Assembly: GCA_018902545.1 (NCBI GenBank) | Contig: JAHIQM010000015.1 | Location: 1-64,000, forward strand | Length of the DNA: 64,000 nucleotides | Direction: 5' to 3' | Source of the DNA: Pseudomonadota bacterium | GTDB lineage: Bacteria > Desulfobacterota > Desulfovibrionia > Desulfovibrionales > Desulfomicrobiaceae | Part shown: positions 1 through 64,000 of the stretch, piece by piece | Layout: every line of letters starts with the position of its first letter | Position numbering within the stretch: the stretch's first letter is position 1 | Program-made: the position numbers and the translations under genes | The notes under the pieces: generated by a model | Database searches by the model: none | The model's input: the letters and a program-made list of their open reading frames with translations, nothing else | Told to the model about the DNA's origin: nothing

Positions 1-140
1 ACGAGCTTGATTTCAACAAGCGCGCCGGTTTCACCGACGAAGACGACCAGCTGCCCCGCTTCTTCCGCGAAGAACTCCTGGCTCCCCATAATGTGGGCTG
101 GGACTACACCACAGAAGAACTGCAGGCCGCCAAGGTCTAG
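1..140 (+). CDS. C-terminal end of an aldehyde:ferredoxin oxidoreductase family protein (partial)
   Basis: The frame starting at base 3 is open from the window edge to a TAG at 138-140 and encodes about 45 residues. It contains FNKRAGFTDEDDQLPRFF, which resembles the conserved C-terminal segment of tungsten-dependent aldehyde:ferredoxin oxidoreductases (FNxREGFTRxDDxLPxRF). These enzymes oxidise aldehydes to acids with ferredoxin as acceptor and are common in sulfate reducers. A strong terminator follows 30 bases downstream, so this is the last gene of its transcript. The catalytic part lies outside the window, so the family call rests on this tail alone. Confidence 0.6.
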   Translation, partial: ELDFNKRAGFTDEDDQLPRFFREELLAPHNVGWDYTTEELQAAKV

Positions 141-170
141 TTTCCGGTTCCCTTACAGGTTCCAAACGAC

Positions 171-209
171 GAATCCCCGCCTGGTACATCCGGGCGGGGA
201 TTCATTTTT
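171..209 (+). terminator. Rho-independent terminator after the AOR-like gene
   Basis: GAATCCCCGCC pairs with GGCGGGGATTC, an 11-bp GC-rich stem extended by GG/CC across a short loop, and is followed by ATTTTT. It lies between the upstream plus-strand gene and the convergent CLC gene. Confidence 0.85.
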
Positions 210-234
210 GCGGTTGCCAAGCAAAATATGGAAC

Positions 235-2052
235 TCAGGCCTGCTCCTTCATGCTCTTCAAGGTTTTGGCGTAGGCCGTGAACACGTCTTCCCTGGCCAG
301 CATCCCGAGCACAGCAGTGGGATCCTGGCTGTCCACCACAGGCAACTGCGCCAGGTCCGACTCCACGAATTTGAGCAAGGCCGAATACAGGTCTTCGTCA
401 GGCCGCAGCAGCACCGCCTTGCGCGCCACGTCCCCGGCCACGAGCAGTTCACACAGCGTGTCTTCGTAAAGGACCTTGCGCAAGTCCTCCACGGCCAGAA
501 TACCTGTGATCTTGTCCTGCGCGCCGCGTACCGGAAAACACAACTCGCTCGAATTGACGATGATGTCCGTCAATGCCCCGAAATGCGTGCCTTCTTCCAC
601 GATGGACACCCGGCCAGGCTTAAAGTGCCCCTCGACCTTTTCCCGCTCAAGGATGTTGATGGTCGCGTCGCCGACGTGAGCGGGCGACTCGAACTTGTTG
701 TCAACCTGGTTCTCGTACAACGAGGCATGCCGCCCCAGGACCAGCGCGATGGCCGTTGCCAGCATGAGCGGAGCGAGCAGTCCGTAGCCCTGGGTCAATT
801 CGCAGACCATGACCAGAGGGCCGATGGGCGCGCTGGCCACCCCGGCGAAAAAAGCGGCCATGCCAACCAGGACGTACCCGCCCGGCTCGGTCACTACCGA
901 AGGGAAAAAACGATGCCCCAGGCTGCCGATCACGCCACCGCTCATGCCGCCGACAAAGAGGGCCGGTGCGAACATGCCCCCGCTCATCCCCGACCCGAGC
1001 GTCACGGACGTGGCCACTGTCTTGCCGATGATCATGCCGGCCATCATGGTCACGGACAGTTTGCCGAGCATGGCCAGCTCCAGCCAACCCTGCCCGCCAC
1101 CAAGGAGCTGCGGAAACTGGTAGCCGATGGCGGCCATGCCGAGTCCGCCAAGGGCCACCGCGGGCACGAATCCGAACCGGTCGGTCAGAGGCCAGAACAC
1201 CTTGAATTTGATGAACCGGAAGGTGTGCACATAGAACCAGCCCGTGGCGGCGCAGACCAGCCCCAGAAGCGCGTAGACAGGCAATTCGCGCATATCGGAA
1301 AACTCGAACTTGGGGATGCCAAAAATGGGCTCGGCCCCGAAAACCAGGGTGAAGAGGGAATAGGAAACCACGGAGGAGATGATGGACGGCAATAGCGCCT
1401 CGGCCTCGAAGTCCTCGCGGTAAATGACCTCTACTGCCGTCAGCGCCCCGCCAAGAGGAGCGCGGAAAATGGCCCCGAGCCCCCCCGCGGCCCCGGCCAG
1501 AAGCAGGATACGCCGCTCCTTGGCCGTCAGGCGCAGTTTCCCGGCCAACCACGAACCGCACCCGGCTCCGAGCAGGGAGATGGGGCCCTCGCGTCCGGCG
1601 CTGCCTCCGGCGGCGATGGTCAGAATGGAGGTGCTCACCTTCATGGCTGGCACCGACGGCGGAATATGGCCTTCCTGATGGTGGAAGGCCTTGATCATGG
1701 TGTCGGTCCCGTCCGTGCCGCCGAAACGGGTCTGAGGCACGAAACGGCGCAGAAGATAGCCCGTCAAGATGCCCACCGCGCCCAGAAAGATGAAAAGCAG
1801 CCAGGGGCGAGAGGGCCCGGCCGGTCCGGAGAAAAGATTCTCCCCGGCCGGGACGGGCAGGGTGTACCCGGCCCAGGTCGTGAGCAGCAGATGCTGCAGC
1901 CACTCGATAACGATGTAGAAGATCGTGGCCAAGGTGCCGGTCATGGCCCCGACCACGGCCCCCAGCGCCAACCATTTGAAATTCAGGATGGAATGGTAGC
2001 TGTGCGACAGCTCCATGGGGATTTTGAACACAGCCCGGAAAAAAGCGCGCAT
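235..2052 (-). CDS. CLC-family chloride channel/transporter with C-terminal CBS domains
   Basis: This 605-residue integral membrane protein belongs to the CLC family of Cl- channels and Cl-/H+ exchangers. It has about ten to twelve hydrophobic segments. The selectivity-filter motif GSAGREGP near residue 150 carries the gating glutamate, and the second motif GSGMSGGMFAPALF lies near residue 350. The last 150 residues look like a CBS pair (for example GILAVEDLRKVL and VLGMLAREDVF), which in this family senses adenine nucleotides. It starts 11 bp after the ribF stop, so the two are probably cotranscribed. Whether it is a channel or an antiporter, and whether it prefers Cl- or F-, cannot be decided from the sequence alone. 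Confidence 0.92.
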   Translation of the reverse strand: MRAFFRAVFKIPMELSHSYHSILNFKWLALGAVVGAMTGTLATIFYIVIEWLQHLLLTTWAGYTLPVPAGENLFSGPAGPSRPWLLFIFLGAVGILTGYLLRRFVPQTRFGGTDGTDTMIKAFHHQEGHIPPSVPAMKVSTSILTIAAGGSAGREGPISLLGAGCGSWLAGKLRLTAKERRILLLAGAAGGLGAIFRAPLGGALTAVEVIYREDFEAEALLPSIISSVVSYSLFTLVFGAEPIFGIPKFEFSDMRELPVYALLGLVCAATGWFYVHTFRFIKFKVFWPLTDRFGFVPAVALGGLGMAAIGYQFPQLLGGGQGWLELAMLGKLSVTMMAGMIIGKTVATSVTLGSGMSGGMFAPALFVGGMSGGVIGSLGHRFFPSVVTEPGGYVLVGMAAFFAGVASAPIGPLVMVCELTQGYGLLAPLMLATAIALVLGRHASLYENQVDNKFESPAHVGDATINILEREKVEGHFKPGRVSIVEEGTHFGALTDIIVNSSELCFPVRGAQDKITGILAVEDLRKVLYEDTLCELLVAGDVARKAVLLRPDEDLYSALLKFVESDLAQLPVVDSQDPTAVLGMLAREDVFTAYAKTLKSMKEQA

Positions 2053-2063
2053 GAATCCCGCCC

Positions 2064-3008
2064 TCAGACCATTCTGGCTTCAGGCAGGGCCAGGATGGTC
2101 CGGCCAAGGGCGATATCCTTGCCGATTTGCGACTTGAGCTCGTCAAGGCCGGAAAACTTCCGCTCCCCGCGCAGGCGCTGCACAAAATGAACTTTGAGCT
2201 GCTTGTCGTAGAGGTCGGCGTTCAAGTCCATAATATGCACCTCCACGGACAGCACCTCGTTGCCGAAGGTCGGGTTGTAGCCGATGTTGGCCACCGCTGG
2301 ATGGATCTGGCCTTCCAGCTCGGCCCAGCAGCAGTACACCCCGGTCTTGGGAAAAAGCTCGTCGACAAGGTGCACGTTGGCCGTGGGAAACCCCAGCAGG
2401 CGGCCGCCCCGGTCCTGGCCATGAATCACGGTGCCGGACACGCGGTAGAATCGGCCAAGCAGTGCCTTGGCCGCCCACACGTCCCCGGCCTCGACCAGGT
2501 CGCGGATGCGTGTGGAGCTGACAATGGCCTGATCGACCATGACGGGCTCAAGCTGCTCGACCCCGAATCCCTTCTGCTGTCCGAGCCTGTTCAACAGGGC
2601 GTAATTGCCGCCACGGCCTTTGCCGAAGGCGTAGTCGTAGCCGATAACCAGTTCCTTGACGCGCAGGCCCTCGACCAGAATGCTGCGCACGAAATCCTCG
2701 GGACTCATGCTCGCAAGCTCCTGGTTGAATTCGAGGCAAAGTAGGTGGTCTATGCCCAGCGACTTGATCAGTTCGGCCCTTTGTTCGTAGAGGGTGATGA
2801 ACGGGGGGGTCTTCTTGCCGGTGAAAAAACGCAAGGGGTGCGGTTCAAAGGTGATGACCACTGACGGCAAACCAAGACCGGCGGCGAGATCCCGCACCCT
2901 GGCAATGAGACGCTGATGTCCTATGTGGACCCCGTCAAAATTGCCGATGGTGACGCAGGACCCTCTTTCCAGGCCGCTGATCTGGTCCGGCCAAGTAACG
3001 CAATGCAT
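2064..3008 (-). CDS. ribF: Bifunctional riboflavin kinase / FAD synthetase
   Basis: The 314-residue product phosphorylates riboflavin to FMN and then adenylylates it to FAD. The N-terminal nucleotidyltransferase domain begins with IGNFDGVHIGHQ (HIGH-like motif). The C-terminal flavokinase domain contains LLGFPTANVHL, the expected PTAN nucleotide-binding motif. Length and domain order are typical of bacterial RibF. The ATG at 3008 is preceded by GGAGG ten bases upstream. An AT-rich intergenic stretch upstream (3009-3211) presumably carries its promoter; the CLC gene follows on the same transcript. Confidence 0.95.
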   Translation of the reverse strand: MHCVTWPDQISGLERGSCVTIGNFDGVHIGHQRLIARVRDLAAGLGLPSVVITFEPHPLRFFTGKKTPPFITLYEQRAELIKSLGIDHLLCLEFNQELASMSPEDFVRSILVEGLRVKELVIGYDYAFGKGRGGNYALLNRLGQQKGFGVEQLEPVMVDQAIVSSTRIRDLVEAGDVWAAKALLGRFYRVSGTVIHGQDRGGRLLGFPTANVHLVDELFPKTGVYCCWAELEGQIHPAVANIGYNPTFGNEVLSVEVHIMDLNADLYDKQLKVHFVQRLRGERKFSGLDELKSQIGKDIALGRTILALPEARMV

Positions 3009-3167
3009 GAAATATTATCCTCCAGGCAACAAGCTGGCTTGCCTCTATACCAAAAGAACCCGGGCTTCAACACACACGCTGGAAGGACAAAAACACCTTT
3101 GAACGCACTCAACTGATTAAAATTTCGAAAAATAAAAAATTAATCGAAAAAAACCGGAACAAAACTC

Positions 3168-3196
3168 TTGCCAAAGACACCCCGCTCACATAAACA
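3168..3196 (+). promoter_or_regulatory. Candidate sigma-70 promoter for tRNA-Leu
   Basis: TTGCCA at 3168-3173 and TAAACA at 3191-3196 are separated by 17 bp, in an AT-rich region directly upstream of the tRNA. The -35 box matches TTGACA at five of six bases; the -10 box is weak. Predicted transcription would begin about 8 bases before the mature tRNA. Confidence 0.45.
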
Positions 3197-3211
3197 CGCT
3201 TCTCACGTCAC

Positions 3212-3298
3212 GCCGAAGTGGTGGAATTGGTAGACACGCTAGGTTCAGGGTCTAGTCGGGGTTCCCCGGTGGAGGTTCGAGTCCTCTCTTCGGCACCA
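3212..3298 (+). tRNA. tRNA-Leu (anticodon CAG)
   Basis: This 87-nt class II tRNA has acceptor arms GCCGAAG and CTTCGGC, a D-arm with GTGGTGGAATTGGTAGAC, an anticodon stem CTAGG/TCTAG around loop TTCAGGG (anticodon CAG), a long variable arm, the T-loop GGTTCGAGTCC, and an encoded CCA end. A terminator follows within 10 nt, so it is a single-gene unit. Confidence 0.97.
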
Positions 3299-3305
3299 AG
3301 AGATC

Positions 3306-3341
3306 AAAGGGATTGCAGTTCGCTGCAATCCCTTTTTTCTT
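3306..3341 (+). terminator. Terminator of tRNA-Leu
   Basis: AAAGGGATTGCAG and CTGCAATCCCTTT form a perfect 13-bp stem closed by a UUCG tetraloop, with a T-rich run at its 3' side (ending TTTTTTCTTT). Confidence 0.9.
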
Positions 3342-3492
3342 TCCTGCGGCCGGTTTTCCCATCTTGGATATCAAAAGCATTGCTCAAGAGTGGCGTACTC
3401 TTCCAAATCTGAAAACTTGCCGGATCGGATGCCGCGAAAGGATAGGCCTTGGCCCGCCCTTGAAAGTCTGAGCCTGACGTGCTGGCCAATCT

Positions 3493-3528
3493 TTTGTCGA
3501 TCACGAAATACATTTCATGATCGACAAA
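3493..3528. repeat. Long perfect hairpin within the decayed island
   Basis: TTTGTCGATCA (3493-3503) and TGATCGACAAA (3518-3528) are perfect 11-bp inverted arms. Inside them GAAAT and ATTTC can extend the stem after one mismatch. There is no T-run, so it does not look like a terminator. The bases from 3342 to 3550 hold no recognisable gene; several short open stretches there match nothing I know. It could be a scar of a small palindromic element or an operator from a lost gene. Confidence 0.5.
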
Positions 3529-3550
3529 GAGGTTTATTGCGCAGGAGTGA

Positions 3551-3808
3551 GCGTCAAAAGGCCTCGTAGCCTTCGACGATATTGAGCAAGTCTGTGAACG
3601 CATACACGCCCGGCAACTGCTCAACCTCTTATATCGCAAGCCCATTGTCACGGCATCGGAAGTCGTTGAGGCCCTCGATGTGAGCACACCAACCGCCAAT
3701 GCCCTAATCAAGGATCTGCTGCGTCTCGGCATTTTAATCGAACTGACCGGGCTTCAACGAGGCCGACTATACTCCTTCGATCGTTATCTTAGACTCTTCG
3801 TTAGTTAA
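3551..3808 (+). pseudogene. Remnant of a Fic/DOC-family protein (C-terminal winged-helix part only)
   Basis: The frame is open for about 85 codons from just after a TGA at 3548-3550 to TAA at 3806-3808. It encodes ARQLLNLLYRKPIVTASEVV, then a segment reading STPTANALIKDLLRLGIL, then TGLQRGRLYSFDRYLRLF. This is the typical C-terminal winged-helix end of Fic-domain AMP-transferases, including the PTAN-type recognition helix. The catalytic HPFxxGNGRxxR domain that should precede it is absent, and there is no start codon with a ribosome binding site. It is therefore a 5'-truncated remnant, not a functional gene. A palindrome overlaps its stop codon. Confidence 0.72.
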
Positions 3809-3831
3809 GGAATCGAGTTTCCCTTAACTAA
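3801..3831. repeat. Palindrome TTAGTTAAGG-N11-CCTTAACTAA overlapping the Fic remnant stop
   Basis: Perfect 10-bp arms at 3801-3810 and 3822-3831 flank an 11-bp centre. The left arm includes the TAA stop of the Fic remnant. There is no T-tract and the stem is AT-rich, so a dimeric-protein operator or a recombination scar is more likely than a terminator. Confidence 0.5.
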
Positions 3832-3936
3832 GGACGCACCGTTGTAAAACTTGAGCCTGCCCGAAAATGGCATGGACCCGCACAAGGAACTCGAAGACGC
3901 AAACGAGTTGATGAACGGGTTCCCGCGCTGGCATAA

Positions 3937-4815
3937 TCATAGCCCCACCCTCCTTAACATCTCCACCGCACCGATCTCCATCTTCGAGAAGGCGAACCAT
4001 TTCTGGCCCAGATCTTTGAGCGATGCGCCAATGTGGTAGATCGCGTCGTCGATGATCAGGAATCGGTCATGGGCGAGCTTGAATTCCCGCGTCTCGATGG
4101 CGGGGTATTGCGCGTTGAACTTGGCGATGTCCTGGGCAAGTTGGCGGCTGGTATTTTTGGTCAGCAGTTGTACGCCGACCCCTGCCTTGCGCTTGGCTAG
4201 CAGTAGCAACACACTTTCATCCACATAGTTGTCGATGAGAATGATCCGGCGGTTGGCGGAACGGATCAAATCGCAGACAAAGGCGTAGGCTTCAAATACT
4301 TGGCCATCGAAAAAGATGCCCTGTTTGGGCTTGACACTTCTGTCTTCCAAGGCCTTAAAGACCTGTTCGAACCGTTCGTCTGTCTTGATTTCACCCGCGA
4401 TCTGACGTTTTTCGATATGATCGAGGCGGTGGAAGATATCAGCGTTGTGTGCCAGAAACTGCCGCATTTTGACGAAAGCCCGCATAATCTCGATGTTAAT
4501 TTCGATCGCTCGCGTACTCGTCAATACGGAAGAAAGCGAAGAGACTCCCTGCTCGGTAAAGGCCAAGGGCATAGCTCCACCCAAATGCTTGCGGGAAGGT
4601 ATCACAGATTGTGACACCAAGACCGATATCTCATCCTCCGTCAACTCGAACATGAAGTCGTCCGGAAATCTGGCACGATTTCTTTTCACCGCCTGCTTGA
4701 GAGCACGAGTTTCTACTCCATACAAAATGGCTAAATCGCGATCCAACATGACCTGTACTTCACGCATGGTAAGTATACGCTGCTCAATTTTAGAAGGGTG
4801 TACCAAGTCACTCAT
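3937..4815 (-). CDS. ORF6N-domain DNA-binding protein with PLD-like C-terminal domain
   Basis: This 292-residue product begins with an ORF6N domain: LTMREVQVMLDRDLAILYGV, then RFPDDFMFELTEDE and AFTEQGVSSLSSVL. ORF6N is typical of phage and mobile-element DNA-binding proteins. The C-terminal half (about 165-290) resembles a phospholipase-D-like fold, with IILIDNYVDESVL and HDRFLIIDD. The latter is an HxK(x4)D-type motif in which lysine is replaced by arginine, so nuclease activity is uncertain. I chose the ATG at 4815 because GGAG lies nine bases upstream; an ATG at 4830 lacks a site. The gene is flanked by broken genes, and its base composition looks less GC-rich than the chromosomal neighbours. 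It appears to be the only intact gene of the island. Confidence 0.8.
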   Translation of the reverse strand: MSDLVHPSKIEQRILTMREVQVMLDRDLAILYGVETRALKQAVKRNRARFPDDFMFELTEDEISVLVSQSVIPSRKHLGGAMPLAFTEQGVSSLSSVLTSTRAIEINIEIMRAFVKMRQFLAHNADIFHRLDHIEKRQIAGEIKTDERFEQVFKALEDRSVKPKQGIFFDGQVFEAYAFVCDLIRSANRRIILIDNYVDESVLLLLAKRKAGVGVQLLTKNTSRQLAQDIAKFNAQYPAIETREFKLAHDRFLIIDDAIYHIGASLKDLGQKWFAFSKMEIGAVEMLRRVGL

Positions 4816-4949
4816 TCTATACCACTCCATTATTTACGGTCGAAAAATGCGTCTCTAGTGACATTTTACACACAACCACGCTCGGCAAATGCTTCAAACT
4901 GGCGAACCGACCACAAACTGTGACCACAAGTTCCGATTTTAGGTTGAAC

Positions 4950-5198
4950 TCATATCCCCACCCTCCACAAACTCTTTGCAATCAAGGCATTCAGCTTGGC
5001 TTCTTCCCACAACTGCGCTTCAAACTCAGCCTTGAGCTGAGTGAACCGTTCCTTGAAATCGAAATCGTCTTCGTCGTCCGGCAGGCCTACATCGCGACCC
5101 GGTGTGAGTACGTAGTTGAATTCACGCACGCGTTCGATGGGATCGACGTTACAGAATCCCTTCACACCTTCGTAGTCACCGTCCGGGTTGCGCCAATT
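4950..5198 (-). pseudogene. C-terminal fragment of a type I restriction-modification methylase (HsdM)
   Basis: Read on the minus strand from 5198, the frame gives NWRNPDGDYEGVKGFCN, then FNYVLTPGRDVGLPDDEDDF, and ends ALIAKSLWRVGI. This matches the end of HsdM subunits (TYHxWR..., GFCKxA, YVLTPGRYVG, then a coiled acidic tail). A TAA stands exactly where the His of TYHNWR is expected, and nothing upstream resembles the AdoMet-binding DPPF domain. So only about 83 residues of a methylase of roughly 500 remain. No hsdS or hsdR is nearby. Confidence 0.8.
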
Positions 5199-5201
5199 TT
5201 A

Positions 5202-5614
5202 GTAGGTGCTGCGAAGATGGCGAATTCCTCGGCGGTCCCCGGCCCTGCCTAGCGTATCGCTCCCGGCAACAACTTCCGCAATTTTTGTCTCCCCGTAGCT
5301 CAGGGCGGCAGGTTTCGCAATCCGTAGTAATTGTAAGAGAAATAATACGTGAGTAATACAAGACACGGCTTTGCGATGACCCGCCCGGCTCTTTTCAGAC
5401 GCATAAACCTGACTTGGGCTGCGAGAAAAACGCTGCAGCCCAAATTTTCTGTCCATCCAAAGCGGATGCGCTCGGATCACCGACCACCTCATGCCACTCC
5501 GTCTCAATAAATGGTTGCCGACGAGGCTCAAATGCTCATAAGATAGTCCATTATCAAAAACCGAATCTGGTCGTGACGAGATGTTCTCATCCCTCCATCC
5601 TCCCGGGAGTTTCC
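5202..5614. other. Stretch without a recognisable gene
   Basis: Open stretches on both strands here show no family resemblance or ribosome binding site. A 9-bp hairpin, TTGGGCTGC (5414-5422) with GCAGCCCAA (5435-5443) followed by ATTTTCT, could be an old plus-strand terminator. The rest looks like decayed DNA between the hsdM and solute-binding-protein remnants. Confidence 0.4.
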
Positions 5615-5848
5615 ATGCGCAGAACAATGTGGCTGAGCTGGCCTTTCTATCCTTGTTCGCGCACCCCCGGATCGGCATCGCCGAGACTCTCGACATCTAC
5701 TATTTCGAGTACCCTCCCTACTACCAACAGCTTGATAACGGACAGGCCTCCGGCATCATTATCGACCTCGCCCGTAAAATTCTTGCCTCGGCGCACGTCG
5801 AGCCCGCGTTTCACTACGGAAATCGGCATGCTCCCGGGCGAACCGTAA
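5615..5848 (+). pseudogene. Frameshifted N-terminal remnant of a periplasmic solute-binding protein (SBP_bac_3 type)
   Basis: An ATG at 5615 follows GGGAG and starts a signal-peptide-like MRRTMWLSW. After a one-base shift near 5640 the other frame continues LAFLSLFAHPRIGIAETL, then LDIYYFEYPPYYQQLDNGQA and SGIIIDLARKILASAHVEP. The 'YPPYY...G...SGI..D' pattern is the start of amino-acid-type extracellular solute-binding proteins. Similarity is lost after about 80 residues, where roughly 250 are expected. The following bases 5849-6112 contain no recognisable gene apart from a 7-bp leader hairpin (GCCGCAA/TTGCGGC, 6060-6076) before the next CDS. Confidence 0.65.
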
Positions 5849-6112
5849 CCTCCCAACGCAACGTCGCGAGCCAAAATCAAAGGGCTGCCCGCCTCCTCAC
5901 GGCCAGAGCGCTCGCAAGAGTCTGCCTGAATATACGGAAGCGGATCGGCGCACACGGAATACACACCTGCGGATCATGTCGCACGCCCGAGGGATCTGCG
6001 CGGCCTTGTTCACAGCGGAGCTATGGAATATCAGACACACATGGATTGTCCGGATAAATGCCGCAACGATTGCGGCGCAAGCTCCGGCGGAGTTCTTAAA
6101 GGGAGGCGTCCG

Positions 6113-7366
6113 ATGGTCAGACTTATCGATGTGAAGATTCTCAAGATATTCGTGGGAGAGGCGGTGCGCCACAAGGGAGCACCGCTCCATGACGTCATCG
6201 TGAACGAGGCCCGCCAACGGGGTATGGCTGGGGCCTCCGTTTCCAGAGGTTTCATGGGTTTCGGGGCGGGCAATCTCCTGCACACGGCCAAAATCCTTCG
6301 TCTGGCCGAGAACCTGCCGGTGATCATCGAGATCGTGGACACGCCCGCTCGCATCGCCGAATTTCTGCCTGTGGTCGACGCCCTGGTCGAGGAGGGCAGC
6401 ATTGTGGTTCAGGACGGCCAGGCCATTTTCCATCTGCCTCTGCGCATTCGCGACGTGATGACCGAACAGGTCGTGACCGTGGGACCGCAGGCACTTTTGG
6501 ACGATGTGGTGGACCTGCTGCTGCGCAAGGAGGTCAAGGCCGTCCCGGTCATGGACGACGGACGGATCGTGGGCATCATCACCGGCGGGGACCTGCTGTC
6601 ACGGGCTCGGATGCCCCTGCGCCTCGACATGCACGGCCACGTTCCGGCCGACCTGCGCCACAGGCACAGCCACTGCCTGGAATTCGCGAACCTCAAGGCC
6701 TGCGACATCATGTCGAGCCCGGTCACAAGCCTGGGCATCACGACCACCGTCACCGACGCCCTGAAGCTGATGGCGACGCGCAACATCAAACGCCTGCCCG
6801 TCACTGCCGATGACGGAACCCTGATGGGCATCGTCAGCCGCACCGATGTGCTGGCGGCCATCGGCCGGACCTCTGCCGTGGCGGCGCATCTCGACGTCCT
6901 GCCGGAAGGAGTGCACGCAACCGCCCGGGACGTCCTGTACACGGACGTACCCACCGCCGCCCCGGACGCCCCGCTGGCCGGAGTTCTGGCCCAACTCGTC
7001 GCGTCCCCGCTGCGCCGCGTGGTCATCGTGGACGCGCACAGGAAAATTCTTGGCATCATTCACGACTGGGACCTGCTGCAGTGCTTCGTGCGCCAAAACT
7101 CCCCCACGCTGGTGGCCAGGCTCCTCGGCATCCTGACCCAGCGCGAGACGACGCCCGCAACCCTTGAAGGCACCGCCGGGGAAGTCATGTCCCGTGAGGT
7201 ACTGACTGTCAGCCCCGACGCGCCTTTGAGTAAAGTCATAAGGACGCTCCTGGACAAGAAGGTAAAACGCCTCGTGGTCGCCGACGAGGCAGGCCGCCTG
7301 CTCGGCATGGTCGACCGGGACGTGATCCTGAAGGCGCTGGCCGAACAGGACGGGCGCGCACGATAG
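6113..7366 (+). CDS. DUF190 domain protein fused to four CBS domains
   Basis: The ATG at 6113 follows GGGAGG by six bases and gives 417 residues. Residues 1-105 form a DUF190 domain (KILKIFVGEAVRHKGAPLHD; GFMGFGAG; LPVIIEIVDTPARI), a small PII-like ferredoxin fold. It is followed by four CBS repeats beginning IRDVMTEQVVTV, ACDIMSSPVTSL, ARDVLYTDVPTA and AGEVMSREVLTV, which form two Bateman modules. CBS modules usually bind adenosine nucleotides, so a cytoplasmic nucleotide-sensing regulator is likely. The target is unknown. DUF190 proteins often accompany CrcB fluoride exporters, but none is adjacent. It stands between the decayed island and the convergent motility-type genes. Confidence 0.85.
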   Translation: MVRLIDVKILKIFVGEAVRHKGAPLHDVIVNEARQRGMAGASVSRGFMGFGAGNLLHTAKILRLAENLPVIIEIVDTPARIAEFLPVVDALVEEGSIVVQDGQAIFHLPLRIRDVMTEQVVTVGPQALLDDVVDLLLRKEVKAVPVMDDGRIVGIITGGDLLSRARMPLRLDMHGHVPADLRHRHSHCLEFANLKACDIMSSPVTSLGITTTVTDALKLMATRNIKRLPVTADDGTLMGIVSRTDVLAAIGRTSAVAAHLDVLPEGVHATARDVLYTDVPTAAPDAPLAGVLAQLVASPLRRVVIVDAHRKILGIIHDWDLLQCFVRQNSPTLVARLLGILTQRETTPATLEGTAGEVMSREVLTVSPDAPLSKVIRTLLDKKVKRLVVADEAGRLLGMVDRDVILKALAEQDGRAR

Positions 7367-7384
7367 GCGGAGCTTCGATCTCTC

Positions 7385-8242
7385 CTACAGGGCAACCCCG
7401 ATCTCTTCCGGGGCGGCCATGCGGGGCGTCTCCTCATCGCGTTCCTGGATCTGGAAACGTTCCTTGATCCGCGCCAGGGAGACAAGTTGGCCTTCCCGCG
7501 CTGACGGAGTGAGGAAGGACTTGAGCTTCACTTCGAGCACCCGGGGGTTGAGTTCGCTCTGGATGGCGCGCACGCCTTCGATGATGATCTTCTGGAGCAG
7601 AAGCTCATGATCCGTGACCTCCCGGATGCGGGCGGCCAGCGGTAAAAACACGAAATTGGCCAGGATCACGCCGTACAGCGTTGAAGTCAGGGCGATGGGT
7701 ATGGTCGCCAGGACCACCCCGGTGTCATTGACCCCTGAAAGCATGCCGATGAGCCCCACCACGCTCCCCGCAAGACCGATGGCCGGACAGATGTCCGCCA
7801 TGACCCGCAGCACCCGCTCGGACTCGTCGCGGCGCTGCTTGAAAAAATACATCTCCGTGTTCAGGATGTCGGTGGTCTGCTCCCGTGAGTAGTTGTCGAC
7901 CACGAAACCAAGGGCCCGGCGCAGAAACATGACCGACGTCTCCCGCTCGTCCTCCACCAGGGTATGCAGGCCCCGAATTCTGCTCTTGACCGACAAATCG
8001 ACCAAAATTTCGACAATGGCGGCCGGTTCCTTCATCCGCGAACGATATATATTGCGCAGCACCCTGCTCACAAAATACAGGCGCTCCATGCGAAAACTGG
8101 CAATGGCCGTGCCCAGGCAGCCCCCGAAAACGATCAGAAAGGCCGACAGGTTGAAATACCGGCCCACATCGCCGCTGAGCATGAATCCGGACCCGAAGAT
8201 CACGGCGCACAACAACAGACCCAAAAGAGATTTGCGCTCCAT
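7385..8242 (-). CDS. MotA/TolQ/ExbB-type proton channel protein (MotA homologue)
   Basis: This 285-residue inner-membrane protein has four hydrophobic segments. Two N-terminal helices (LLGLLLCAVIFGSGFML; YFNLSAFLIVFGGCLGTAIA) are followed by a long cytoplasmic loop. Two C-terminal helices contain PAIGLAGSVVGLIGMLSG and TIPIALTSTLYGVILANFVF, the conserved MotA core. It should be the stator proton-channel subunit working with the MotB-like protein encoded immediately upstream. The start ATG shares its A with the stop of that gene (TGATG) and has GGAGGGG upstream, showing translational coupling. The order motB-motA is the reverse of the usual one. It may be an alternative or gliding-type stator rather than the main flagellar one. 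Confidence 0.88.
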   Translation of the reverse strand: MERKSLLGLLLCAVIFGSGFMLSGDVGRYFNLSAFLIVFGGCLGTAIASFRMERLYFVSRVLRNIYRSRMKEPAAIVEILVDLSVKSRIRGLHTLVEDERETSVMFLRRALGFVVDNYSREQTTDILNTEMYFFKQRRDESERVLRVMADICPAIGLAGSVVGLIGMLSGVNDTGVVLATIPIALTSTLYGVILANFVFLPLAARIREVTDHELLLQKIIIEGVRAIQSELNPRVLEVKLKSFLTPSAREGQLVSLARIKERFQIQERDEETPRMAAPEEIGVAL

Positions 8243-9117
8243 CACCGCCCCTCCTGCTGCGAAGCCGCCAGCCATTGACGGAATCCTTCTCCGCTCGGGA
8301 CCCTGACCGAAGGCAGCGGCTCCGTCGGATTCTCGGTACTCAAGACCAGCTCCACTCGCCGGTTGGCGTTGACTCCGTCCTCTTGCGCCAGCGGCCGCTG
8401 GTCGCCGTACCCGGCCACAAGCACCCGCGTGGCTGGCAGGCCCGCGTCATCCATCAGAAAAGATGCCACAGTGGTGGCCATGGCCACCGAGAAATCCCAG
8501 GCCCCCCGATATCCCGGCACGGCCTCACCGGATGCGCTATGGCCGACCACGGACAGGGTGTGCGGAGCGCTGCGCAGGATTTCGGCCACGGAAACGAGGG
8601 TATTTTTGACATCCCCCCGCAAGGAGGCAGTGCTGCCTTGAAAAAGCAGGTCACCCGAAATCGTCACATGCAGCGCTTTCCCGGGAACCGACTGCACGAA
8701 AATGGCGGCCTGCAGGCCGTCGCGGGCAATCAGGTCGCGCAGGCGGTCATGGAGGCGATCCAGGACCGATCCGTCCGACGGCCGGGAAGGAATGACCTCG
8801 GTCCCTGCCGGCAAGGCGTTGACGGAAAACTCCGACACCGACTTGAATTGAATTTTCGGGATCTGGAAAAGATACAGGGCGGCGAACATGATGAACATGG
8901 TCATCATCAGATCCGACCAGCAGATGACCCAGCTGGCGGGCCGAAGAGTTTCTTCCCGGGAAAAAATGTCAAAGTGTTGACCGTAAGCTTCCCCGCTGGA
9001 AAGCCGCGAATCCGGGCCTTTGAAGCCCCGAGAAGTACTTGGCCCGCCAGCTGCGGCCTGTTGGCCGGAAAGGCGCGCGGATACGTCCCGCATGATTTCT
9101 GGTGTTGGTTCTCGCAT
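8242..9117 (-). CDS. MotB-like stator protein with OmpA-type peptidoglycan-binding domain
   Basis: The product is 291 residues. A roughly 60-residue polar N-terminal extension precedes the single transmembrane helix VICWSDLMMTMFIMFAALYL. The Asp near residue 69 sits where MotB carries its essential proton-binding aspartate. The periplasmic part ends in an OmpA/MotB domain with VVGHSASGEAVPG, LPATRVLVAGYGDQRPL and NRRVELVLS, which anchors stators to peptidoglycan. The ATG at 9117 has GGAGG five bases upstream. The N-terminal extension is longer than in classical MotB and may carry additional regulation. Confidence 0.88.
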   Translation of the reverse strand: MREPTPEIMRDVSARLSGQQAAAGGPSTSRGFKGPDSRLSSGEAYGQHFDIFSREETLRPASWVICWSDLMMTMFIMFAALYLFQIPKIQFKSVSEFSVNALPAGTEVIPSRPSDGSVLDRLHDRLRDLIARDGLQAAIFVQSVPGKALHVTISGDLLFQGSTASLRGDVKNTLVSVAEILRSAPHTLSVVGHSASGEAVPGYRGAWDFSVAMATTVASFLMDDAGLPATRVLVAGYGDQRPLAQEDGVNANRRVELVLSTENPTEPLPSVRVPSGEGFRQWLAASQQEGR

Positions 9118-9255
9118 GGAATCCTCCGCCAGTGCATGAGCCAAAACCATGCCAACGCCAAAAATCTGCGCAGTCCGATCAAACGCTCCACGTGTTGCAC
9201 GGACTCACGGAAAGCAGTATGAAATCAAGAAACTCAACCCAAACCAGGAGGAATC

Positions 9256-9438
9256 ATGGCAATTGTCATCGACCACGAAGAATGCATTGGCTGCGAAACC
9301 TGTGTGGAGCTTTGTCCTGAAGTCTTCGCCATGATCGACGGCGAGGAAAAGGCCATGGTCACGGCCCCCGATTCCACCGCCGATTGCGCCCAGGATGCCA
9401 TCGACGGATGTCCGGTGGAAGCAATCGACAGGGAGTAG
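9256..9438 (+). CDS. Small [4Fe-4S] ferredoxin
   Basis: This 60-residue electron carrier has [12 protein letters not shown] (Cys 10, 13, 16 and 20) and a C-terminal CP motif (GCPVEAI). C10, C13, C16 and the C-terminal Cys should ligate one 4Fe-4S cluster. The two extra cysteines (C20 and the Cys in ADCAQDA) match the disulfide pair known from single-cluster ferredoxins of Desulfovibrio gigas and Thermotoga. AGGAGG lies just upstream of the ATG and a strong terminator follows. It is probably monocistronic, serving central redox metabolism. Confidence 0.95.
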
Positions 9439-9453
9439 CGGCCACTACGACTT

Positions 9454-9480
9454 AAAAAGGGGAGCGAGGCTCCCCTTTTT
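9454..9480 (+). terminator. Terminator of the ferredoxin gene
   Basis: AAAAAGGGGAGC and GCTCCCCTTTTT form a perfect 12-bp stem with loop GAG. A-runs on one side and T-runs on the other make it bidirectional, also serving the convergent membrane-protein gene. Confidence 0.92.
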
Positions 9481-9522
9481 CATTTCCGCAAGTCGTCGCT
9501 GAAAAAAATCACGCCCCCGCTT

Positions 9523-10131
9523 TCATCTGTGATTTTCTTTCAGCCAATTCGATGACAGCGTGATAAAATAGTAAGCATAGGTGGTTAACCCCAATATTTT
9601 AAAACTGTCCTCAATATCAATTCCGCCAGGGAACATATCCAGATCTATTATGATACTCATCCCGAAAAAGAAAAACGCAAGAATCAAAAACTTGTAGTTG
9701 GCCTGACTCAAAATAAGTCTCCAGAACTTCAAGAAAAACAGCGATGTGTACACCAGATAAAAGACATAGACCAGTATTTCAGGCAGATGGAGGTACTCGG
9801 GAAAAACCTGTTCGTGCAGCATAAGGAGGTCATCACACATGAGCATGAGTGAAAGAATCGCAACCCACCGCAAAAAACTTGTTCCTTGCGGATGCGCAAC
9901 TCCAGGTTTCAAGTGGAACGAAGAAAACAGGGTCACGCTGGCGGTAGCCATCCAGAGCAGGATACCCAGATTCGAAATCATCCCCAGATAAAAAGGTTGT
10001 CCAAGCTGAGCCAGTGGATCCATCGACAACTTTGTCATTCTGACACCAGAAGCAGCAAAGATAAGAATCACAGAAAAAATGAGCACCCACGACAAATAAA
10101 GCCATTTATGGCGTCGCAAATTATCTTTCAT
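9523..10131 (-). CDS. Uncharacterised six-helix integral membrane protein
   Basis: I do not recognise this 202-residue protein. Hydrophobic segments lie at about 10-28, 47-70, 86-104, 117-140, 147-165 and 178-195. Possible functional residues are an acidic/His cluster DDLLMLHE (100-107) at the end of helix 3 and aspartates at 163 and 165 at the end of helix 5. These could form a membrane-embedded metal or catalytic site, but this is speculation. The gene is noticeably AT-richer than its neighbours and stands alone between the ferredoxin terminator and a 240-bp AT-rich intergenic stretch (10132-10369) that shows nothing else. The composition suggests acquired DNA. Confidence 0.7.
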   Translation of the reverse strand: MKDNLRRHKWLYLSWVLIFSVILIFAASGVRMTKLSMDPLAQLGQPFYLGMISNLGILLWMATASVTLFSSFHLKPGVAHPQGTSFLRWVAILSLMLMCDDLLMLHEQVFPEYLHLPEILVYVFYLVYTSLFFLKFWRLILSQANYKFLILAFFFFGMSIIIDLDMFPGGIDIEDSFKILGLTTYAYYFITLSSNWLKENHR

Positions 10132-10369
10132 TTTAAACTATCCTTTTTTATTGCATTGATTTTTAATTTTTTAATATTGTCAATATATAACTATCGCAAC
10201 GTGCCCTCGTGCAAAAAAACCTTCTAAAATAAATTCTTAACTTCCTCTACAAAATTTACACCACCAAAATCGACCCCTCGACCGTACGATGTCGCACATG
10301 TCAAGTTCATAAAAAAACCCGTATTAAATCCGAGCACGTTGGCAGCAAACGTGAGTTATCGCCTTCAAA

Positions 10370-13321
10370 CTAACCCCCGAAATACCCAGCCCAATCCACC
10401 GGCACGCGCACGGCTTTTTCTGCCTTGTTGCGGAAAATCAGATGGCCGTGGCGCAGGCCGTAACGAAAGAGGTCGCGGGTCACGGCCACGTCCTGCCGGC
10501 AATACGCGATGATGTCGTCCACGCGGCCTTCCTTCCACCAGGCCAAGGCTTGCATGCCGCTTGCGCTCTTGGCTGCGCCAAGGGTCTCGCGGGCCAGGTG
10601 GTCCAGGGACAGGCGATAGCCAAGGGTTTGATGGATGCTGCTCAGGATGTCCAGGGTGGGCAGGCTTGTAAAATCAAAACGGCTCAACCCCCCGAGCACC
10701 GCATAGTCGAAGCGCAGGATGTTGAACCCCACCACCAGGTCGAACTCCACCAATTCTCCGACCAGGCGCGGCACATCGTCCTGCCCGTAATCACGAAAAT
10801 CCCCGGTCCCGGAATCGTAAACCACCACACAGCTGACCCCCATCAGATCGGCCCGGTGCCAGCCCCCGACCTCCTGCGCCGAGCGGCAGGTTTCCAGATC
10901 GAGCACCGCATAGCGAAAACCCTGCGGCAGCACGTACCCGGCTACTTCCGGCTGCGCAGCTGTAGACGGATCATTGATCTCGACTCGCGCCAATGCCGGT
11001 TCCGGTGGCGCGCCTTCGGCTGGCGCAGCCCCGCCCATTATCTCCTCCAGCACCCTTAAAGCTGCGCCCTTGGCGATGGGCCGGTTGCCCGAACCGCATT
11101 TGGGCGAGTGCACGCAGGCCGGGCATCCGTTTTCGCACGCGCAGTCCCGGATCACGGTCAGGGTACGCTCCAGCAGGATCTCGTACTGCGCATAGGCCTG
11201 CTCGGCCAGCCCGGAGCCGCCGGGCAATCCGTCGTAAATGAATACGGCCGCTGATCCGACCTGGGGATGAAAGGGAATGGATATCCCGCCCAGATCATTG
11301 CGGTCGGTCATGACCAAGAGGGGCATCATGCCGATGGCCGCATGCTCCAGCGCATGAATGCCGCCCATGAAATGAGCCATCTCCCCTTCCACCCGCCGCC
11401 TCACGGATTCGGGTATGGCGATCCACACCCCGTGCGTGACAAAAACCAGCGGCTCCATATCCAAGGGCACCGTGCCCAGATTCTTGCCGCCGCGCACGGT
11501 GATGCGATCGTACCCGGTGACCTGGTCGGTAACCCGCAGCTCTCCGAGATGAATCGTGGCTCCAAAAACCGTCCGGGAACCATCGATCCGCATGACTTCC
11601 GTACTTTTCTCATGCCGCACACGGGTGTAATAGGACACCGTGCTTCGCCGCGCCCGCGCCGTACCGCCCTCCAGATCCAGGTCGACGATGACGTAGGTCA
11701 CGCCCCGGTGCAGATAGACCGCACCGGGATGGGTTTCAAGCACGGCCCGGAACCGATCCACCATGCCGATGCGCTCCCCGCTGTCCATGTCCACTATGGC
11801 CACCGTCGAACCCGTTCCGCGCAAGGCCACGCCCCGGTGCGGCTGCCTGGCCTTGGAAAAGAACTCCAGCCCGTCACTGCTTTGCAGCAAAGCCCCGCTG
11901 CGGACCAGTTCCTCCACCAGCCGTGGATGATCGAGAACCAGCGCATCATCCCGGTGCAGCGAGGCCTCTGCCGCGGCGCACTCCAGATGACGGGCGGCAA
12001 TGACCGGGTTGCCCGGGTTGATGACCGCCCGTTCAGGGACAAGCGCGAAAAATTCATCGGGGTGATGCATGAAATACTGATCCAGGGCGTCCTCGTGCCC
12101 GATCAGGAACGTCGCCGCCTCCTGGGTTCCTCGGCCCACGCGGCCGGAGCGCTGCAGGGTGGCCATGATGGACCCCGGATAGCCGACCAGAATACACACA
12201 TCGAGACCCCCGATATCGATGCCCAGCTCCAGGGCGCTGGTGGAGACCACGGCGAGGAGTGATCCGGAAGCAAGGCGCATTTCGATCTCGCGGCGCTCTT
12301 CCGGAAGAAACCCGGCCCGATAGGCGGAAATGCGCTCCCGTAGCTCTCCTTCACGCTCTCCCGCCCACAGGGCGATAAGCTCGGTCATGCGCCGCGACTT
12401 GCAATAGACGATGGTCCGCAGGCCCATTTGCAGGGCCTCCTGCAACAGGCCGATGGCCTGACGCGCGGCCCCGTCCACGCCGTTTACAAGCAGCATGTGT
12501 TTCGGAGGACTGGCGGCCGTGCCCTCAAGCACCGCGTTCATGGTCAATCCGGTCAGGGCACAAGCCAGCTCCAAAGGATTGGCGATGGTCGCGGAAGAGC
12601 AGATAAACGTCGGATTTGCGCCATGGAGGCGACAGATCCGGATCAGCCGCCGGAATACCCAGGCCATGTGCGAGCCCATGACACCGCGATAGGTGTGCAC
12701 CTCGTCGACAACCACGAACTTCAGGTTGGCGAAAAATTCCGACCACTGCTCATGGGCGGGCAGAATTCCCAGATGCAGCATATCCGGGTTGGTGAATAGC
12801 ACGTTCGGGGGATTGCGACGGATACGGGCGCGTTGCGAAGAGGAGGTATCCCCGTCGTAGATGGCCGTGGTGGGTGTGGGAAAGAGGCTTGCAGCCAGGG
12901 AGCCCAGAGCCCGACGCTGGTCCTGGGCCAGGGCTTTCAAGGGGAAGAGATACAAGGCGCGGGCCTGACGGTCGCCGTGGCAGGCTTCCAGCACGGGCAG
13001 ATTGTAGATGAGGGACTTGCCGCTGGCGGTGGGGGTCGCCACGACCACATGACGCCCGGCACGGACCAGATCGACGGCCCGGCACTGATGTTCGTAGAGC
13101 TTACGAACGCCAAGCAGATCGAGCCCGCGTTGCACCGGTCCGGACCAGGAGCGCTCGGGAGTCCCGAATTGCGGCCCTTGCTCCGGAAAAAACCTGCGCC
13201 CGGCTATATTCATGGCCAGCCAAGGCGTCTCTTCCACCAGGGCCAACAGATCCGCCACGGTGGGCTCGGTCATGAAGGGCGCCCGGCCTGCATCCGGATC
13301 GCCCTTAATCCGATGGGACAT
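10370..13321 (-). CDS. MrfA/Hrq1-type DEAD/DEAH helicase fused to a YprB-like exonuclease domain
   Basis: This 983-residue protein combines two repair-type activities. Residues about 60-500 are a superfamily 2 helicase: Walker A ATPTASGKSL, motif II DEVHTYRG (DEVH), motif III SSATIANP, motif VI QRSGRVGRG. Next comes a DUF1998-type zinc region with CACENGCPACVHSPKCGSGN. The last 200 residues are RNase-H-like, with FRYAVLDLETCRSAQEVGGW, VGFNILRFDYAVL and AYCRQDVAVTRDLF, as in YprB exonucleases. MrfA and YprB are separate in Bacillus; here they form one chain. The start at 13321 lies one base after the ntrC stop. An ATG at 13273 is an alternative, since neither has a strong ribosome binding site. 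Longer readings upstream overlap the response regulator gene and are unlikely. Confidence 0.9.
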   Translation of the reverse strand: MSHRIKGDPDAGRAPFMTEPTVADLLALVEETPWLAMNIAGRRFFPEQGPQFGTPERSWSGPVQRGLDLLGVRKLYEHQCRAVDLVRAGRHVVVATPTASGKSLIYNLPVLEACHGDRQARALYLFPLKALAQDQRRALGSLAASLFPTPTTAIYDGDTSSSQRARIRRNPPNVLFTNPDMLHLGILPAHEQWSEFFANLKFVVVDEVHTYRGVMGSHMAWVFRRLIRICRLHGANPTFICSSATIANPLELACALTGLTMNAVLEGTAASPPKHMLLVNGVDGAARQAIGLLQEALQMGLRTIVYCKSRRMTELIALWAGEREGELRERISAYRAGFLPEERREIEMRLASGSLLAVVSTSALELGIDIGGLDVCILVGYPGSIMATLQRSGRVGRGTQEAATFLIGHEDALDQYFMHHPDEFFALVPERAVINPGNPVIAARHLECAAAEASLHRDDALVLDHPRLVEELVRSGALLQSSDGLEFFSKARQPHRGVALRGTGSTVAIVDMDSGERIGMVDRFRAVLETHPGAVYLHRGVTYVIVDLDLEGGTARARRSTVSYYTRVRHEKSTEVMRIDGSRTVFGATIHLGELRVTDQVTGYDRITVRGGKNLGTVPLDMEPLVFVTHGVWIAIPESVRRRVEGEMAHFMGGIHALEHAAIGMMPLLVMTDRNDLGGISIPFHPQVGSAAVFIYDGLPGGSGLAEQAYAQYEILLERTLTVIRDCACENGCPACVHSPKCGSGNRPIAKGAALRVLEEIMGGAAPAEGAPPEPALARVEINDPSTAAQPEVAGYVLPQGFRYAVLDLETCRSAQEVGGWHRADLMGVSCVVVYDSGTGDFRDYGQDDVPRLVGELVEFDLVVGFNILRFDYAVLGGLSRFDFTSLPTLDILSSIHQTLGYRLSLDHLARETLGAAKSASGMQALAWWKEGRVDDIIAYCRQDVAVTRDLFRYGLRHGHLIFRNKAEKAVRVPVDWAGYFGG

Positions 13322-13322
13322 C

Positions 13323-14699
<1,377 letters not shown>

Positions 14700-14711
14700 G
14701 TGGTATTCCCG

Positions 14712-16148
14712 CTAACAAGGCTCGGAAAAAACGACCAGGGCCTCGGCTCCCCCGTGGGGACCGTTCCTGAGAGTCATTTCCGCACCGTGAATCTGAAAAA
14801 TGGAACTGGTGATGGCCAGGCCTAGGCCTGTGCCCGTCTCCTTGGTTGTGAAAAAAGGCTCCACATAACGGTCTAGCTGCTTGGAGTCGAAACCAGGGCC
14901 AGTGTCCTGCACCAGCACGGCCTTCAATCCTTCGTGGCAGGCCGGCATGACCCGTACCTGCCCTCCGCCTTCACAGGCCTGAATGGCGTTGCTGATCAGG
15001 TTGTAAAAACCCCGGTACAAGAGGTCCCGATCACCCTGAACCAGATATCCGGACGGCAAGGCACTCTCCACCGACACCCCGTGCTCCTGCCCCTCCTGAG
15101 TCAAAAAAGCCACGGCATGGCGCACGACCTTTTCCAGGTCCACATCATCCAGCGAGGGCTGGCGAGGGCGGGCATAGTCAAGAAAATCGTTGACGGTCTG
15201 GCTCAGACGCTTGGACTCGTGAAAAATCGCTTCCAGCATCGGAACGGAGGCCCCGCCATCGGCCTTCTGACGCTTGAGCAGAAGCTCCGCGCTGCTGCGG
15301 ATGATCCCCAGCGGGTTGCGGATTTCGTGCGCGATGCTGGCCACCATACGCCCCATGGAGGCGAGCTTTTCATTCTGCAGCAACTCCTTCTCCAGGCGAT
15401 CCTTGTCCCGAAGCCTCTCGTCGAGGACCCTGTCGGCCTTGCGGATGAGAAAGAAGATGAGCCCGTACAGGGCCGCCGAGCCCAGGAAAGTGGTCAGGAT
15501 GATGAGCCGCTGCAGATGCAGCACGGTTTCGTAATCGCTGGTGATGTCCTGGGTGAATTCCAGAATGCCCAAAAGCGGTCCGGGCTGATCCCGAAAGCGC
15601 AGATCCCGCTCGGCCCGCAACGGGTAGACCGTGCGCAGCACCACATCTCCGTCCTGAAGTTTGAAGGCCGCAAGCACGTCCCAGATGCTCAGGGAGTTCT
15701 GCAGTTCAAAGGTGATCTTGCCGCCCTCGATGCCCGCCAGTACGGCTTCACCGCCAAGTTCGCTGTTGCCGACCTGCTCGGCATTGGTGCTGAAGGCAAC
15801 CTCGCTCTGCTCGTCATAGATACGCAAGTCGAGGACGTGAAAAGAATGAATGGTCGACTCGATGACCTGTTCCAATCGTTCGTACTGATCGCTGCGCTTA
15901 AGCTCCACGCGTCCGAAGCCGAGCACCACCGGCAAGGTGAACCGCCGGTAGATCTGATGATTCAGGTTCTCGGCCAGCAGACGGGCAAAAGCCTGATTTT
16001 TCTTGAGCAACGCGCTTTTGGCGTAATTGGTCATGAAAACCGACATGAGGCTGCTTGAGGCCAGAATCAGCACCAGCGTGGTGATAGACAGGAACTTGAC
16101 CAGTTGGAAAGGGTGGGCCGGATCAACGCGAAAGGGATTGAGCTTCAT
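14712..16148 (-). CDS. Membrane-bound sensor histidine kinase, partner of the NtrC-type regulator
   Basis: The 478-residue kinase has an N-terminal helix (FLSITTLVLILASSSLMSVF), a periplasmic sensor domain of about 160 residues, and a second helix near 215-240 (LIILTTFLGSAALYGLIFFL). The phosphoacceptor motif SIAHEIRNPLGIIRSS (H-box) precedes a HATPase with N-box NLISNAIQACEGGG, G1 QDTGPGFD and G2 TKETGTGLGLAI. No HAMP domain is obvious. It is read just before its response regulator with a 12-bp gap. The signal it senses is unknown. Confidence 0.93.
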   Translation of the reverse strand: MKLNPFRVDPAHPFQLVKFLSITTLVLILASSSLMSVFMTNYAKSALLKKNQAFARLLAENLNHQIYRRFTLPVVLGFGRVELKRSDQYERLEQVIESTIHSFHVLDLRIYDEQSEVAFSTNAEQVGNSELGGEAVLAGIEGGKITFELQNSLSIWDVLAAFKLQDGDVVLRTVYPLRAERDLRFRDQPGPLLGILEFTQDITSDYETVLHLQRLIILTTFLGSAALYGLIFFLIRKADRVLDERLRDKDRLEKELLQNEKLASMGRMVASIAHEIRNPLGIIRSSAELLLKRQKADGGASVPMLEAIFHESKRLSQTVNDFLDYARPRQPSLDDVDLEKVVRHAVAFLTQEGQEHGVSVESALPSGYLVQGDRDLLYRGFYNLISNAIQACEGGGQVRVMPACHEGLKAVLVQDTGPGFDSKQLDRYVEPFFTTKETGTGLGLAITSSIFQIHGAEMTLRNGPHGGAEALVVFSEPC

Positions 16149-16226
16149 GCTTTGGCCGAGTTCAAAAATGTGGATGGGCAGGACGCCCCGAAGGGGCCGG
16201 AACTCCAGGCCCCGTAAGATTTCATG

Positions 16227-17855
16227 TTAGGCTTGGGTCCGGCGCCGGTCAAGGCAGCGGAGAATGAGCCCCCGGGTTGAGGCGTCGTGGGCGGCAGTCT
16301 TCTTCCCTTGCAGCTCCGGCAGGATGACTCCGGCCAGATGCTTGCCCAGTTCCACCCCCATCTGATCGAAAGAGTTGATCCCCCAGATAACGCCCTGCAC
16401 GAAAATCTTGTGCTCGTACATGGCAATGAGGCTGCCAAGCACCCGCGGGGTCAGGCGATCATAAAGCAGCGAGTTGCTCGGCCGGTTGCCCGGAAACGTC
16501 TTGTGCGGAGCCAACACCGCCCGGGCTTCGGGCGAGAGGGCCGCAAGCTCCTCTTCAGCCTCGGCGCAGGTGCGCCCGCGCATGAGCGCTTCAGTCTGGG
16601 CCAGAAAATTGGCCAGCAGAATATTGTGGTGCTCGCCAACCTCATGCAGCGGATTGATCGCGGCCAGAAAATCGCAGGGAACCACCGTCGTGCCCTGATG
16701 CAGGAGCTGGTAGAAGGCGTGCTGCCCGTTGGTGCCGGGCTCGCCCCACAGGATGGGCCCCGTGGCGTGGGTCACCGGACGGCCATCTCGGGTCACGCCC
16801 TTGCCGTTACTCTCCATGTCCGCCTGCTGCAGGTACGCAGGCAGCAGGGCCAGATATTGGTCGTAAGGCAGCACGGCGTGGGCCTCGCAACCCTGGAAGT
16901 TACGGTACCACACACCCAAAAGCGCCAGAAGCACCGGGATGTTGCGCTCAAAAGGAGCCGTTCGGAAATGCTTGTCCATTTCCCTGGCTCCGGCCAGGAG
17001 CTCGCGAAAATTCTCCATGCCGACGGCCAGGGCGATGGACAGGCCGATGCAGGACCACAAGGAATAGCGCCCCCCGACCCAATCCCAGAAGCCAAACATA
17101 TTGGCCGGATCAATGCCGAAGGCTTTGACCGCCGGTTCATTGGTGGACAGGGCCACGAAATGCCGGGCCACGTCGGCCTCGCCGCCGCTACGCAGAAACC
17201 AGTCGCGGGCGGTGTGAGCGTTGGTCAGGGTCTCCTGGGTGGTGAAGGTTTTGGAAGCGATGATGAAAAGCGTGCTCTCGGGGCGCACCTGACCCAGAAC
17301 CTGGGCGATGTGCGTGCCGTCGATGTTGGACACGAAGTGAAAATTCAGATCGGGGTGCCGATAATAATCAAGCGCCGCCGTGACCATGCGCGGCCCCAGA
17401 TCCGACCCGCCAATGCCGATATTGACCACGTCGGTGATCCGCTTTCCGGTGTACCCCTCCCATTCCCCGGACCGCACCTTGCCCGTGAACCCTTCCATCT
17501 GATCCAAAACCCGTTGCACCTGCTCGACCACGTTCATCCCGTTGACACGAATGGACTGGTCCGCATCCGCGCGCAGGGCCACGTGTAGCACGGCCCGGTT
17601 CTCCGTGGTATTGATCCGCGCCCCGGAAAACATGGCCTCGATGCGCCCGGCCACATCGGCCTCGCGGGCCAGATCAAAGAGCAGGTTCATGGTTTTGTCC
17701 GTGATCCTGTTTTTGGAATAATCCAGAAACAGGCCGGCACCTTCAGCCGAAAAACGGTCAAAGCGCCCCGGATCGCGATCAAACAGCTCCCGCATGGGCG
17801 CCACCTCCGCCACATGCTCTCCAAGGGCTTTCCAGGGGGAAGACTGGTCAATCAC
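16227..17855 (-). CDS. pgi: Glucose-6-phosphate isomerase
   Basis: The 542-residue enzyme interconverts glucose-6-phosphate and fructose-6-phosphate. Signature segments include [64 protein letters not shown] and [16 protein letters not shown]. The start is a GTG at 17855 preceded by GGAGG at six bases. It lies 13 bp after the aminotransferase gene on the same strand and is part of a long minus-strand series. The C-terminus is slightly shorter than in the E. coli enzyme (549 residues). Confidence 0.96.
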
Positions 17856-17868
17856 GAAACACCTCCGG

Positions 17869-19050
17869 TTATTTTTTCAGGCCGTGCAGAACCTGGCCGA
17901 TCCTGTCCAGACATCCGGCCAGGGTTTCGTCATCAAGGGCGTAGGAAATACGGATGCAGCGGTCGTCGCCAAAGGCGGCGCCGGGCACCAGAGCCACGCC
18001 GGCCTTTTCCAGCAAAAGTCCGCACAGGGCCGTGGAGTCCGGCACCTGCGGCGTGTAGTACCAGTCCACCTGCGGAAAAAGATAGAACGCCCCGGCCGGT
18101 TCCGGACAGACCACATTGCCCCAGGCGCGGATCATGGACAGCCCCAGGTCGCGCCGACGCACAAAGGCTGCAAGCATTGGGGCCAGACAGTCCCACCCGC
18201 CGGTCAGGGCCGCCAGCGCAGCCTTCTGGGCGATGGAACAAATGTTGGAGGTGGACTGGCCCTGGATTTTGGTCATGGCCTTGATCAGGTCCGCGTGAGC
18301 CAGGGTGTAGCCCACCCTCCAGCCGGTCATGGCGAAGCTCTTGGCCAGGCCGTTGACCACGGCAAAATTCTCGGGATGACGCTGCCACCAGGGGGCCAGA
18401 GACGCAGGCCTCGCCGGGGCGTAGACCAGCTGGTCATAAATCTCGTCAGAGATGACAAAGATGCCCTTCTCCACGGCCCAGGCCGCGATAGCGTCAAGCT
18501 GCGCCTGGGTATAGTGGCAACCCGTGGGATTTGATGGCGTGTTCATGACCAGACAGCGCGTGCGCGGGGTACGCGCCGCCTCCAGCTGTTCCACGCTGAC
18601 CAGAAAATCGTTTTCCGGCTCCGTGGTCACAAAGACGGATACCCCATCGGCCAGTTGGACCAGGGCCGGATAACTGACCCAGTACGGAGCCGGGATGATG
18701 ACCTCGTCACCGGGGTCGAGCAGCACCTGGAAAAGGTTGTAGAGGCTCTGCTTGCCGCCGTTGGTCACAACCACGTTCTCCATGGCTGCGTCCACGCCGT
18801 AAAAAGTCTTGAAGTATGCGGCCACGGCCGTGCGCAGCTCGGGGATGCCGGGAACCGGGGTGTAGCGGGTGAAGCCCTGGTCCAAGGCGACCTTGGCCGC
18901 GTCGCAGACATGCTCGGGCGTGCGGAAGTCGGGTTCGCCCACTGCCAGACTGACGATCTGCCGGCCTGCGGCGCGCAGCTCCTGGGCCTTGGTGTTGATG
19001 GTCAGGGTTGCGGAAGGCTTGATCCTGGTGATGCGTTGCGCCAGCTTCAT
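17869..19050 (-). CDS. aspC: Class I pyridoxal-phosphate aminotransferase (aspartate aminotransferase type)
   Basis: The 393-residue product has the fold-type I order of aspartate aminotransferase Ib: [55 protein letters not shown] and [23 protein letters not shown] follows, then the PLP-binding lysine in [15 protein letters not shown]. It should convert oxaloacetate and glutamate to aspartate and 2-oxoglutarate. The ATG is preceded by GGAGA ten bases upstream. Close relatives may prefer aromatic or branched substrates, so the exact specificity is inferred. Confidence 0.92.
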
Positions 19051-19092
19051 TGTCGTGAAGTCTCCGTTGGGACGGTTGGTGTGGGTGAAAGG

Positions 19093-19938
19093 TCAGATTT
19101 CCGCGTTGGCGACATGATCTTCCATCGCGATTTCCAGTTCCGCCAGGGTAATATCGGACAAACCGAGAATCCCGGCCTCTGTGCTGGTGACAAGAATCAG
19201 ATCCGGGTCTGTGCGCAGCCCGATGCCGAGCCTCCTGCACACGAGATTGGCCAGTCGCACCATGACCAGCAGGTGGTTGCCCGGATCGTAATCCCGGCGG
19301 TGATGATCCCGGCAGACCTGGCAGTAGGTTTCGGGCAGGTTCCATTTTTCAAGCAGCAGAAACCCACACTCGGGGTGCATGGTGTCTACGAATTCGTCGG
19401 CCGCGGTCTTGGTGATCCGGGGCGCTTCCTTGTCCCGTTCGCCCACGGACACCAGCGCCTTTAAAACCAAAAGCTTACCGACATCGTGGATGAGACCGCC
19501 AATAAAGGCTTCAGGCGCGAGTTCGGCGTGGTCGCAGCGCTTGGCCAGCCACTGCGCGCCAAAGGCGCAGGCCACGGAGTGCTTCCACAGGGTCGCTGTG
19601 TACTGCTGCACGAACGGATTGCGGGAACTGTAGTTCTTGCGCTGGGTTGCCATCATCACGCAATTGACTACCTCGCGCAGGCCAATGCGTATCACAGCGT
19701 CCTGAATCCGACTGACCTTCTTGATTCCGCGAAAGAAGGAGGAGTTGGCGAGTTTAAGCACCTCGGCGACCAGCACCTGGTCCTGGACGATATAACTGAT
19801 GACCCTGTCCGTGTCCGGATCGGCCTTGGTGGCTTCCTGGTGCACCAGCAGGGCCGTGCGGTCGAAGACAGGCAGATCGCTGCCGGGTTCTTCCAGAAAT
19901 TCCCGGACGCGGTCATGAATAGAGGCGATTTCAAACAT
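19093..19938 (-). CDS. HDOD-domain protein
   Basis: This 281-residue cytoplasmic protein has an HDOD domain, a phosphodiesterase-like fold that often lacks catalytic residues. Features include VLKLANSSFFRG, IGLREVVNCVMM, FIGGLIHDVGKLLVLKAL (an intact HD) and HPECGFLLLEKWNLPETYC. It begins two bases after the stop of the PilB-type ATPase gene, with the ribosome binding site inside that stop region. The two are therefore translationally linked. HDOD proteins commonly act in motility, type IV pilus or c-di-GMP signalling, which fits the neighbouring PilZ and ATPase genes. Confidence 0.88.
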   Translation of the reverse strand: MFEIASIHDRVREFLEEPGSDLPVFDRTALLVHQEATKADPDTDRVISYIVQDQVLVAEVLKLANSSFFRGIKKVSRIQDAVIRIGLREVVNCVMMATQRKNYSSRNPFVQQYTATLWKHSVACAFGAQWLAKRCDHAELAPEAFIGGLIHDVGKLLVLKALVSVGERDKEAPRITKTAADEFVDTMHPECGFLLLEKWNLPETYCQVCRDHHRRDYDPGNHLLVMVRLANLVCRRLGIGLRTDPDLILVTSTEAGILGLSDITLAELEIAMEDHVANAEI

Positions 19939-19940
19939 TC

Positions 19941-21845
19941 CTAGACTCCAAGTATCCTTCGCAGCTCGGCCAGAGGCCTGGGTTTCTGGACTCGGGGCAA
20001 GGTCCGCAGGACCTCCTCCACCGTGGTCATTCCGACAGCCGCCTTGGTTATTCCATCTTCCATGAGAGACACCATGCCGGCCTTTTCCAAACTGATCACG
20101 CGCAGCTCGTGGGTGGTCTTGCGTTGCAGCACCGCGTCACGGATGAATACTTCCGGAATGAGCATCTCGTAGATGGCCAGCCGTCCCTTGTACCCGCTGT
20201 GCCGGCAGGCCGCGCAGCCCCGTCCCTTGCGGAACTCGGCCCCGGCCAGGTCACCGTAAGTGCACCCCATGCGCCGGAGCTGGCTCAGGTCCGGCTGATA
20301 TGGCACGGCGCAATGCGGACACACGCGGCGCAACAGTCGCTGCGACAAGACGCAGGACAGGGTCGAGGAGACCAGGAACGGCTCGATGTTCATATCCAGC
20401 AGGCGGACCAGTGCGCCGATGCTGTCCTCGGTGTGAAAGGTCGTCAGGACCTTGTGCCCGGTCAGAGCGGTCTGGATGCACATCTCGGCCGAAAAATGGT
20501 CGCGCACCTCGCCAATGACCACGATGTCCGGATCCTGGCGGACGATATGCTTCAGCGTTTCCTCGAAGGTCAGGCCGATGGAGGGCATGATGGAGCACTG
20601 CCCGATCCCGCGCACTTTGTATTCCACCGGGTCCTCGGCCGTGATGATGCTCACTTCCGGGCGGTTCAGGTAATTGATGCAGCTGTACACCGTGGTCGAC
20701 TTGCCCGACCCCGTGGGCCCGGTGACCATGATGACCCCCGAGGGCGCATCAAGGGCTTCCTCCATGAACCGGTCGAGCATACCCGGGAGCATCCCCAGCT
20801 CGTGCATGGGCAGAAGCTCTTCCTGGTTCTTGAGAAGGCGCATGACGATCTGCTCGCCATACACCGTGACGTAGAAGGACATGCGCAGATCGATCTGCAC
20901 GCCCATGTGGTTGAAGATGAGCCGCCCATCCTGATGCCGCCTTTTCTCTGCGATATCCGCGCCGCACATGATCTTGAAGCGGCTGACCAGGGGAGCCACC
21001 GCGCCGATGGGATAGTCGCGGAAGTGGACCATGACCCCGTCTTCGCGGAAGCGGACCCGCAGCCGATCGGCCATGGGTTCGACATGAATATCGCTGGCCC
21101 CGCGCTTGAACGCGGCCATGACGATGGAGTTGGCGATCTCGACGATGTTGAGGCGGTTCAGATCCGCCCCGTTTCCTACGCGCAACTCTTCCTTGCGCTT
21201 GTTCAGCACATCGTCGAGCTGACTGACCCTGGTGATGCAGACGGTGATGTTCTTGCCGAAATAGTCCCTGGCCGCATCCAGACTGCGCGGATCAAGCGGG
21301 TCGACAAAGGCGATGCGCACGTTCCCATCGGGCTGCATGTCATAGGGCACGAAACGGTACTGCTCGTAGTATTCCACGGGACCGCGCCCGATCAGACCAG
21401 GATCCGGTTCCTTGGCCGTGAGTTCCAGCACCGGCAATCCCAGCTGCAGGGCCAGAATTTCCGTCAGCTTCTCGTCGGCCAGAAATTTGTGCTGGATGAG
21501 GATGTCCCCGAGCTTCTGCTGACGCCCCCCCTGCAGCTGCAGGGCCAGGGCGCGGTTCAGTTCCTCGTCGGTCAGATAACCCAGCCCGTTCAGCAGATCA
21601 CCGATGCGCAGCTCGCCCTGATTACGACGAATTGTCTGCCGGACCTGCTCATCGGAGACGTAACCGAGTTCGCGCACCACATCGCACAAGGGTTTGCTCA
21701 TATGCAGCCTGGAGCCAACACGGTGTGCGTATTGCGCCTGCTGGGACGTCAGGTGTCCCTCGCGGATCAACAGTTCAACGATGGGATTTAATGCTTCATT
21801 GTTCCCGTTCCCATTTCCGCTCCCGGAATTGAATTCCTCGCTCAT
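19941..21845 (-). CDS. Type II secretion / type IV pilus assembly ATPase (GspE/PilB family)
   Basis: The 634-residue ATPase has two N-terminal winged modules of the MshEN/GspE type (lines around LIREGHLTSQQAQYAHRV and LGYVSDEQVRQTIRRNQGE; IGDLLNGLGYLTDEELNRAL). A catalytic core follows: Walker A TGPTGSGKSTTVY, Asp box AEDPVEYKVRGI, Walker B IVVIGEVRD and the His box TGHKVLTTFHTED. A four-cysteine zinc module (CPHCAVPY...CAACRHSGYKGR) follows. It would power pseudopilus or pilus assembly. No other secretin, pilin or platform gene is nearby, so the partner system lies elsewhere. GGAGGGA precedes the start. Confidence 0.93.
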   Translation of the reverse strand: MSEEFNSGSGNGNGNNEALNPIVELLIREGHLTSQQAQYAHRVGSRLHMSKPLCDVVRELGYVSDEQVRQTIRRNQGELRIGDLLNGLGYLTDEELNRALALQLQGGRQQKLGDILIQHKFLADEKLTEILALQLGLPVLELTAKEPDPGLIGRGPVEYYEQYRFVPYDMQPDGNVRIAFVDPLDPRSLDAARDYFGKNITVCITRVSQLDDVLNKRKEELRVGNGADLNRLNIVEIANSIVMAAFKRGASDIHVEPMADRLRVRFREDGVMVHFRDYPIGAVAPLVSRFKIMCGADIAEKRRHQDGRLIFNHMGVQIDLRMSFYVTVYGEQIVMRLLKNQEELLPMHELGMLPGMLDRFMEEALDAPSGVIMVTGPTGSGKSTTVYSCINYLNRPEVSIITAEDPVEYKVRGIGQCSIMPSIGLTFEETLKHIVRQDPDIVVIGEVRDHFSAEMCIQTALTGHKVLTTFHTEDSIGALVRLLDMNIEPFLVSSTLSCVLSQRLLRRVCPHCAVPYQPDLSQLRRMGCTYGDLAGAEFRKGRGCAACRHSGYKGRLAIYEMLIPEVFIRDAVLQRKTTHELRVISLEKAGMVSLMEDGITKAAVGMTTVEEVLRTLPRVQKPRPLAELRRILGV

Positions 21846-21863
21846 GCGTCCCTCCGCAAGGGA

Positions 21864-22334
21864 TCAGTGCAGAAGGTAAAATCCGAGTTCCTTGTCATAC
21901 TCGCTCCTGGAAAAACGTGCGCCAACGACCCCATCTCGGACATGCCGCACTTCGGCTATGCGCTGGACCAGATTCTGGGGAGGGGAATCAAGGCGAAACC
22001 GTACCGTAACCACGTCTGCCTGCTCAATGAGAGTGCCGCCATCCTCCGGGGTTGTCTCGATGGAAAAAGAAAGCCCCCGCATGGACAAATCCCGCACCGT
22101 GATCTCCAGATCCTGCCCGGTCCTTTCCACGTGGCACCACCCGGCCAGAGAAACCGACCGGCGGTAGTATTCCCTGAATTCGACGAGCATGGTCATGTTT
22201 TCACCGCAGCGGCACCTGATCTTGATGCGGCTGTCACGGCTTCGATATGCCGAGGCATCAAATTCGGTTACAAAACCGCAATGGGGACAATGGAAAACTG
22301 CTTTTCCCTGTTTGTCGGCGTAAACTTTGAGCAT
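21864..22334 (-). CDS. PilZ-domain protein with N-terminal zinc-ribbon-like segment
   Basis: The 156-residue product begins with FHCPHCGFVTEFD and KIRCRCGENM, four cysteines in two CxxC-like pairs that could bind zinc. A PilZ domain follows, with YYRRSVSLAGWCHV (RxxxR-type c-di-GMP contact) and ITVRDLSMRGLSFSIE (the DxSxxG contact). It is thus a likely c-di-GMP receptor. It is the first gene of the series leading into the PilB/GspE ATPase and HDOD genes, 18 bp apart, so it probably controls that ATPase or its operon in response to c-di-GMP. Confidence 0.85.
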   Translation of the reverse strand: MLKVYADKQGKAVFHCPHCGFVTEFDASAYRSRDSRIKIRCRCGENMTMLVEFREYYRRSVSLAGWCHVERTGQDLEITVRDLSMRGLSFSIETTPEDGGTLIEQADVVTVRFRLDSPPQNLVQRIAEVRHVRDGVVGARFSRSEYDKELGFYLLH

Positions 22335-22442
22335 GGCCTTCCTTTAGGGCATTTTCGAGCTTTGCGAAAAATCTGAACAGCTAAAGATGCTACGGCTTCA
22401 GATACGCCATGTAAAGCTATATGGAACGGGCTCGTTATTTGC

Positions 22443-22480
22443 GAAAAAAAACCCTGAACATTGTGTGTGTCAGGGTTTTT
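22443..22480 (-). terminator. Terminator overlapping the merR stop codon
   Basis: On the minus strand AAAAACCCTGA pairs with TCAGGGTTTTTT around a 12-nt loop. The stop TGA of merR forms part of the first arm. It ends the long thrS-to-merR operon. Confidence 0.85.
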
Positions 22481-22796
22481 CGGTCAGCAGGCAGCGGATT
22501 TCTTCCAGCTCTCGCCGGATCGCCTCCAGAGGTGCCCGGACAGACGCAGCCCCTTCGAGTTTCTGGCGCGCGCCCTTGATAGTCAGCTTCTCCACATAAA
22601 GAAGATGCCGGATTCTCTCCAGAACACGGACATGCTCTTCTGTGTAATAACGCTGGCCTTTGGATGTCCTGGCGGCGCTCAACTGGGGAAATTCCTCTTC
22701 CCAGAAACGCAGCACATACGGCTCCACGCCAAGCCGCCGGGCAACCTGCCCGATGCGCAAGCGTTTTTCAGTGTCGGGCTTAACGGGTTTGAGCAC
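22470..22796 (-). CDS. MerR-family transcriptional regulator (pheT-linked)
   Basis: This 108-residue DNA-binding protein has RLRIGQVARRLGVEPYVLRF at its N-terminal winged helix, then GQRYYTEEHVRVLERI and a short dimerisation coiled coil. The short C-terminus lacks an effector domain. I chose the GTG at 22796 because AGGAGG lies four bases upstream; an ATG further upstream has no site. Position directly after pheT is a recurrent arrangement in Desulfovibrionales and Proteobacteria, where such regulators (often beside ihfA) end the translation operon. Its targets are unknown. Confidence 0.88.
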   Translation of the reverse strand: MLKPVKPDTEKRLRIGQVARRLGVEPYVLRFWEEEFPQLSAARTSKGQRYYTEEHVRVLERIRHLLYVEKLTIKGARQKLEGAASVRAPLEAIRRELEEIRCLLTEKP

Positions 22797-22821
22797 GCTC
22801 CCTCCTGGCCCGCGCAACCTG

Positions 22822-25200
22822 TCAGGAGAATCGGACAGGCAACCTCTCGACCAGATGCTGACCAATGCGAAGATTGATTTTTTCCACGTCCTTGTCTTTC
22901 AGGGTGCGTTCCGCGTGGCGGTACACAAAGCGGTACGTCAGGTTACGCTCGGCGCTTCCCTCGGGGGCATAGATATCGACCAGAAAGACATCCGTGAGCA
23001 GGGGTTCCTGCAACGCCTTGACCGTATCAATTACCGCACCGATTGCAAGATCAAGCGGCGCGACCAGCGTCATGTCGCGGCGAACCACCGGAAATTTCGG
23101 AATGGCCTTGAACTTTATCTGCAAACGCAGCCCCAGGAGCAGATCAAGATCGAGATCCGCGTACCAGACTTCGCCGCGTGCCTGGTAAGCATCGGCCAGG
23201 TCCTCGCGGATCATGCCGACCCGGCCCACGACCACATCGCCGGCGCGCACCACAATCTCGGGCGCCAGATAAGGATGCTGCCCTGCGCGTTCAAAATTCG
23301 CGGCTTCCGCGCCCAGGGTCTGCAACAGATGCTCCACCAAACCCTTGATGTCGCTGTAATCGAAGCGGCCCTCGGGGTACGGATACCGCCCAGGAAATCT
23401 GCTGCCGTGCAAAAGGATGCCCAGCCGGTTGTTTTCGCGGGTCAGGGTGTCGCTTTTTGGGTCCTGCACAAAGGAGTGCGCAATCTCGAAGATGCGGATG
23501 CGCGTGTTGTCCTGGCTCATGTTCTGCCGCAGCGAGCCGAGCATCCCCGGAGCGATCTCCGTGCGCAGCACGTTCATTTCCTCGCTGAGCGGATTGAAGA
23601 TTTGCACCCGCCCATCAAGGGGCAGGCCGCAGCGGTCCAGATCGGCGGTCCCGACAAAGCTGTAATTCACGACCTCGGAAAGTCCGACGCCGCGCCCCCA
23701 ATCTTTGACCTGACTCAGGAACGCGAAGGTCGGGTCGGCCTTGTCCAGATCAGCGAGACTTTTCTTGACCGTGGGCAGCACGGCCTCGATGCGGTCCATG
23801 CCGTAGACCCGGGCAACCTCTTCTATGAGATCGACTTCGCGTTCCAGATCCAGCCGGAAGGACGGGGCGGTGACCTGCCAAGGCTCGCTGGCCACTTCGC
23901 AGCCCAGGCTACTCAGGGTGTCGCGGCAAAATCCAGGGGACATCTCCACACCCAGCAGCTTCGTGGCCTTGGCGGGGGCAAAGGGAATGATCTTGCGTGC
24001 AAAAGGCCGGGGCTCGGCCTTGGCCACGCCCGGGGCCACCGCGCCGCCGGATACGGCGGCAATAAGGCTCGCGGCCCGGTTCATGGCGTGCGTGTTGCCG
24101 ATCTGGTCCACGCCGCGTTCGAAGCGGTAGGACGCGTCGCTGGACAGGCCCAGGCGGCGGGCCGTCTTGCGGATGGAGGCCGGGTCGAAGACCGCGCTCT
24201 CCAGCAGGACCGTGATGCTGCCGTCAGTGATCTCGGAATTTGCGCCGCCCATGACCCCGGCCAGGGCCACGGGGCGCTCATTATCCCAAATGAGCAGGTC
24301 CCTCTCGGTCAGGGTTCTGTCCTGCCCATCGAGGGTGGTCAGGGTCATGCCCTCCTTGGCCAGGGCGACCCGGATGCGGCTGCCGCGCAGCAGATCGCGG
24401 TCAAATGCGTGCAGGGGCTGGCCGCACTCCATCATCACGTAATTGGTCACGTCGACGATGTTGCTTATGGGACGCAGTCCCAGGGCCAGCAGACGGTAGC
24501 GCAGCCAGTCGGGGCTCGGTTTGATCTTCACTCCCCGGATCAGTCGCGCCTGATACAGGGGGCACAATTCAGGATCGGGCTCGATGGCAAAACCTTCGAA
24601 AACATCCCCGCTCTCGGTCAACCTCGCCTGCGGGATGGTCAACGGCAGGGCGAAAGCAGCGGCCACTTCCCGGGCCAGGCCCAGAACTGAAAGACAGTCC
24701 GCGCGGTTGGGGGTGATGCTCACGTCGAGCACGACCTGGTCGAGCCCCAGAGCGTCACAGATGGGGGTGCCGGGAACAAGGGCCTGATCCAGCACCATGA
24801 TGCCTTCATGGCCTTCGCCCAGGCCCAGCTCGCGCTCGGAACAGATCATCCCGCAGGATGCCTGGCCGCGCAACTTGGCCTTCTTGATGACCAGACCGCC
24901 AGGCATGGTCGTGCCTACGGGGGCTACAGGCACCTTCTGACCCGCGCCCACGTTGGGGGCACCGCAGACGATATCGAGGATCTCGCCTGTGCCGATGTCA
25001 ACCTTGCAGACCGAGAGGTGGTCTGAAGACGGGTGCACGGTCCTCTCAAGGACATGTCCGACCACGATTTTTTCCAGGGCGGCGAAGGGATTCGCGATCT
25101 CCTCCACCTCCAGACCGAGCATGGTCAACCTGTCGGCAAGCGTCTTGGCGTCCCCTTCATAGGGCACAAATTCCCGCAACCAGTTCAAACTTAAGAGCAT
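22822..25200 (-). CDS. pheT: Phenylalanyl-tRNA synthetase beta subunit
   Basis: The 792-residue subunit contains the N-terminal tRNA-binding (EMAPII-like) domain (VVGHVLERTVHPSSDHLSVC), the B3/B4 editing domain (around SITPNRADCLSVLGLARE and IVDVTNYVMMECGQPLHAFD), and the B5 domain (KIIPFAPAKATKLLGVEM). It ends in the C-terminal anticodon-binding fold (FPVVRRDMTLVAP ... TYRFVYRHAERTLKDKDVEK). With PheS it forms the alpha2-beta2 enzyme charging tRNA-Phe. It follows pheS by 19 bp. Confidence 0.97.
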   Translation of the reverse strand: MLLSLNWLREFVPYEGDAKTLADRLTMLGLEVEEIANPFAALEKIVVGHVLERTVHPSSDHLSVCKVDIGTGEILDIVCGAPNVGAGQKVPVAPVGTTMPGGLVIKKAKLRGQASCGMICSERELGLGEGHEGIMVLDQALVPGTPICDALGLDQVVLDVSITPNRADCLSVLGLAREVAAAFALPLTIPQARLTESGDVFEGFAIEPDPELCPLYQARLIRGVKIKPSPDWLRYRLLALGLRPISNIVDVTNYVMMECGQPLHAFDRDLLRGSRIRVALAKEGMTLTTLDGQDRTLTERDLLIWDNERPVALAGVMGGANSEITDGSITVLLESAVFDPASIRKTARRLGLSSDASYRFERGVDQIGNTHAMNRAASLIAAVSGGAVAPGVAKAEPRPFARKIIPFAPAKATKLLGVEMSPGFCRDTLSSLGCEVASEPWQVTAPSFRLDLEREVDLIEEVARVYGMDRIEAVLPTVKKSLADLDKADPTFAFLSQVKDWGRGVGLSEVVNYSFVGTADLDRCGLPLDGRVQIFNPLSEEMNVLRTEIAPGMLGSLRQNMSQDNTRIRIFEIAHSFVQDPKSDTLTRENNRLGILLHGSRFPGRYPYPEGRFDYSDIKGLVEHLLQTLGAEAANFERAGQHPYLAPEIVVRAGDVVVGRVGMIREDLADAYQARGEVWYADLDLDLLLGLRLQIKFKAIPKFPVVRRDMTLVAPLDLAIGAVIDTVKALQEPLLTDVFLVDIYAPEGSAERNLTYRFVYRHAERTLKDKDVEKINLRIGQHLVERLPVRFS

Positions 25201-25219
25201 GAGGAAACCTTATGTCCGC

Positions 25220-26263
25220 TCAGGCGAATTGCCGGAGGAATCGCAGATCGTTCTCGAAAAACATGCGCAGGTCGCCGATGCCGTACTTGAGCATGGCGAT
25301 GCGCTCCACCCCCAGACCGAAGGCGAAGCCGGTGTAGACTTCCGGGTCGTAGCCGACCTTCTCGAACACCGCCGGATCAACCATGCCGCAGCCAAGGATC
25401 TCCACCCAGCCCGTTTCCTTGCATACGCGGCAGGAATCGCCGTTCACGCGGCCCTTGCCGCCGCAGATCACGCAGCTGATGTCCACCTCGGCGCTGGGCT
25501 CGGTGAAGGGGAAGAAGCTCGGGCGGAAGCGAACCTTGGTGTCATGCCCGAAAACATTCTGCACGAAGGCGGTCAGGATGCCGCGCAGATCGGCCATGGT
25601 CACGTGCGTGTCCACCAGCAGGCCTTCGACCTGATGGAACATGGGGGTGTGGGTGATGTCCGAGTCGCGGCGATAAACCTTGCCCGGAGCGATGACCCCA
25701 AGGGGGGGCTTGCGGGCCAGCATGGTCCGCACCTGCAATGGCGAGGTGTGGGTGCGCAGCAGGATCGAATCTGAAATATAGAGCGTGTCCTGCATGTCGC
25801 GGGCAGGATGCTCGGGGGGAAGATTGAGCGCCTCGAAGTTATTGAAGTCGTTCTCCACTTCCGGACCCGAAACGACCTCAAATCCAAGGCTGGTGAACAC
25901 CGCGCAGATTTCCCGGGTGACCAGGGTCACGGGGTGGAGGGACCCCACATCGGGCTGCCAGGACGGGGAGGACGCGTCGAACGCCCCCAGGGCCTGCTCC
26001 TGCGCTCGTGACTTCAGGGCGGCAACCTGCTCTTCCCACAAGGTCGTCATGGCGGTTTTGACCTGATTGGCGGTCTTGCCTGCGGCCGGACGGTCTTCCG
26101 GGACCAGCGCGGTCAAACCGGACATCAGATCGGCCAGGAGGCCCTTGCGCCCCAGAAAACGGACGCGCAATTCCTCCAACTCATCCAATGAAGAAGCCTG
26201 GCCCAGGGCTTCGGTAAGCTCCGGGACCAGGCTTTCAAGCTTGCGAATAATATCGTTGGCCAC
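25220..26263 (-). CDS. pheS: Phenylalanyl-tRNA synthetase alpha subunit
   Basis: The 347-residue class II synthetase subunit has an N-terminal coiled coil (about 1-85), motif 2 ([20 protein letters not shown]) and motif 3 ([18 protein letters not shown]). [17 protein letters not shown] contains the Phe-binding region. The best start is a GTG at 26263 that shares its G with the rplT stop (TAGTG), preceded by AAGGCGA. A GTG at 26293 inside rplT is possible but has no site. The rplT-pheS overlap implies coupled translation. Confidence 0.96.
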
Positions 26264-26616
26264 TAGTTCGCCTTGGATTTTACCATTTGGCACAAGGCTG
26301 CGAAGGCGTCTTTTTCATAGACAGCCATGTCGGCCAGGGCCTTCCGGTTAAGATTGATTTCGGCGAGCTTCAAACCGTGCATGAAGCGGTTGTAGGTCAG
26401 GCCGTATTCACGCACGCCGGCATTGATGCGCACGATCCACAGTTTCCGGAATGCGCGCTTCTTCTGCTTTCTGTCGCGGTACGCAAAACACAAAGCGCGC
26501 TCGACGGTTTCACGGGCGGTGCGGTACAGCTTGCTGCGCGATCCGCGGTAGCCCTTGGCCATGGCCAAGTACTTCTTGTGCCTTCTGTGCGCTGTCTTTC
26601 CTCTTTTTATTCTCAT
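26263..26616 (-). CDS. rplT: 50S ribosomal protein L20
   Basis: The 117-residue basic protein begins [20 protein letters not shown] and continues [20 protein letters not shown], the L20 signature. It ends near [17 protein letters not shown]-like sequence. GGAGA precedes the ATG at 26616; the six-codon in-frame extension upstream has no role. L20 binds 23S rRNA early in assembly and, in several bacteria, represses its own operon. Confidence 0.98.
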
Positions 26617-26693
26617 GATCTTCTCCTTTCGCAATCAGGTATAGTGGGAAATGACTATACGCTGAGTCGTTCCGCTCCGGCCCGATGCCGGAA

Positions 26694-26894
26694 CTAGAAA
26701 ATGTACGGTACCAGACGACGAATCGCAGCGACACACGACGGGGCAGCCAGGGTGGACTGACGCAGCTGTCTTTTGCGCTTCGCGGATTTCTTGGTCAGGA
26801 TGTGGCGCATGTTGGCGTGGCTTCTTTTCACCTTGCCTGTGCCCGTGACCCGAAAACGCTTGGCCGCACTTCTGTTGGTTTTCACCTTTGACAT
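26694..26894 (-). CDS. rpmI: 50S ribosomal protein L35
   Basis: The 66-residue basic protein begins [20 protein letters not shown] and contains [21 protein letters not shown], typical of L35. GAGGAGG precedes the ATG. It lies between infC and rplT in the classical infC-rpmI-rplT order. Confidence 0.97.
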
Positions 26895-26950
26895 AGTTCC
26901 TCCTCAAACAGACGTAAGTGATCGCGTGAGCGACCGGCAATACCGCTCCC

Positions 26951-26969
26951 TCCCGCCTTTGTGGCGGGA
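26951..26969 (-). other. Hairpin in the infC-rpmI spacer
   Basis: On the minus strand TCCCGCC and GGCGGGA form a 7-bp stem with a 5-nt loop, about 30 bases after the infC stop. On this strand no T-run follows. It could be an RNA-processing or L20-type regulatory structure, but the sequence alone does not decide. Confidence 0.35.
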
Positions 26970-26999
26970 AATTTTTCTATAGAAGGCGGCAGAGGGAGC

Positions 27000-27504
<505 letters not shown>

Positions 27505-27521
<17 letters not shown>

Positions 27522-29439
27522 ATCTCAACCCTCCATGTTTAAATGGTTTCTCGCATTCCTGACGTAGTAGATCGGCAAATGCATCGATGGACATGACGCC
27601 CAGATTGTTGCCGCCCAGCATGCGAACATTGACGCAGGATTGCTCGACTTCCTGATCCCCTATGACCAACGCGTATGGAATTTTCTCCATCTGCGCCTCG
27701 CGCACCTTGTATCCGAGCTTTTCATTGCGAAGGTCAAGCTCAACGCGCACGCCGCCTCTCTGGAGCGCATCCTGGCACGTGCGTGCAAAGTCGTTGTGAT
27801 TGTCGGTCACGGTCAAAATGCGTGTCTGAACCGGCGCGAGCCAAGCGGGAAATGCTCCGGCGAAATGCTCCGTCAGGATACCGATGAAGCGCTCCACCGA
27901 TCCCATGATGGCCCGATGAACCATGACCGGACGGTGCCGCTCACCATCCTCGCCCACGTATAACAAGTCAAAACGTTCCGGCAAGGTGAAATCGACCTGA
28001 ATGGTCGAGCACTGCCACTGTCGACCCAGACAGTCGCGCAGCTTGACGTCGATCTTGGGACCGTAGAAGGCACCGTCACCTTCGTTGATGACATAGGGCA
28101 GCTCCATCTGGCCCATGGCCTCCATGAGCGCGCTTGTGGCGCGTTCCCAGTCCGCGTCAGAGCCAATGGACTTCTCGGGCCGGGTGCTGATCTCCATGGA
28201 ATACTCGAATCCGAAGACGCCCATGAGATCCTGGATCCAGCCCATGACGCCCTTGATCTCATCCAGCAGCTGGTCCGGGCGACAGATGATGTGCGCGTCG
28301 TCCTGGGTGAACTGCCGCACGCGCATCAGCCCGTGCAGGACACCGGAGAGTTCGTGGCGGTGCACCACTCCGAACTCGAAAAGACGGATCGGCAGATCGC
28401 GGTAGCTGCGCTGGCTCGTGTTGTAGATGAGCATGTGCGCCACGCAGTTCATGGGCTTGACCCCGTAGGGCACCTCGTCGATCTCCGTGAAATACATGTT
28501 TTCACGGTAGTTGGCGTAGTGGCCGGAGGTCTCCCACAGGTCGCGCTTCAAAATCTGGGGGGTACGCACGATGCCGTAGCCACGCCGGATCATTTCCTTG
28601 TTCACGAAATCTTCAAGGATGGTCCGCAGTAGGCCGCCCTTGGGGTGCCAGTAGGCCATGCCCGCGCCGCCGCGTTCATGAAAGCTGAACAGGTCGAGCT
28701 GGGGCCCTAGCTTGCGGTGGTCGCGCTTCTTGGCCTCCTCGATCATGAGCAGGTGGGCCTTCAAATCCTTGGGCGTGGCAAAGGCTGTACCGTAAATACG
28801 CTGCAGCATGGGACGGCTCGAATCTCCGCGCCAGTATGCGCCGGCAACGGAGGTCAGCTTCACGGCCTGCAGGAATCCGGTAGAGGGCAGGTGCGGCCCG
28901 CGGCAGAGGTCCACGAAAGTGCCGTGACGATAGACGGACACGCGGTCCGCGCCCAGGTCGTCAATGATTTCGAGCTTGTACGTCTCGCCCATGGCGGCGA
29001 ACTGGGCCTTGGCTTCAGCAGCGCTCATCTCTTCGCGGGAGAAGGGCTGGTTAGCGGCCACGGAAGCGGCCATGCGCTCCTCGATCTTTTCCAGATCCTC
29101 GGGAGTAAAGGGGCGCTCGAAATCGAAATCATAGTAAAAGCCGTTCTCGATGTCCGGGCCGATAGTCACCTTGGCGGAAGGAAAAAGTTCCTTGACCGCT
29201 TCGGCCATGACATGGGCGGCGCTGTGGCGCAGCACCGTCAGACCCTGGGGCGAATCCAGAAACACGGGCTCCATGACGGTAGTTTCGGAAGGCACGGTGC
29301 GGGTCAGGTCAAGCAACTCGCCATCGCAGACGCAAGCCACGGCGGACTTCATCTTCTTTCCGGAAAGCACCGCGCGCAACACGTCCGCGCATGTCTGACC
29401 AACCTGAACTTCGACGTCCTGTTCTTGTATCTGCACCAT
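27505..29439 (-). CDS. thrS: Threonyl-tRNA synthetase
   Basis: The 644-residue enzyme has a TGS domain ([20 protein letters not shown]), the editing domain ([19 protein letters not shown]; HxxxH), a class II catalytic core ([38 protein letters not shown]), and the anticodon-binding domain ([20 protein letters not shown]). I took the ATG at 29439; a longer open frame runs back through tRNA-Val and is meaningless. It follows the tRNA by 57 bp and probably shares its transcript. Confidence 0.97.
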
Positions 29440-29461
29440 AATGCCCTGCCTCACAAACACG

Positions 29462-29484
29462 ATAGGGAGGCTGTGCCTCCCTAT
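29462..29484 (-). promoter_or_regulatory. Leader hairpin between tRNA-Val and thrS
   Basis: ATAGGGAGGC and GCCTCCCTAT form a perfect 10-bp stem with a 3-nt loop, 22 bases before the thrS start on the minus strand. It lacks a T-run in the direction of thrS but sits where attenuators or tRNA 3'-processing structures are found. On the plus strand it is followed by TTCTTTTTT, so it could terminate antisense transcription. Confidence 0.45.
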
Positions 29485-29495
29485 GAGTTCTTTTT

Positions 29496-29570
29496 TGGTA
29501 GGCGCGAGGAGGGTCGAACTCCTGACCCCTTGCACGTCAAGCAAGTGCTCTCCCACTGAGCTACGCACCT
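29496..29570 (-). tRNA. tRNA-Val (anticodon GAC)
   Basis: This 75-nt tRNA has acceptor arms AGGTGCG and CGCGCCT, the D-arm GCTCAGTGGGAGAGC, the anticodon stem CTTGC/GCAAG around loop TTGACGT (anticodon GAC), the T-arm AGGAGTTCGACCCTCCT, and an encoded CCA. It is the first element of the thrS-infC-rpmI-rplT-pheST transcript. Confidence 0.96.
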
Positions 29571-29583
29571 AAATGGAGAGCCG

Positions 29584-29613
29584 CATATATCTTCGCTTTT
29601 TGGCTCCTGTCAA
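29584..29613 (-). promoter_or_regulatory. Sigma-70 promoter for tRNA-Val / thrS operon
   Basis: On the minus strand a perfect TTGACA (29613-29608) is followed after 18 bp by TATATG (29589-29584). The predicted start is about seven bases before the tRNA 5' end. Confidence 0.75.
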
Positions 29614-29843
29614 CACCTCTTTTGCATGTTGCGCAAATTTTCTGAAACGTCATGCAAATTCTGTCCCGACCAGCCCGCAGCGCTACGGGCTCTGGGTTCA
29701 AGCCGATCTTTACATATATATAATGCAGCTTTTGGCACCAGCGGCTCCTTCGACCGCAGACATCGCGCCGCGAACATCCGCGACCTTTGCATTCCCCTCG
29801 ATTTCAGCTATCCGGCGTATGTCGATCAACACCCTCTTACGGC

Positions 29844-30977
29844 ATGGCGCGCACAGTGAAAGACACCACCCCCCGCATCCTCATCGTCGATGACGAGCCC
29901 CTCAACATAAGACTTCTCGACATCGTGCTCAAGAAAAACGGATACCGCACCCTGTCCTGCACCAGCGGCCCAACGGCCCGGGCCCTTGCCGCCGAGCACA
30001 GCCCCGACCTCATCCTCCTCGACGTGCTCATGCCGGACGAGGACGGTTACGCCACGTGCGAGCTTTTGAAGCAGCACTCGCAGACATCGGAGATCCCCAT
30101 CATCTTCATCTCCGCCCTGACGGACACGTCGAGCAAGGTCCGCGGGCTGGAGGTAGGCGGTGTCGATTTCATCTCCAAACCCTTCGAAAAAGCCGAGGTC
30201 CTGGCCAGGGTCAAGGTGCACCTGAAGCTGCGCTTCACCTACCGCGCCCTCATCGAGGCCCAGGCTCAGCGCCTGGCCCAGGTCCAGGATGCACAGCAAG
30301 CCCTGCTGGTCCTTCCTTCCGAACTGCCGGAGGCGGACTTCGCCGTGCGCTTCGAGCCGATCCTCGAGGCAGGCGGCGATTTTTACGATGTACTGCATGT
30401 CGGAGGGACGATCTTCGACTACATCGTCGCCGACGTCAGCGGGCACGACCTTGGCACCTCCTACATCACCTCGGCCCTGAAGGCGTTGCTCAGCCAGAAC
30501 TGCAACCTGGTCAACTCCCCGGCGGAAAGCCTGACCATGATCAACAGCGTGCTCTGCCGCATCCTCAGCGGAGGCACCCACATAACGGCCGGATTCGCCC
30601 GCCTTGACCGCGAGCGGGGCATTCTGCGCTACATCAACGCCGGGCATCCCGCGCCCGTGCTGGTGCGTGCCGGGGGAGAGACGGAAATTCCGCAGCCCTC
30701 CGGCGACATTCTGGGCGTCTTTGATTCCGTCTGGTTCGAAACCCTGGAAATCGCGGTGCAGCCCGGCGACCGCCTCTTCATGTACACCGACGGACTCATC
30801 GAAGGATTCGGGGACGAAAAAATGACACGCGAGGAAGGGCTGGCCCGGCTGGCCGCAACCTGCGAAGCGCACCGAACCCTGCCCCTGATCCAGGCCGTGG
30901 ATGCGATCCACGAAGCCCTGGCCGGAGCCGGACTGCCGCGGGGAGACGACACCATTCTCCTGGCCCTGGAGGTCTGA
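29844..30977 (+). CDS. Response regulator with SpoIIE/RsbU-type phosphatase domain
   Basis: The 377-residue protein has a receiver domain (ILIVDDEPLNIRLLDIVL; phosphoacceptor Asp in LILLDVLMPDEDGYAT; switch Lys in FISKPFEKAEV). After a short coiled linker comes a PP2C-like SpoIIE domain with EAGGDFYDVL, IVADVSGHDLGTSYITSALK, INAGHPAPVLVR, YTDGLIEGF and RGDDTILLALEV. Such proteins dephosphorylate anti-anti-sigma factors in partner-switch pathways. The downstream RsbW-like gene starts two bases after its stop. The ATG at 29844 has no clear ribosome binding site; an ATG at 29787 is also without one. An AT-rich segment with TATATATAAT near 29715 may contain the promoter. Confidence 0.92.
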   Translation: MARTVKDTTPRILIVDDEPLNIRLLDIVLKKNGYRTLSCTSGPTARALAAEHSPDLILLDVLMPDEDGYATCELLKQHSQTSEIPIIFISALTDTSSKVRGLEVGGVDFISKPFEKAEVLARVKVHLKLRFTYRALIEAQAQRLAQVQDAQQALLVLPSELPEADFAVRFEPILEAGGDFYDVLHVGGTIFDYIVADVSGHDLGTSYITSALKALLSQNCNLVNSPAESLTMINSVLCRILSGGTHITAGFARLDRERGILRYINAGHPAPVLVRAGGETEIPQPSGDILGVFDSVWFETLEIAVQPGDRLFMYTDGLIEGFGDEKMTREEGLARLAATCEAHRTLPLIQAVDAIHEALAGAGLPRGDDTILLALEV

Positions 30978-30978
30978 C

Positions 30979-31389
30979 ATGTTCGAACTCACCCCCCTTG
31001 ACCAGGGCTTTGCCCTGAAGATGGACTCGAACCTTCAGAACGTGGACCGCTGCGTGGACCACATCCGCGTCTTCCTGGAGGAAAAAGGTCAGGAGCAGCA
31101 CCTGTTCGCACTCTCGCTGCTGGCGCGCGAGGCGCTCAACAATGCCATGATCCATGGCAATCGCATGGCCTCCGGAACAACTGTGCGTTTCAGGCTGCTG
31201 GCGCGCGCGGAGGGCTTTGATCTGGAAATAGAGGACGACGGGCCGGGGTTCGATTGGCAAGGGCGCATGCACGCCCGCAGCCGGGCCGAAGATCTGAGCG
31301 GACGCGGGCACGAAATTTTCCGCAACTTTGCCCAGGCAGTCCGCTATAATCCCGAGGGCAATGCCCTGACCCTTGAATACCGAGGCTAG
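30979..31389 (+). CDS. RsbW-type anti-sigma factor / serine kinase
   Basis: This 136-residue HATPase_c protein has LLAREALNNAMIHGNRM (N-box) and LEIEDDGPGFDW (G1 box), followed by SGRGHEIFRNFAQAV (G2 region). It is the size of RsbW/SpoIIAB kinases, which sequester a sigma factor or other target and phosphorylate a STAS antagonist. GGAGG in the end of the phosphatase gene is its ribosome binding site, so the two are coupled. No STAS antagonist or sigma factor is adjacent, so the third partner must lie elsewhere. Confidence 0.9.
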   Translation: MFELTPLDQGFALKMDSNLQNVDRCVDHIRVFLEEKGQEQHLFALSLLAREALNNAMIHGNRMASGTTVRFRLLARAEGFDLEIEDDGPGFDWQGRMHARSRAEDLSGRGHEIFRNFAQAVRYNPEGNALTLEYRG

Positions 31390-31391
31390 CC

Positions 31392-31784
31392 ATGCATTCC
31401 ATGCAGATCAGAACCGGCGCCAAAGAGGCCATGATCGACATCACCCCCCGACTGGAAGACCTGCTTAAAGACCAGGGGACGGCATCCGGAGTCATGACCG
31501 TCTACACCCCGCACACAACCACGGGCCTGACCATCAACGAAGGGGCCGACCCCGACGTCTGCCGGGACATCCTGGCCCATCTGCGGACAATGGTCCCGCA
31601 GCACGCGGGATTTCGCCACTCCGAGGGCAACTCCGACGCGCACATCAAGGCCACCCTTTTCGGGTCGTCCGTGCAGATCATCATTCATGACGGACGGCTC
31701 CTGCTCGGCACCTGGCAGCGCGTCTTTCTCGGAGAGTTCGACGGACCCAGAACGCGCACGCTGTGGGTGAAGATGCTGACCTGA
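31392..31784 (+). CDS. yjbQ: YjbQ-family protein (UPF0047)
   Basis: The 130-residue protein carries the family signature: TVYTPHTTTGLTINEGADPD, RHSEGNSDAHIKATLFGSSV and LGTWQRVFLGEFDGPRTRTL. YjbQ proteins form trimers with a conserved His/Glu metal site and show weak thiamine-phosphate synthase activity in E. coli; the physiological role is not settled. The gene starts two bases after the anti-sigma gene and ends one base before the convergent gpsA stop. Confidence 0.92.
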   Translation: MHSMQIRTGAKEAMIDITPRLEDLLKDQGTASGVMTVYTPHTTTGLTINEGADPDVCRDILAHLRTMVPQHAGFRHSEGNSDAHIKATLFGSSVQIIIHDGRLLLGTWQRVFLGEFDGPRTRTLWVKMLT

Positions 31785-31785
31785 G

Positions 31786-32778
31786 CTATTCCCCGCGCAG
31801 GGGCCTGGTCATGAGCTCGCGCACCGCATCGGCCGGGTTCTTGTTCTCAAAAAGCACGGCATGCACCTGTCCGGTGATGGGCAGTTCAATGCCCCGCGTG
31901 ACGCCCAGCGCATGCACGGCCTGGGTCGTCTTCACCCCTTCGGCCACATTGTGCATCCCGGCCAGCACTTCCTCCAGGGTCTGCCCCCGACCGATGGCCA
32001 GCCCCACCCGGCGGTTGCGGCTCAGGTCTCCGGTGCAGGTCAGGACCAGATCACCCATGCCCGAAAGCCCCATGAACGTGGCCGGACTTGCGCCCATGGC
32101 CGCGCCAAGGCGCGACATCTCGGACAGGCCCCGGGTGATCAGGGCCGCACGCGCATTCTCCCCGAAACCCAGACCATCGGAAATGCCCGAGGCGATGGCC
32201 ATGATGTTCTTGACCGCCCCGCCGAGTTCCACGCCCACGACGTCGGAGTTGACGTAGACCCGAAAACTGTGTGTGGAAAAAAGTCCCTGTACGAAGTCCG
32301 CCAGTTCCACGTCGGCGCAGCCCAGGGCCACGGCCGTGGGCATGCCCGCGACCACCTCCGAGGCGAAAGACGGCCCCGAGAGCACGGCGTATCGCGGCTC
32401 CAGGCCGATAAGCTCCTCCCTCACCACCTGTCCCATGGTCCGAAACGTGCCCAGCTCCACGCCCTTGCTGGCGCACACGATTCCCATGCGCGACGGGAAA
32501 AGACCGCGATGTTCACGCAGAAAAAGAGCCAGATGCTGACAGGGCACGGCCAGCACGACGCAGGACGTGCCCGCGAGCACCCGGGACAGATCCGTGTCGG
32601 CCCGCAGGTCCGGGCTCAGGGCCTGCCCGGGCAGATAACGGCTGTTGGCGGCGCGCTCGTTCACGTCTGCGGCGACCTCCGACCTCCGAGCCCACAGATG
32701 AGCCTCTTCGCCCTTGCCAGCCAGCACATTGGCCAGGGCCGTGCCCCAGCTCCCGGCTCCAAGTATCGAAATCTTCAC
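31786..32778 (-). CDS. gpsA: Glycerol-3-phosphate dehydrogenase [NAD(P)+]
   Basis: The 330-residue enzyme makes sn-glycerol-3-phosphate from dihydroxyacetone phosphate for phospholipid synthesis. It starts with the Rossmann motif ISILGAGSWGTALANVLAGK and contains SGPSFASEVVAGMPTAVAL, VELGGAVKNIMAIASGIS (catalytic Lys) and GLSGMGDLVLTCTGDLSRNR. The next enzyme of the pathway, plsY, is also in the window at 58645-59229. Confidence 0.96.
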   Translation of the reverse strand: MKISILGAGSWGTALANVLAGKGEEAHLWARRSEVAADVNERAANSRYLPGQALSPDLRADTDLSRVLAGTSCVVLAVPCQHLALFLREHRGLFPSRMGIVCASKGVELGTFRTMGQVVREELIGLEPRYAVLSGPSFASEVVAGMPTAVALGCADVELADFVQGLFSTHSFRVYVNSDVVGVELGGAVKNIMAIASGISDGLGFGENARAALITRGLSEMSRLGAAMGASPATFMGLSGMGDLVLTCTGDLSRNRRVGLAIGRGQTLEEVLAGMHNVAEGVKTTQAVHALGVTRGIELPITGQVHAVLFENKNPADAVRELMTRPLRGE

Positions 32779-32930
32779 AGGAAAACCTCCATTACGGATC
32801 CCAAATCAAGCCGGGGCCACTATCGAGGATGCTCCGCGTTCTGTAAAGGGCGCTATTGCCAGCATATGGCGAAACAGGTAAGGACCGACCCGAACCAAAC
32901 CCCGAATTTCGGGCTCCCCGAGGAGAAAAC

Positions 32931-33401
32931 GTGGATTTTACCCAGACCGAGAACGCCATACTGCGCATCGTGCAGGACACCCTGCCCGACAGCGCCACCC
33001 CGTACGCGGACATTGCCCGCCAGACCGGCAGCACCGAGGAGGAAGTCCTCGCCCTGCTCAAGAAGCTCAAGGAAGGCGGCCAGATTCGCCGCTTCGGAGC
33101 GACCCTGCGCCACCAGCAGGCGGGCTACGGTTTCAACGCCATGGTCGCCTGGTACATAGAAGAAGGCTTCGACCCCGACGAAGTGGGTAAGATCATGGCC
33201 ACGCGCCCCGAAATTTCCCACTGCTACCAACGCCCCAGCTGCATGGACTGGCCCTACGACATGTACACCATGATCCACGGCAAGAGCCGCGACGACTGCA
33301 TGCAGGTCGTGCACGAACTCACGGAGCAGACCGGGGTGACCCAGTACGAAATGCTTTTCAGCATAAAAGAGCTGAAGAAAACATCCATGGAATATTTTTA
33401 G
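32931..33401 (+). CDS. ahbB: Siroheme decarboxylase subunit AhbB (AsnC/Lrp-like fold)
   Basis: The product is 156 residues from a GTG at 32931, with GAGGAG five bases upstream. An N-terminal winged helix (about 1-55) is followed by [40 protein letters not shown] and MIHGKS. These are the conserved segments of the AhbB/NirD-L family, including the His residues proposed to act in catalysis. In sulfate reducers AhbA/AhbB decarboxylate siroheme to didecarboxysiroheme on the alternative heme pathway. The position just before hemL supports a tetrapyrrole role. A general Lrp regulator is the less likely alternative. AhbA is not adjacent. Confidence 0.85.
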
Positions 33402-33417
33402 CGCGCGGAGACATGAC

Positions 33418-34686
33418 ATGACCATATCCCAGGAACTCTTCCAGAAGGCCCAGGCCATCATCCCCGGCGGCGTGAACAGTCCGGTGCGGGCTTGCAAAAG
33501 CGTGCACTGCGACCCGCTCTTCGTGCACTCCGCCAAGGGCAGCAAGCTTGTGACCGAAGACGGGGTCGAATTCATCGACTACGTCATGTCCTGGGGCCCC
33601 ATGCTGCTCGGACACAACCATCCCTCCGTGGCGGCGGCCATCGCCGAGACGGCGACCAGAGGCACAAGCTTCGGCGCGCCGTGCAGACTTGAGGTCGAAC
33701 TGGCCCAGGCCGTGGTGGACGCGGTGCCCGGCATCGAAATGGTGCGCATGGTCAGCTCCGGAACAGAGGCGACCATGAGCGCCCTGCGCCTGGCCCGCGG
33801 CTACACGGGCAAAAATGGTGTGATAAAATTTCACGGTGGCTATCACGGCCACGCCGACGCCTTTCTGGCCAGCGCCGGATCCGGCGTGGCCACCCAGTCC
33901 ATTCCGGGCACACCCGGCGTGCCCGCCGACGTGGTCAAGCACACCCTGCTCGCCCACTATAACGATCTGGACGCCGTGCGCACACTTTTCGAACTGCAGG
34001 GAGACGACATCGCTGCCGTCATCGTCGAGCCCGTGGCTGGCAACATGGGCCTGGTCCTGCCCAAGCCCGGTTTTCTGGAGGGCCTGCGTGAACTGACCCG
34101 CAAGTACGGGGCGCTGCTCATCTTCGACGAGGTCATCACCGGCTTTCGCGTCGCCTTCGGCGGAGCCCAGACAGCCTTCGGCATTGATCCGGACCTGACC
34201 TGCCTTGGCAAGATCATCGGCGGCGGCCTGCCCGTGGGTGCCTATGGCGGCAAACGCGAGATCATGAGCCACATCGCGCCCAGCGGCGGCGTGTACCAGG
34301 CCGGAACCCTGTCCGGAAATCCCCTGGCCATGGCGGCTGGCCTGGCCACGCTCAAGGCGCTGTCCGGGATGGATTACGCCGCGCTTGCCGCACGCACCGA
34401 TGCATTTTCCTCCGAACTTGAGAAGATTTTGCGCAGCAATGGGGCGGCAGTGACGCGCAACCACATCGCATCCATCTTCACCCTGTTCTTCACGGACACC
34501 CCCGTGGTCGACTTTCCCTCGGCCCAGACGGCCGACAGCGCGACTTTCGTATCTTTTTACCAGCAGATGCGGGAACAGGGCATCTATCTTGCACCCTCAG
34601 GATTTGAATGCGCCTTCACATCGTTCGCCCATTCCGATGAAGATCTGGAGCGCACGCTGAAGGCCGCCCGGAAGGTCCGTTTCTAG
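33418..34686 (+). CDS. hemL: Glutamate-1-semialdehyde 2,1-aminomutase
   Basis: The 422-residue PLP enzyme makes 5-aminolevulinate from glutamate-1-semialdehyde. It has [14 protein letters not shown] near the start, [59 protein letters not shown], and the PLP lysine in [17 protein letters not shown]. It follows ahbB by 16 bp with GCGGAG upstream, so the first and a late step of heme synthesis are joined. Confidence 0.97.
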
Positions 34687-34714
34687 AAATACCGGGACCA
34701 TTTTCCGGGTGTCC

Positions 34715-34744
34715 TTGACTGAAGACCAAGACCGTCGATATATA
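34715..34744 (+). promoter_or_regulatory. Candidate sigma-70 promoter of the cytochrome c3 gene
   Basis: TTGACT (34715-34720) and TATATA (34739-34744) are separated by 18 bp in the 108-bp gap between hemL and the cytochrome gene, which starts about 50 bases downstream. Confidence 0.6.
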
Positions 34745-34794
34745 CGCCCCTGCTTGTGCTTTTTGTAACTTTTCTTTCTGGAGGTAGAAAGAGG

Positions 34795-35223
34795 ATGAAA
34801 AAGAAATTGTTGATCAGCCTGATCTGTGCGGCTTTCCTGTCCCTGGCCGCCGCTCCGATGCTGTCCGCAGCCGACGCCCCTGGCGATGACTATGTCATCC
34901 CCAAGGTTGAGGGCTTGAAGTTCAAGGACAAGGACGGGAAGCCGGGCAAACTGCAGAAGTTAGTGGCCTTCCCCCATTCCAAGCACGCCAGCGTCGAATG
35001 CGCCCAGTGCCACCACACCATGGAAGCCGACGGCGGCGCAATCAAAAGTTGCACCGAAGCTGGCTGTCACGATTCCCTGGAATTCCGTGACAAGGACAAT
35101 GCCAAGGACATCAAGCTGGTGGAAGTTGCCTACCATGCCCAGTGCCTCGATTGTCACAAGGATCTGAAAAAAGAACAGAAGCCCACTGGCCCCACCGCCT
35201 GTGGCAAATGTCACACCAAATAG
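34795..35223 (+). CDS. Periplasmic tetraheme cytochrome c3
   Basis: The 142-residue precursor has a Sec signal peptide ([20 protein letters not shown], cleavage likely after MLSA-A). The mature chain starts about [15 protein letters not shown]. Heme-binding motifs are CAQCH, CTEAGCH (four-residue spacer), CLDCH and CGKCH. Additional histidines for bis-His ligation include [11 protein letters not shown]. Mature sequence and motif pattern strongly resemble Desulfomicrobium c3. It shuttles electrons between periplasmic hydrogenases/formate dehydrogenases and membrane complexes. GGAGG precedes the ATG at 34795; a strong promoter-like element and a strong terminator make it a single-gene unit, as expected for an abundant protein. 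Confidence 0.97.
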
Positions 35224-35274
35224 CGCCTTGCGCTAAGATTGCACATCAGCACAAGCAAAGGCCGGCCTTTGGTT

Positions 35275-35311
35275 GCCCCCGTCGCAGGACCTGCGATGGG
35301 GGCTTTTTTTT
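35275..35311 (+). terminator. Terminator of the cytochrome c3 gene
   Basis: GCCCCCGTCGCAGG pairs with CCTGCGATGGGGGC (one G-T pair), followed by eight T residues. Confidence 0.92.
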
Positions 35312-35407
35312 CAGACAGAAATCAGATAGCCCGCACCGTGCATTGCTCTTGCTCCGGCTTCTTGCTAAGAAAAGCCGATGCCCCCAACGTCAAGAAAGGA
35401 TCACGCC

Positions 35408-37150
35408 ATGACCGCAAGCAACAACCCGACGGACGATATCATTGAACTGACGGAGATCGTGGAAGAAGGAATACCTCTGGACAAGACGTTCGAGGACTTT
35501 GCCATGGACAAGGCCGTGGACTCCAAGAGCCTGGACGAGGAGCTCGACGATCTGCTCCGCGATGCGGAGCCCCAGCCCAAAACCCCACCAAAGGCCGAGG
35601 ACGAGATCGACCTGGACATCCTCTTTGACGAACCAGCGCCAGCCGCTCCTCAGCCGGAGCCCGCCCCCGCCAAGGCGCAGGCCCCCGCTCCGGGCATGGA
35701 CATGGCCGACCTGGACGACCTTTTCGATTCCCTTGGCCTCGGGGAAAAAGATGACGGGGATACGGCGCTGGACATCATCCTCGACGGAGACATCCCGCAG
35801 CCCGATAAGCCGGAGACAAAAACATTTTATCCCTCCGACTCCATCGATCTGGAACTGGAGCTTCCCGGCCTCGATAATGGCGACAAAATCGCCAATGTGC
35901 ATGACCTGACCGATGAATTGCTGGCGGACATTCCGGAAACGACCCTGCTGCACTCACCGGAAGAACCCGTGCACCAGTCCACTGCTCTGGCTCCGCCCGC
36001 GACGGCTCCTGTGCAGGAAGATCCGGAGGATAATGCCGCCATCGTGGAATTGACCGAAGAGCATGTCGACGAGCCTGTGCCTGCCCCGGAGGAAGAGTCC
36101 ATAGTCGCGCCTGCCGAAGAAAAGCCTGAAGCGGATCTGCTTGAAGATCTCGCGCAGCAGCCTGCTCCCGAGCCGCCGCTGGGCGTGGACAGCCCTGAAA
36201 CGGTCGTGATCGCGCAGAACGCCGCTCACGCTGCCGCCTCAGCAGAGCCAGGCCCGGCCATTTCCCACGTCGAACTCGAAATCATCAGCTCCCGGCTCGA
36301 TGCCCTGGAATCACGACCGCATGCGGCCCCGGCGCTCAACACCGAAGATATCCTGGCTCTAATGCCGCTTTCACCCCAGGAATTGCCCGTGACCCAGAAC
36401 CTGCGCCGGGAAATCCTGGAACATGTCGAGGCCAGACTTGCGGAGCTGGCTGCAAGTGCCAGCGTGGACGGATTGCAGGAATCCGTGAACGCCCTGCAAA
36501 GCCAGGTCGAATCCCTGCCTGACATCCGGGCCGAACTGGCCATGACACCCACTCTCTCGGCCGTGCAGAAACTGGAGGCGGACCTGGACGAAGTGCGCGC
36601 CATGATCCAGCCACGCGAAGAGCTCCAGCCCGAGCAGATCCTGGCCCTGCTGCCGCAGTCTCCGAATGGGTGGCCCGTGGCCCAGAGCCTGCGCCAGGAG
36701 ATCATCGAACATGTCGAGACCCGGGTCGCGGGGCTGGCATCAAACGCCAGCGTGGACGGCCTGCAGGAAACCGTCAACGCCCTGCAGAGTCAGGTCGAGT
36801 CCATCCCCGACATCCGGGCCGAGCTGGCCAAGACTCCGCCTCTTTCGGCTGTTCAGAAGCTGGAGACAGAACTTGAGGAACTGCACTCCCTGGTCCGCGA
36901 TCAGGCAGACTCCATGAACGCGCTGCGGCAAGCCCTGACGGAAAAGGATGCCGCCCTTGAGGAACTCAAAGCCGGTGAAGCACGCCTGCGCGAGGAACTG
37001 GCCGCGCTGGCCGCCCGTGCGAATTCAGCCCCGGCCATGGATGCGGTCAGGGACGAGTTGCGGGAATACATACGGCAGCAGGTGCCTCTTGCCGCGGCCA
37101 AGGTCATCCGCGAGGAAATCAAAAACCTGCTCAAGGAACTGGGGACCTGA
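35408..37150 (+). CDS. Uncharacterised acidic coiled-coil protein with a duplicated 96-residue unit
   Basis: I do not recognise a family for this 580-residue protein. The N-terminal 300 residues are acidic, Pro/Ala/Glu-rich and probably disordered, with recurring short motifs of the type DDIIELTEIVEEG, VHDLTDELLADIPE and AAIVELTEEHVDE. Residues about 316-411 and 412-507 are a tandem repeat: LALMPLSP/LALLPQSP, then a helical REILEHVEARL/QEIIEHVETRV, a shared SVDGLQ(E)(S/T)VNALQSQVES and a shared SAVQKLE. The C-terminus is a coiled coil ending VIREEIKNLLKELGT. There is no signal peptide or membrane segment. AAGGA lies seven bases before the ATG at 35408. A cytoplasmic scaffold or polar-localisation protein would fit, but this is inference. 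Confidence 0.75.
   Translation: MTASNNPTDDIIELTEIVEEGIPLDKTFEDFAMDKAVDSKSLDEELDDLLRDAEPQPKTPPKAEDEIDLDILFDEPAPAAPQPEPAPAKAQAPAPGMDMADLDDLFDSLGLGEKDDGDTALDIILDGDIPQPDKPETKTFYPSDSIDLELELPGLDNGDKIANVHDLTDELLADIPETTLLHSPEEPVHQSTALAPPATAPVQEDPEDNAAIVELTEEHVDEPVPAPEEESIVAPAEEKPEADLLEDLAQQPAPEPPLGVDSPETVVIAQNAAHAAASAEPGPAISHVELEIISSRLDALESRPHAAPALNTEDILALMPLSPQELPVTQNLRREILEHVEARLAELAASASVDGLQESVNALQSQVESLPDIRAELAMTPTLSAVQKLEADLDEVRAMIQPREELQPEQILALLPQSPNGWPVAQSLRQEIIEHVETRVAGLASNASVDGLQETVNALQSQVESIPDIRAELAKTPPLSAVQKLETELEELHSLVRDQADSMNALRQALTEKDAALEELKAGEARLREELAALAARANSAPAMDAVRDELREYIRQQVPLAAAKVIREEIKNLLKELGT
36353..36916 (+). repeat. In-gene tandem duplication, 288-bp unit
   Basis: Unit 1 starts at 36353 and unit 2 at 36641, exactly 288 bp apart (96 codons). 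Both encode the same succession of motifs, with highest identity in the middle (SVDGLQ..., VNALQSQVES, SAVQKLE). The last part of unit 2 is diverged. Confidence 0.8.
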
Positions 37151-37238
37151 CCCCCTGCGGAGCCCTCGACTCCCAGATTTGGCTATGTTAGAAGGAAAAA
37201 AACGAAGGGATGGCTCCAGGGTTTTTCTTTCTTTTTTT

Positions 37239-37294
37239 ACCGCCCGGTTTTCCCCCAAAGCAGGTCGATACCATCCCCCCGGGCGGTTTTTTTG
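37239..37294 (+). terminator. Terminator before the menaquinone cluster
   Basis: ACCGCCCGG (37239-37247) and CCGGGCGGT (37279-37287) pair across a 31-nt loop and are followed by a T-run (TTTTTTT). It lies between the acidic repeat protein gene and the small gene at 37321. Confidence 0.75.
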
Positions 37295-37320
37295 TTGCAT
37301 TTCAAACCAGCGAGATATTC

Positions 37321-37512
37321 ATGGATCAGCTCCAAAAACAGGCCCTGCAGGTTGCCAAGGAAATCGTCGTCAAGTTCATCGAAGTCGGACGCATTTCCCC
37401 TTCCAATTTTTCCGAGTACTTCGAACCCATCTATGACGATGTTTACCGCACCGTGACCAAGGCCGGACAGGCTCCCGCCATTGAAAAGGACAGCTCCGTT
37501 GAACCCAAATGA
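37321..37512 (+). CDS. Small uncharacterised protein preceding ubiE/menG
   Basis: The 63-residue product (MDQLQKQALQVAKEIVVKFI..., then SNFSEYFEPIYDDVYRTVTK) is largely helical and soluble. I recognise no domain. The ATG at 37321 has only a weak GCGAG upstream. Its 3' end overlaps the ubiE/menG start by 14 bp, which argues that it is translated and coupled to that gene. Its open frame also extends upstream through the terminator, which I reject. Confidence 0.6.
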   Translation: MDQLQKQALQVAKEIVVKFIEVGRISPSNFSEYFEPIYDDVYRTVTKAGQAPAIEKDSSVEPK

Positions 37513-38200
37513 GCATGGCAAGCGAGTCTCCGGCCTTTTCGACAACATCGCGACCTGGTACGACTTTCTCAATCATTTCCTGAGCCTGGGCCAGGACATT
37601 TACTGGCGCAACCGCCTGGTACGCACTGTCCGCCCCGGGTCGACAGGCACGGTGCTCGACCTTGCGGCCGGAACCCTTGATGTGAGCAGGGAGATCCTGC
37701 GCCAACACCCCGGACTCAATGTGCTGAGCATGGATTTCTCCCGGCCCATGCTCGTCCGCGGCCAGAAGAAGGTCGCTGGCCTTCCCGCCATCTTTCCGGT
37801 CCAGGCCGACGGACGCGCCCTGCCGTTACCAGACGGGTGTGTCGACGCGGTGACCATCGCCTTCGGCATCCGCAACATCCTGCCCCGGACCGACGCCTAC
37901 AGCGAGATCCTGCGGGTTCTCGCTCCGGGGGGACGACTGTGCATCCTGGAGTTCGGCACAGGTCAGGCCCGCATCTGGCAGGGTGCGTACAATTTCTATC
38001 TCGGCACGGTCCTGCCCCGCATCGGGCGTTTTTTCTCCAAAAACCCCGAAGCCTACCAGTATCTGGCGGACACCATCCTGGCCTTTCCAGGCGCCACCGT
38101 TCTGGCCGGGGAGTTGCGCGACGCAGGGTTCGATCAGGTGGGGCACCAGGCCCTAAGTTCGGGAATCGTTTATATCCACGTGGCCCGCAAACCTCTCTGA
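37499..38200 (+). CDS. ubiE: Demethylmenaquinone methyltransferase (UbiE/MenG)
   Basis: The 233-residue AdoMet-dependent enzyme methylates demethylmenaquinone in the last step of menaquinone synthesis. It contains LFDNIATWYDFLNHFLSLGQ, the AdoMet-binding VLDLAAGTLDVSREIL (DLAAGTG-type loop), MDFSRPML, FGIRNILPRTDAYSEILRVL and PGGRLCILEFGTG. No ATG is available at the right place. A TTG at 37499 has AAAAGGA eight bases upstream and is my choice; a TTG at 37481 is possible. It precedes mqnB, mqnD and a prenyl synthase. Confidence 0.92.
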   Translation: MNPNEHGKRVSGLFDNIATWYDFLNHFLSLGQDIYWRNRLVRTVRPGSTGTVLDLAAGTLDVSREILRQHPGLNVLSMDFSRPMLVRGQKKVAGLPAIFPVQADGRALPLPDGCVDAVTIAFGIRNILPRTDAYSEILRVLAPGGRLCILEFGTGQARIWQGAYNFYLGTVLPRIGRFFSKNPEAYQYLADTILAFPGATVLAGELRDAGFDQVGHQALSSGIVYIHVARKPL

Positions 38201-38264
38201 TCGGCGACGGGCCGCGCTCTCAATTCATCTCTCAACGTCTCGGATCCCCGCATACGAGGAGCTC

Positions 38265-39575
<1,311 letters not shown>

Positions 39576-39588
39576 GGGTGGCCTGCGC

Positions 39589-40284
39589 ATGATTCTTCTG
39601 GCCTGCGCAACCAGGCAGGAGTTGCAAGCCGTACTGTCCTGCCCGGACTCCTCCACGGGGCGGGAGCCCGCGCCCATGAGCATGGGTGGCCGCGAATTTC
39701 TGCCGTGCGTGGTGGGGATCGGGCCTGTGGCAGCGGCCTTGAGCGCGGGGGCGCTGCTTGAGCGCCATCCCGAAGTAACGGGCATTGTGAACCTGGGCAT
39801 CTGCGGCAGCTTTGACACAGCCGTCGCCCCCCTTGGATCGGTCTGCGCAGCCAGCGCCGAAATCTTGCCGGAATACGGGGTGCGCCGTGCAATTCACGGC
39901 GAGGAGGAAGCCTTTGGGCACCAGATGTTTGCCGACCTGACCCTTGATCCCCCGAACCGCCTTGATTTCGACCCACGGGAGCAGGCGCGGAGCATGGGTC
40001 TCAATCTGCATACAGGGTGGGCCATGGGGCCGAGCCTGACCGTGGCCGGAGTGAGCGGGGACCAGGAACAGGCGGATACGCTTCGTACCCGCTACAAAGC
40101 CCTCACGGAAAACATGGAAGGGTTCAGTCTGGCCCTCGCGGCCAGGCGTCACGGCATCGGATTTCTTGAGATCCGAACCGTGTCCAACCCCGTGGGGGCC
40201 AGAGACAAGCGGCTCTGGAATTTCCGTCTGGCGCTACAGGCCCTGCGAAGCATTCTGCCCGTACTTACCGGAGCCCGGGCATGA
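39589..40284 (+). CDS. mqnB: Futalosine hydrolase
   Basis: The 231-residue nucleosidase-family enzyme releases hypoxanthine from futalosine to give dehypoxanthine futalosine in the alternative menaquinone pathway. It has VVGIGPVAAALSAGALL, IVNLGICGSFDTAVAPLGSV, ENMEGFSLALAARRHGIGFL (purine-nucleoside phosphorylase-like NMEG motif) and IRTVSNPVGARD. The next gene is mqnD, which decides between futalosine hydrolase and other nucleosidases. The ATG at 39589 lies 13 bases after the dehydrogenase stop. The stop overlaps mqnD by 4 nt. Confidence 0.92.
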   Translation: MILLACATRQELQAVLSCPDSSTGREPAPMSMGGREFLPCVVGIGPVAAALSAGALLERHPEVTGIVNLGICGSFDTAVAPLGSVCAASAEILPEYGVRRAIHGEEEAFGHQMFADLTLDPPNRLDFDPREQARSMGLNLHTGWAMGPSLTVAGVSGDQEQADTLRTRYKALTENMEGFSLALAARRHGIGFLEIRTVSNPVGARDKRLWNFRLALQALRSILPVLTGARA

Positions 40285-41072
40285 CCCCCCTGCGTATCGC
40301 CATTTCCCCCTGCCCCAATGACAGCTTCATCTTCGGGGCCTGGGTGCTGGGCCTGACGTCGTCTCCGCAAGATCGCGACTGCCGCTTTTTCTGGCATGAC
40401 GTGCAGGAGTTGAACCACGGAGCCCTCACCGGAGAGTGGGACGTGATAAAAGTCAGCGCGGCCACGGCCTTGCGTCTTGAAGGCAGCTGCACCATCCTGC
40501 CCAGCGGCGGGGCCTTCGGACTGGAACACGGCCCCAAGCTCGTGACCCGCACGGATTTTGACGGCGAACTGCGCAGAATCGCCGTGCCGGGGCTCGACAC
40601 CACCGCAGCCTGCGTGCTGCACGCGGCTCTGGAAGGCAACTTCACCCCGGTGCCCATTATCTTTCACGCCATTGTCGATGCCGTGCGCGACGGGGAGGTC
40701 GACGCGGGCCTGCTCATCCACGAAACGGCCCTGATCCACGAGCGCTACGACCTCGCCCTGCGCCTGGACCTCGGACAATGGTGGCGTGAGCGCACAGGAG
40801 CGCTGCCCTTGCCCCTGGGCTGCATCGTCGCCAGGAATGAACTTGGGCCAGCCATGCACCTGGCCGTCGCCAGCAGCATCCGCGCAAGCATCCTGCACGC
40901 CCGCGCCAGGCGTGAATCCATAATGCCTTTTGTCGCAACCCTGGCCAGAGAGCTTGACGCGGCCACGTTGGAACAACATATTGCCGCCTACGTCAACGCA
41001 TTCAGTCTGGACATGGGACCAGACGGCCAGACCGCACTCAACACGCTGCAAACCTTGCGGGATCTTTCATGA
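40281..41072 (+). CDS. mqnD: 1,4-dihydroxy-6-naphthoate synthase
   Basis: The 263-residue enzyme converts cyclic dehypoxanthine futalosine to 1,4-dihydroxy-6-naphthoate. It has the periplasmic-binding-protein-like fold with the N-terminal LRIAISPCPNDSFIFGAWVL, DVIKVSAATALRLEGSCTIL, GLLIHETALIHERY and LGCIVARNELGPAM. ATGA overlaps link it to both neighbours (mqnB stop and the prenyl synthase start), so translation is coupled. mqnA and mqnC are not in the window. Confidence 0.94.
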   Translation: MTPLRIAISPCPNDSFIFGAWVLGLTSSPQDRDCRFFWHDVQELNHGALTGEWDVIKVSAATALRLEGSCTILPSGGAFGLEHGPKLVTRTDFDGELRRIAVPGLDTTAACVLHAALEGNFTPVPIIFHAIVDAVRDGEVDAGLLIHETALIHERYDLALRLDLGQWWRERTGALPLPLGCIVARNELGPAMHLAVASSIRASILHARARRESIMPFVATLARELDAATLEQHIAAYVNAFSLDMGPDGQTALNTLQTLRDLS

Positions 41073-42049
41073 ACGAAGCCTTCGCCCAACTCAAAGCCGC
41101 TTTTCTTAAAGAGCTTCCGGCCATCAATGCCGCCATCAGTCAGGAGATCGACGCCCTGCCCGCGCTGGTCAGGCCCGTAGCCGCGCATGTCATGGACGCC
41201 GGAGGCAAGCGCCTGCGCCCGATGCTCACAATTCTTTTCGCACGGGCCCAGGGTTTCCGCGGCGACAAGCTGCACACCCTGGCCAGCTCCCTGGAATTTC
41301 TGCATTCGGCCACCCTCATGCATGACGACATCCTGGACAACGCCGATCTGCGCAGGGGAAAACCGGCGGCGCATACCCTTTTCGGCATCACCCCGACGGT
41401 GCTGGCCGGAGACGTGCTCCTGGCCCTGGCCAACGAAATCGTGGCCCGCACCGGCAACCCGGCCCTGACCTCGTGCATCTCCAAGGCCATCATGCAGACG
41501 GCCACGGGCGAGATCATGGAAATTGCCGCCATCCGCAAGGCGGACATCACCCGGGCCGAGTACATCGAGATCATCACCGGCAAGACCGCCTATCTGATCC
41601 AATCGGCCTGCGAATTCGGCGTCATCGCGGCGGGAGGGTCCGAGCGTGCGCGGGACAGCGCGAGAACCTTCGGCCTGAACCTGGGCATCGCATTCCAACT
41701 GGTGGATGACGCCCTCGACTACACCTCACAGGCCGACACCTCGGGCAAGCCTCTGGGCGGGGATCTGCGCGAAGGCAAATTCACCCTGCCGCTCCTGCTT
41801 TATCTTCAATCCCTGCCTGACGCGCAGCACGCAATCATCACCCGGGAGCTCACGGACGCGAACCTCCATCCCGCCAGGCAGGACCAGATCATCACCGATA
41901 TCTCGGGACAGGGGTTCGCCGAAAAGACCCGCAGCGAGGCAAGATCCTATTTGGCACTAGCCAGCCGGGCGCTCGACGTGTTACCAGAAAGCCTGGAAAA
42001 GAAGCTGCTTGGGGCCATGATCGATTTCGTCCTGACACGAGATAAATAA
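41069..42049 (+). CDS. Polyprenyl diphosphate synthase (menaquinone side chain)
   Basis: The 326-residue trans-prenyl synthase has the first Asp-rich motif LMHDDILDNADLRRG near residue 85 and the second LVDDALDYTSQ near 212. Other conserved parts are GGKRLRPMLTILFARA and HTLFGITPTVLAGDVLLALA. It should make the octaprenyl-to-nonaprenyl chain for menaquinone, as suggested by the mqnD overlap. The chain length cannot be read from the sequence. It ends two bases before the HDOD-GGDEF gene. Confidence 0.93.
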   Translation: MNEAFAQLKAAFLKELPAINAAISQEIDALPALVRPVAAHVMDAGGKRLRPMLTILFARAQGFRGDKLHTLASSLEFLHSATLMHDDILDNADLRRGKPAAHTLFGITPTVLAGDVLLALANEIVARTGNPALTSCISKAIMQTATGEIMEIAAIRKADITRAEYIEIITGKTAYLIQSACEFGVIAAGGSERARDSARTFGLNLGIAFQLVDDALDYTSQADTSGKPLGGDLREGKFTLPLLLYLQSLPDAQHAIITRELTDANLHPARQDQIITDISGQGFAEKTRSEARSYLALASRALDVLPESLEKKLLGAMIDFVLTRDK

Positions 42050-42051
42050 GC

Positions 42052-44547
42052 ATGCCAAACGTGGATCGCCTTCCTCCCCGCAATCTTGCAACCTCGTTGC
42101 GAGCAAGCCTGAAAGCGACCTTTTCTCCTGCAACGGCCCAACTTCTGCAAGAAGCGGTCAAGCCGGAGCCGGATTTTAGTGTCATCGCCTCCATCCTGAA
42201 GCTCGATCCGGCCCTGGCCACGGCCATCCTCACCCTGGTCAACTCACCCTACTACGGACAGACCTGTAAAATCTCCGACCTGCAACGCGCGGCCATCATT
42301 CTCGGCGACAACGAAATTCTGCGCATCGCCCTGTCCCTGTCCCTGCAGAAGAACCTGAACTCGATCCTGGAAAAGAACGGCTTCGACACCTTTGCCAACT
42401 GGCGGATCATCATCTGGGCGGCACAGGGCGCGGAGCTCATCGCCCGGCGACTGGCACCCGGAGAAGAAGAAACCGCGTACCTCTGCGCTCTGGTCAAGGA
42501 TCTCTCCCTGCTCCTCTACGCCGCCACTTTTCCCGAACACCTGCTGCCCGTCCTGAAGCAGCCGGACTTCGTCAACACCGGCCCGACGTTCATGTCCTGG
42601 CAGAACCACCTCCCCGAGGACCACTCCGCCCTGACCGCCGAACTGCTCAAACAGTGGAACTTTCCCGAGCACATGATCGCGGCCATCACCGCGCATCACG
42701 ATCTGGAACATGTCTTCGACCACCCACCCCTGACCCAGGCCGTCATCCTTGGAACCAGATGGGCCGAGGCGGAATTTCGCACCGATCCTTCACCGGACAG
42801 CCTGAACCAGCTCGGCTACCTCCTGGCCAAGGCCAAGGTCCTGCCTCCGGAAGGCATGGACGCCTTGCGCAGGGAATGCGCGACCCTTTTCGCCGAGCTG
42901 TCCGAGGCCATGCATATCAAGGACCTCGATCCCGAAGACAGGCTCTACGCCCACTCTTTGCAATCCATTCAGGACTTTCATCACCAGGCCAAGGAAATCG
43001 AGGGACTGACCGGAGGCAGTGCGGCCATCGCAGCATGCATCGGACGGCATCTGCGCTGGAACTGGGACTGCCGCAACGCCGAGCTCATCCTGCACGCCCC
43101 GGCCAACAGGCATTGGGAGCGTTTTCTCGTGAACGACTCCGGCGTGCACGGACCGGATATCGCCCCGGCTCTTGAAAAACTCAGGAATCCTGTGGGGCAG
43201 CCTTTTATCCTGGAAACCGAAGGCGTCACGGTCGGAGAATTGCGGCTAAGCGGCGCTTGCAGCGCGGAACCGCACTCATCCGAGATGACGCTCTACACGC
43301 GCCTGCTGGCGCGCAGCATCTTGCGGCAGACCAACACCATCGGACAGCTGGAGGTCAAGGCCGAGCTGCTGGACATCCTTCCCGCCGGGGTCGCACTTCT
43401 CGATCCCGAGGGACGCATCGCAAAGGCCAACCCCACCTTCTCCAAATTCCTGAACGGCGCGCAGCGGCTCGAGGACAGACTTGGCCAGAGCAATGACCAG
43501 ACCGGACAGACCGTACAGGGATGGCGCAAGTTCCTTGATGATCCATCGCAGAGCAGTCACTGCGTCATCCACTGTCCGCTGGGCCCCAAGGCCGGGCAGA
43601 CCGCACCATCCTTCTCCCTGACCTGTTACAAAATCCGCCAGGGCTCCCGGACCAACATCCTGGCCATGGTCCAGGATCTGAGCGAAATCCGCGTACTCGA
43701 ATTCGAGGCCCTGCATCAGCGGGACTTCCTGAACACCCTGCTCTCGTCCATGCAGGACCTGGTCCTGACCACGGACAAGGATGGAAACATCACGTACGCA
43801 TCGGGTCGCCACGGCCAGTTTCTGACCGGGCGCAACCTTTTCCGGCTCACCCGTCCCATGAACGAGCAGGAAGAGGCGTGGGACATGGAATTTCTGGAAC
43901 AGTGCCAGGCTGCTGTGGAAGTGCAGATCGTACTCGACGACGAGCATCTGCAGCTCGAACTCGTCTTTTCCCGTTTTTCCTTCGGGAACGACTACGGCCT
44001 TGTCGTCGGCCGGAACATTTCGACCATCCGCAGGCTGGAACGCAAAATCAGGGAACAGGCCCTTTTCGATTCCCTGACCCAGGTTTTCAATCGCCACCAC
44101 CTGACGCCGCTCCTGGAGAGGGAAATTTCGCGCGCAAAACGCACCGATGCCCCACTGGGGCTGATCTTTTTCGACATCGACAAGTTCAAGCTCTTCAACG
44201 ACACCCACGGCCACCACTGCGGCGACAAGGCACTCCAAGAGCTGGGTCAACTGCTTCGGAAAATATTGCGCAAGGGCCTCGACTTTCCCTGCCGCTTCGG
44301 CGGAGACGAATTCGTCATTATCTCCAGCAACTCCACTGTCGCCAACCTGCTGACCATCGCGCAACGAATCCAAAAGGAATTCAGCACATTGCACAAGGGT
44401 CTTGTCACCTTAAGCATCGGCCTCAGCATGCTCGAACCCGAGGACTCGTCCCAATCCCTGCTTGAACGCTGCGACAAAGCCAATTATCAGGCCAAGGGCC
44501 AGGGTGGAAACGCCATCGTACACCTGCAGGCCACCACGCATCCCTGA
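42052..44547 (+). CDS. HDOD-PAS-GGDEF signalling protein (probable diguanylate cyclase)
   Basis: The 831-residue cytoplasmic protein starts with an HDOD domain (about 20-215: SILKLDPALATAILTLVNSP; ILGDNEILRIALSLSL; AELLKQWNFPEHMIAAITAH). A PAS-like segment follows near 440-480 (LLDILPAGVALLDPEGRIAK), then a second sensor stretch (LVLTTDKDGNITYASGRHGQ). The C-terminal GGDEF domain (about 665-825) has intact FFDIDKFKLFNDTHGHHCGD and CRFGGDEFVIIS. The active-site signature is complete, so it should make c-di-GMP. The product-inhibition I-site is KGLD instead of RxxD, so feedback may be weak. It lies at the end of the menaquinone cluster. Confidence 0.9.
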   Translation: MPNVDRLPPRNLATSLRASLKATFSPATAQLLQEAVKPEPDFSVIASILKLDPALATAILTLVNSPYYGQTCKISDLQRAAIILGDNEILRIALSLSLQKNLNSILEKNGFDTFANWRIIIWAAQGAELIARRLAPGEEETAYLCALVKDLSLLLYAATFPEHLLPVLKQPDFVNTGPTFMSWQNHLPEDHSALTAELLKQWNFPEHMIAAITAHHDLEHVFDHPPLTQAVILGTRWAEAEFRTDPSPDSLNQLGYLLAKAKVLPPEGMDALRRECATLFAELSEAMHIKDLDPEDRLYAHSLQSIQDFHHQAKEIEGLTGGSAAIAACIGRHLRWNWDCRNAELILHAPANRHWERFLVNDSGVHGPDIAPALEKLRNPVGQPFILETEGVTVGELRLSGACSAEPHSSEMTLYTRLLARSILRQTNTIGQLEVKAELLDILPAGVALLDPEGRIAKANPTFSKFLNGAQRLEDRLGQSNDQTGQTVQGWRKFLDDPSQSSHCVIHCPLGPKAGQTAPSFSLTCYKIRQGSRTNILAMVQDLSEIRVLEFEALHQRDFLNTLLSSMQDLVLTTDKDGNITYASGRHGQFLTGRNLFRLTRPMNEQEEAWDMEFLEQCQAAVEVQIVLDDEHLQLELVFSRFSFGNDYGLVVGRNISTIRRLERKIREQALFDSLTQVFNRHHLTPLLEREISRAKRTDAPLGLIFFDIDKFKLFNDTHGHHCGDKALQELGQLLRKILRKGLDFPCRFGGDEFVIISSNSTVANLLTIAQRIQKEFSTLHKGLVTLSIGLSMLEPEDSSQSLLERCDKANYQAKGQGGNAIVHLQATTHP

Positions 44548-44575
44548 ACCATAAGCATCACTCTAGGAGAACAAC

Positions 44576-47557
44576 ATGCCGATCCGAGTCGAAGTGGCTC
44601 TGCGCAAGGCAGTTACCGATACCCAGGGCAACAAGACCGCCCACAAGATCAAGAATGAACTCGGATTGACCGTGGACCAGGTCCGCATCATCCGGGTCTA
44701 CACCGTGGACGGACTGACAGGCGCCCAGGTCGATGCGGCCATTGCCGCCGGGGCCCTGCATGATCCCGTCCTGCATGCGGCCCAGACGACTCCGGCGGCC
44801 AAGGATTTCGACTGGATCATCGAAGTGGGCTTTCGGCCCGGCGTGACCGACAACGAGGGACGCACAGCCCGGGAAACCCTGCGCACGGTGTTTGGTGACG
44901 ACGGTCTGAACGTGGCCGTGTACACCTCCACCCAATTCCTGATCTCCGGCCCGCTGACCCGGACCGAGGTGCAACACATCGCCAAAGACCTGCTGGCCAA
45001 CGAACTGATCCAGCGCTTCCAGATCGCGGACAAGGACGAATGGGCGGCGAAACCGGGTTTTCCGGCCCGCACAGCGGCCGTCACGGGCGAATCTTCCAGC
45101 ACCGTCGACATCGTGGACCTCTGGGTCATGGATGATGAAGCCCTGATGCGCCTGAGCCGCGAAAACACCCTGGCGCTCAGCCTCGAGGAAATGCGCTGCA
45201 TCAAGGATTACTACGCACTCCCGGAGGTCGTCGCCCACCGCAAGGCCAAAGGTCTGCCTGCTGCGCCCACGGACGCGGAGCTCGAATGCCTGGCCCAGAC
45301 CTGGTCCGAGCACTGCAAGCACAAGATTTTCAGCTCCCGCATCAGCTACGAGAACCGCGAAAACGGCACGAAGGCCGAAATCAACAGCCTCTACAAGACC
45401 TACATCCAGGGCAGCACGAAAAAACTGCGCGAGCGCATGGGCGAAGATGACTTCTGCCTGTCCGTATTCAAGGACAACGCCGGCGTGATCCGCTTCAGCG
45501 ACGACATGAACGTGTGCATCAAGGTCGAGACTCACAACAGCCCCTCGGCCCTGGACCCCTACGGCGGGGCCCTGACCGGCATCGTCGGCGTGAACCGTGA
45601 TCCCATGGGCACGGGCATGGGCGCGAACCTACTGTGCAACACCAACGTGTTCTGTTTTGCCTCCCCCTTCCACGAGGGCGAACTGCCCCCGCGCCTCTTA
45701 CACCCGCGCCGGGTTTTTGAAGGCGTGCGCGAGGGCGTGGAACACGGCGGCAATAAATCCGGCATTCCCACGGTCAACGGGGCCATCGTCTTCCACGAGC
45801 GATTCCTGGGCAAACCCCTGGTCTTCTGCGGCACGATCGGCACCATGCCCACAACCGTGTCCGGTCAGCCCAGCCACGAGAAAAAAGCCCTGCCCGGCGA
45901 CCGCATCGTCATGACCGGCGGACGCATCGGCAAGGACGGCATCCACGGCGCGACCTTCTCGTCCGAAGAACTGCACGAGGGCTCTCCGGCCACAGCCGTG
46001 CAGATCGGCGACCCCATCACCCAGCGCCGCATGTACGATTTCCTGATGCGCGCCCGGGACCTGGGCCTCTACAACGCCATCACCGACAATGGCGCAGGGG
46101 GCCTCAGCTCCTCGGTGGGCGAGATGGCCCAGGACTGCGGCGGCTGCGACATGGACCTGGCGAAGGCCCCCCTCAAGTACGACGGTCTGCGGCCCTGGGA
46201 AATCCTGGTCTCCGAGGCCCAGGAGCGCATGACCTTGGCTGTGCCGCCGGACAGGCTGCAGGCCTTCATGGACCTGGCGCGGGAGATGAACGTCGAGGCC
46301 ACGGACCTGGGCTCATTCACCGACTCGGGCTACCTGCACGTGCGCTACAACGAGAAAATCGTGACCGACCTGGACATGAAATTCCTGCACGACGGTACCC
46401 CGCAGATGCAGCTCTCCGCCGTCTGGGAACGCCCCCAGGCCTGCTGTTGCGGTGAAGCGCCCGAGCCTAACGTCACGGATCATCATGATTTTCTGCAGGC
46501 CATGCTCGGCCGCCTGAACATCTGTTCCCGTGAGTACGTCATCCGCCAGTACGACCACGAGGTTCAGGGCGGCAGCGTCATCAAACCTCTTGTCGGTGCC
46601 GAAAATGACGGCCCGGCCGACGCGGCCGTGATCCGGCCCAAGCTCGGCAGCGACAGGGCCCTGGTCATAGCGGGCGGCATCTGCCCGAAGCTCTCTGACC
46701 TCGACACCTATTGGATGATGGCGAACGCCATCGACGAGGGCGTGCGTAACGCCGTGGCCACCGGCGGCGATATCCACCACATGGCCGGAGTGGACAATTT
46801 CTGCTGGTGCGATCCGGTGCGGTCCGAAAAGACTCCGGACGGCGAGTATAAGCTGGCCCAGCTGGTCCGCGCCAACCAGGCCCTGTCCCACTACTGCCTG
46901 GCCTACGGCGTGCCTTGCGTCTCGGGCAAGGACTCCATGAAGAACGACTACACGGGCGGCGGCACCAAGATCTCCATTCCGCCCACGGTCCTCTTCTCGG
47001 TCATGGGCGTCATCGATGACTGCAACAAGACCATGACCTCGGATTTCAAACGCCCGGACGAAATCGTCTACGTATTGGGCCTGACCAAAAACGAGCTGGG
47101 TGGATCGGAATACGCAGACCAGCTCGGTGTGTGCGGCGCGGTGCCGCAGGTCGACGCCGTTTCCGCGCGCATCCGCTACGAGCGCATGTTCAAAGCCATC
47201 ACCTCGGGCCTGCTCACCGCCGCCCACGACCTCTCCGACGGCGGTCTGGCCGTGGCCGTGGCCGAAATGGCCCTGGCCGGGCGCATCGGTGCGGACATCG
47301 ATACAAACAAAGTCCCGGCCCTGGACTGCCCGCTGCCCGAACAGCGCCTCTACAGCGAATCGGCCAGCCGCTTCGTGGTCACCGTGGCCGATGACAAACG
47401 CGCCGCCTTCGAAGCCCTCTTCGCCGGAGACTTCATGGCGGCCATCGGCAGAACCACGGCCGACGGCCGCCTGACCCTGCGCACAGGAGACACGACCCTG
47501 GTCAAAATGCCCGTGGAGGATCTGGCCGAGGCTTGGAAAAAGACTCTGGATTTTTAA
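44576..47557 (+). CDS. purL: Phosphoribosylformylglycinamidine synthase, long PurL with N-terminal PurS-like region
   Basis: The 993-residue synthetase catalyses the ATP-dependent amination of FGAR to FGAM. The first 180 residues resemble PurS-type folds (MPIRVEVALRKAVTD; VRIIRVYTVDGLTGAQ). The core has LAQTWSEHCKHKIFSSRISY (catalytic His), KVETHNSPSALDPYGGALTG, GGNKSGIPTVNGAIVF, MTGGRIGKDGIHGATFSSEE and the second half's CVSGKDSMKNDYTGGGTKIS. No glutaminase domain is present at the C-terminus, so a separate PurQ is needed; it is not in the window. AGGAG precedes the ATG. Confidence 0.94.
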   Translation: MPIRVEVALRKAVTDTQGNKTAHKIKNELGLTVDQVRIIRVYTVDGLTGAQVDAAIAAGALHDPVLHAAQTTPAAKDFDWIIEVGFRPGVTDNEGRTARETLRTVFGDDGLNVAVYTSTQFLISGPLTRTEVQHIAKDLLANELIQRFQIADKDEWAAKPGFPARTAAVTGESSSTVDIVDLWVMDDEALMRLSRENTLALSLEEMRCIKDYYALPEVVAHRKAKGLPAAPTDAELECLAQTWSEHCKHKIFSSRISYENRENGTKAEINSLYKTYIQGSTKKLRERMGEDDFCLSVFKDNAGVIRFSDDMNVCIKVETHNSPSALDPYGGALTGIVGVNRDPMGTGMGANLLCNTNVFCFASPFHEGELPPRLLHPRRVFEGVREGVEHGGNKSGIPTVNGAIVFHERFLGKPLVFCGTIGTMPTTVSGQPSHEKKALPGDRIVMTGGRIGKDGIHGATFSSEELHEGSPATAVQIGDPITQRRMYDFLMRARDLGLYNAITDNGAGGLSSSVGEMAQDCGGCDMDLAKAPLKYDGLRPWEILVSEAQERMTLAVPPDRLQAFMDLAREMNVEATDLGSFTDSGYLHVRYNEKIVTDLDMKFLHDGTPQMQLSAVWERPQACCCGEAPEPNVTDHHDFLQAMLGRLNICSREYVIRQYDHEVQGGSVIKPLVGAENDGPADAAVIRPKLGSDRALVIAGGICPKLSDLDTYWMMANAIDEGVRNAVATGGDIHHMAGVDNFCWCDPVRSEKTPDGEYKLAQLVRANQALSHYCLAYGVPCVSGKDSMKNDYTGGGTKISIPPTVLFSVMGVIDDCNKTMTSDFKRPDEIVYVLGLTKNELGGSEYADQLGVCGAVPQVDAVSARIRYERMFKAITSGLLTAAHDLSDGGLAVAVAEMALAGRIGADIDTNKVPALDCPLPEQRLYSESASRFVVTVADDKRAAFEALFAGDFMAAIGRTTADGRLTLRTGDTTLVKMPVEDLAEAWKKTLDF

Positions 47558-47561
47558 GAGA

Positions 47562-47721
47562 ATGCCTCCGGCGGGCAAGGGACACATCCCCTGCACCCCA
47601 TTAGACTTCAATTAAAAACGGGCGGCCCAATATGGGTCGCCCGTTTTTAATTACATCCACACAATGCCCCCCAACCCCTTTACGGGGTGCAGGGGACGCG
47701 TCCCCTGCCCGCCGGAGGCAT
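47562..47721. repeat. 160-bp structure: 38-bp inverted repeats flanking a bidirectional terminator
   Basis: The left arm (47562-47599, starting ATGCCTCCGGCGGGCA) and right arm (47684-47721, ending GCCCGCCGGAGGCAT) are inverted copies matching at 35 of 38 positions. Each arm also contains its own small palindrome (GGGGACGCGTCCCC type). It fills the gap between the convergent purL and pyk genes. It resembles the short dispersed intergenic repeats of Desulfovibrionales, but other copies cannot be checked here. Confidence 0.85.
47611..47652. terminator. Bidirectional terminator between purL and pyk
   Basis: AAAAACGGGCG and CGCCCGTTTTT pair, with an inner CCCA/TGGG stem and loop ATA. A-run and T-run make it work in both directions. 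Confidence 0.9.
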
Positions 47722-47731
47722 CTTGCTTCCT

Positions 47732-49153
47732 CTATTTGTAGTACACCTTGATCTCGTTGGTCATGACCGTACCCATACCCGGAGTGGCCTGGCCGCTGGC
47801 GATGATGACGTTTTCGCCGGGCCGGAAGCCCGCGTATTCCTGTACGAATTTTTCCGCGCGCTTCTGGTGACTGCGCGGCTCCAGCGGACTCTCCACCGGG
47901 GTGATGGCCCAGAAGAAGTTCATCCAGCGCATGATCCGTGCGTCTGTGGTCATGGCGTAGATAGGTTGGGCCGGACGGCGGGAGCTGATATAGCGGGCCG
48001 TAGCGCCGGTGGTCGAGTGGCAGACGATGGCCGCGCTATCGGCATTGTCGGCCATGAGGCATGCGGAATAGGCGATGAATTTGGGCGGGTTCTTCTCGGG
48101 CTTGGGCACATAGGGGCCGCCCAGGCGCTCCAGGTAGTACGGCTCGGAATACTGCGCGATCTCGTTGATGAAGCGCACCGCCTCCACCGGATAGCTACCG
48201 ATGGCTGTCTCTTCGGAGAGCATGACGCAGTCCGCGCCGTCGAGCATGGCGTTGGAGACGTCCGTTGATTCTGCCCGCGTAGGGATGGGGTTCTTGACCA
48301 TGGACAGGAGCATCTGGGTCGCGACAATGGCCGGCTTCTGGGCATGGCGGCAGGCGCGCAGGATCTTTTTCTGGATGATGGGCAACTCGGCCGGGCTGCA
48401 TTCAAGGCCCAGGTCGCCGCGCGCGACCATGATGGCGTCGGCCACTTCGAGGATGGAGTCGAGGGTATCCACGGCGTTCCTGCGCTCGACCTTGGCCACC
48501 ACGGGAATCCAGGTGCCGTGCCGCGCGATCTCGGCCTTGATGTCCTCGATGTCTTCCTTGCTTTGCACAAAGGACAGGGCCACGGCGTCGATGCCGATAT
48601 CCAAGCCCTGGTGCAGGTCGCGACGGTCCTTGTCGGTCATGGCCGCGACTTTGAGGGTCTTTCCGGGAAAGGCGATGCCCTTGTTCGAGGTCAGGATGCC
48701 GCCGTTCAGGGCTTCCATGAGCACCAGCCGATCCCGCTCGATGACCTTGATGACCCTGAACTGCAGCATGCCGTCGGACAGGGACACGGGCATGCCCGCC
48801 TCAAGGCCATCGAGGAGCTCCGGCACGTCGAGGCTTATGAAGATGTCGCTTTCCTTCGTCGCGGCCATGTCCGGGGTGCCCAGACACACATAAGCCCCTT
48901 TGCGGATCTGCAGCGGCGAGCCCTTGACCTCCCCAATGCGGATCTTGGGGCCGCACAGGTCGCCCATGACCGTAAGCGAAATCCCGGTGTCCTTTTCCAC
49001 CTGCCTGATCTTCTGGATGACCGGCCCGAAATATTCTGCGTCAGCATGGGAAAAATTGAGGCGGAACACCCGCACCCCAAGCTGGACCATTTCCTTCATG
49101 ATGCCCTGATCCATGGAAGCCGGGCCCAGGGTGGCCACTATCTTTGTACGCAT
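47732..49153 (-). CDS. pyk: Pyruvate kinase
   Basis: The 473-residue glycolytic enzyme has MRTKIVATLGPASMDQGIMK, FRLNFSHADAEYFGPVIQKI, the substrate region GDLCGPKIRIGEVKG, IPVVAKVERRNAVDTLDSIL, MVARGDLGLECSPAELPIIQ and PTRAESTDVSNAMLDGADCV. It converts phosphoenolpyruvate and ADP to pyruvate and ATP. I prefer the ATG at 49153 (AAGGGA seven bases upstream) over the ATG two codons earlier. It is last in the minus-strand purA-to-pyk series. Confidence 0.96.
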   Translation of the reverse strand: MRTKIVATLGPASMDQGIMKEMVQLGVRVFRLNFSHADAEYFGPVIQKIRQVEKDTGISLTVMGDLCGPKIRIGEVKGSPLQIRKGAYVCLGTPDMAATKESDIFISLDVPELLDGLEAGMPVSLSDGMLQFRVIKVIERDRLVLMEALNGGILTSNKGIAFPGKTLKVAAMTDKDRRDLHQGLDIGIDAVALSFVQSKEDIEDIKAEIARHGTWIPVVAKVERRNAVDTLDSILEVADAIMVARGDLGLECSPAELPIIQKKILRACRHAQKPAIVATQMLLSMVKNPIPTRAESTDVSNAMLDGADCVMLSEETAIGSYPVEAVRFINEIAQYSEPYYLERLGGPYVPKPEKNPPKFIAYSACLMADNADSAAIVCHSTTGATARYISSRRPAQPIYAMTTDARIMRWMNFFWAITPVESPLEPRSHQKRAEKFVQEYAGFRPGENVIIASGQATPGMGTVMTNEIKVYYK

Positions 49154-49187
49154 GTGCATGTCCCTTTGGTTCGTAATGATTGGCTGA

Positions 49188-51020
49188 TTAGAGGATTCCA
49201 TACAGGGGTCCGCCGGGCAGGGCAAGCTCGTCCACCCTTTTTTCGATTTCCGCCACATTGACCAAGGCCGGTGCGTGGTAGGTCTTGAGCCGGGCGTCGA
49301 CGACCATGCTCGTGCAGCCCCAGTGCTTGCAGTGCGTGAACCCGTTCACCCCGTAGGTGTCCGTGGCCGGGTCCGAGCGGGTGAAGGTCACCCACAGGAA
49401 GTTGTCCCAGGACTGGACCGTGAAATCAGCGTCGTCCGCGACCACGATCAGGGGGAAACCGTCGAGGGCGTTGCCCTGCAGGGCCTGACAGAGCCGCTCC
49501 ATGGCCGGATCGTGGGTGTCGCGCGGATGAGCGTGCGCGGGACCGGACAGGACCAGTACGCCGGGTGCAAAAAAGCGCGGATTGGAAAAACCCTCGGGCA
49601 GAGACAGCGCAGGCGCCGCCGTGGACAGGACGCGCTTGGGGTTTCCGGCCGCGGTCCAGAGCACCTTGGAGCCCTGATTGAGGCTGATGCCGGAATAGTC
49701 GAGGGTGTCCATGGTCGTGCGGGTGATGAAATGCAGGTCCCGCGACAGGTCAAGGCGCTCCAGCACGTGGCGGAAGAATTCGGGTATGTGGTGGCAGGAC
49801 AGGCCTGGCTTGTCCTCGCGGGCGGCGATGATAACGTACTTGGAGAGCGAGGTCTGGGTCGTGCCGAGCAGCGAAAGACCGTTGGTGATCAGCTCCTGGG
49901 GCTGACGCTCGCCCGCGTACGGCACATAGCGCTCGCTGCCCACGGCTAAAAGGAGCGGGTGTACTCCGGCCGCGTCCACAGCATGGACCTCGTGCACCCC
50001 ACCGAAAACCTGCGGCACCAGTTCCGCAGTGAGTTCGTGGATGAAGGCCCCGAACATGGTGTCCTCCTGGGGGGGGCGGCCCACCGTGGTGAAGGGCCAG
50101 ACGGCGCCTTCGCGGTGCAGCACCTCGGACACCCGCATGACCGGAAAATCGTGCGCCAGGCTGTAATAACCGAGATGATCGCCAAAAGGCCCTTCGGGCT
50201 TCTGAACATGGGGATCGATGTAGCCCCGGATGCAGAAATCGGCCTCGGCCGGGATGGGCAGTTCTCCGGGCCGCCGGATCATGGGCACGCGATGCCCGCC
50301 CAGGGCCCCGGCAAAAAGCATCTCGGCGATGCCTTCGGGCAGGGGCATGATGGCGGCCAGGGTCATGGCTGGCGGTCCGCCCACGAACACGTTGACGGGC
50401 AGGGTTTCGCCGCGGGCGATGGCCTCGGCGTGATGGTAGCCTATCCCGCGATGAATCTGATAGTGCAGGCCCACTTCCCGGTCCTTCTCGAACTCGTTGC
50501 CCGAAAGCTGGATGCGGTACATGCCCAGATTGGAGCCCATGTGCCCGGGTTTGGACGGGCTCTCGCTGTAGACCAGCGGCAGGGTCACGTAGGCCCCGCC
50601 GTCCTTGGGCCAGGACACAAGCTGCGGGAGCTCGGAGATGGTTGTGGTGTGGGCCAGGATGGGCCCGCCGGTGACGGTCTTGGGCAGGGTGTGCCACCCG
50701 CCCAGAGCCAGCCCTGGCCAAAGTTTCGGTTTCTTGAGCACCCCGGCCGGATCGGCCTTGGCCGAAAGTATGGCCTCCACGCGGCGCAGGGTGGAGCGGA
50801 AAATGAACTTGGTGCGATCGAGGGTGCCGAAGATATTGGCGGCCATGGGAAACTTCGTGCCCTTGACGTTGGTGAAGAGCAGGGCCGGTCCCCCGGCCTG
50901 AAAGACCCGGCGCTGGATGGCGCCGACTTCAAGGTACGGGTCAACCTGGATGTCGATGCGGACCAGCTGTTTGGCCCGTTCCAGATCGTCGAGGCAGGAT
51001 TTGAGATTGCGGTGGATCAT
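49188..51020 (-). CDS. UbiD-family decarboxylase (possible menaquinone MqnL-type)
   Basis: The 610-residue enzyme belongs to the prenylated-FMN UbiD decarboxylases: LDRTKFIFRSTLRRVEAI-like N-terminus, YRIQLSGNEFEKDREVGLHY, EGPFGDHLGYYSLAHDFPV (containing the conserved EGPFGDHxGYY) and MFGAFIHELTAELVPQVFGG. WDNFLWVTFTRSDPATDTYG is near the end. In futalosine-pathway bacteria a UbiD homologue (MqnL, with MqnP/MqnM) acts after mqnD, and this organism carries mqnB and mqnD. That role is therefore plausible but inferred. No UbiX-type flavin prenyltransferase is in the window. Confidence 0.87.
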   Translation of the reverse strand: MIHRNLKSCLDDLERAKQLVRIDIQVDPYLEVGAIQRRVFQAGGPALLFTNVKGTKFPMAANIFGTLDRTKFIFRSTLRRVEAILSAKADPAGVLKKPKLWPGLALGGWHTLPKTVTGGPILAHTTTISELPQLVSWPKDGGAYVTLPLVYSESPSKPGHMGSNLGMYRIQLSGNEFEKDREVGLHYQIHRGIGYHHAEAIARGETLPVNVFVGGPPAMTLAAIMPLPEGIAEMLFAGALGGHRVPMIRRPGELPIPAEADFCIRGYIDPHVQKPEGPFGDHLGYYSLAHDFPVMRVSEVLHREGAVWPFTTVGRPPQEDTMFGAFIHELTAELVPQVFGGVHEVHAVDAAGVHPLLLAVGSERYVPYAGERQPQELITNGLSLLGTTQTSLSKYVIIAAREDKPGLSCHHIPEFFRHVLERLDLSRDLHFITRTTMDTLDYSGISLNQGSKVLWTAAGNPKRVLSTAAPALSLPEGFSNPRFFAPGVLVLSGPAHAHPRDTHDPAMERLCQALQGNALDGFPLIVVADDADFTVQSWDNFLWVTFTRSDPATDTYGVNGFTHCKHWGCTSMVVDARLKTYHAPALVNVAEIEKRVDELALPGGPLYGIL

Positions 51021-51053
51021 GAGGGGCTCCGGGGATGGGGCTTGGGGGCTGTT

Positions 51054-51098
51054 ATGGACTTAATGGACGGTATGGACCTTATGGACTTTATGGACGGC
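51054..51098. repeat. Five tandem 9-bp repeats (ATGGACnnn)
   Basis: Consecutive units ATGGACTTA, ATGGACGGT, ATGGACCTT, ATGGACTTT and ATGGACGGC begin at 51054, 51063, 51072, 51081 and 51090. They lie in the 101-bp gap between fxsA and the UbiD-family gene, so they are transcribed as part of that operon on the minus strand. Confidence 0.85.
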
Positions 51099-51121
51099 GG
51101 CGTGCACGGGCGAAATTATTT

Positions 51122-51517
51122 CTACCTGTGAAACGTGATGCGGACGTTGGGGTTTTGCCGCCACTCGTCGAATTTCTTGCGCAGCCAGCGCTTGAACATG
51201 TTGCGGGGGGCGGGCAACAGGATGAGCAGGCCCGCGATGTCCGTGAGGAAGCCCGGGGTCAGGAGCACCATGCCAGCCAGAAAGATGAGCACCCCGTCGA
51301 GGAGTTCTTCGGCGGGCATGAAGCCCTGGTCCAGGTTCTCGCGGATGCGCAGCATGGTCGACATGCCCTGCAGGCGTGCCAAGTGCGCCCCGGCCAAAGC
51401 CGTGAGAATGACCAAAGCGATGGTCGCAAACGGCCCGATGACGCTGCCGACCTTGACCAGCAGGTAAATTTCGGCCGCCGGCACCAGTATAAAGAGCAGA
51501 AAAAGCTTTCCGAACAT
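51122..51517 (-). CDS. fxsA: FxsA-family membrane protein
   Basis: The 131-residue protein has three to four hydrophobic helices (LFLLFILVPAAEIYLLVKVG; ATIALVILTALAGAHLARLQ; LLDGVLIFLAGMVLLTPGFL) and a basic tail. This is the FxsA/YtzA-type family, linked in E. coli to phage T7 exclusion by F plasmid through overproduction; the normal role is unknown. Its ATG overlaps the serB stop by one base (TAATG) with AGGGAGGG upstream. Confidence 0.88.
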   Translation of the reverse strand: MFGKLFLLFILVPAAEIYLLVKVGSVIGPFATIALVILTALAGAHLARLQGMSTMLRIRENLDQGFMPAEELLDGVLIFLAGMVLLTPGFLTDIAGLLILLPAPRNMFKRWLRKKFDEWRQNPNVRITFHR

Positions 51518-52752
51518 TATCCCTCCCTTGCGGCCAGTTGGTCCATGGTTTCGCGGTCCCGCAGGCCCAGAAAATAGAGCACGCCGTCCAGACCGACGTT
51601 GGAGATGGCCTGACCCGCGCCCTGACGGACCACGGGCTTGGCGTGAAAGGCGATGCCCAGGCCGGCCACATCGAGCATGGGCAGGTCGTTGGCCCCGTCG
51701 CCCACGGCGATGACCTGCGACAGGGAGATGTTCTCCTTGGCCGCGATTTCCTTCAGCAGGCGCGCCTTGCCCGCGCCATCGACGATCTCCCCGACCAGTC
51801 CGCCGGTCAGGACGCCATCCTCAATTTCAAGCTCGTTGGCATACACGTAATCGATGCCGAGCATCTCCTGCAAGCGGCAGCCGAAATAATTGAACCCGCC
51901 GGAAAGGATGGCGATGGTGTAGCCGAGGCTTTTCAAGGTGCGGATGAGCCGCTCCGCGCCTTCGGTCATGGGCAGGGTCGCGGCGACATCCTGCAGCACG
52001 GCCTCGGGCAGCCCTTTGAGCAGGCTCACGCGCTTGCGCAGGCTCTGCGAGAAATCCAGCTCCCCGCGCATGGCCGCGTCGGTGATGGCCGCGACCTCCT
52101 CGCCCACTCCCGCCCGCTTGGCCAGTTCGTCGATGACCTCGGCCTGGATCAGGGTCGAGTCCATGTCGAAGCAGACCAGCCGCCGGATGCGACGGAACGC
52201 GTTGTCCTCCTGGAAGCCGATGTCGATGCCCTGTTCCCTCGACAGCTCCAGGAACGCGGCACGCATGCCGGAGATGTCCTCCGGGGTGCCGCGCACGGAA
52301 AATTCCAGGCACGAACGCGGCATGACCGGGGGGCTCGACAGGGAGCGGCGGCCCGAAAGGCGGGTAATGCAGTCGATGCTCAGGCCGTTGGCGGTGATGA
52401 CCTCGGCCATGGCCGCCAGATTGGCGGCGGTGATGGTCCGGCCGAGCACGGTCACGATATGCCGCTTGCGTCCCTGCATGCCGACCCAGCGTTCGTAGTC
52501 GTCCTCGGTGACGGGGGAAAACTTGAGATGCAGGTCCTGATTGTGGGCCCAGAAGAGCAGATCCTTCAGGATGGGCGAGGATTCGTGCTCGCGTGGCACC
52601 TCGATGAGTACCCCCAGCGAGAGGTCGTCGTGAATGACGGACTGGCTGATGTCGAGGATGGTCACCCCGGACTGGGCCAGTTGTCCCATGATTCCGGCCA
52701 GCAGGCCGTCCCGGTCAGTGCCGGCGATTTGTATGAGGATGATTTCGCGCAT
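51517..52752 (-). CDS. serB: Phosphoserine phosphatase with two ACT-like domains
   Basis: The 411-residue enzyme ends serine synthesis by hydrolysing phosphoserine. The N-terminal 190 residues are ACT-like sensor domains (ILIQIAGTDRDGLLAGIMGQ; IVTVLGRTITAANLAAMAEV). The C-terminal HAD phosphatase has the nucleophile motif LVCFDMDSTLIQAEVIDELA, AILSGGFNYFGCRLQ and VIAVGDGANDLPMLDVAGLG. The start is four bases after the holB stop. Length is typical of actinobacterial/delta-type SerB2. Confidence 0.94.
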   Translation of the reverse strand: MREIILIQIAGTDRDGLLAGIMGQLAQSGVTILDISQSVIHDDLSLGVLIEVPREHESSPILKDLLFWAHNQDLHLKFSPVTEDDYERWVGMQGRKRHIVTVLGRTITAANLAAMAEVITANGLSIDCITRLSGRRSLSSPPVMPRSCLEFSVRGTPEDISGMRAAFLELSREQGIDIGFQEDNAFRRIRRLVCFDMDSTLIQAEVIDELAKRAGVGEEVAAITDAAMRGELDFSQSLRKRVSLLKGLPEAVLQDVAATLPMTEGAERLIRTLKSLGYTIAILSGGFNYFGCRLQEMLGIDYVYANELEIEDGVLTGGLVGEIVDGAGKARLLKEIAAKENISLSQVIAVGDGANDLPMLDVAGLGIAFHAKPVVRQGAGQAISNVGLDGVLYFLGLRDRETMDQLAAREG

Positions 52753-52756
52753 AATC

Positions 52757-53602
52757 CTATTTGTGCAGGAGGTTCCACATGCGGATGGCGACCCATTCCA
52801 GCACTACGGCTGGGTTAGCCCCCACTTCCAGACTTTCAAGCGCATTCTCGACAATGACGCCGACCTGACGCACCGCGACCACGTCAAGCCGCGAGGCCAG
52901 CAGGCGGGAAAGCTCGGTCAGGGGGTTGCCGTACCCGGCCTGGACCAGGCTGCGCTGCACCTCGCGCAGAATGGCGTCGGCCATTCGCGCGTCCACGCTC
53001 CCCTTGCGGCCCGTCCAGTCAAGCCACGCGCCCTTGCCGCTCCGGATGAACTCGGTCAAAAGACCCAGGCTGTCACGCAGATCGGGATCGTCGCCCTCCT
53101 CGTGAGGCCACCCAAGGGTGAGTACGAAGCTGCGGGACACCAGGGTCGGCAGCAGTATTTCACGGCTGGGGGCCAAAAGGACAAAGACGTTGCCGGGGCA
53201 GGGCTCTTCTAAGGACTTGAGCAGGGCGTTGGCCGCGCCGTCGATCAGGGCCTGCGCCTCGGCCAGGATGATCACCCGCGGGCCCCGGCCCGCCGGAGGG
53301 TCGCCCAGCACGGCGCGCACTTCCCGCACCGTATCCACTTTGATGGAGCCTTCGGCCCCATTGAGGAGAAAAAGGTCGCGGCAGGCATCGTCGACGATCT
53401 GCAGGCAGATGCGGCAAGTCCCGCACGGCGGGGCCTCTTCGCGGCACATCAGCCGCGCGGCCCAGAAAAGGCCCAGCGCCAGGCGCTCGGCCACTGTTCC
53501 GCCTTCGAGGAGCAACGAGCTCGGCGGAGCCTGGGCGAGACGTTCCAGGAACCCCGCGATGCGGGGCTGGGTGGAGAGGGTGTGCTGCCAGGGGGTGGTC
53601 AT
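52757..53602 (-). CDS. holB: DNA polymerase III delta' subunit-like clamp-loader protein
   Basis: From the ATG at 53602 the product is 281 residues. It has a degenerate nucleotide-binding start (SSLLLEGGTVAERLALGLFW), a four-cysteine zinc module (MCREEAPPCGTCRICLQIVD) and IKVDTVREVRAVLGDPPAGR. VIILAEAQALIDGAANALLK and SLEEPCPGNVFVLLAPSREI complete the HolB-type pattern. Delta' opens the sliding clamp during loading and lacks ATPase activity, which fits the missing P-loop. A longer open frame into purA is not used. A terminator hairpin lies directly before it. Confidence 0.88.
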   Translation of the reverse strand: MTTPWQHTLSTQPRIAGFLERLAQAPPSSLLLEGGTVAERLALGLFWAARLMCREEAPPCGTCRICLQIVDDACRDLFLLNGAEGSIKVDTVREVRAVLGDPPAGRGPRVIILAEAQALIDGAANALLKSLEEPCPGNVFVLLAPSREILLPTLVSRSFVLTLGWPHEEGDDPDLRDSLGLLTEFIRSGKGAWLDWTGRKGSVDARMADAILREVQRSLVQAGYGNPLTELSRLLASRLDVVAVRQVGVIVENALESLEVGANPAVVLEWVAIRMWNLLHK

Positions 53603-53608
53603 GATGCG

Positions 53609-53630
53609 AAAAAGGGAGGCGAACCTCCCC
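53609..53630 (-). terminator. Terminator/attenuator between purA and holB
   Basis: On the minus strand GGGAGG and CCTCCC pair with a UUCG loop and are followed by TTTTT, directly between the purA stop and the holB start. It may reduce rather than abolish read-through into holB-serB. Confidence 0.8.
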
Positions 53631-53633
53631 TGA

Positions 53634-54992
<1,359 letters not shown>

Positions 54993-55178
54993 TCAATTTG
55001 CGCAATCGATTGTTCTACAGCGCATGCGTGCCGGACAGCCTCGCTCGACACTCCTTGCGCTGCAAACCCCGGCCTGGCACAGGATTTGCCGTCCAGCCGG
55101 GGCTGTGCTAGGGGCACATGGATTCACGCGGCTCCGGCTGCCGAAACACAGCGCCAAATTCACTTTTTCGGAGAATAT

Positions 55179-56453
55179 ATGAGTGATCTCAAGAAGATGT
55201 ATCATACCCTGAACCGGGATTCCTTTCCGACCGACCTGACCCTGACCGTAGGCGAGCAGACCATCCGCTACGCCAAGAAGACCTGGAGCATCGGCGGCGA
55301 AGAGAGGGGCCTGCGTTACGGCGAAAATCCGGACCAGCCCGCCGCCCTCTATGAGGTGGTCGAAAGCTCCTTCGCCATGGACGGCGTGGCCTTCCAGCAC
55401 GGTCAGCATAAGCTGGTGTCGAGCCTGACCGAGGAGAACCTGATCCAGTCCGGCAAACATCCGGGCAAGATCAACCTGACCGACGTGGACAACGGCATCA
55501 ACATGCTCCAGTACCTCACGGCCAAGCCCGCCGCCATCATCCTGAAACACAACAACCCCTGCGGGGCGGCCTGGTCAGGCGACGGACTGTTCACCGCCCT
55601 TTCCCGCGCCTTCGCATCGGACCGCATCGCGGCCTTCGGCGGCACCATCGTGGTCAATCGCGAACTGGACAAGGCCTGCGCCGAGTTCATAAGCGGCAGC
55701 TACTTCGAGGTCATAGCGGCCCCGGATTTCACGGCCGAGGCCCTGATTGTTCTGACCGCCAAAAAAAACCTGCGCATCATCCGCATCCCGGCCCTGGCCG
55801 AACTGGAAAAGATTGTCGGCACGCCCTTTTTGGACATCAAGTCCCTGGTGGATGGCGGGCTCATCATCCAGGCCTCCTTCCGCAACCGCATCCTGACCGA
55901 GGACGACTTTCTGCCCGCCGAAACGACCAAGGACGGCACGACCTACATCGCCCGCAAACCCAGCTCCAAAGAGGCCGAAGACCTGCTTTTCGCCTGGGCT
56001 GTTGAAGCCGGGGTGACGTCGAACTCCATCATCTTCGCCCGCGATGGAGCCACGGTGTCCATCGGCACGGGCGAACAGGACCGGGTGGGCTGCGTCGAAC
56101 TGACCATCCAGAAGGCCTACACCAAGTATGCCGACAAGCTGGCTTTCGAGCGACACAGCCTGTCCCTGTACGAACTCAAACTCAAGGCCAAGGCCGATGC
56201 CGGGCTGGCCGCTTCCCTGGCAGAAATCCTGAACAAGACCGAGACGGACCGGGGCGGCCTGCCCGGCACGGTGCTCGTCTCCGACGGATTCTTCCCCTTC
56301 CGCGACGGCGTGGACCTGGCCATAGCCCAGGGCGTGACGGCCATCGCCCAGCCCGGCGGCTCCATCCGCGATGGGGAGATCATCCAGGCCGTGAACAGCG
56401 CCTCCCCGCAGGTGGCCATGGTTTTCACCGGCCAGCGCTCTTTCAAACACTAG
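55179..56453 (+). CDS. purH: AICAR transformylase as a stand-alone protein (PurH C-terminal half)
   Basis: The 424-residue product corresponds to the C-terminal AICAR formyltransferase part of bifunctional PurH. It contains GLRYGENPDQPAALYEV, QHGQHKLVSSLTEENLIQSG, ILKHNNPCGAAWSGDGLFTA, DRIAAFGGTIVVNRELD, TSNSIIFARDGATVSIGTGE and SDGFFPFRDGVDLAIAQGVT. It formylates AICAR with 10-formyl-THF. The start ATG at 55179 has GGAGA upstream. A longer open frame begins inside the divergent purA gene and is rejected. The IMP cyclohydrolase half is a separate gene 4.6 kb away on the other strand. Confidence 0.95.
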   Translation: MSDLKKMYHTLNRDSFPTDLTLTVGEQTIRYAKKTWSIGGEERGLRYGENPDQPAALYEVVESSFAMDGVAFQHGQHKLVSSLTEENLIQSGKHPGKINLTDVDNGINMLQYLTAKPAAIILKHNNPCGAAWSGDGLFTALSRAFASDRIAAFGGTIVVNRELDKACAEFISGSYFEVIAAPDFTAEALIVLTAKKNLRIIRIPALAELEKIVGTPFLDIKSLVDGGLIIQASFRNRILTEDDFLPAETTKDGTTYIARKPSSKEAEDLLFAWAVEAGVTSNSIIFARDGATVSIGTGEQDRVGCVELTIQKAYTKYADKLAFERHSLSLYELKLKAKADAGLAASLAEILNKTETDRGGLPGTVLVSDGFFPFRDGVDLAIAQGVTAIAQPGGSIRDGEIIQAVNSASPQVAMVFTGQRSFKH

Positions 56454-56522
56454 AACGCGGCCCCGGAGCCGTTGACCCGAGCCGGCCCCGCCGGCTCACG
56501 CGCCAAGGCGCATAAGGCTTTT

Positions 56523-58565
56523 ATGTCCACCTCACTCTCCCTGCAGCCCGGATGCATCATGGAATTCCTGCAGGATAACCAGCCCGTCACGGCCTGGGTC
56601 CTGGACGTCCAGGGCCCGCGCCTTCGGGTCTTCACCGCAGGACAGCGCGAACTCAAACTCCCCCTGTCCCGCGCCCTGCCCTGGATTGGCCCCCAATGCC
56701 CGGCGGGCAGCAGCCGCCAGGAAATGCTCGACCTGCTGCGCACGCACAACGGCCGCCGGGAGCGTTTGGCCGAAAACGTCGATGCTCTGGAGATCTGGGA
56801 CCTGGCCCAAGGCGAAATGGACGAGGCCGAAATCGAATGGTTCGCAAGCCTGGTCTTTGAAGACGCCGGCCCCGACCAGCTCGCTGCCCTGGGGCGCAAG
56901 CTCCTGCAGACCAAGACCCACTTCAAGTTCTCCCCGCCGCAGTTCGAAATTTATCCGCAGGAAACTGTGGAGCGCCGCCAGGAGGAACTGCACAGAGCCC
57001 AGGAGCGTGAACGGCTGGTAGGTTTTGGGCAGGTCTTCTTGAAGGGTTTGTGGGACATTTTCTGCAAGCGCAAGAACGCCCTGCCCCAGCCCGACGAAGA
57101 ACAGACCGGCCGCATCCGCGACTTGCTCATGACCCGCCTGTGCAATCCCGATGACCGGGACTCGGACGCCCTGTGGAAAACCATGAGCCAGGGCCTGCCC
57201 GAGGATCCGCACCTGCCCCTTTTCCTGGCCCAGGCCTGGGAAATCGTGCCACCGCACTTTAATTTCCACCTCTGCCGCGCCCAGTATGACTGGGAACCGC
57301 AATGGGACACCTCCCACGCAAAGGCCGTCACGGACCTGCAGGAGCGGGTTTTGGCCATGCAGGCGGAACCGGAAGCCGACATCGTGACCATCGATTCGGC
57401 CAGCACCCAGGACATCGACGACGGCTTCGAACTGACCCGCGACGCGGACGGATTCAAGCTGAGTCTGGCCCTGGCCTGCCCTTGCCTAGGGTGGGAGTTC
57501 GGCAGCCCCTTGGACAAGGCCGTGCTGCACCGCTTCACGTCCCTTTATCTGCCCGAGGGCACAAGCCACATGCTGCCCGAAACACTGGGCAAGGATTTCT
57601 TCAGCCTCTGCGCGGGCCACGACCGCCCCGCCCTGGTCATCTCCTTTGACCTGGACCCGGACGGGGCCATCCGCTCTTTTACGCCGCGCATCACCTGGGT
57701 CAGGATCAAGGCCAACCTGACGTACACCGGAGTTGAAGAAGAGATCGCGACAGGAGAGCCCGGCATGCTGCATCACGCCCGCGACCTGGCCGCTCTGCTG
57801 CGCCAGGCGCGCATCCGCGAGCATGCCGTGATCATGGACCAGCCCGACCCGCGCATGGTTTTGCGCGGAGACCCGACCAACCCGGAAGTGGTGGTCGTGC
57901 AGTCCGAGTCCACGCCCGAAGCGCAGATGATCGTGTCCGAATTCATGATCCTGGCCAACAAGACCATGGGTTCCTGGGCGCTCGAAACGGGTACGGCCAT
58001 GCTCTTCCGGACCCAGAACATCACCCTGTCTGCCGAAAGCGCGGGCGTGTGGAACGATCCCACAGACATTTACCGCATCATCAACAACATGGGCCCCTCC
58101 ATTCTCGAGTGCGAACCCAGACGTCACGCCACGATCGGAGCCAAGGCCTACGCCCCGGTCACCTCGCCGCTCAGACGCTATTCGGACTTTATCAATATGG
58201 CCCAGATCCTGGCCCGGCTGACGGGGCAAGGGCGATTGCTGGACCAGACCGAAATTGAATGCCTGCTTCCCCTGTTGTCCAGCAGGGCCGAGCTGGTCGG
58301 GCAGGTGCAGCGCATGCGCCCGAGGTACTGGAAGTACGAATATTTCCGGCAGAACCACAAAAAAATGCGCTGGTCCGGGATCATCATCGACCCCGGTTCG
58401 CATCTGGTGACCATCGCCTTGCCGGACCTGCAACTCTTTTTGAAGGCCCCGCGCAAGATTTTCGGCGACAAGATCCGCCTCGGACAAGGGTTTTCCATCC
58501 GCATCGGCAAGGTCGATCCTCTGAACAACGAGATCAAGATCGCCGAGGCTTGGGAGGACGAATGA
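56523..58565 (+). CDS. RNase II/RNase R-family (RNB) exoribonuclease
   Basis: The 680-residue protein has the RNB catalytic motif IVTIDSASTQDIDDGFELTR with the metal-binding Asp cluster. LYLPEGTSHMLPETLGKDFF and PVTSPLRRYSDFINMAQILA (the conserved RRYxD) follow. The N-terminal 280 residues differ from the cold-shock domains of RNase II/R, and the C-terminal about 60 residues may be a degenerate S1 fold. It degrades RNA 3' to 5'. The ATG at 56523 is preceded only by a weak AAGG. It is probably transcribed with the purH half and plsY. Confidence 0.9.
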   Translation: MSTSLSLQPGCIMEFLQDNQPVTAWVLDVQGPRLRVFTAGQRELKLPLSRALPWIGPQCPAGSSRQEMLDLLRTHNGRRERLAENVDALEIWDLAQGEMDEAEIEWFASLVFEDAGPDQLAALGRKLLQTKTHFKFSPPQFEIYPQETVERRQEELHRAQERERLVGFGQVFLKGLWDIFCKRKNALPQPDEEQTGRIRDLLMTRLCNPDDRDSDALWKTMSQGLPEDPHLPLFLAQAWEIVPPHFNFHLCRAQYDWEPQWDTSHAKAVTDLQERVLAMQAEPEADIVTIDSASTQDIDDGFELTRDADGFKLSLALACPCLGWEFGSPLDKAVLHRFTSLYLPEGTSHMLPETLGKDFFSLCAGHDRPALVISFDLDPDGAIRSFTPRITWVRIKANLTYTGVEEEIATGEPGMLHHARDLAALLRQARIREHAVIMDQPDPRMVLRGDPTNPEVVVVQSESTPEAQMIVSEFMILANKTMGSWALETGTAMLFRTQNITLSAESAGVWNDPTDIYRIINNMGPSILECEPRRHATIGAKAYAPVTSPLRRYSDFINMAQILARLTGQGRLLDQTEIECLLPLLSSRAELVGQVQRMRPRYWKYEYFRQNHKKMRWSGIIIDPGSHLVTIALPDLQLFLKAPRKIFGDKIRLGQGFSIRIGKVDPLNNEIKIAEAWEDE

Positions 58566-58644
58566 TCTTGTACGCCCTGGCATTTTCAAGTAGGGGATTT
58601 CGGCACATGCCAACCCAAATTTCCAAAGATCAAGGAGACTGCAC

Positions 58645-59229
58645 ATGGTGACAATATTCTGGCTCGCGATCAGCTACCTTCTGGGGGCCATGCCCTTCGG
58701 ACTTCTGATCTCCAAAACCTGCTGCGGCATCGACCCGCGCGAACAGGGCAGCGGCAACATCGGGGCCACCAATGTCGCCCGCATCTGCGGCACCAAATAC
58801 GGGGCCCTGACCCTGACCCTGGACATGCTCAAGGGCTTTGTGCCCGTGGCTTTGGCCACGAGTTTCTCGGATTCCTATTTTTTCCTGACCCTGGTCGCGC
58901 TGGCTGCGGTCTGTGGGCACATGTTCTCCGTGTTCCTGCACGGCAAGGGCGGCAAGGGCGTAGCGACCTGGGTCGGAGCCTTCGTGGCCATCTCCACCTC
59001 CGGCACCATCATCTGCGCCCTCGGCTTTCTGGCGGCCCTGTACTTCTACAATTTCGTGTCCCTGGCCTCCCTGGTCATGGTCGCACTGATGCCTCTGGTC
59101 CTGCTCTTCCAGGGCCTGTACGCGGCCATTCCCCTGGCCCTGGTACTGATGGGACTCGTCTTCTGGAAGCATTCGGAAAACATCCAGCGCCTCATGGCCG
59201 GTGAAGAGCACCCCTGGAAGAAGAAGTAG
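58645..59229 (+). CDS. plsY: Acyl-phosphate:glycerol-3-phosphate acyltransferase
   Basis: The 194-residue inner-membrane enzyme transfers an acyl group from acyl-phosphate to glycerol-3-phosphate. It shows the PlsY loops LLGAMPFGLLISKTCCGIDP, REQGSGNIGATNVARICGTK and FLHGKGGKGVATWVGAFVA, with five to six hydrophobic helices. CAAGGAG lies seven bases before the start. Its substrate maker gpsA is in the window on the other strand. Confidence 0.95.
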   Translation: MVTIFWLAISYLLGAMPFGLLISKTCCGIDPREQGSGNIGATNVARICGTKYGALTLTLDMLKGFVPVALATSFSDSYFFLTLVALAAVCGHMFSVFLHGKGGKGVATWVGAFVAISTSGTIICALGFLAALYFYNFVSLASLVMVALMPLVLLFQGLYAAIPLALVLMGLVFWKHSENIQRLMAGEEHPWKKK

Positions 59230-59247
59230 CCTGATTCTTCATTTCAA

Positions 59248-59291
59248 CGCGAAAAGCGCGGAAACCTTAGGGGGTTTTCGCGCTTTTCGCG
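59248..59291. terminator. Long hairpin between convergent plsY and hflX
   Basis: CGCGAAAAGCGCGGAAACC pairs with GGTTTTCGCGCTTTTCGCG over 19 bp (one G-T pair) with a 6-nt loop. There is no long T-run on either side, so it may be a terminator/RNA-stabilising structure serving both strands. Confidence 0.65.
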
Positions 59292-59339
59292 TTCGGGGAA
59301 GATGCCTGGAGGGGCGAAGGGTTCGTGCCGGACCAAGCG

Positions 59340-60962
59340 TCACAGCAATGACTTGATGCGCTCCACCAGATGGGCCAGCGACGGGCGCTCGATTGCGGAG
59401 ATGAAGACGGCCTCGGGATGGACAAAGGCCAGGGCCTCGCGAGTTTCATCAGAGATGCGGTCGATCTTGTTCAGGGCCAGAATGCGGGGGATGGCGTCGA
59501 TGGACAGGTCGCGCAGGATGGACTCCACGGCATCTACCTGAGCCTCCATTTCCGGATGGGAGGCGTCGGCCACATGCACCAGCACGTCCGCGCCCTCAAG
59601 CTCCTCCAGGGTGGCCATGAAGGCCTCGCGCAGGTCGGCCGGCAAATGGCGGATGAATCCCACGGTGTCGGTCAGGATGATCTCGCGGTCCTCGGGAAAG
59701 CGCAGGCGGCGGCTGGTGGGGTCGAGGGTGGCAAAGAGCTTGTTCTCAGCCAAAACCTCGCTCTTGGTCAGTGTGTTCAAAAGCGTGGATTTGCCCGCGT
59801 TGGTGTACCCGACCAGGGACACCACCGGCAGACCGGCCTTGTCGCGGCGGCTGCGCGTGGATTTGCGGTGCTTGCGCACGCTTAAAAGTTCCGTCTTGAT
59901 CTGGGCGATGCGCTCCCGGATCTTGCGGCGATCCATCTCCAGACGCGTCTCACCGGGGCCGCGACCGCCGATGCCGCCGGTCAGACGGCTGAGGGCTCGG
60001 TTCTGGCCCACCAGGCGCGGCATCATGTACTTGAGCTGGGCCATCTCGACCTGGAGCTTGCCTTCCCGGGTCTGAGCGTGCTGAGCGAAAATATCGAGAA
60101 TGAGCTGCGTGCGGTCCAGCACCTTGCGCTCGGTGATCTGGCTCAGGTTGCGCTGCTGTGTGGGGGTCAGCTCCTGATCGAAAACCAGGGTCGCCGCGTT
60201 CTTCTGCAGGGCCAGAACCTCCAGTTCGGCAAGCTTGCCCCGTCCGAGGATGAGTTTGGGATTGACCCGGGTGACCCGTTGCACGACCTGACCGACCACA
60301 TCGAGCCCCGCCGTGGCCGCAAGTTCCGCAAGTTCCGCCAGGGATCGCTCCTGAACGCCCTTGGACTCCGAAGCCACGCTGACCAGAATGGCCGACCCCT
60401 CGCGGGCGGCAGTGGCCACGCTCTGGCCCGTACGCGCCAGTTCGTCTTCAAGGGCCTTGGCGTTGGCCCCGAAATCAAAATCCACTTCATCCCAGATCAT
60501 GGCCGGATGCACCTGATACGGCAGCTCGTCGGCATTGGGGGGCAGGATGTGAGCGATCTGGCAGGTGCGCGGCCCCCCTTCGGAGGACACGGTCAGCACG
60601 CAGACCGCGTCCAGGCGCAGAAAGACCATGTCCATGAGGTCTTCTTGGGTCAGCAGCGCCGAATCAAGATGGGTGTGCAGCAGACGCAGGCCTGAAAGGC
60701 GTGAATCGGCCTGACGGTGACGTGAAAGTTCGGGGATCAGGATGCCGTCCTGCTCGCCGACGATGACCATGACCGGTACGCCCTTGCGGTTGATGAGCAC
60801 GCCGATCTGACGACCGACACCCCGGCTGAGCAGGGTCAGTTCCCGGGCCTGGTCGGGAGAAAACCCGCCCTGATCCGGAAAACGCCTGTTGTAGAGGCGG
60901 GAAATGGCCGTGACCTGGCTGGGCTTTAAGCCTGTCAGATTGCCGAGAGGTTTGGATGCTAT
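59340..60962 (-). CDS. hflX: HflX-type ribosome-associated GTPase, probably starting at AUA
   Basis: The 540-residue protein has the N-terminal HflX domain and a central glycine-rich GGIGGRGPGETRLEMDRRKI. The GTPase domain has G1 VVSLVGYTNAGKSTLLNTLT, G3 LTDTVGFIRHLP and G4 LALNKIDRIS. HflX rescues or splits stalled ribosomes and hibernating 70S particles. The first in-frame GTG is at 60800, but 54 upstream codons reading GNLTGLKPSQVTAISRLYNR and onwards are clearly conserved HflX sequence. In that region the only good initiation context is an ATA at 60962-60960, with GGAG seven bases upstream; no ATG/GTG/TTG is available. It lies 43 bp after the purH half. Confidence 0.88.
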   Translation of the reverse strand: MASKPLGNLTGLKPSQVTAISRLYNRRFPDQGGFSPDQARELTLLSRGVGRQIGVLINRKGVPVMVIVGEQDGILIPELSRHRQADSRLSGLRLLHTHLDSALLTQEDLMDMVFLRLDAVCVLTVSSEGGPRTCQIAHILPPNADELPYQVHPAMIWDEVDFDFGANAKALEDELARTGQSVATAAREGSAILVSVASESKGVQERSLAELAELAATAGLDVVGQVVQRVTRVNPKLILGRGKLAELEVLALQKNAATLVFDQELTPTQQRNLSQITERKVLDRTQLILDIFAQHAQTREGKLQVEMAQLKYMMPRLVGQNRALSRLTGGIGGRGPGETRLEMDRRKIRERIAQIKTELLSVRKHRKSTRSRRDKAGLPVVSLVGYTNAGKSTLLNTLTKSEVLAENKLFATLDPTSRRLRFPEDREIILTDTVGFIRHLPADLREAFMATLEELEGADVLVHVADASHPEMEAQVDAVESILRDLSIDAIPRILALNKIDRISDETREALAFVHPEAVFISAIERPSLAHLVERIKSLL

Positions 60963-61005
60963 GGTTTCTCTCCGTTGCCGGTGTGCGCCGGCCAGGCCGC
61001 TCCGG

Positions 61006-61599
61006 TCAGGAGCGGCTCAGGTACTCGGTGATCATGCGGTCGTATTCGGAAGTCAGGGCAAAGGTCGCCACGGCCATGCGCTTGCGAAAGGCCAGGGAAA
61101 GAGAGCCGCCGTTGTCCCGCATCTCCTGCACGCATTCGGCGTAATAGGAGGGATCGGGAATGACAGCCACGGAATGGAAGTTCTTGGCCGAAGCCCGCAG
61201 CATGGTCGGCCCGCCGATGTCTATCTGCTCCACGGCCTGCTTGTCTTCCAGGGTCTGACGCACGGCTTCGGCGAAGTTGTAGAGATTGACGCAGACAAGA
61301 TCGAACGGAGTAAGGCGCAGGTCTTTGAGGGTCCGCATGTGGGCGGAATCGTCCTTGTCCGCCAAAATTCCGGCGTGCACGTGCGGGTGCAGGGTCTTGA
61401 CCCGGCCGCCCAGAATTTCCGGAAATCCGGTCACGTCGCTGACGGAACGGACTTTGAGTCCCGCCTGAACGAGCTTCTTGCGCGTGCCTCCGGTAGAAAC
61501 CAGCTCCACCCCCTGCTCCTGCAGAAAGCGGGCAAAATCATCAAGTCCTGATTTATCTGTAACGCTCAGGATGGCCCGGCGAATCGGCAACATGTTCAT
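61006..61599 (-). CDS. purH: IMP cyclohydrolase as a stand-alone protein (PurH N-terminal half)
   Basis: The 197-residue product equals the N-terminal MGS-fold domain of PurH: RRAILSVTDKSGLDDFARFL, LVSTGGTRKKLVQAGLKVRS, DVTGFPEILGGRVKTLHPHV, VNLYNFAEAVRQTLEDK and EQIDIGGPTMLRASAKNFHS. It closes FAICAR to IMP. AGGGGAG lies five bases before the ATG at 61599. The transformylase half is at 55179-56453 on the opposite strand. A small hairpin overlaps the stop and leads into hflX. Confidence 0.94.
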   Translation of the reverse strand: MNMLPIRRAILSVTDKSGLDDFARFLQEQGVELVSTGGTRKKLVQAGLKVRSVSDVTGFPEILGGRVKTLHPHVHAGILADKDDSAHMRTLKDLRLTPFDLVCVNLYNFAEAVRQTLEDKQAVEQIDIGGPTMLRASAKNFHSVAVIPDPSYYAECVQEMRDNGGSLSLAFRKRMAVATFALTSEYDRMITEYLSRS

Positions 61600-61728
61600 G
61601 GTGTCTCCCCTCTCAAAAGAATGTTCGCCGTGCACTGCCAGCTTTGACCGCAATATGCAATAACACAGGCAGGCCGGTCCCCGGATGTCCGGGGCCGACC
61701 TGTCGCAAGGAGGGGAACGAAGACCGTT

Positions 61729-62286
61729 CTAGAGCTGGGCCAGAAGTTCGGTGGCCGAGGCGTTGGCGGGGTCCATCTCCAGCAGCGTGCGCAGATGCGC
61801 CTTGGCTTCGTCCGTGCGGCCGCAGGTCGCCAGGCATCCGCTCAGGGCGTAGCGGACTTCGCTCTTGCCGGGGCTCAGCTCAAGATACTGGGCCAGAGGG
61901 GCGATGGCTTCGGCCGTGCGCCCAAGCACATGCGAGACCTGCACCAGCCCGAAAAGGGCGACAATGTTCTCGGGATTGATGGCCAGCGCCTTCATGTACA
62001 GTTCAAAAGCCTTGGTTTCCTGGCCCTGCTGGGCGCTGACCAGGGCGATTCCGACCATGGACTTGTCCGACGAGGCGATGTCGTCGGCCTTCTGGTACAT
62101 GGCCAGGGCCTGATTCAGGTCCCCGCGCTGCACGGCGATGGTCGCCAGCCCCAGGTAGGGGTCGGGATGAACGCCGTTGCTGCTGGCGGCTTTCTGGTAA
62201 TAGCTCTCAGCCTTGTCCAGTTCACCCATAAAAAGATAACATTCGCCAAGTTCCTTGTTGATTTCATAATCCAGATGCGAACTCAT
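61729..62286 (-). CDS. TPR-repeat protein
   Basis: The 185-residue soluble protein consists of about five tetratricopeptide repeats, for example NKELGECYLFMGELDKAESY, PDPYLGLATIAVQRGDLNQA, AFELYMKALAINPENIVALF and EVRYALSGCLATCGRTDEAK. TPR proteins are interaction scaffolds; no partner is evident. GGAGGAGG precedes the ATG at 62286. It is the first gene of the minus-strand group running into the purH half and hflX, and is divergent from the flagellar genes. A GC-rich hairpin lies in the gap after it (about 61668-61705). Confidence 0.85.
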   Translation of the reverse strand: MSSHLDYEINKELGECYLFMGELDKAESYYQKAASSNGVHPDPYLGLATIAVQRGDLNQALAMYQKADDIASSDKSMVGIALVSAQQGQETKAFELYMKALAINPENIVALFGLVQVSHVLGRTAEAIAPLAQYLELSPGKSEVRYALSGCLATCGRTDEAKAHLRTLLEMDPANASATELLAQL

Positions 62287-62448
62287 GGTTCCTCCTCCTT
62301 GTCGGCAGATCTCGTGTACGTTGACTCTCTGCCAGCGACTTAGCAACTTCGATGCCACAGCGCGCATTGACTCATGAAATTCTCTCTCACCCTCCGCACT
62401 ACCCTGCCAAGAACCTGATTTTAAATATCTTATCGGATTTTGCTCAAT

Positions 62449-62465
62449 CTGGAATGGTCATTGCA
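62449..62465 (+). promoter_or_regulatory. Sigma-54-type promoter upstream of flgB
   Basis: CTGGAATGGTCATTGCA contains the -24 GG and -12 GC elements exactly 12 bp apart, with most of the consensus TGGCAC-N5-TTGC (the CAC is AAT here). It lies about 75 bp before flgB. Flagellar basal-body operons of Desulfovibrionales are sigma-54 dependent, which supports the assignment. The rest of the 62287-62538 gap shows nothing else. Confidence 0.65.
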
Positions 62466-62538
62466 ATCCTGTCGTCGTCAGCATCCCGGCTCAGTCTCGT
62501 ACAGAACAACAAACGCCGGTACGACAAGGGGTTATCGA

Positions 62539-62949
62539 ATGAAAAGCATGTTTCCAGATCACATCGATCTGACGGCCAAGGTCATGGATTTCCAGCTTCA
62601 GCGTCAAAACATCGTCAGCGCCAACCTGGCGAACATCAATACGCCCGGCTACAAGGCGCGCACCCTGGAGTTCGAAAAGGATCTGCAGGCCGCCCTCGGT
62701 CTTTCCGAGGCCGGGGCAGTGGCCCGCACCCATCCTGACCATTTCCCCCTCGCCTTTTCCGGCGACCAGACCGAGGCCAGCGTAGCCCGTTCCCTGACGC
62801 CCAGGGTCATCCAGGGCGTGGACAACGTGGACCTCGATGCGGAAATGGCGGCCATGGCTAAAAACAACCTGTTCTACAACACGCTTGCCACGATCATGCA
62901 GAAAAATTTTTCCGGAATGAAGCAACTCATCGCTGACGGAGGCAAATAA
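62539..62949 (+). CDS. flgB: Flagellar basal-body rod protein FlgB
   Basis: The 136-residue rod protein has VMDFQLQRQNIVSANLANIN followed by TPGYKARTLEF, the conserved rod/hook N-terminal motif. The C-terminal part FYNTLATIMQKNFSGMKQLI completes the helical pair. It forms the proximal rod in the periplasm. AAGGGG precedes the ATG at 62539. The TAA overlaps the flgC start (TAATG). Confidence 0.95.
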   Translation: MKSMFPDHIDLTAKVMDFQLQRQNIVSANLANINTPGYKARTLEFEKDLQAALGLSEAGAVARTHPDHFPLAFSGDQTEASVARSLTPRVIQGVDNVDLDAEMAAMAKNNLFYNTLATIMQKNFSGMKQLIADGGK

Positions 62950-63386
62950 TGGACTTCATGACCGCCATCGATATCGGGGCGTCAGCGCTCAAGGCCGAAC
63001 GCACCCATTTGAACGTCATCTCCATGAATCTGGCCAACGCCAAGACGACCAGAACCGTGGATGGGGGCCCTTACCGCCGCAAGGAAGTCATCTTCAAGGA
63101 AACCGAAGTGCAGAGCCCCTTTTCCAAGGCCATGAACTCGGCCCTGGACCAGGAGGTCAAGGGAGTGCGGGTCGAATCCGTCCAGAACGACCGGCGCCCG
63201 CTCAAGCAGGTCTACGAGCCCGGCCATCCCGACGCCAACGAAGAGGGCTATGTCAGCTATCCGGACATCAACGTGGTGGAGGAGATGACCAACATGCTTC
63301 AGGCCATGCGCGCCTATGAGGCCAACGTCTCGACCATCACCACGTCCAAGAGCATGTATTCCAAGGCGCTTGAGATAGGCCGCTAG
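62949..63386 (+). CDS. flgC: Flagellar basal-body rod protein FlgC
   Basis: The 145-residue rod protein has SALKAERTHLNVISMNLANA, then TTRTVDGGPYRRKEVIF, DPGHPDANEEGYVSYPDINV-like sequence (here EPGHPDANEEGYVSYPDINV) and a C-terminal TNMLQAMRAYEANVSTITTS. These are the FlgC hallmarks. Its start is coupled to flgB by one base, and its stop lies in a short tandem repeat. Confidence 0.96.
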   Translation: MDFMTAIDIGASALKAERTHLNVISMNLANAKTTRTVDGGPYRRKEVIFKETEVQSPFSKAMNSALDQEVKGVRVESVQNDRRPLKQVYEPGHPDANEEGYVSYPDINVVEEMTNMLQAMRAYEANVSTITTSKSMYSKALEIGR

Positions 63387-63413
63387 GCCGGGCCGCTAGG
63401 CCGGGCCGCTAGG
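63378..63413 (+). repeat. 13-bp tandem repeat (2.8 copies) with three staggered TAG codons
   Basis: GGCCGCTAGGCCG occurs at 63378, 63391 and (truncated) 63404. The period of 13 places TAG at 63384, 63397 and 63410, i.e. in all three reading frames. The first is the flgC stop. Confidence 0.85.
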
Positions 63414-63453
63414 ACGCTGTACTGAACATAAAAGACTGACAAGGAGACATTCC

Positions 63454-63777
63454 ATGGCGGTATCACCCTTGGCCATCAAGGCCTACTCTGCGGCAAGCGA
63501 GCTTTTGAACAATCCCAAAAGTCTCGACGGCAAAGGCAACTCCACCAAGGAAGCGACCCAATCCTTTGCCGCGACCATTGAAGAGTCGTTGTCCAAGGTC
63601 AACGAGATGCAGGCGGAAAAATCGCGCATGATCGAGGAATTCGCATCGGGTAAAAACCAGAACGTGCATGAACTCATGATCACTCTGCAGAAAACTGGAC
63701 TGGCCATGGACATGACCTCTGCGGTCCGCAACAAGGTCATGCAGGCATACCAGGAAATAATGCGCATCCAGTTCTAG
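63454..63777 (+). CDS. fliE: Flagellar hook-basal body complex protein FliE
   Basis: The 107-residue rod adaptor between MS-ring and rod has the expected small size. Its C-terminal part NVHELMITLQKTGLAMDMTS then AVRNKVMQAYQEIMRIQF is the FliE signature. AGGAG lies eight bases before the ATG. The order flgB-flgC-fliE-fliF is the standard one. Confidence 0.95.
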   Translation: MAVSPLAIKAYSAASELLNNPKSLDGKGNSTKEATQSFAATIEESLSKVNEMQAEKSRMIEEFASGKNQNVHELMITLQKTGLAMDMTSAVRNKVMQAYQEIMRIQF

Positions 63778-63807
63778 TTCTGACTTCATTACACGCGAGG
63801 ATTCACC

Positions 63808-64000
63808 ATGCCCCCCTTTCTGCAAAACACTCTGGCCAAGGCCACGGACTTCTGGGTCGACAAATCACTGGCCCAGCGCATCCTCCTCGGAGGCCTGCTT
63901 TTTTCGCTCTTCATCGCGTTCTTCGGCATGATCTTCTGGATGAACAAGGTCGACTACCGTGTCCTCTACAGCCAACTCTACCAAGAAGACGCGTCCAGCG
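63808..64000 (+). CDS. fliF: Flagellar MS-ring protein FliF (N-terminal part, cut by window end)
   Basis: From the ATG at 63808, the visible 64 residues begin MPPFLQNTLAKATDFWVDKS. They contain the first transmembrane helix (ILLGGLLFSLFIAFFGMIFW) and then VDYRVLYSQLYQEDAS, matching the FliF start (YxxLYSNLSxxDA). The remaining part lies beyond the window. It follows fliE directly. Confidence 0.9.
   Translation, partial: MPPFLQNTLAKATDFWVDKSLAQRILLGGLLFSLFIAFFGMIFWMNKVDYRVLYSQLYQEDASS

What the first reader, a model, noticed from the sequence alone, without database searches (positions are those of the whole stretch)
3300..6110. Gene graveyard of mobile-defence fragments around one intact ORF6N gene
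Within 2.8 kb there are a 3' fragment of a Fic protein, a 3' fragment of hsdM, a frameshifted start of a solute-binding protein, an intact ORF6N/PLD-like gene, and two perfect palindromes. The region directly follows a tRNA-Leu gene, a common integration target. This looks like a degraded defence/mobile island after repeated insertion and deletion.
Basis: partly seen in the sequence, partly recalled or inferred. Interest (0 to 1): 0.6.

Follow-up and report, generated by a model that had tools for sequence, protein, structure and literature searches.

The report
Eroded defence island beside tRNA-Leu
Next to a leucine tRNA gene lies the wreck of an anti-virus gene island in which one gene, a candidate single-gene defence, is still whole and looks protected by selection; this is an ordinary kind of genome history with one survivor worth testing.

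Summary
The tRNA-Leu to DUF190 interval is a variable slot, about 0.9 to 14 kb in eight same-genus genomes. In the same slot a relative (G009) has intact fic, hsdS, hsdM and hsdR, then ORF6N (91% identical), a decayed hsdM end, an ATPase and an intact solute-binding gene. The window lacks hsdRMS, the ATPase and nearly all of that fic; it keeps two fic scraps on opposite strands, the hsdM end and whole ORF6N. The solute-binding stub is a resident gene cut by an internal deletion of about 0.5 kb, not mobile cargo. ORF6N matches the phage-defence candidate PDC-S05 (E 3e-116) and shows purifying selection against G009 (27 amino-acid changes; about 60 expected if neutral). Of 45 well-flanked relatives in named records, 24 lie by type I restriction genes (21 of them between hsdM and hsdS), 21 do not. 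No integrase on this contig and no tRNA-derived repeat were found. Terminator type and presence/absence suggest, but do not prove, that a partly broken island passed between species. This is ordinary defence-island turnover; the interest is the survivor, apparently kept without its restriction operon.

The parts
3212..3298 (+). tRNA-Leu (CAG), left edge of the variable slot
   Evidence: ARAGORN; its 25-nt 3' end occurs once in window 1-20000, both strands, up to 6 mismatches
3306..3335 (+). tRNA terminator hairpin, same type as in G009 and G002, different from G015, G006, G001 and G013
3493..3528 (.). 17-bp inverted repeat (1 mismatch, 2-nt loop); arms identical in G009; role unknown
3554..3614 (-). 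3' end (about 20 codons) of a fic gene that is intact in G009
3611..3808 (+). C-terminal winged-helix piece of a second Fic
   Evidence: last 14 codons also present in G009
3937..4830 (-). intact ORF6N + PLD-like gene (PADLOC PDC-S05), 297 aa
4950..5195 (-). hsdM C-terminal piece, 119 bp upstream of ORF6N
5665..5818 (+). 5' part of a resident solute-binding protein gene
5816..5847 (+). 3' end of the same gene, joined after an internal deletion of about 0.5 kb
5995..6053 (+). 3' stub of an ABC-2 permease (intact in G013)
6113..7366 (+). DUF190 + CBS gene, right edge of the slot

Best explanation
A defence island (type I restriction-modification genes with embedded fic and ORF6N genes, plus an ATPase) once sat between tRNA-Leu and the resident SBP-DUF190 genes, much as it still does in relative G009. 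In the window's lineage hsdR, hsdM, hsdS, nearly all of that fic and the ATPase are missing, and the resident SBP gene is cut (shown by comparison; that these were losses here, and their order, is inferred). The ORF6N gene stayed whole, with a signal of purifying selection against G009 (shown for the pair). It most likely works as a stand-alone defence or regulatory protein: an ORF6N DNA-binding head joined to a PLD-fold domain with an HxR-x4-D...S motif, which may cut or bind DNA (inferred from fold and conserved residues). The island seems to have moved between species when it was already partly broken (suggested, not proven).
For: Same-slot comparison with G009; slot length 0.86-14 kb in eight genomes. 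PADLOC names SoFic, Specificity_I, MTase_I, REase_I and PDC-S01 for the G009 proteins and PDC-S05 for the window protein. The same hsdM C-terminus lies just upstream of ORF6N in many named records. Selection: dN/dS 0.125 (NG86) or 0.181 (YN00); 27 amino-acid changes against 60.5 expected, lowest of 1000 neutral runs 48. PLD fold: the 50 entries listed by VIA-align have Z 13.1-8.1, nearly all over residues about 165-297; H254, D255 and S270 invariant, R256 and D261 at least 90%, in 36 sequences. Lateral exchange: G009's sister G015 has a short interval and another terminator; four-fold-site identity window-G009 is 0.815 in ORF6N against 0.598-0.749 in 32 flanking frames with 100 or more sites (binomial p 4e-4 against 0.665); the neighbouring ribF-tRNA spacer is 0.741.
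Against: No integrase on contig C14 (nine matches on other contigs) and no tRNA-derived repeat. The wider non-coding control for lateral exchange is weak: 0.853 in the island against 0.816 over 10 core intergenic stretches that range from 0.578 to 0.986, p 0.02; one flanking frame with only 50 sites reaches 0.82. The window keeps more of the plus-strand Fic than G009, so neither is simply the ancestor of the other. Selection is measured on both branches together; with two outgroups 9 changes fall on the window branch, 7 on G009, 11 unresolved, and zero stops alone is not significant (P 0.07). The model is of moderate quality (pLDDT 75, pTM 0.41); Foldseek's first seven rows are TrmBL2, a DNA-binding protein, not a nuclease. 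The PLD lysine is an arginine, so activity is unsure.
Confidence: 0.82

Rival explanations
1. Vertical inheritance only: the common ancestor of the window species and G009 held the island, and G015 and the ancestor of G006/G001/G013 lost it cleanly.
For: Fragments are collinear between window and G009; non-coding identity differs little from core intergenic stretches.
Against: Needs at least two clean losses on the gene trees; G009 has the window/G002 terminator type while its sister G015 has the other; ORF6N four-fold identity is above all 32 well-sampled flanking frames.
Confidence: 0.3
2. ORF6N is a recent leftover on its way to decay; the selection signal comes from the G009 branch or from the time before hsdM was lost.
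For: Its operon partners are gone; the divergence is short; absence of stops alone is not significant.
Against: Polarised changes are similar on both branches (9 and 7, 11 unresolved). In G009 too the adjoining hsdM piece is dead (two stops), so ORF6N lacks that partner in both lineages.
Confidence: 0.25
3. ORF6N serves the restriction system (for example as its regulator) and now acts on another R-M in the genome.
For: 24 of 45 well-flanked relatives sit by hsd genes; the genome still has an HsdM-like gene and an M+S-like pair elsewhere; phage relatives of the N-terminal part are called anti-repressors; TrmB-type regulators share part of the fold.
Against: 21 of 45 have no hsdM, hsdS or hsdR found within 5 kb; no HSDR_N, Methylase_S or G009-type HsdR match in the genome, though these searches are not exhaustive (an S-like gene was missed).
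Confidence: 0.3

Closest known systems
Type I R-M loci with embedded accessory genes (PDC, 'guilt by embedding' candidates)
   Same: In 21 of 45 well-flanked relatives ORF6N lies downstream of hsdM and upstream of hsdS, with hsdR downstream within 5 kb in 15 of them; the window keeps the hsdM end 119 bp upstream of ORF6N
   Different: here hsdM is a stump and hsdS and hsdR are gone
PDC-S05 (PADLOC candidate)
   Same: E 3.2e-116 over residues 9-293
   Different: no test of its function turned up in my searches
PLD-family nucleases Nuc, NucT, SauUSI, BfiI, NgoAVII R
   Same: fold of residues about 165-297
   Different: HxK is HxR; joined to an ORF6N head; sequence identity 10-16%
SoFic
   Same: intact relatives of both fic scraps (G009, G011) match PADLOC SoFic, E 1e-109 and 3e-123
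   Different: only C-terminal scraps here; both relatives are under NCBIfam's SoFic cut-off

Membership tests
PDC-S05 | PADLOC profile match over nearly the whole protein | tested here: met
   E 3.2e-116, residues 9-293 of 297
PDC-S05 | embedded in a defence operon | tested here: inconclusive
   in the window only an hsdM stump adjoins; 24 of 45 relatives lie by hsd genes
PDC-S05 | anti-phage activity | not testable with these tools
   needs plaque assays
ORF6N domain proteins | Pfam PF10543 above cut-off | tested here: met
   102.6 bits, cut-off 27.8
PLD superfamily | PLD fold | tested here: met
   Z up to 13.1 on a moderate model
PLD superfamily | catalytic HxK-x4-D motif (recalled) | tested here: not met
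   HxR instead of HxK in the window; R at that place in at least 90% of 36 sequences; Pfam PLDc_2 under cut-off
tRNA-integrated genomic island | integrase gene in or beside the island | tested here: not met
   Phage_integrase has 9 matches in the genome, none on contig C14; six further slot frames have no Pfam match; G009's island genes are accounted for otherwise
tRNA-integrated genomic island | tRNA-derived direct repeat at the far end | tested here: not met
   25-nt tRNA 3' end found once in window 1-20000, up to 6 mismatches
functional type I R-M system | hsdM, hsdS, hsdR intact in the slot | tested here: not met
   only an hsdM C-terminal piece

The most novel reading that the evidence does not exclude
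PDC-S05 is an autonomous defence unit, an ORF6N-aimed PLD-like nuclease, that only rides in type I R-M operons; the window is a natural deletion experiment in which it outlived the R-M genes and stayed under selection after a broken island had been passed between species.
Probability: 0.35. Interest if true: 0.55.

Novelty: new member of a known kind. Interest (0 to 1): 0.32.

Why it matters
Genes embedded in restriction operons are being listed as defence candidates by association. A locus where the operon is gone and the embedded gene is still kept argues that the gene can work on its own, and gives a clean gene to test. The slot also shows how a defence island wears down and may spread in pieces.

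Tried and rejected
Considered and set aside: a terminator role for the 3493-3528 repeat (not among the terminator-like sites) and a multi-copy repeat (it occurs in 2 of 61 genomes, window and G009). Rejected: SBP as mobile cargo. A sequence search of solved structures gave only chance-level hits. The protein has relatives in 71 plasmid records and 8 phage records, none of the phage ones covering 80% of it; this led no further. Papers: 'ORF6N' with 'type I restriction' gave none; 'RhuM' with 'hsdM' three listings, one read in passages (PMC3710099); 'ORF6N domain' two listings, not opened; 'PDC-S05' two papers, passages read; listings; PMC13092281 searched for five terms, none found; PMC12255303 abstract and outline. 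The source of the PDC names (Payne and others, preprint) was seen only as a reference in PMC13356809.

Rows dropped: 3 of 44 frames other than ORF6N, with four-fold identity above 0.94, were left out as likely antisense frames; 9 more have under 100 sites and are told apart. In one search the intergenic stretches were filtered by length, leaving 10. In one search, 35 of 80 loci had under 3 kb on one side and were left out of the 45. A DUF190 dN/dS was out of frame and is not used.

The genus name Desulfomicrobium was not tested; the relatives used for the slot bear handles, no names.

Full report
What is there. The tRNA-Leu gene (3212-3298) and its terminator (3306-3335) are followed by broken genes up to a DUF190-CBS gene at 6113-7366. 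Pfam confirms an ORF6N domain in the one long gene, 3937-4830 minus. Six further open frames in the slot have no Pfam match.

The slot. ribF and the DUF190 gene were sought in the 16 genomes of the genus, the window's included. In eight genomes the two lie close on one contig, and the distance from the ribF start to the DUF190 match is about 0.86 kb (G002), 1.3 (G015), 1.5 (G006), 3.0 (window), 6.8 (G012), 12.2 (G009), 12.5 (G013) and 14 (G001). Of the other eight, G011 has both on one contig but some 370 kb apart, G010 has no close DUF190 relative, and in six (G003, G004, G005, G007, G008, G014) they are on different contigs. G013 holds other cargo, then SBP and an ABC transporter (ORFs; transporter by Pfam; the rest not searched). 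So the slot takes varied cargo, not only defence.

The fuller island. G009 has in the slot, in order: fic, hsdS, hsdM, hsdR (all minus, open), a 14-codon remnant of a Fic on plus, ORF6N (minus, 91% identical), a decayed hsdM end, an ATPase (minus), SBP (plus, full length), DUF190. PADLOC calls fic SoFic, the three hsd genes type I subunits and the ATPase PDC-S01; it calls the window's ORF6N PDC-S05. NCBIfam calls hsdR EcoAI type, over its cut-off; its SoFic model stays under cut-off.

What the window lacks. Window 2022-3614 aligns with G009 through the last ~20 codons of fic; then 3763-3808 and 3937-5393 align with G009 positions some 7.5 kb further on; then 5665-5818 with the SBP start and 5816-5847 with the SBP end. 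The two SBP matches overlap by 3 bp at the junction. The window keeps more of the plus-strand Fic than G009 (65 against 14 codons), so the window is not a simple descendant of G009's state. An intact relative of that Fic lies among hsdM-, hsdS- and hsdR-like genes in G011 (hsd names by eye).

The hsdM stump and ORF6N belong together. The GTDB scan kept the best 80 loci of at least 545. Profiles built here found a same-strand hsdM ending within 500 nt upstream of ORF6N (or overlapping by up to 200) in 28 of 68 loci with 2 kb or more upstream. Of 45 loci with more than 3 kb on both sides, 24 have hsdM, hsdS or hsdR within 5 kb and 21 have none. In 21 of the 24, hsdM is upstream and hsdS downstream, and in 15 of these hsdR follows too. 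The two closest relatives, L110 and L111 (74%), are among the 21 without. My profiles may miss distant hsd genes, so that 21 is an upper bound.

Selection. Window against G009: dN/dS 0.125 (NG86) or 0.181 (YN00); ribF gave 0.076 and 0.029. Neutral simulation with the 90 observed differences gives 60.5 amino-acid changes on average (minimum 48 of 1000 runs), observed 27; the lack of stops is not by itself significant (P 0.07). The G009 hsdM piece has two stops.

Lateral exchange. On ribF and DUF190 trees G009 pairs with G015 (starred), and the window lies outside G009/G015/G006/G001/G013; the fork that joins these five has support 93/92 and 86/90. Yet G009 shares its terminator type with the window and G002, while G015, G006, G001 and G013 share another. 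ORF6N four-fold sites are 0.815 identical (88 of 108) against 0.598-0.749 in the 32 flanking frames with at least 100 sites; of nine frames with fewer sites one reaches 0.82; three antisense-looking rows were dropped. The ribF-tRNA spacer is 0.741, but the wider non-coding control is weak. I hold lateral exchange as likely, not shown. ORF6N is itself uneven: dS 0.20 in the first 160 codons and 0.68 in the rest (NG86). No integrase match lies on the window's contig.

The protein. An AlphaFold2 model (pLDDT 75, pTM 0.41) has a PLD-like fold in residues about 165-297 (VIA Z 11.8 NucT, 11.1 SauUSI, 10.8 Nuc, 8.6 BfiI). Foldseek ranks the DNA-binding protein TrmBL2 first (E 6.6e-8, but rmsd 14), NucT next (E 3.5e-6), and TrmB has Z 9.6, so a sensor or regulator role is not excluded. 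The motif H254-D-R256-x4-D261 ... G268-A-S270 is conserved. PHROGs families that match the N-terminal part are named anti-repressor.

The rest of the genome. No HSDR_N, no Methylase_S and no relative of the G009 HsdR was found. But a profile made here finds an S-like gene next to a methylase on contig C5 that the Methylase_S search missed, and a lone HsdM-like gene on C19. So 'no type I restriction' is likely but not proven.

Literature. PDC names denote candidates found by 'guilt by embedding', with tests pending for most (PMC12988326, passages); PDC-S05 is counted as widespread in rumen genomes (PMC13356809, passages). R-M loci with RhuM-like or Fic/Doc genes were described earlier (PMC3710099, passages). 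No test of PDC-S05 turned up in the searches (listings) and the passages.

Verdict. It is ordinary island turnover with one gene worth a bench test.

Noticed in passing
window 3299-3342 and the same place in 14 of 15 other genus genomes (G010 gave no match to the pattern used): The terminator right after tRNA-Leu comes in several types within the genus (window, G009 and G002 share one), as if the tRNA 3' flank were replaced repeatedly.
   Followed up: partly
window 3493-3528: Inverted repeat with arms identical in G009 while the 2-nt loop differs; found in 2 of 61 genomes. Role unknown.
   Followed up: partly
L099 between tRNA-Leu and DUF190: G002 has what reads as a CrcB-like fluoride channel gene in the short slot (my reading of the sequence, no family search).
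   Followed up: no
L131, L128, L143, L163, L165, L188: ORF6N genes occur in tandem or with C-terminal fragments nearby, hinting at recombination of the PLD-like half.
   Followed up: no
window 3937-4830: The N-terminal half of ORF6N is far less diverged from G009 than the C-terminal half (dS 0.20 against 0.68), as in a mosaic gene.
   Followed up: no
   Followed up: partly
L219 2745-6232 (G000 contig C5): A methylase plus specificity-like gene pair; best PADLOC matches are a type II methyltransferase and mad5 / type II specificity.
   Followed up: no
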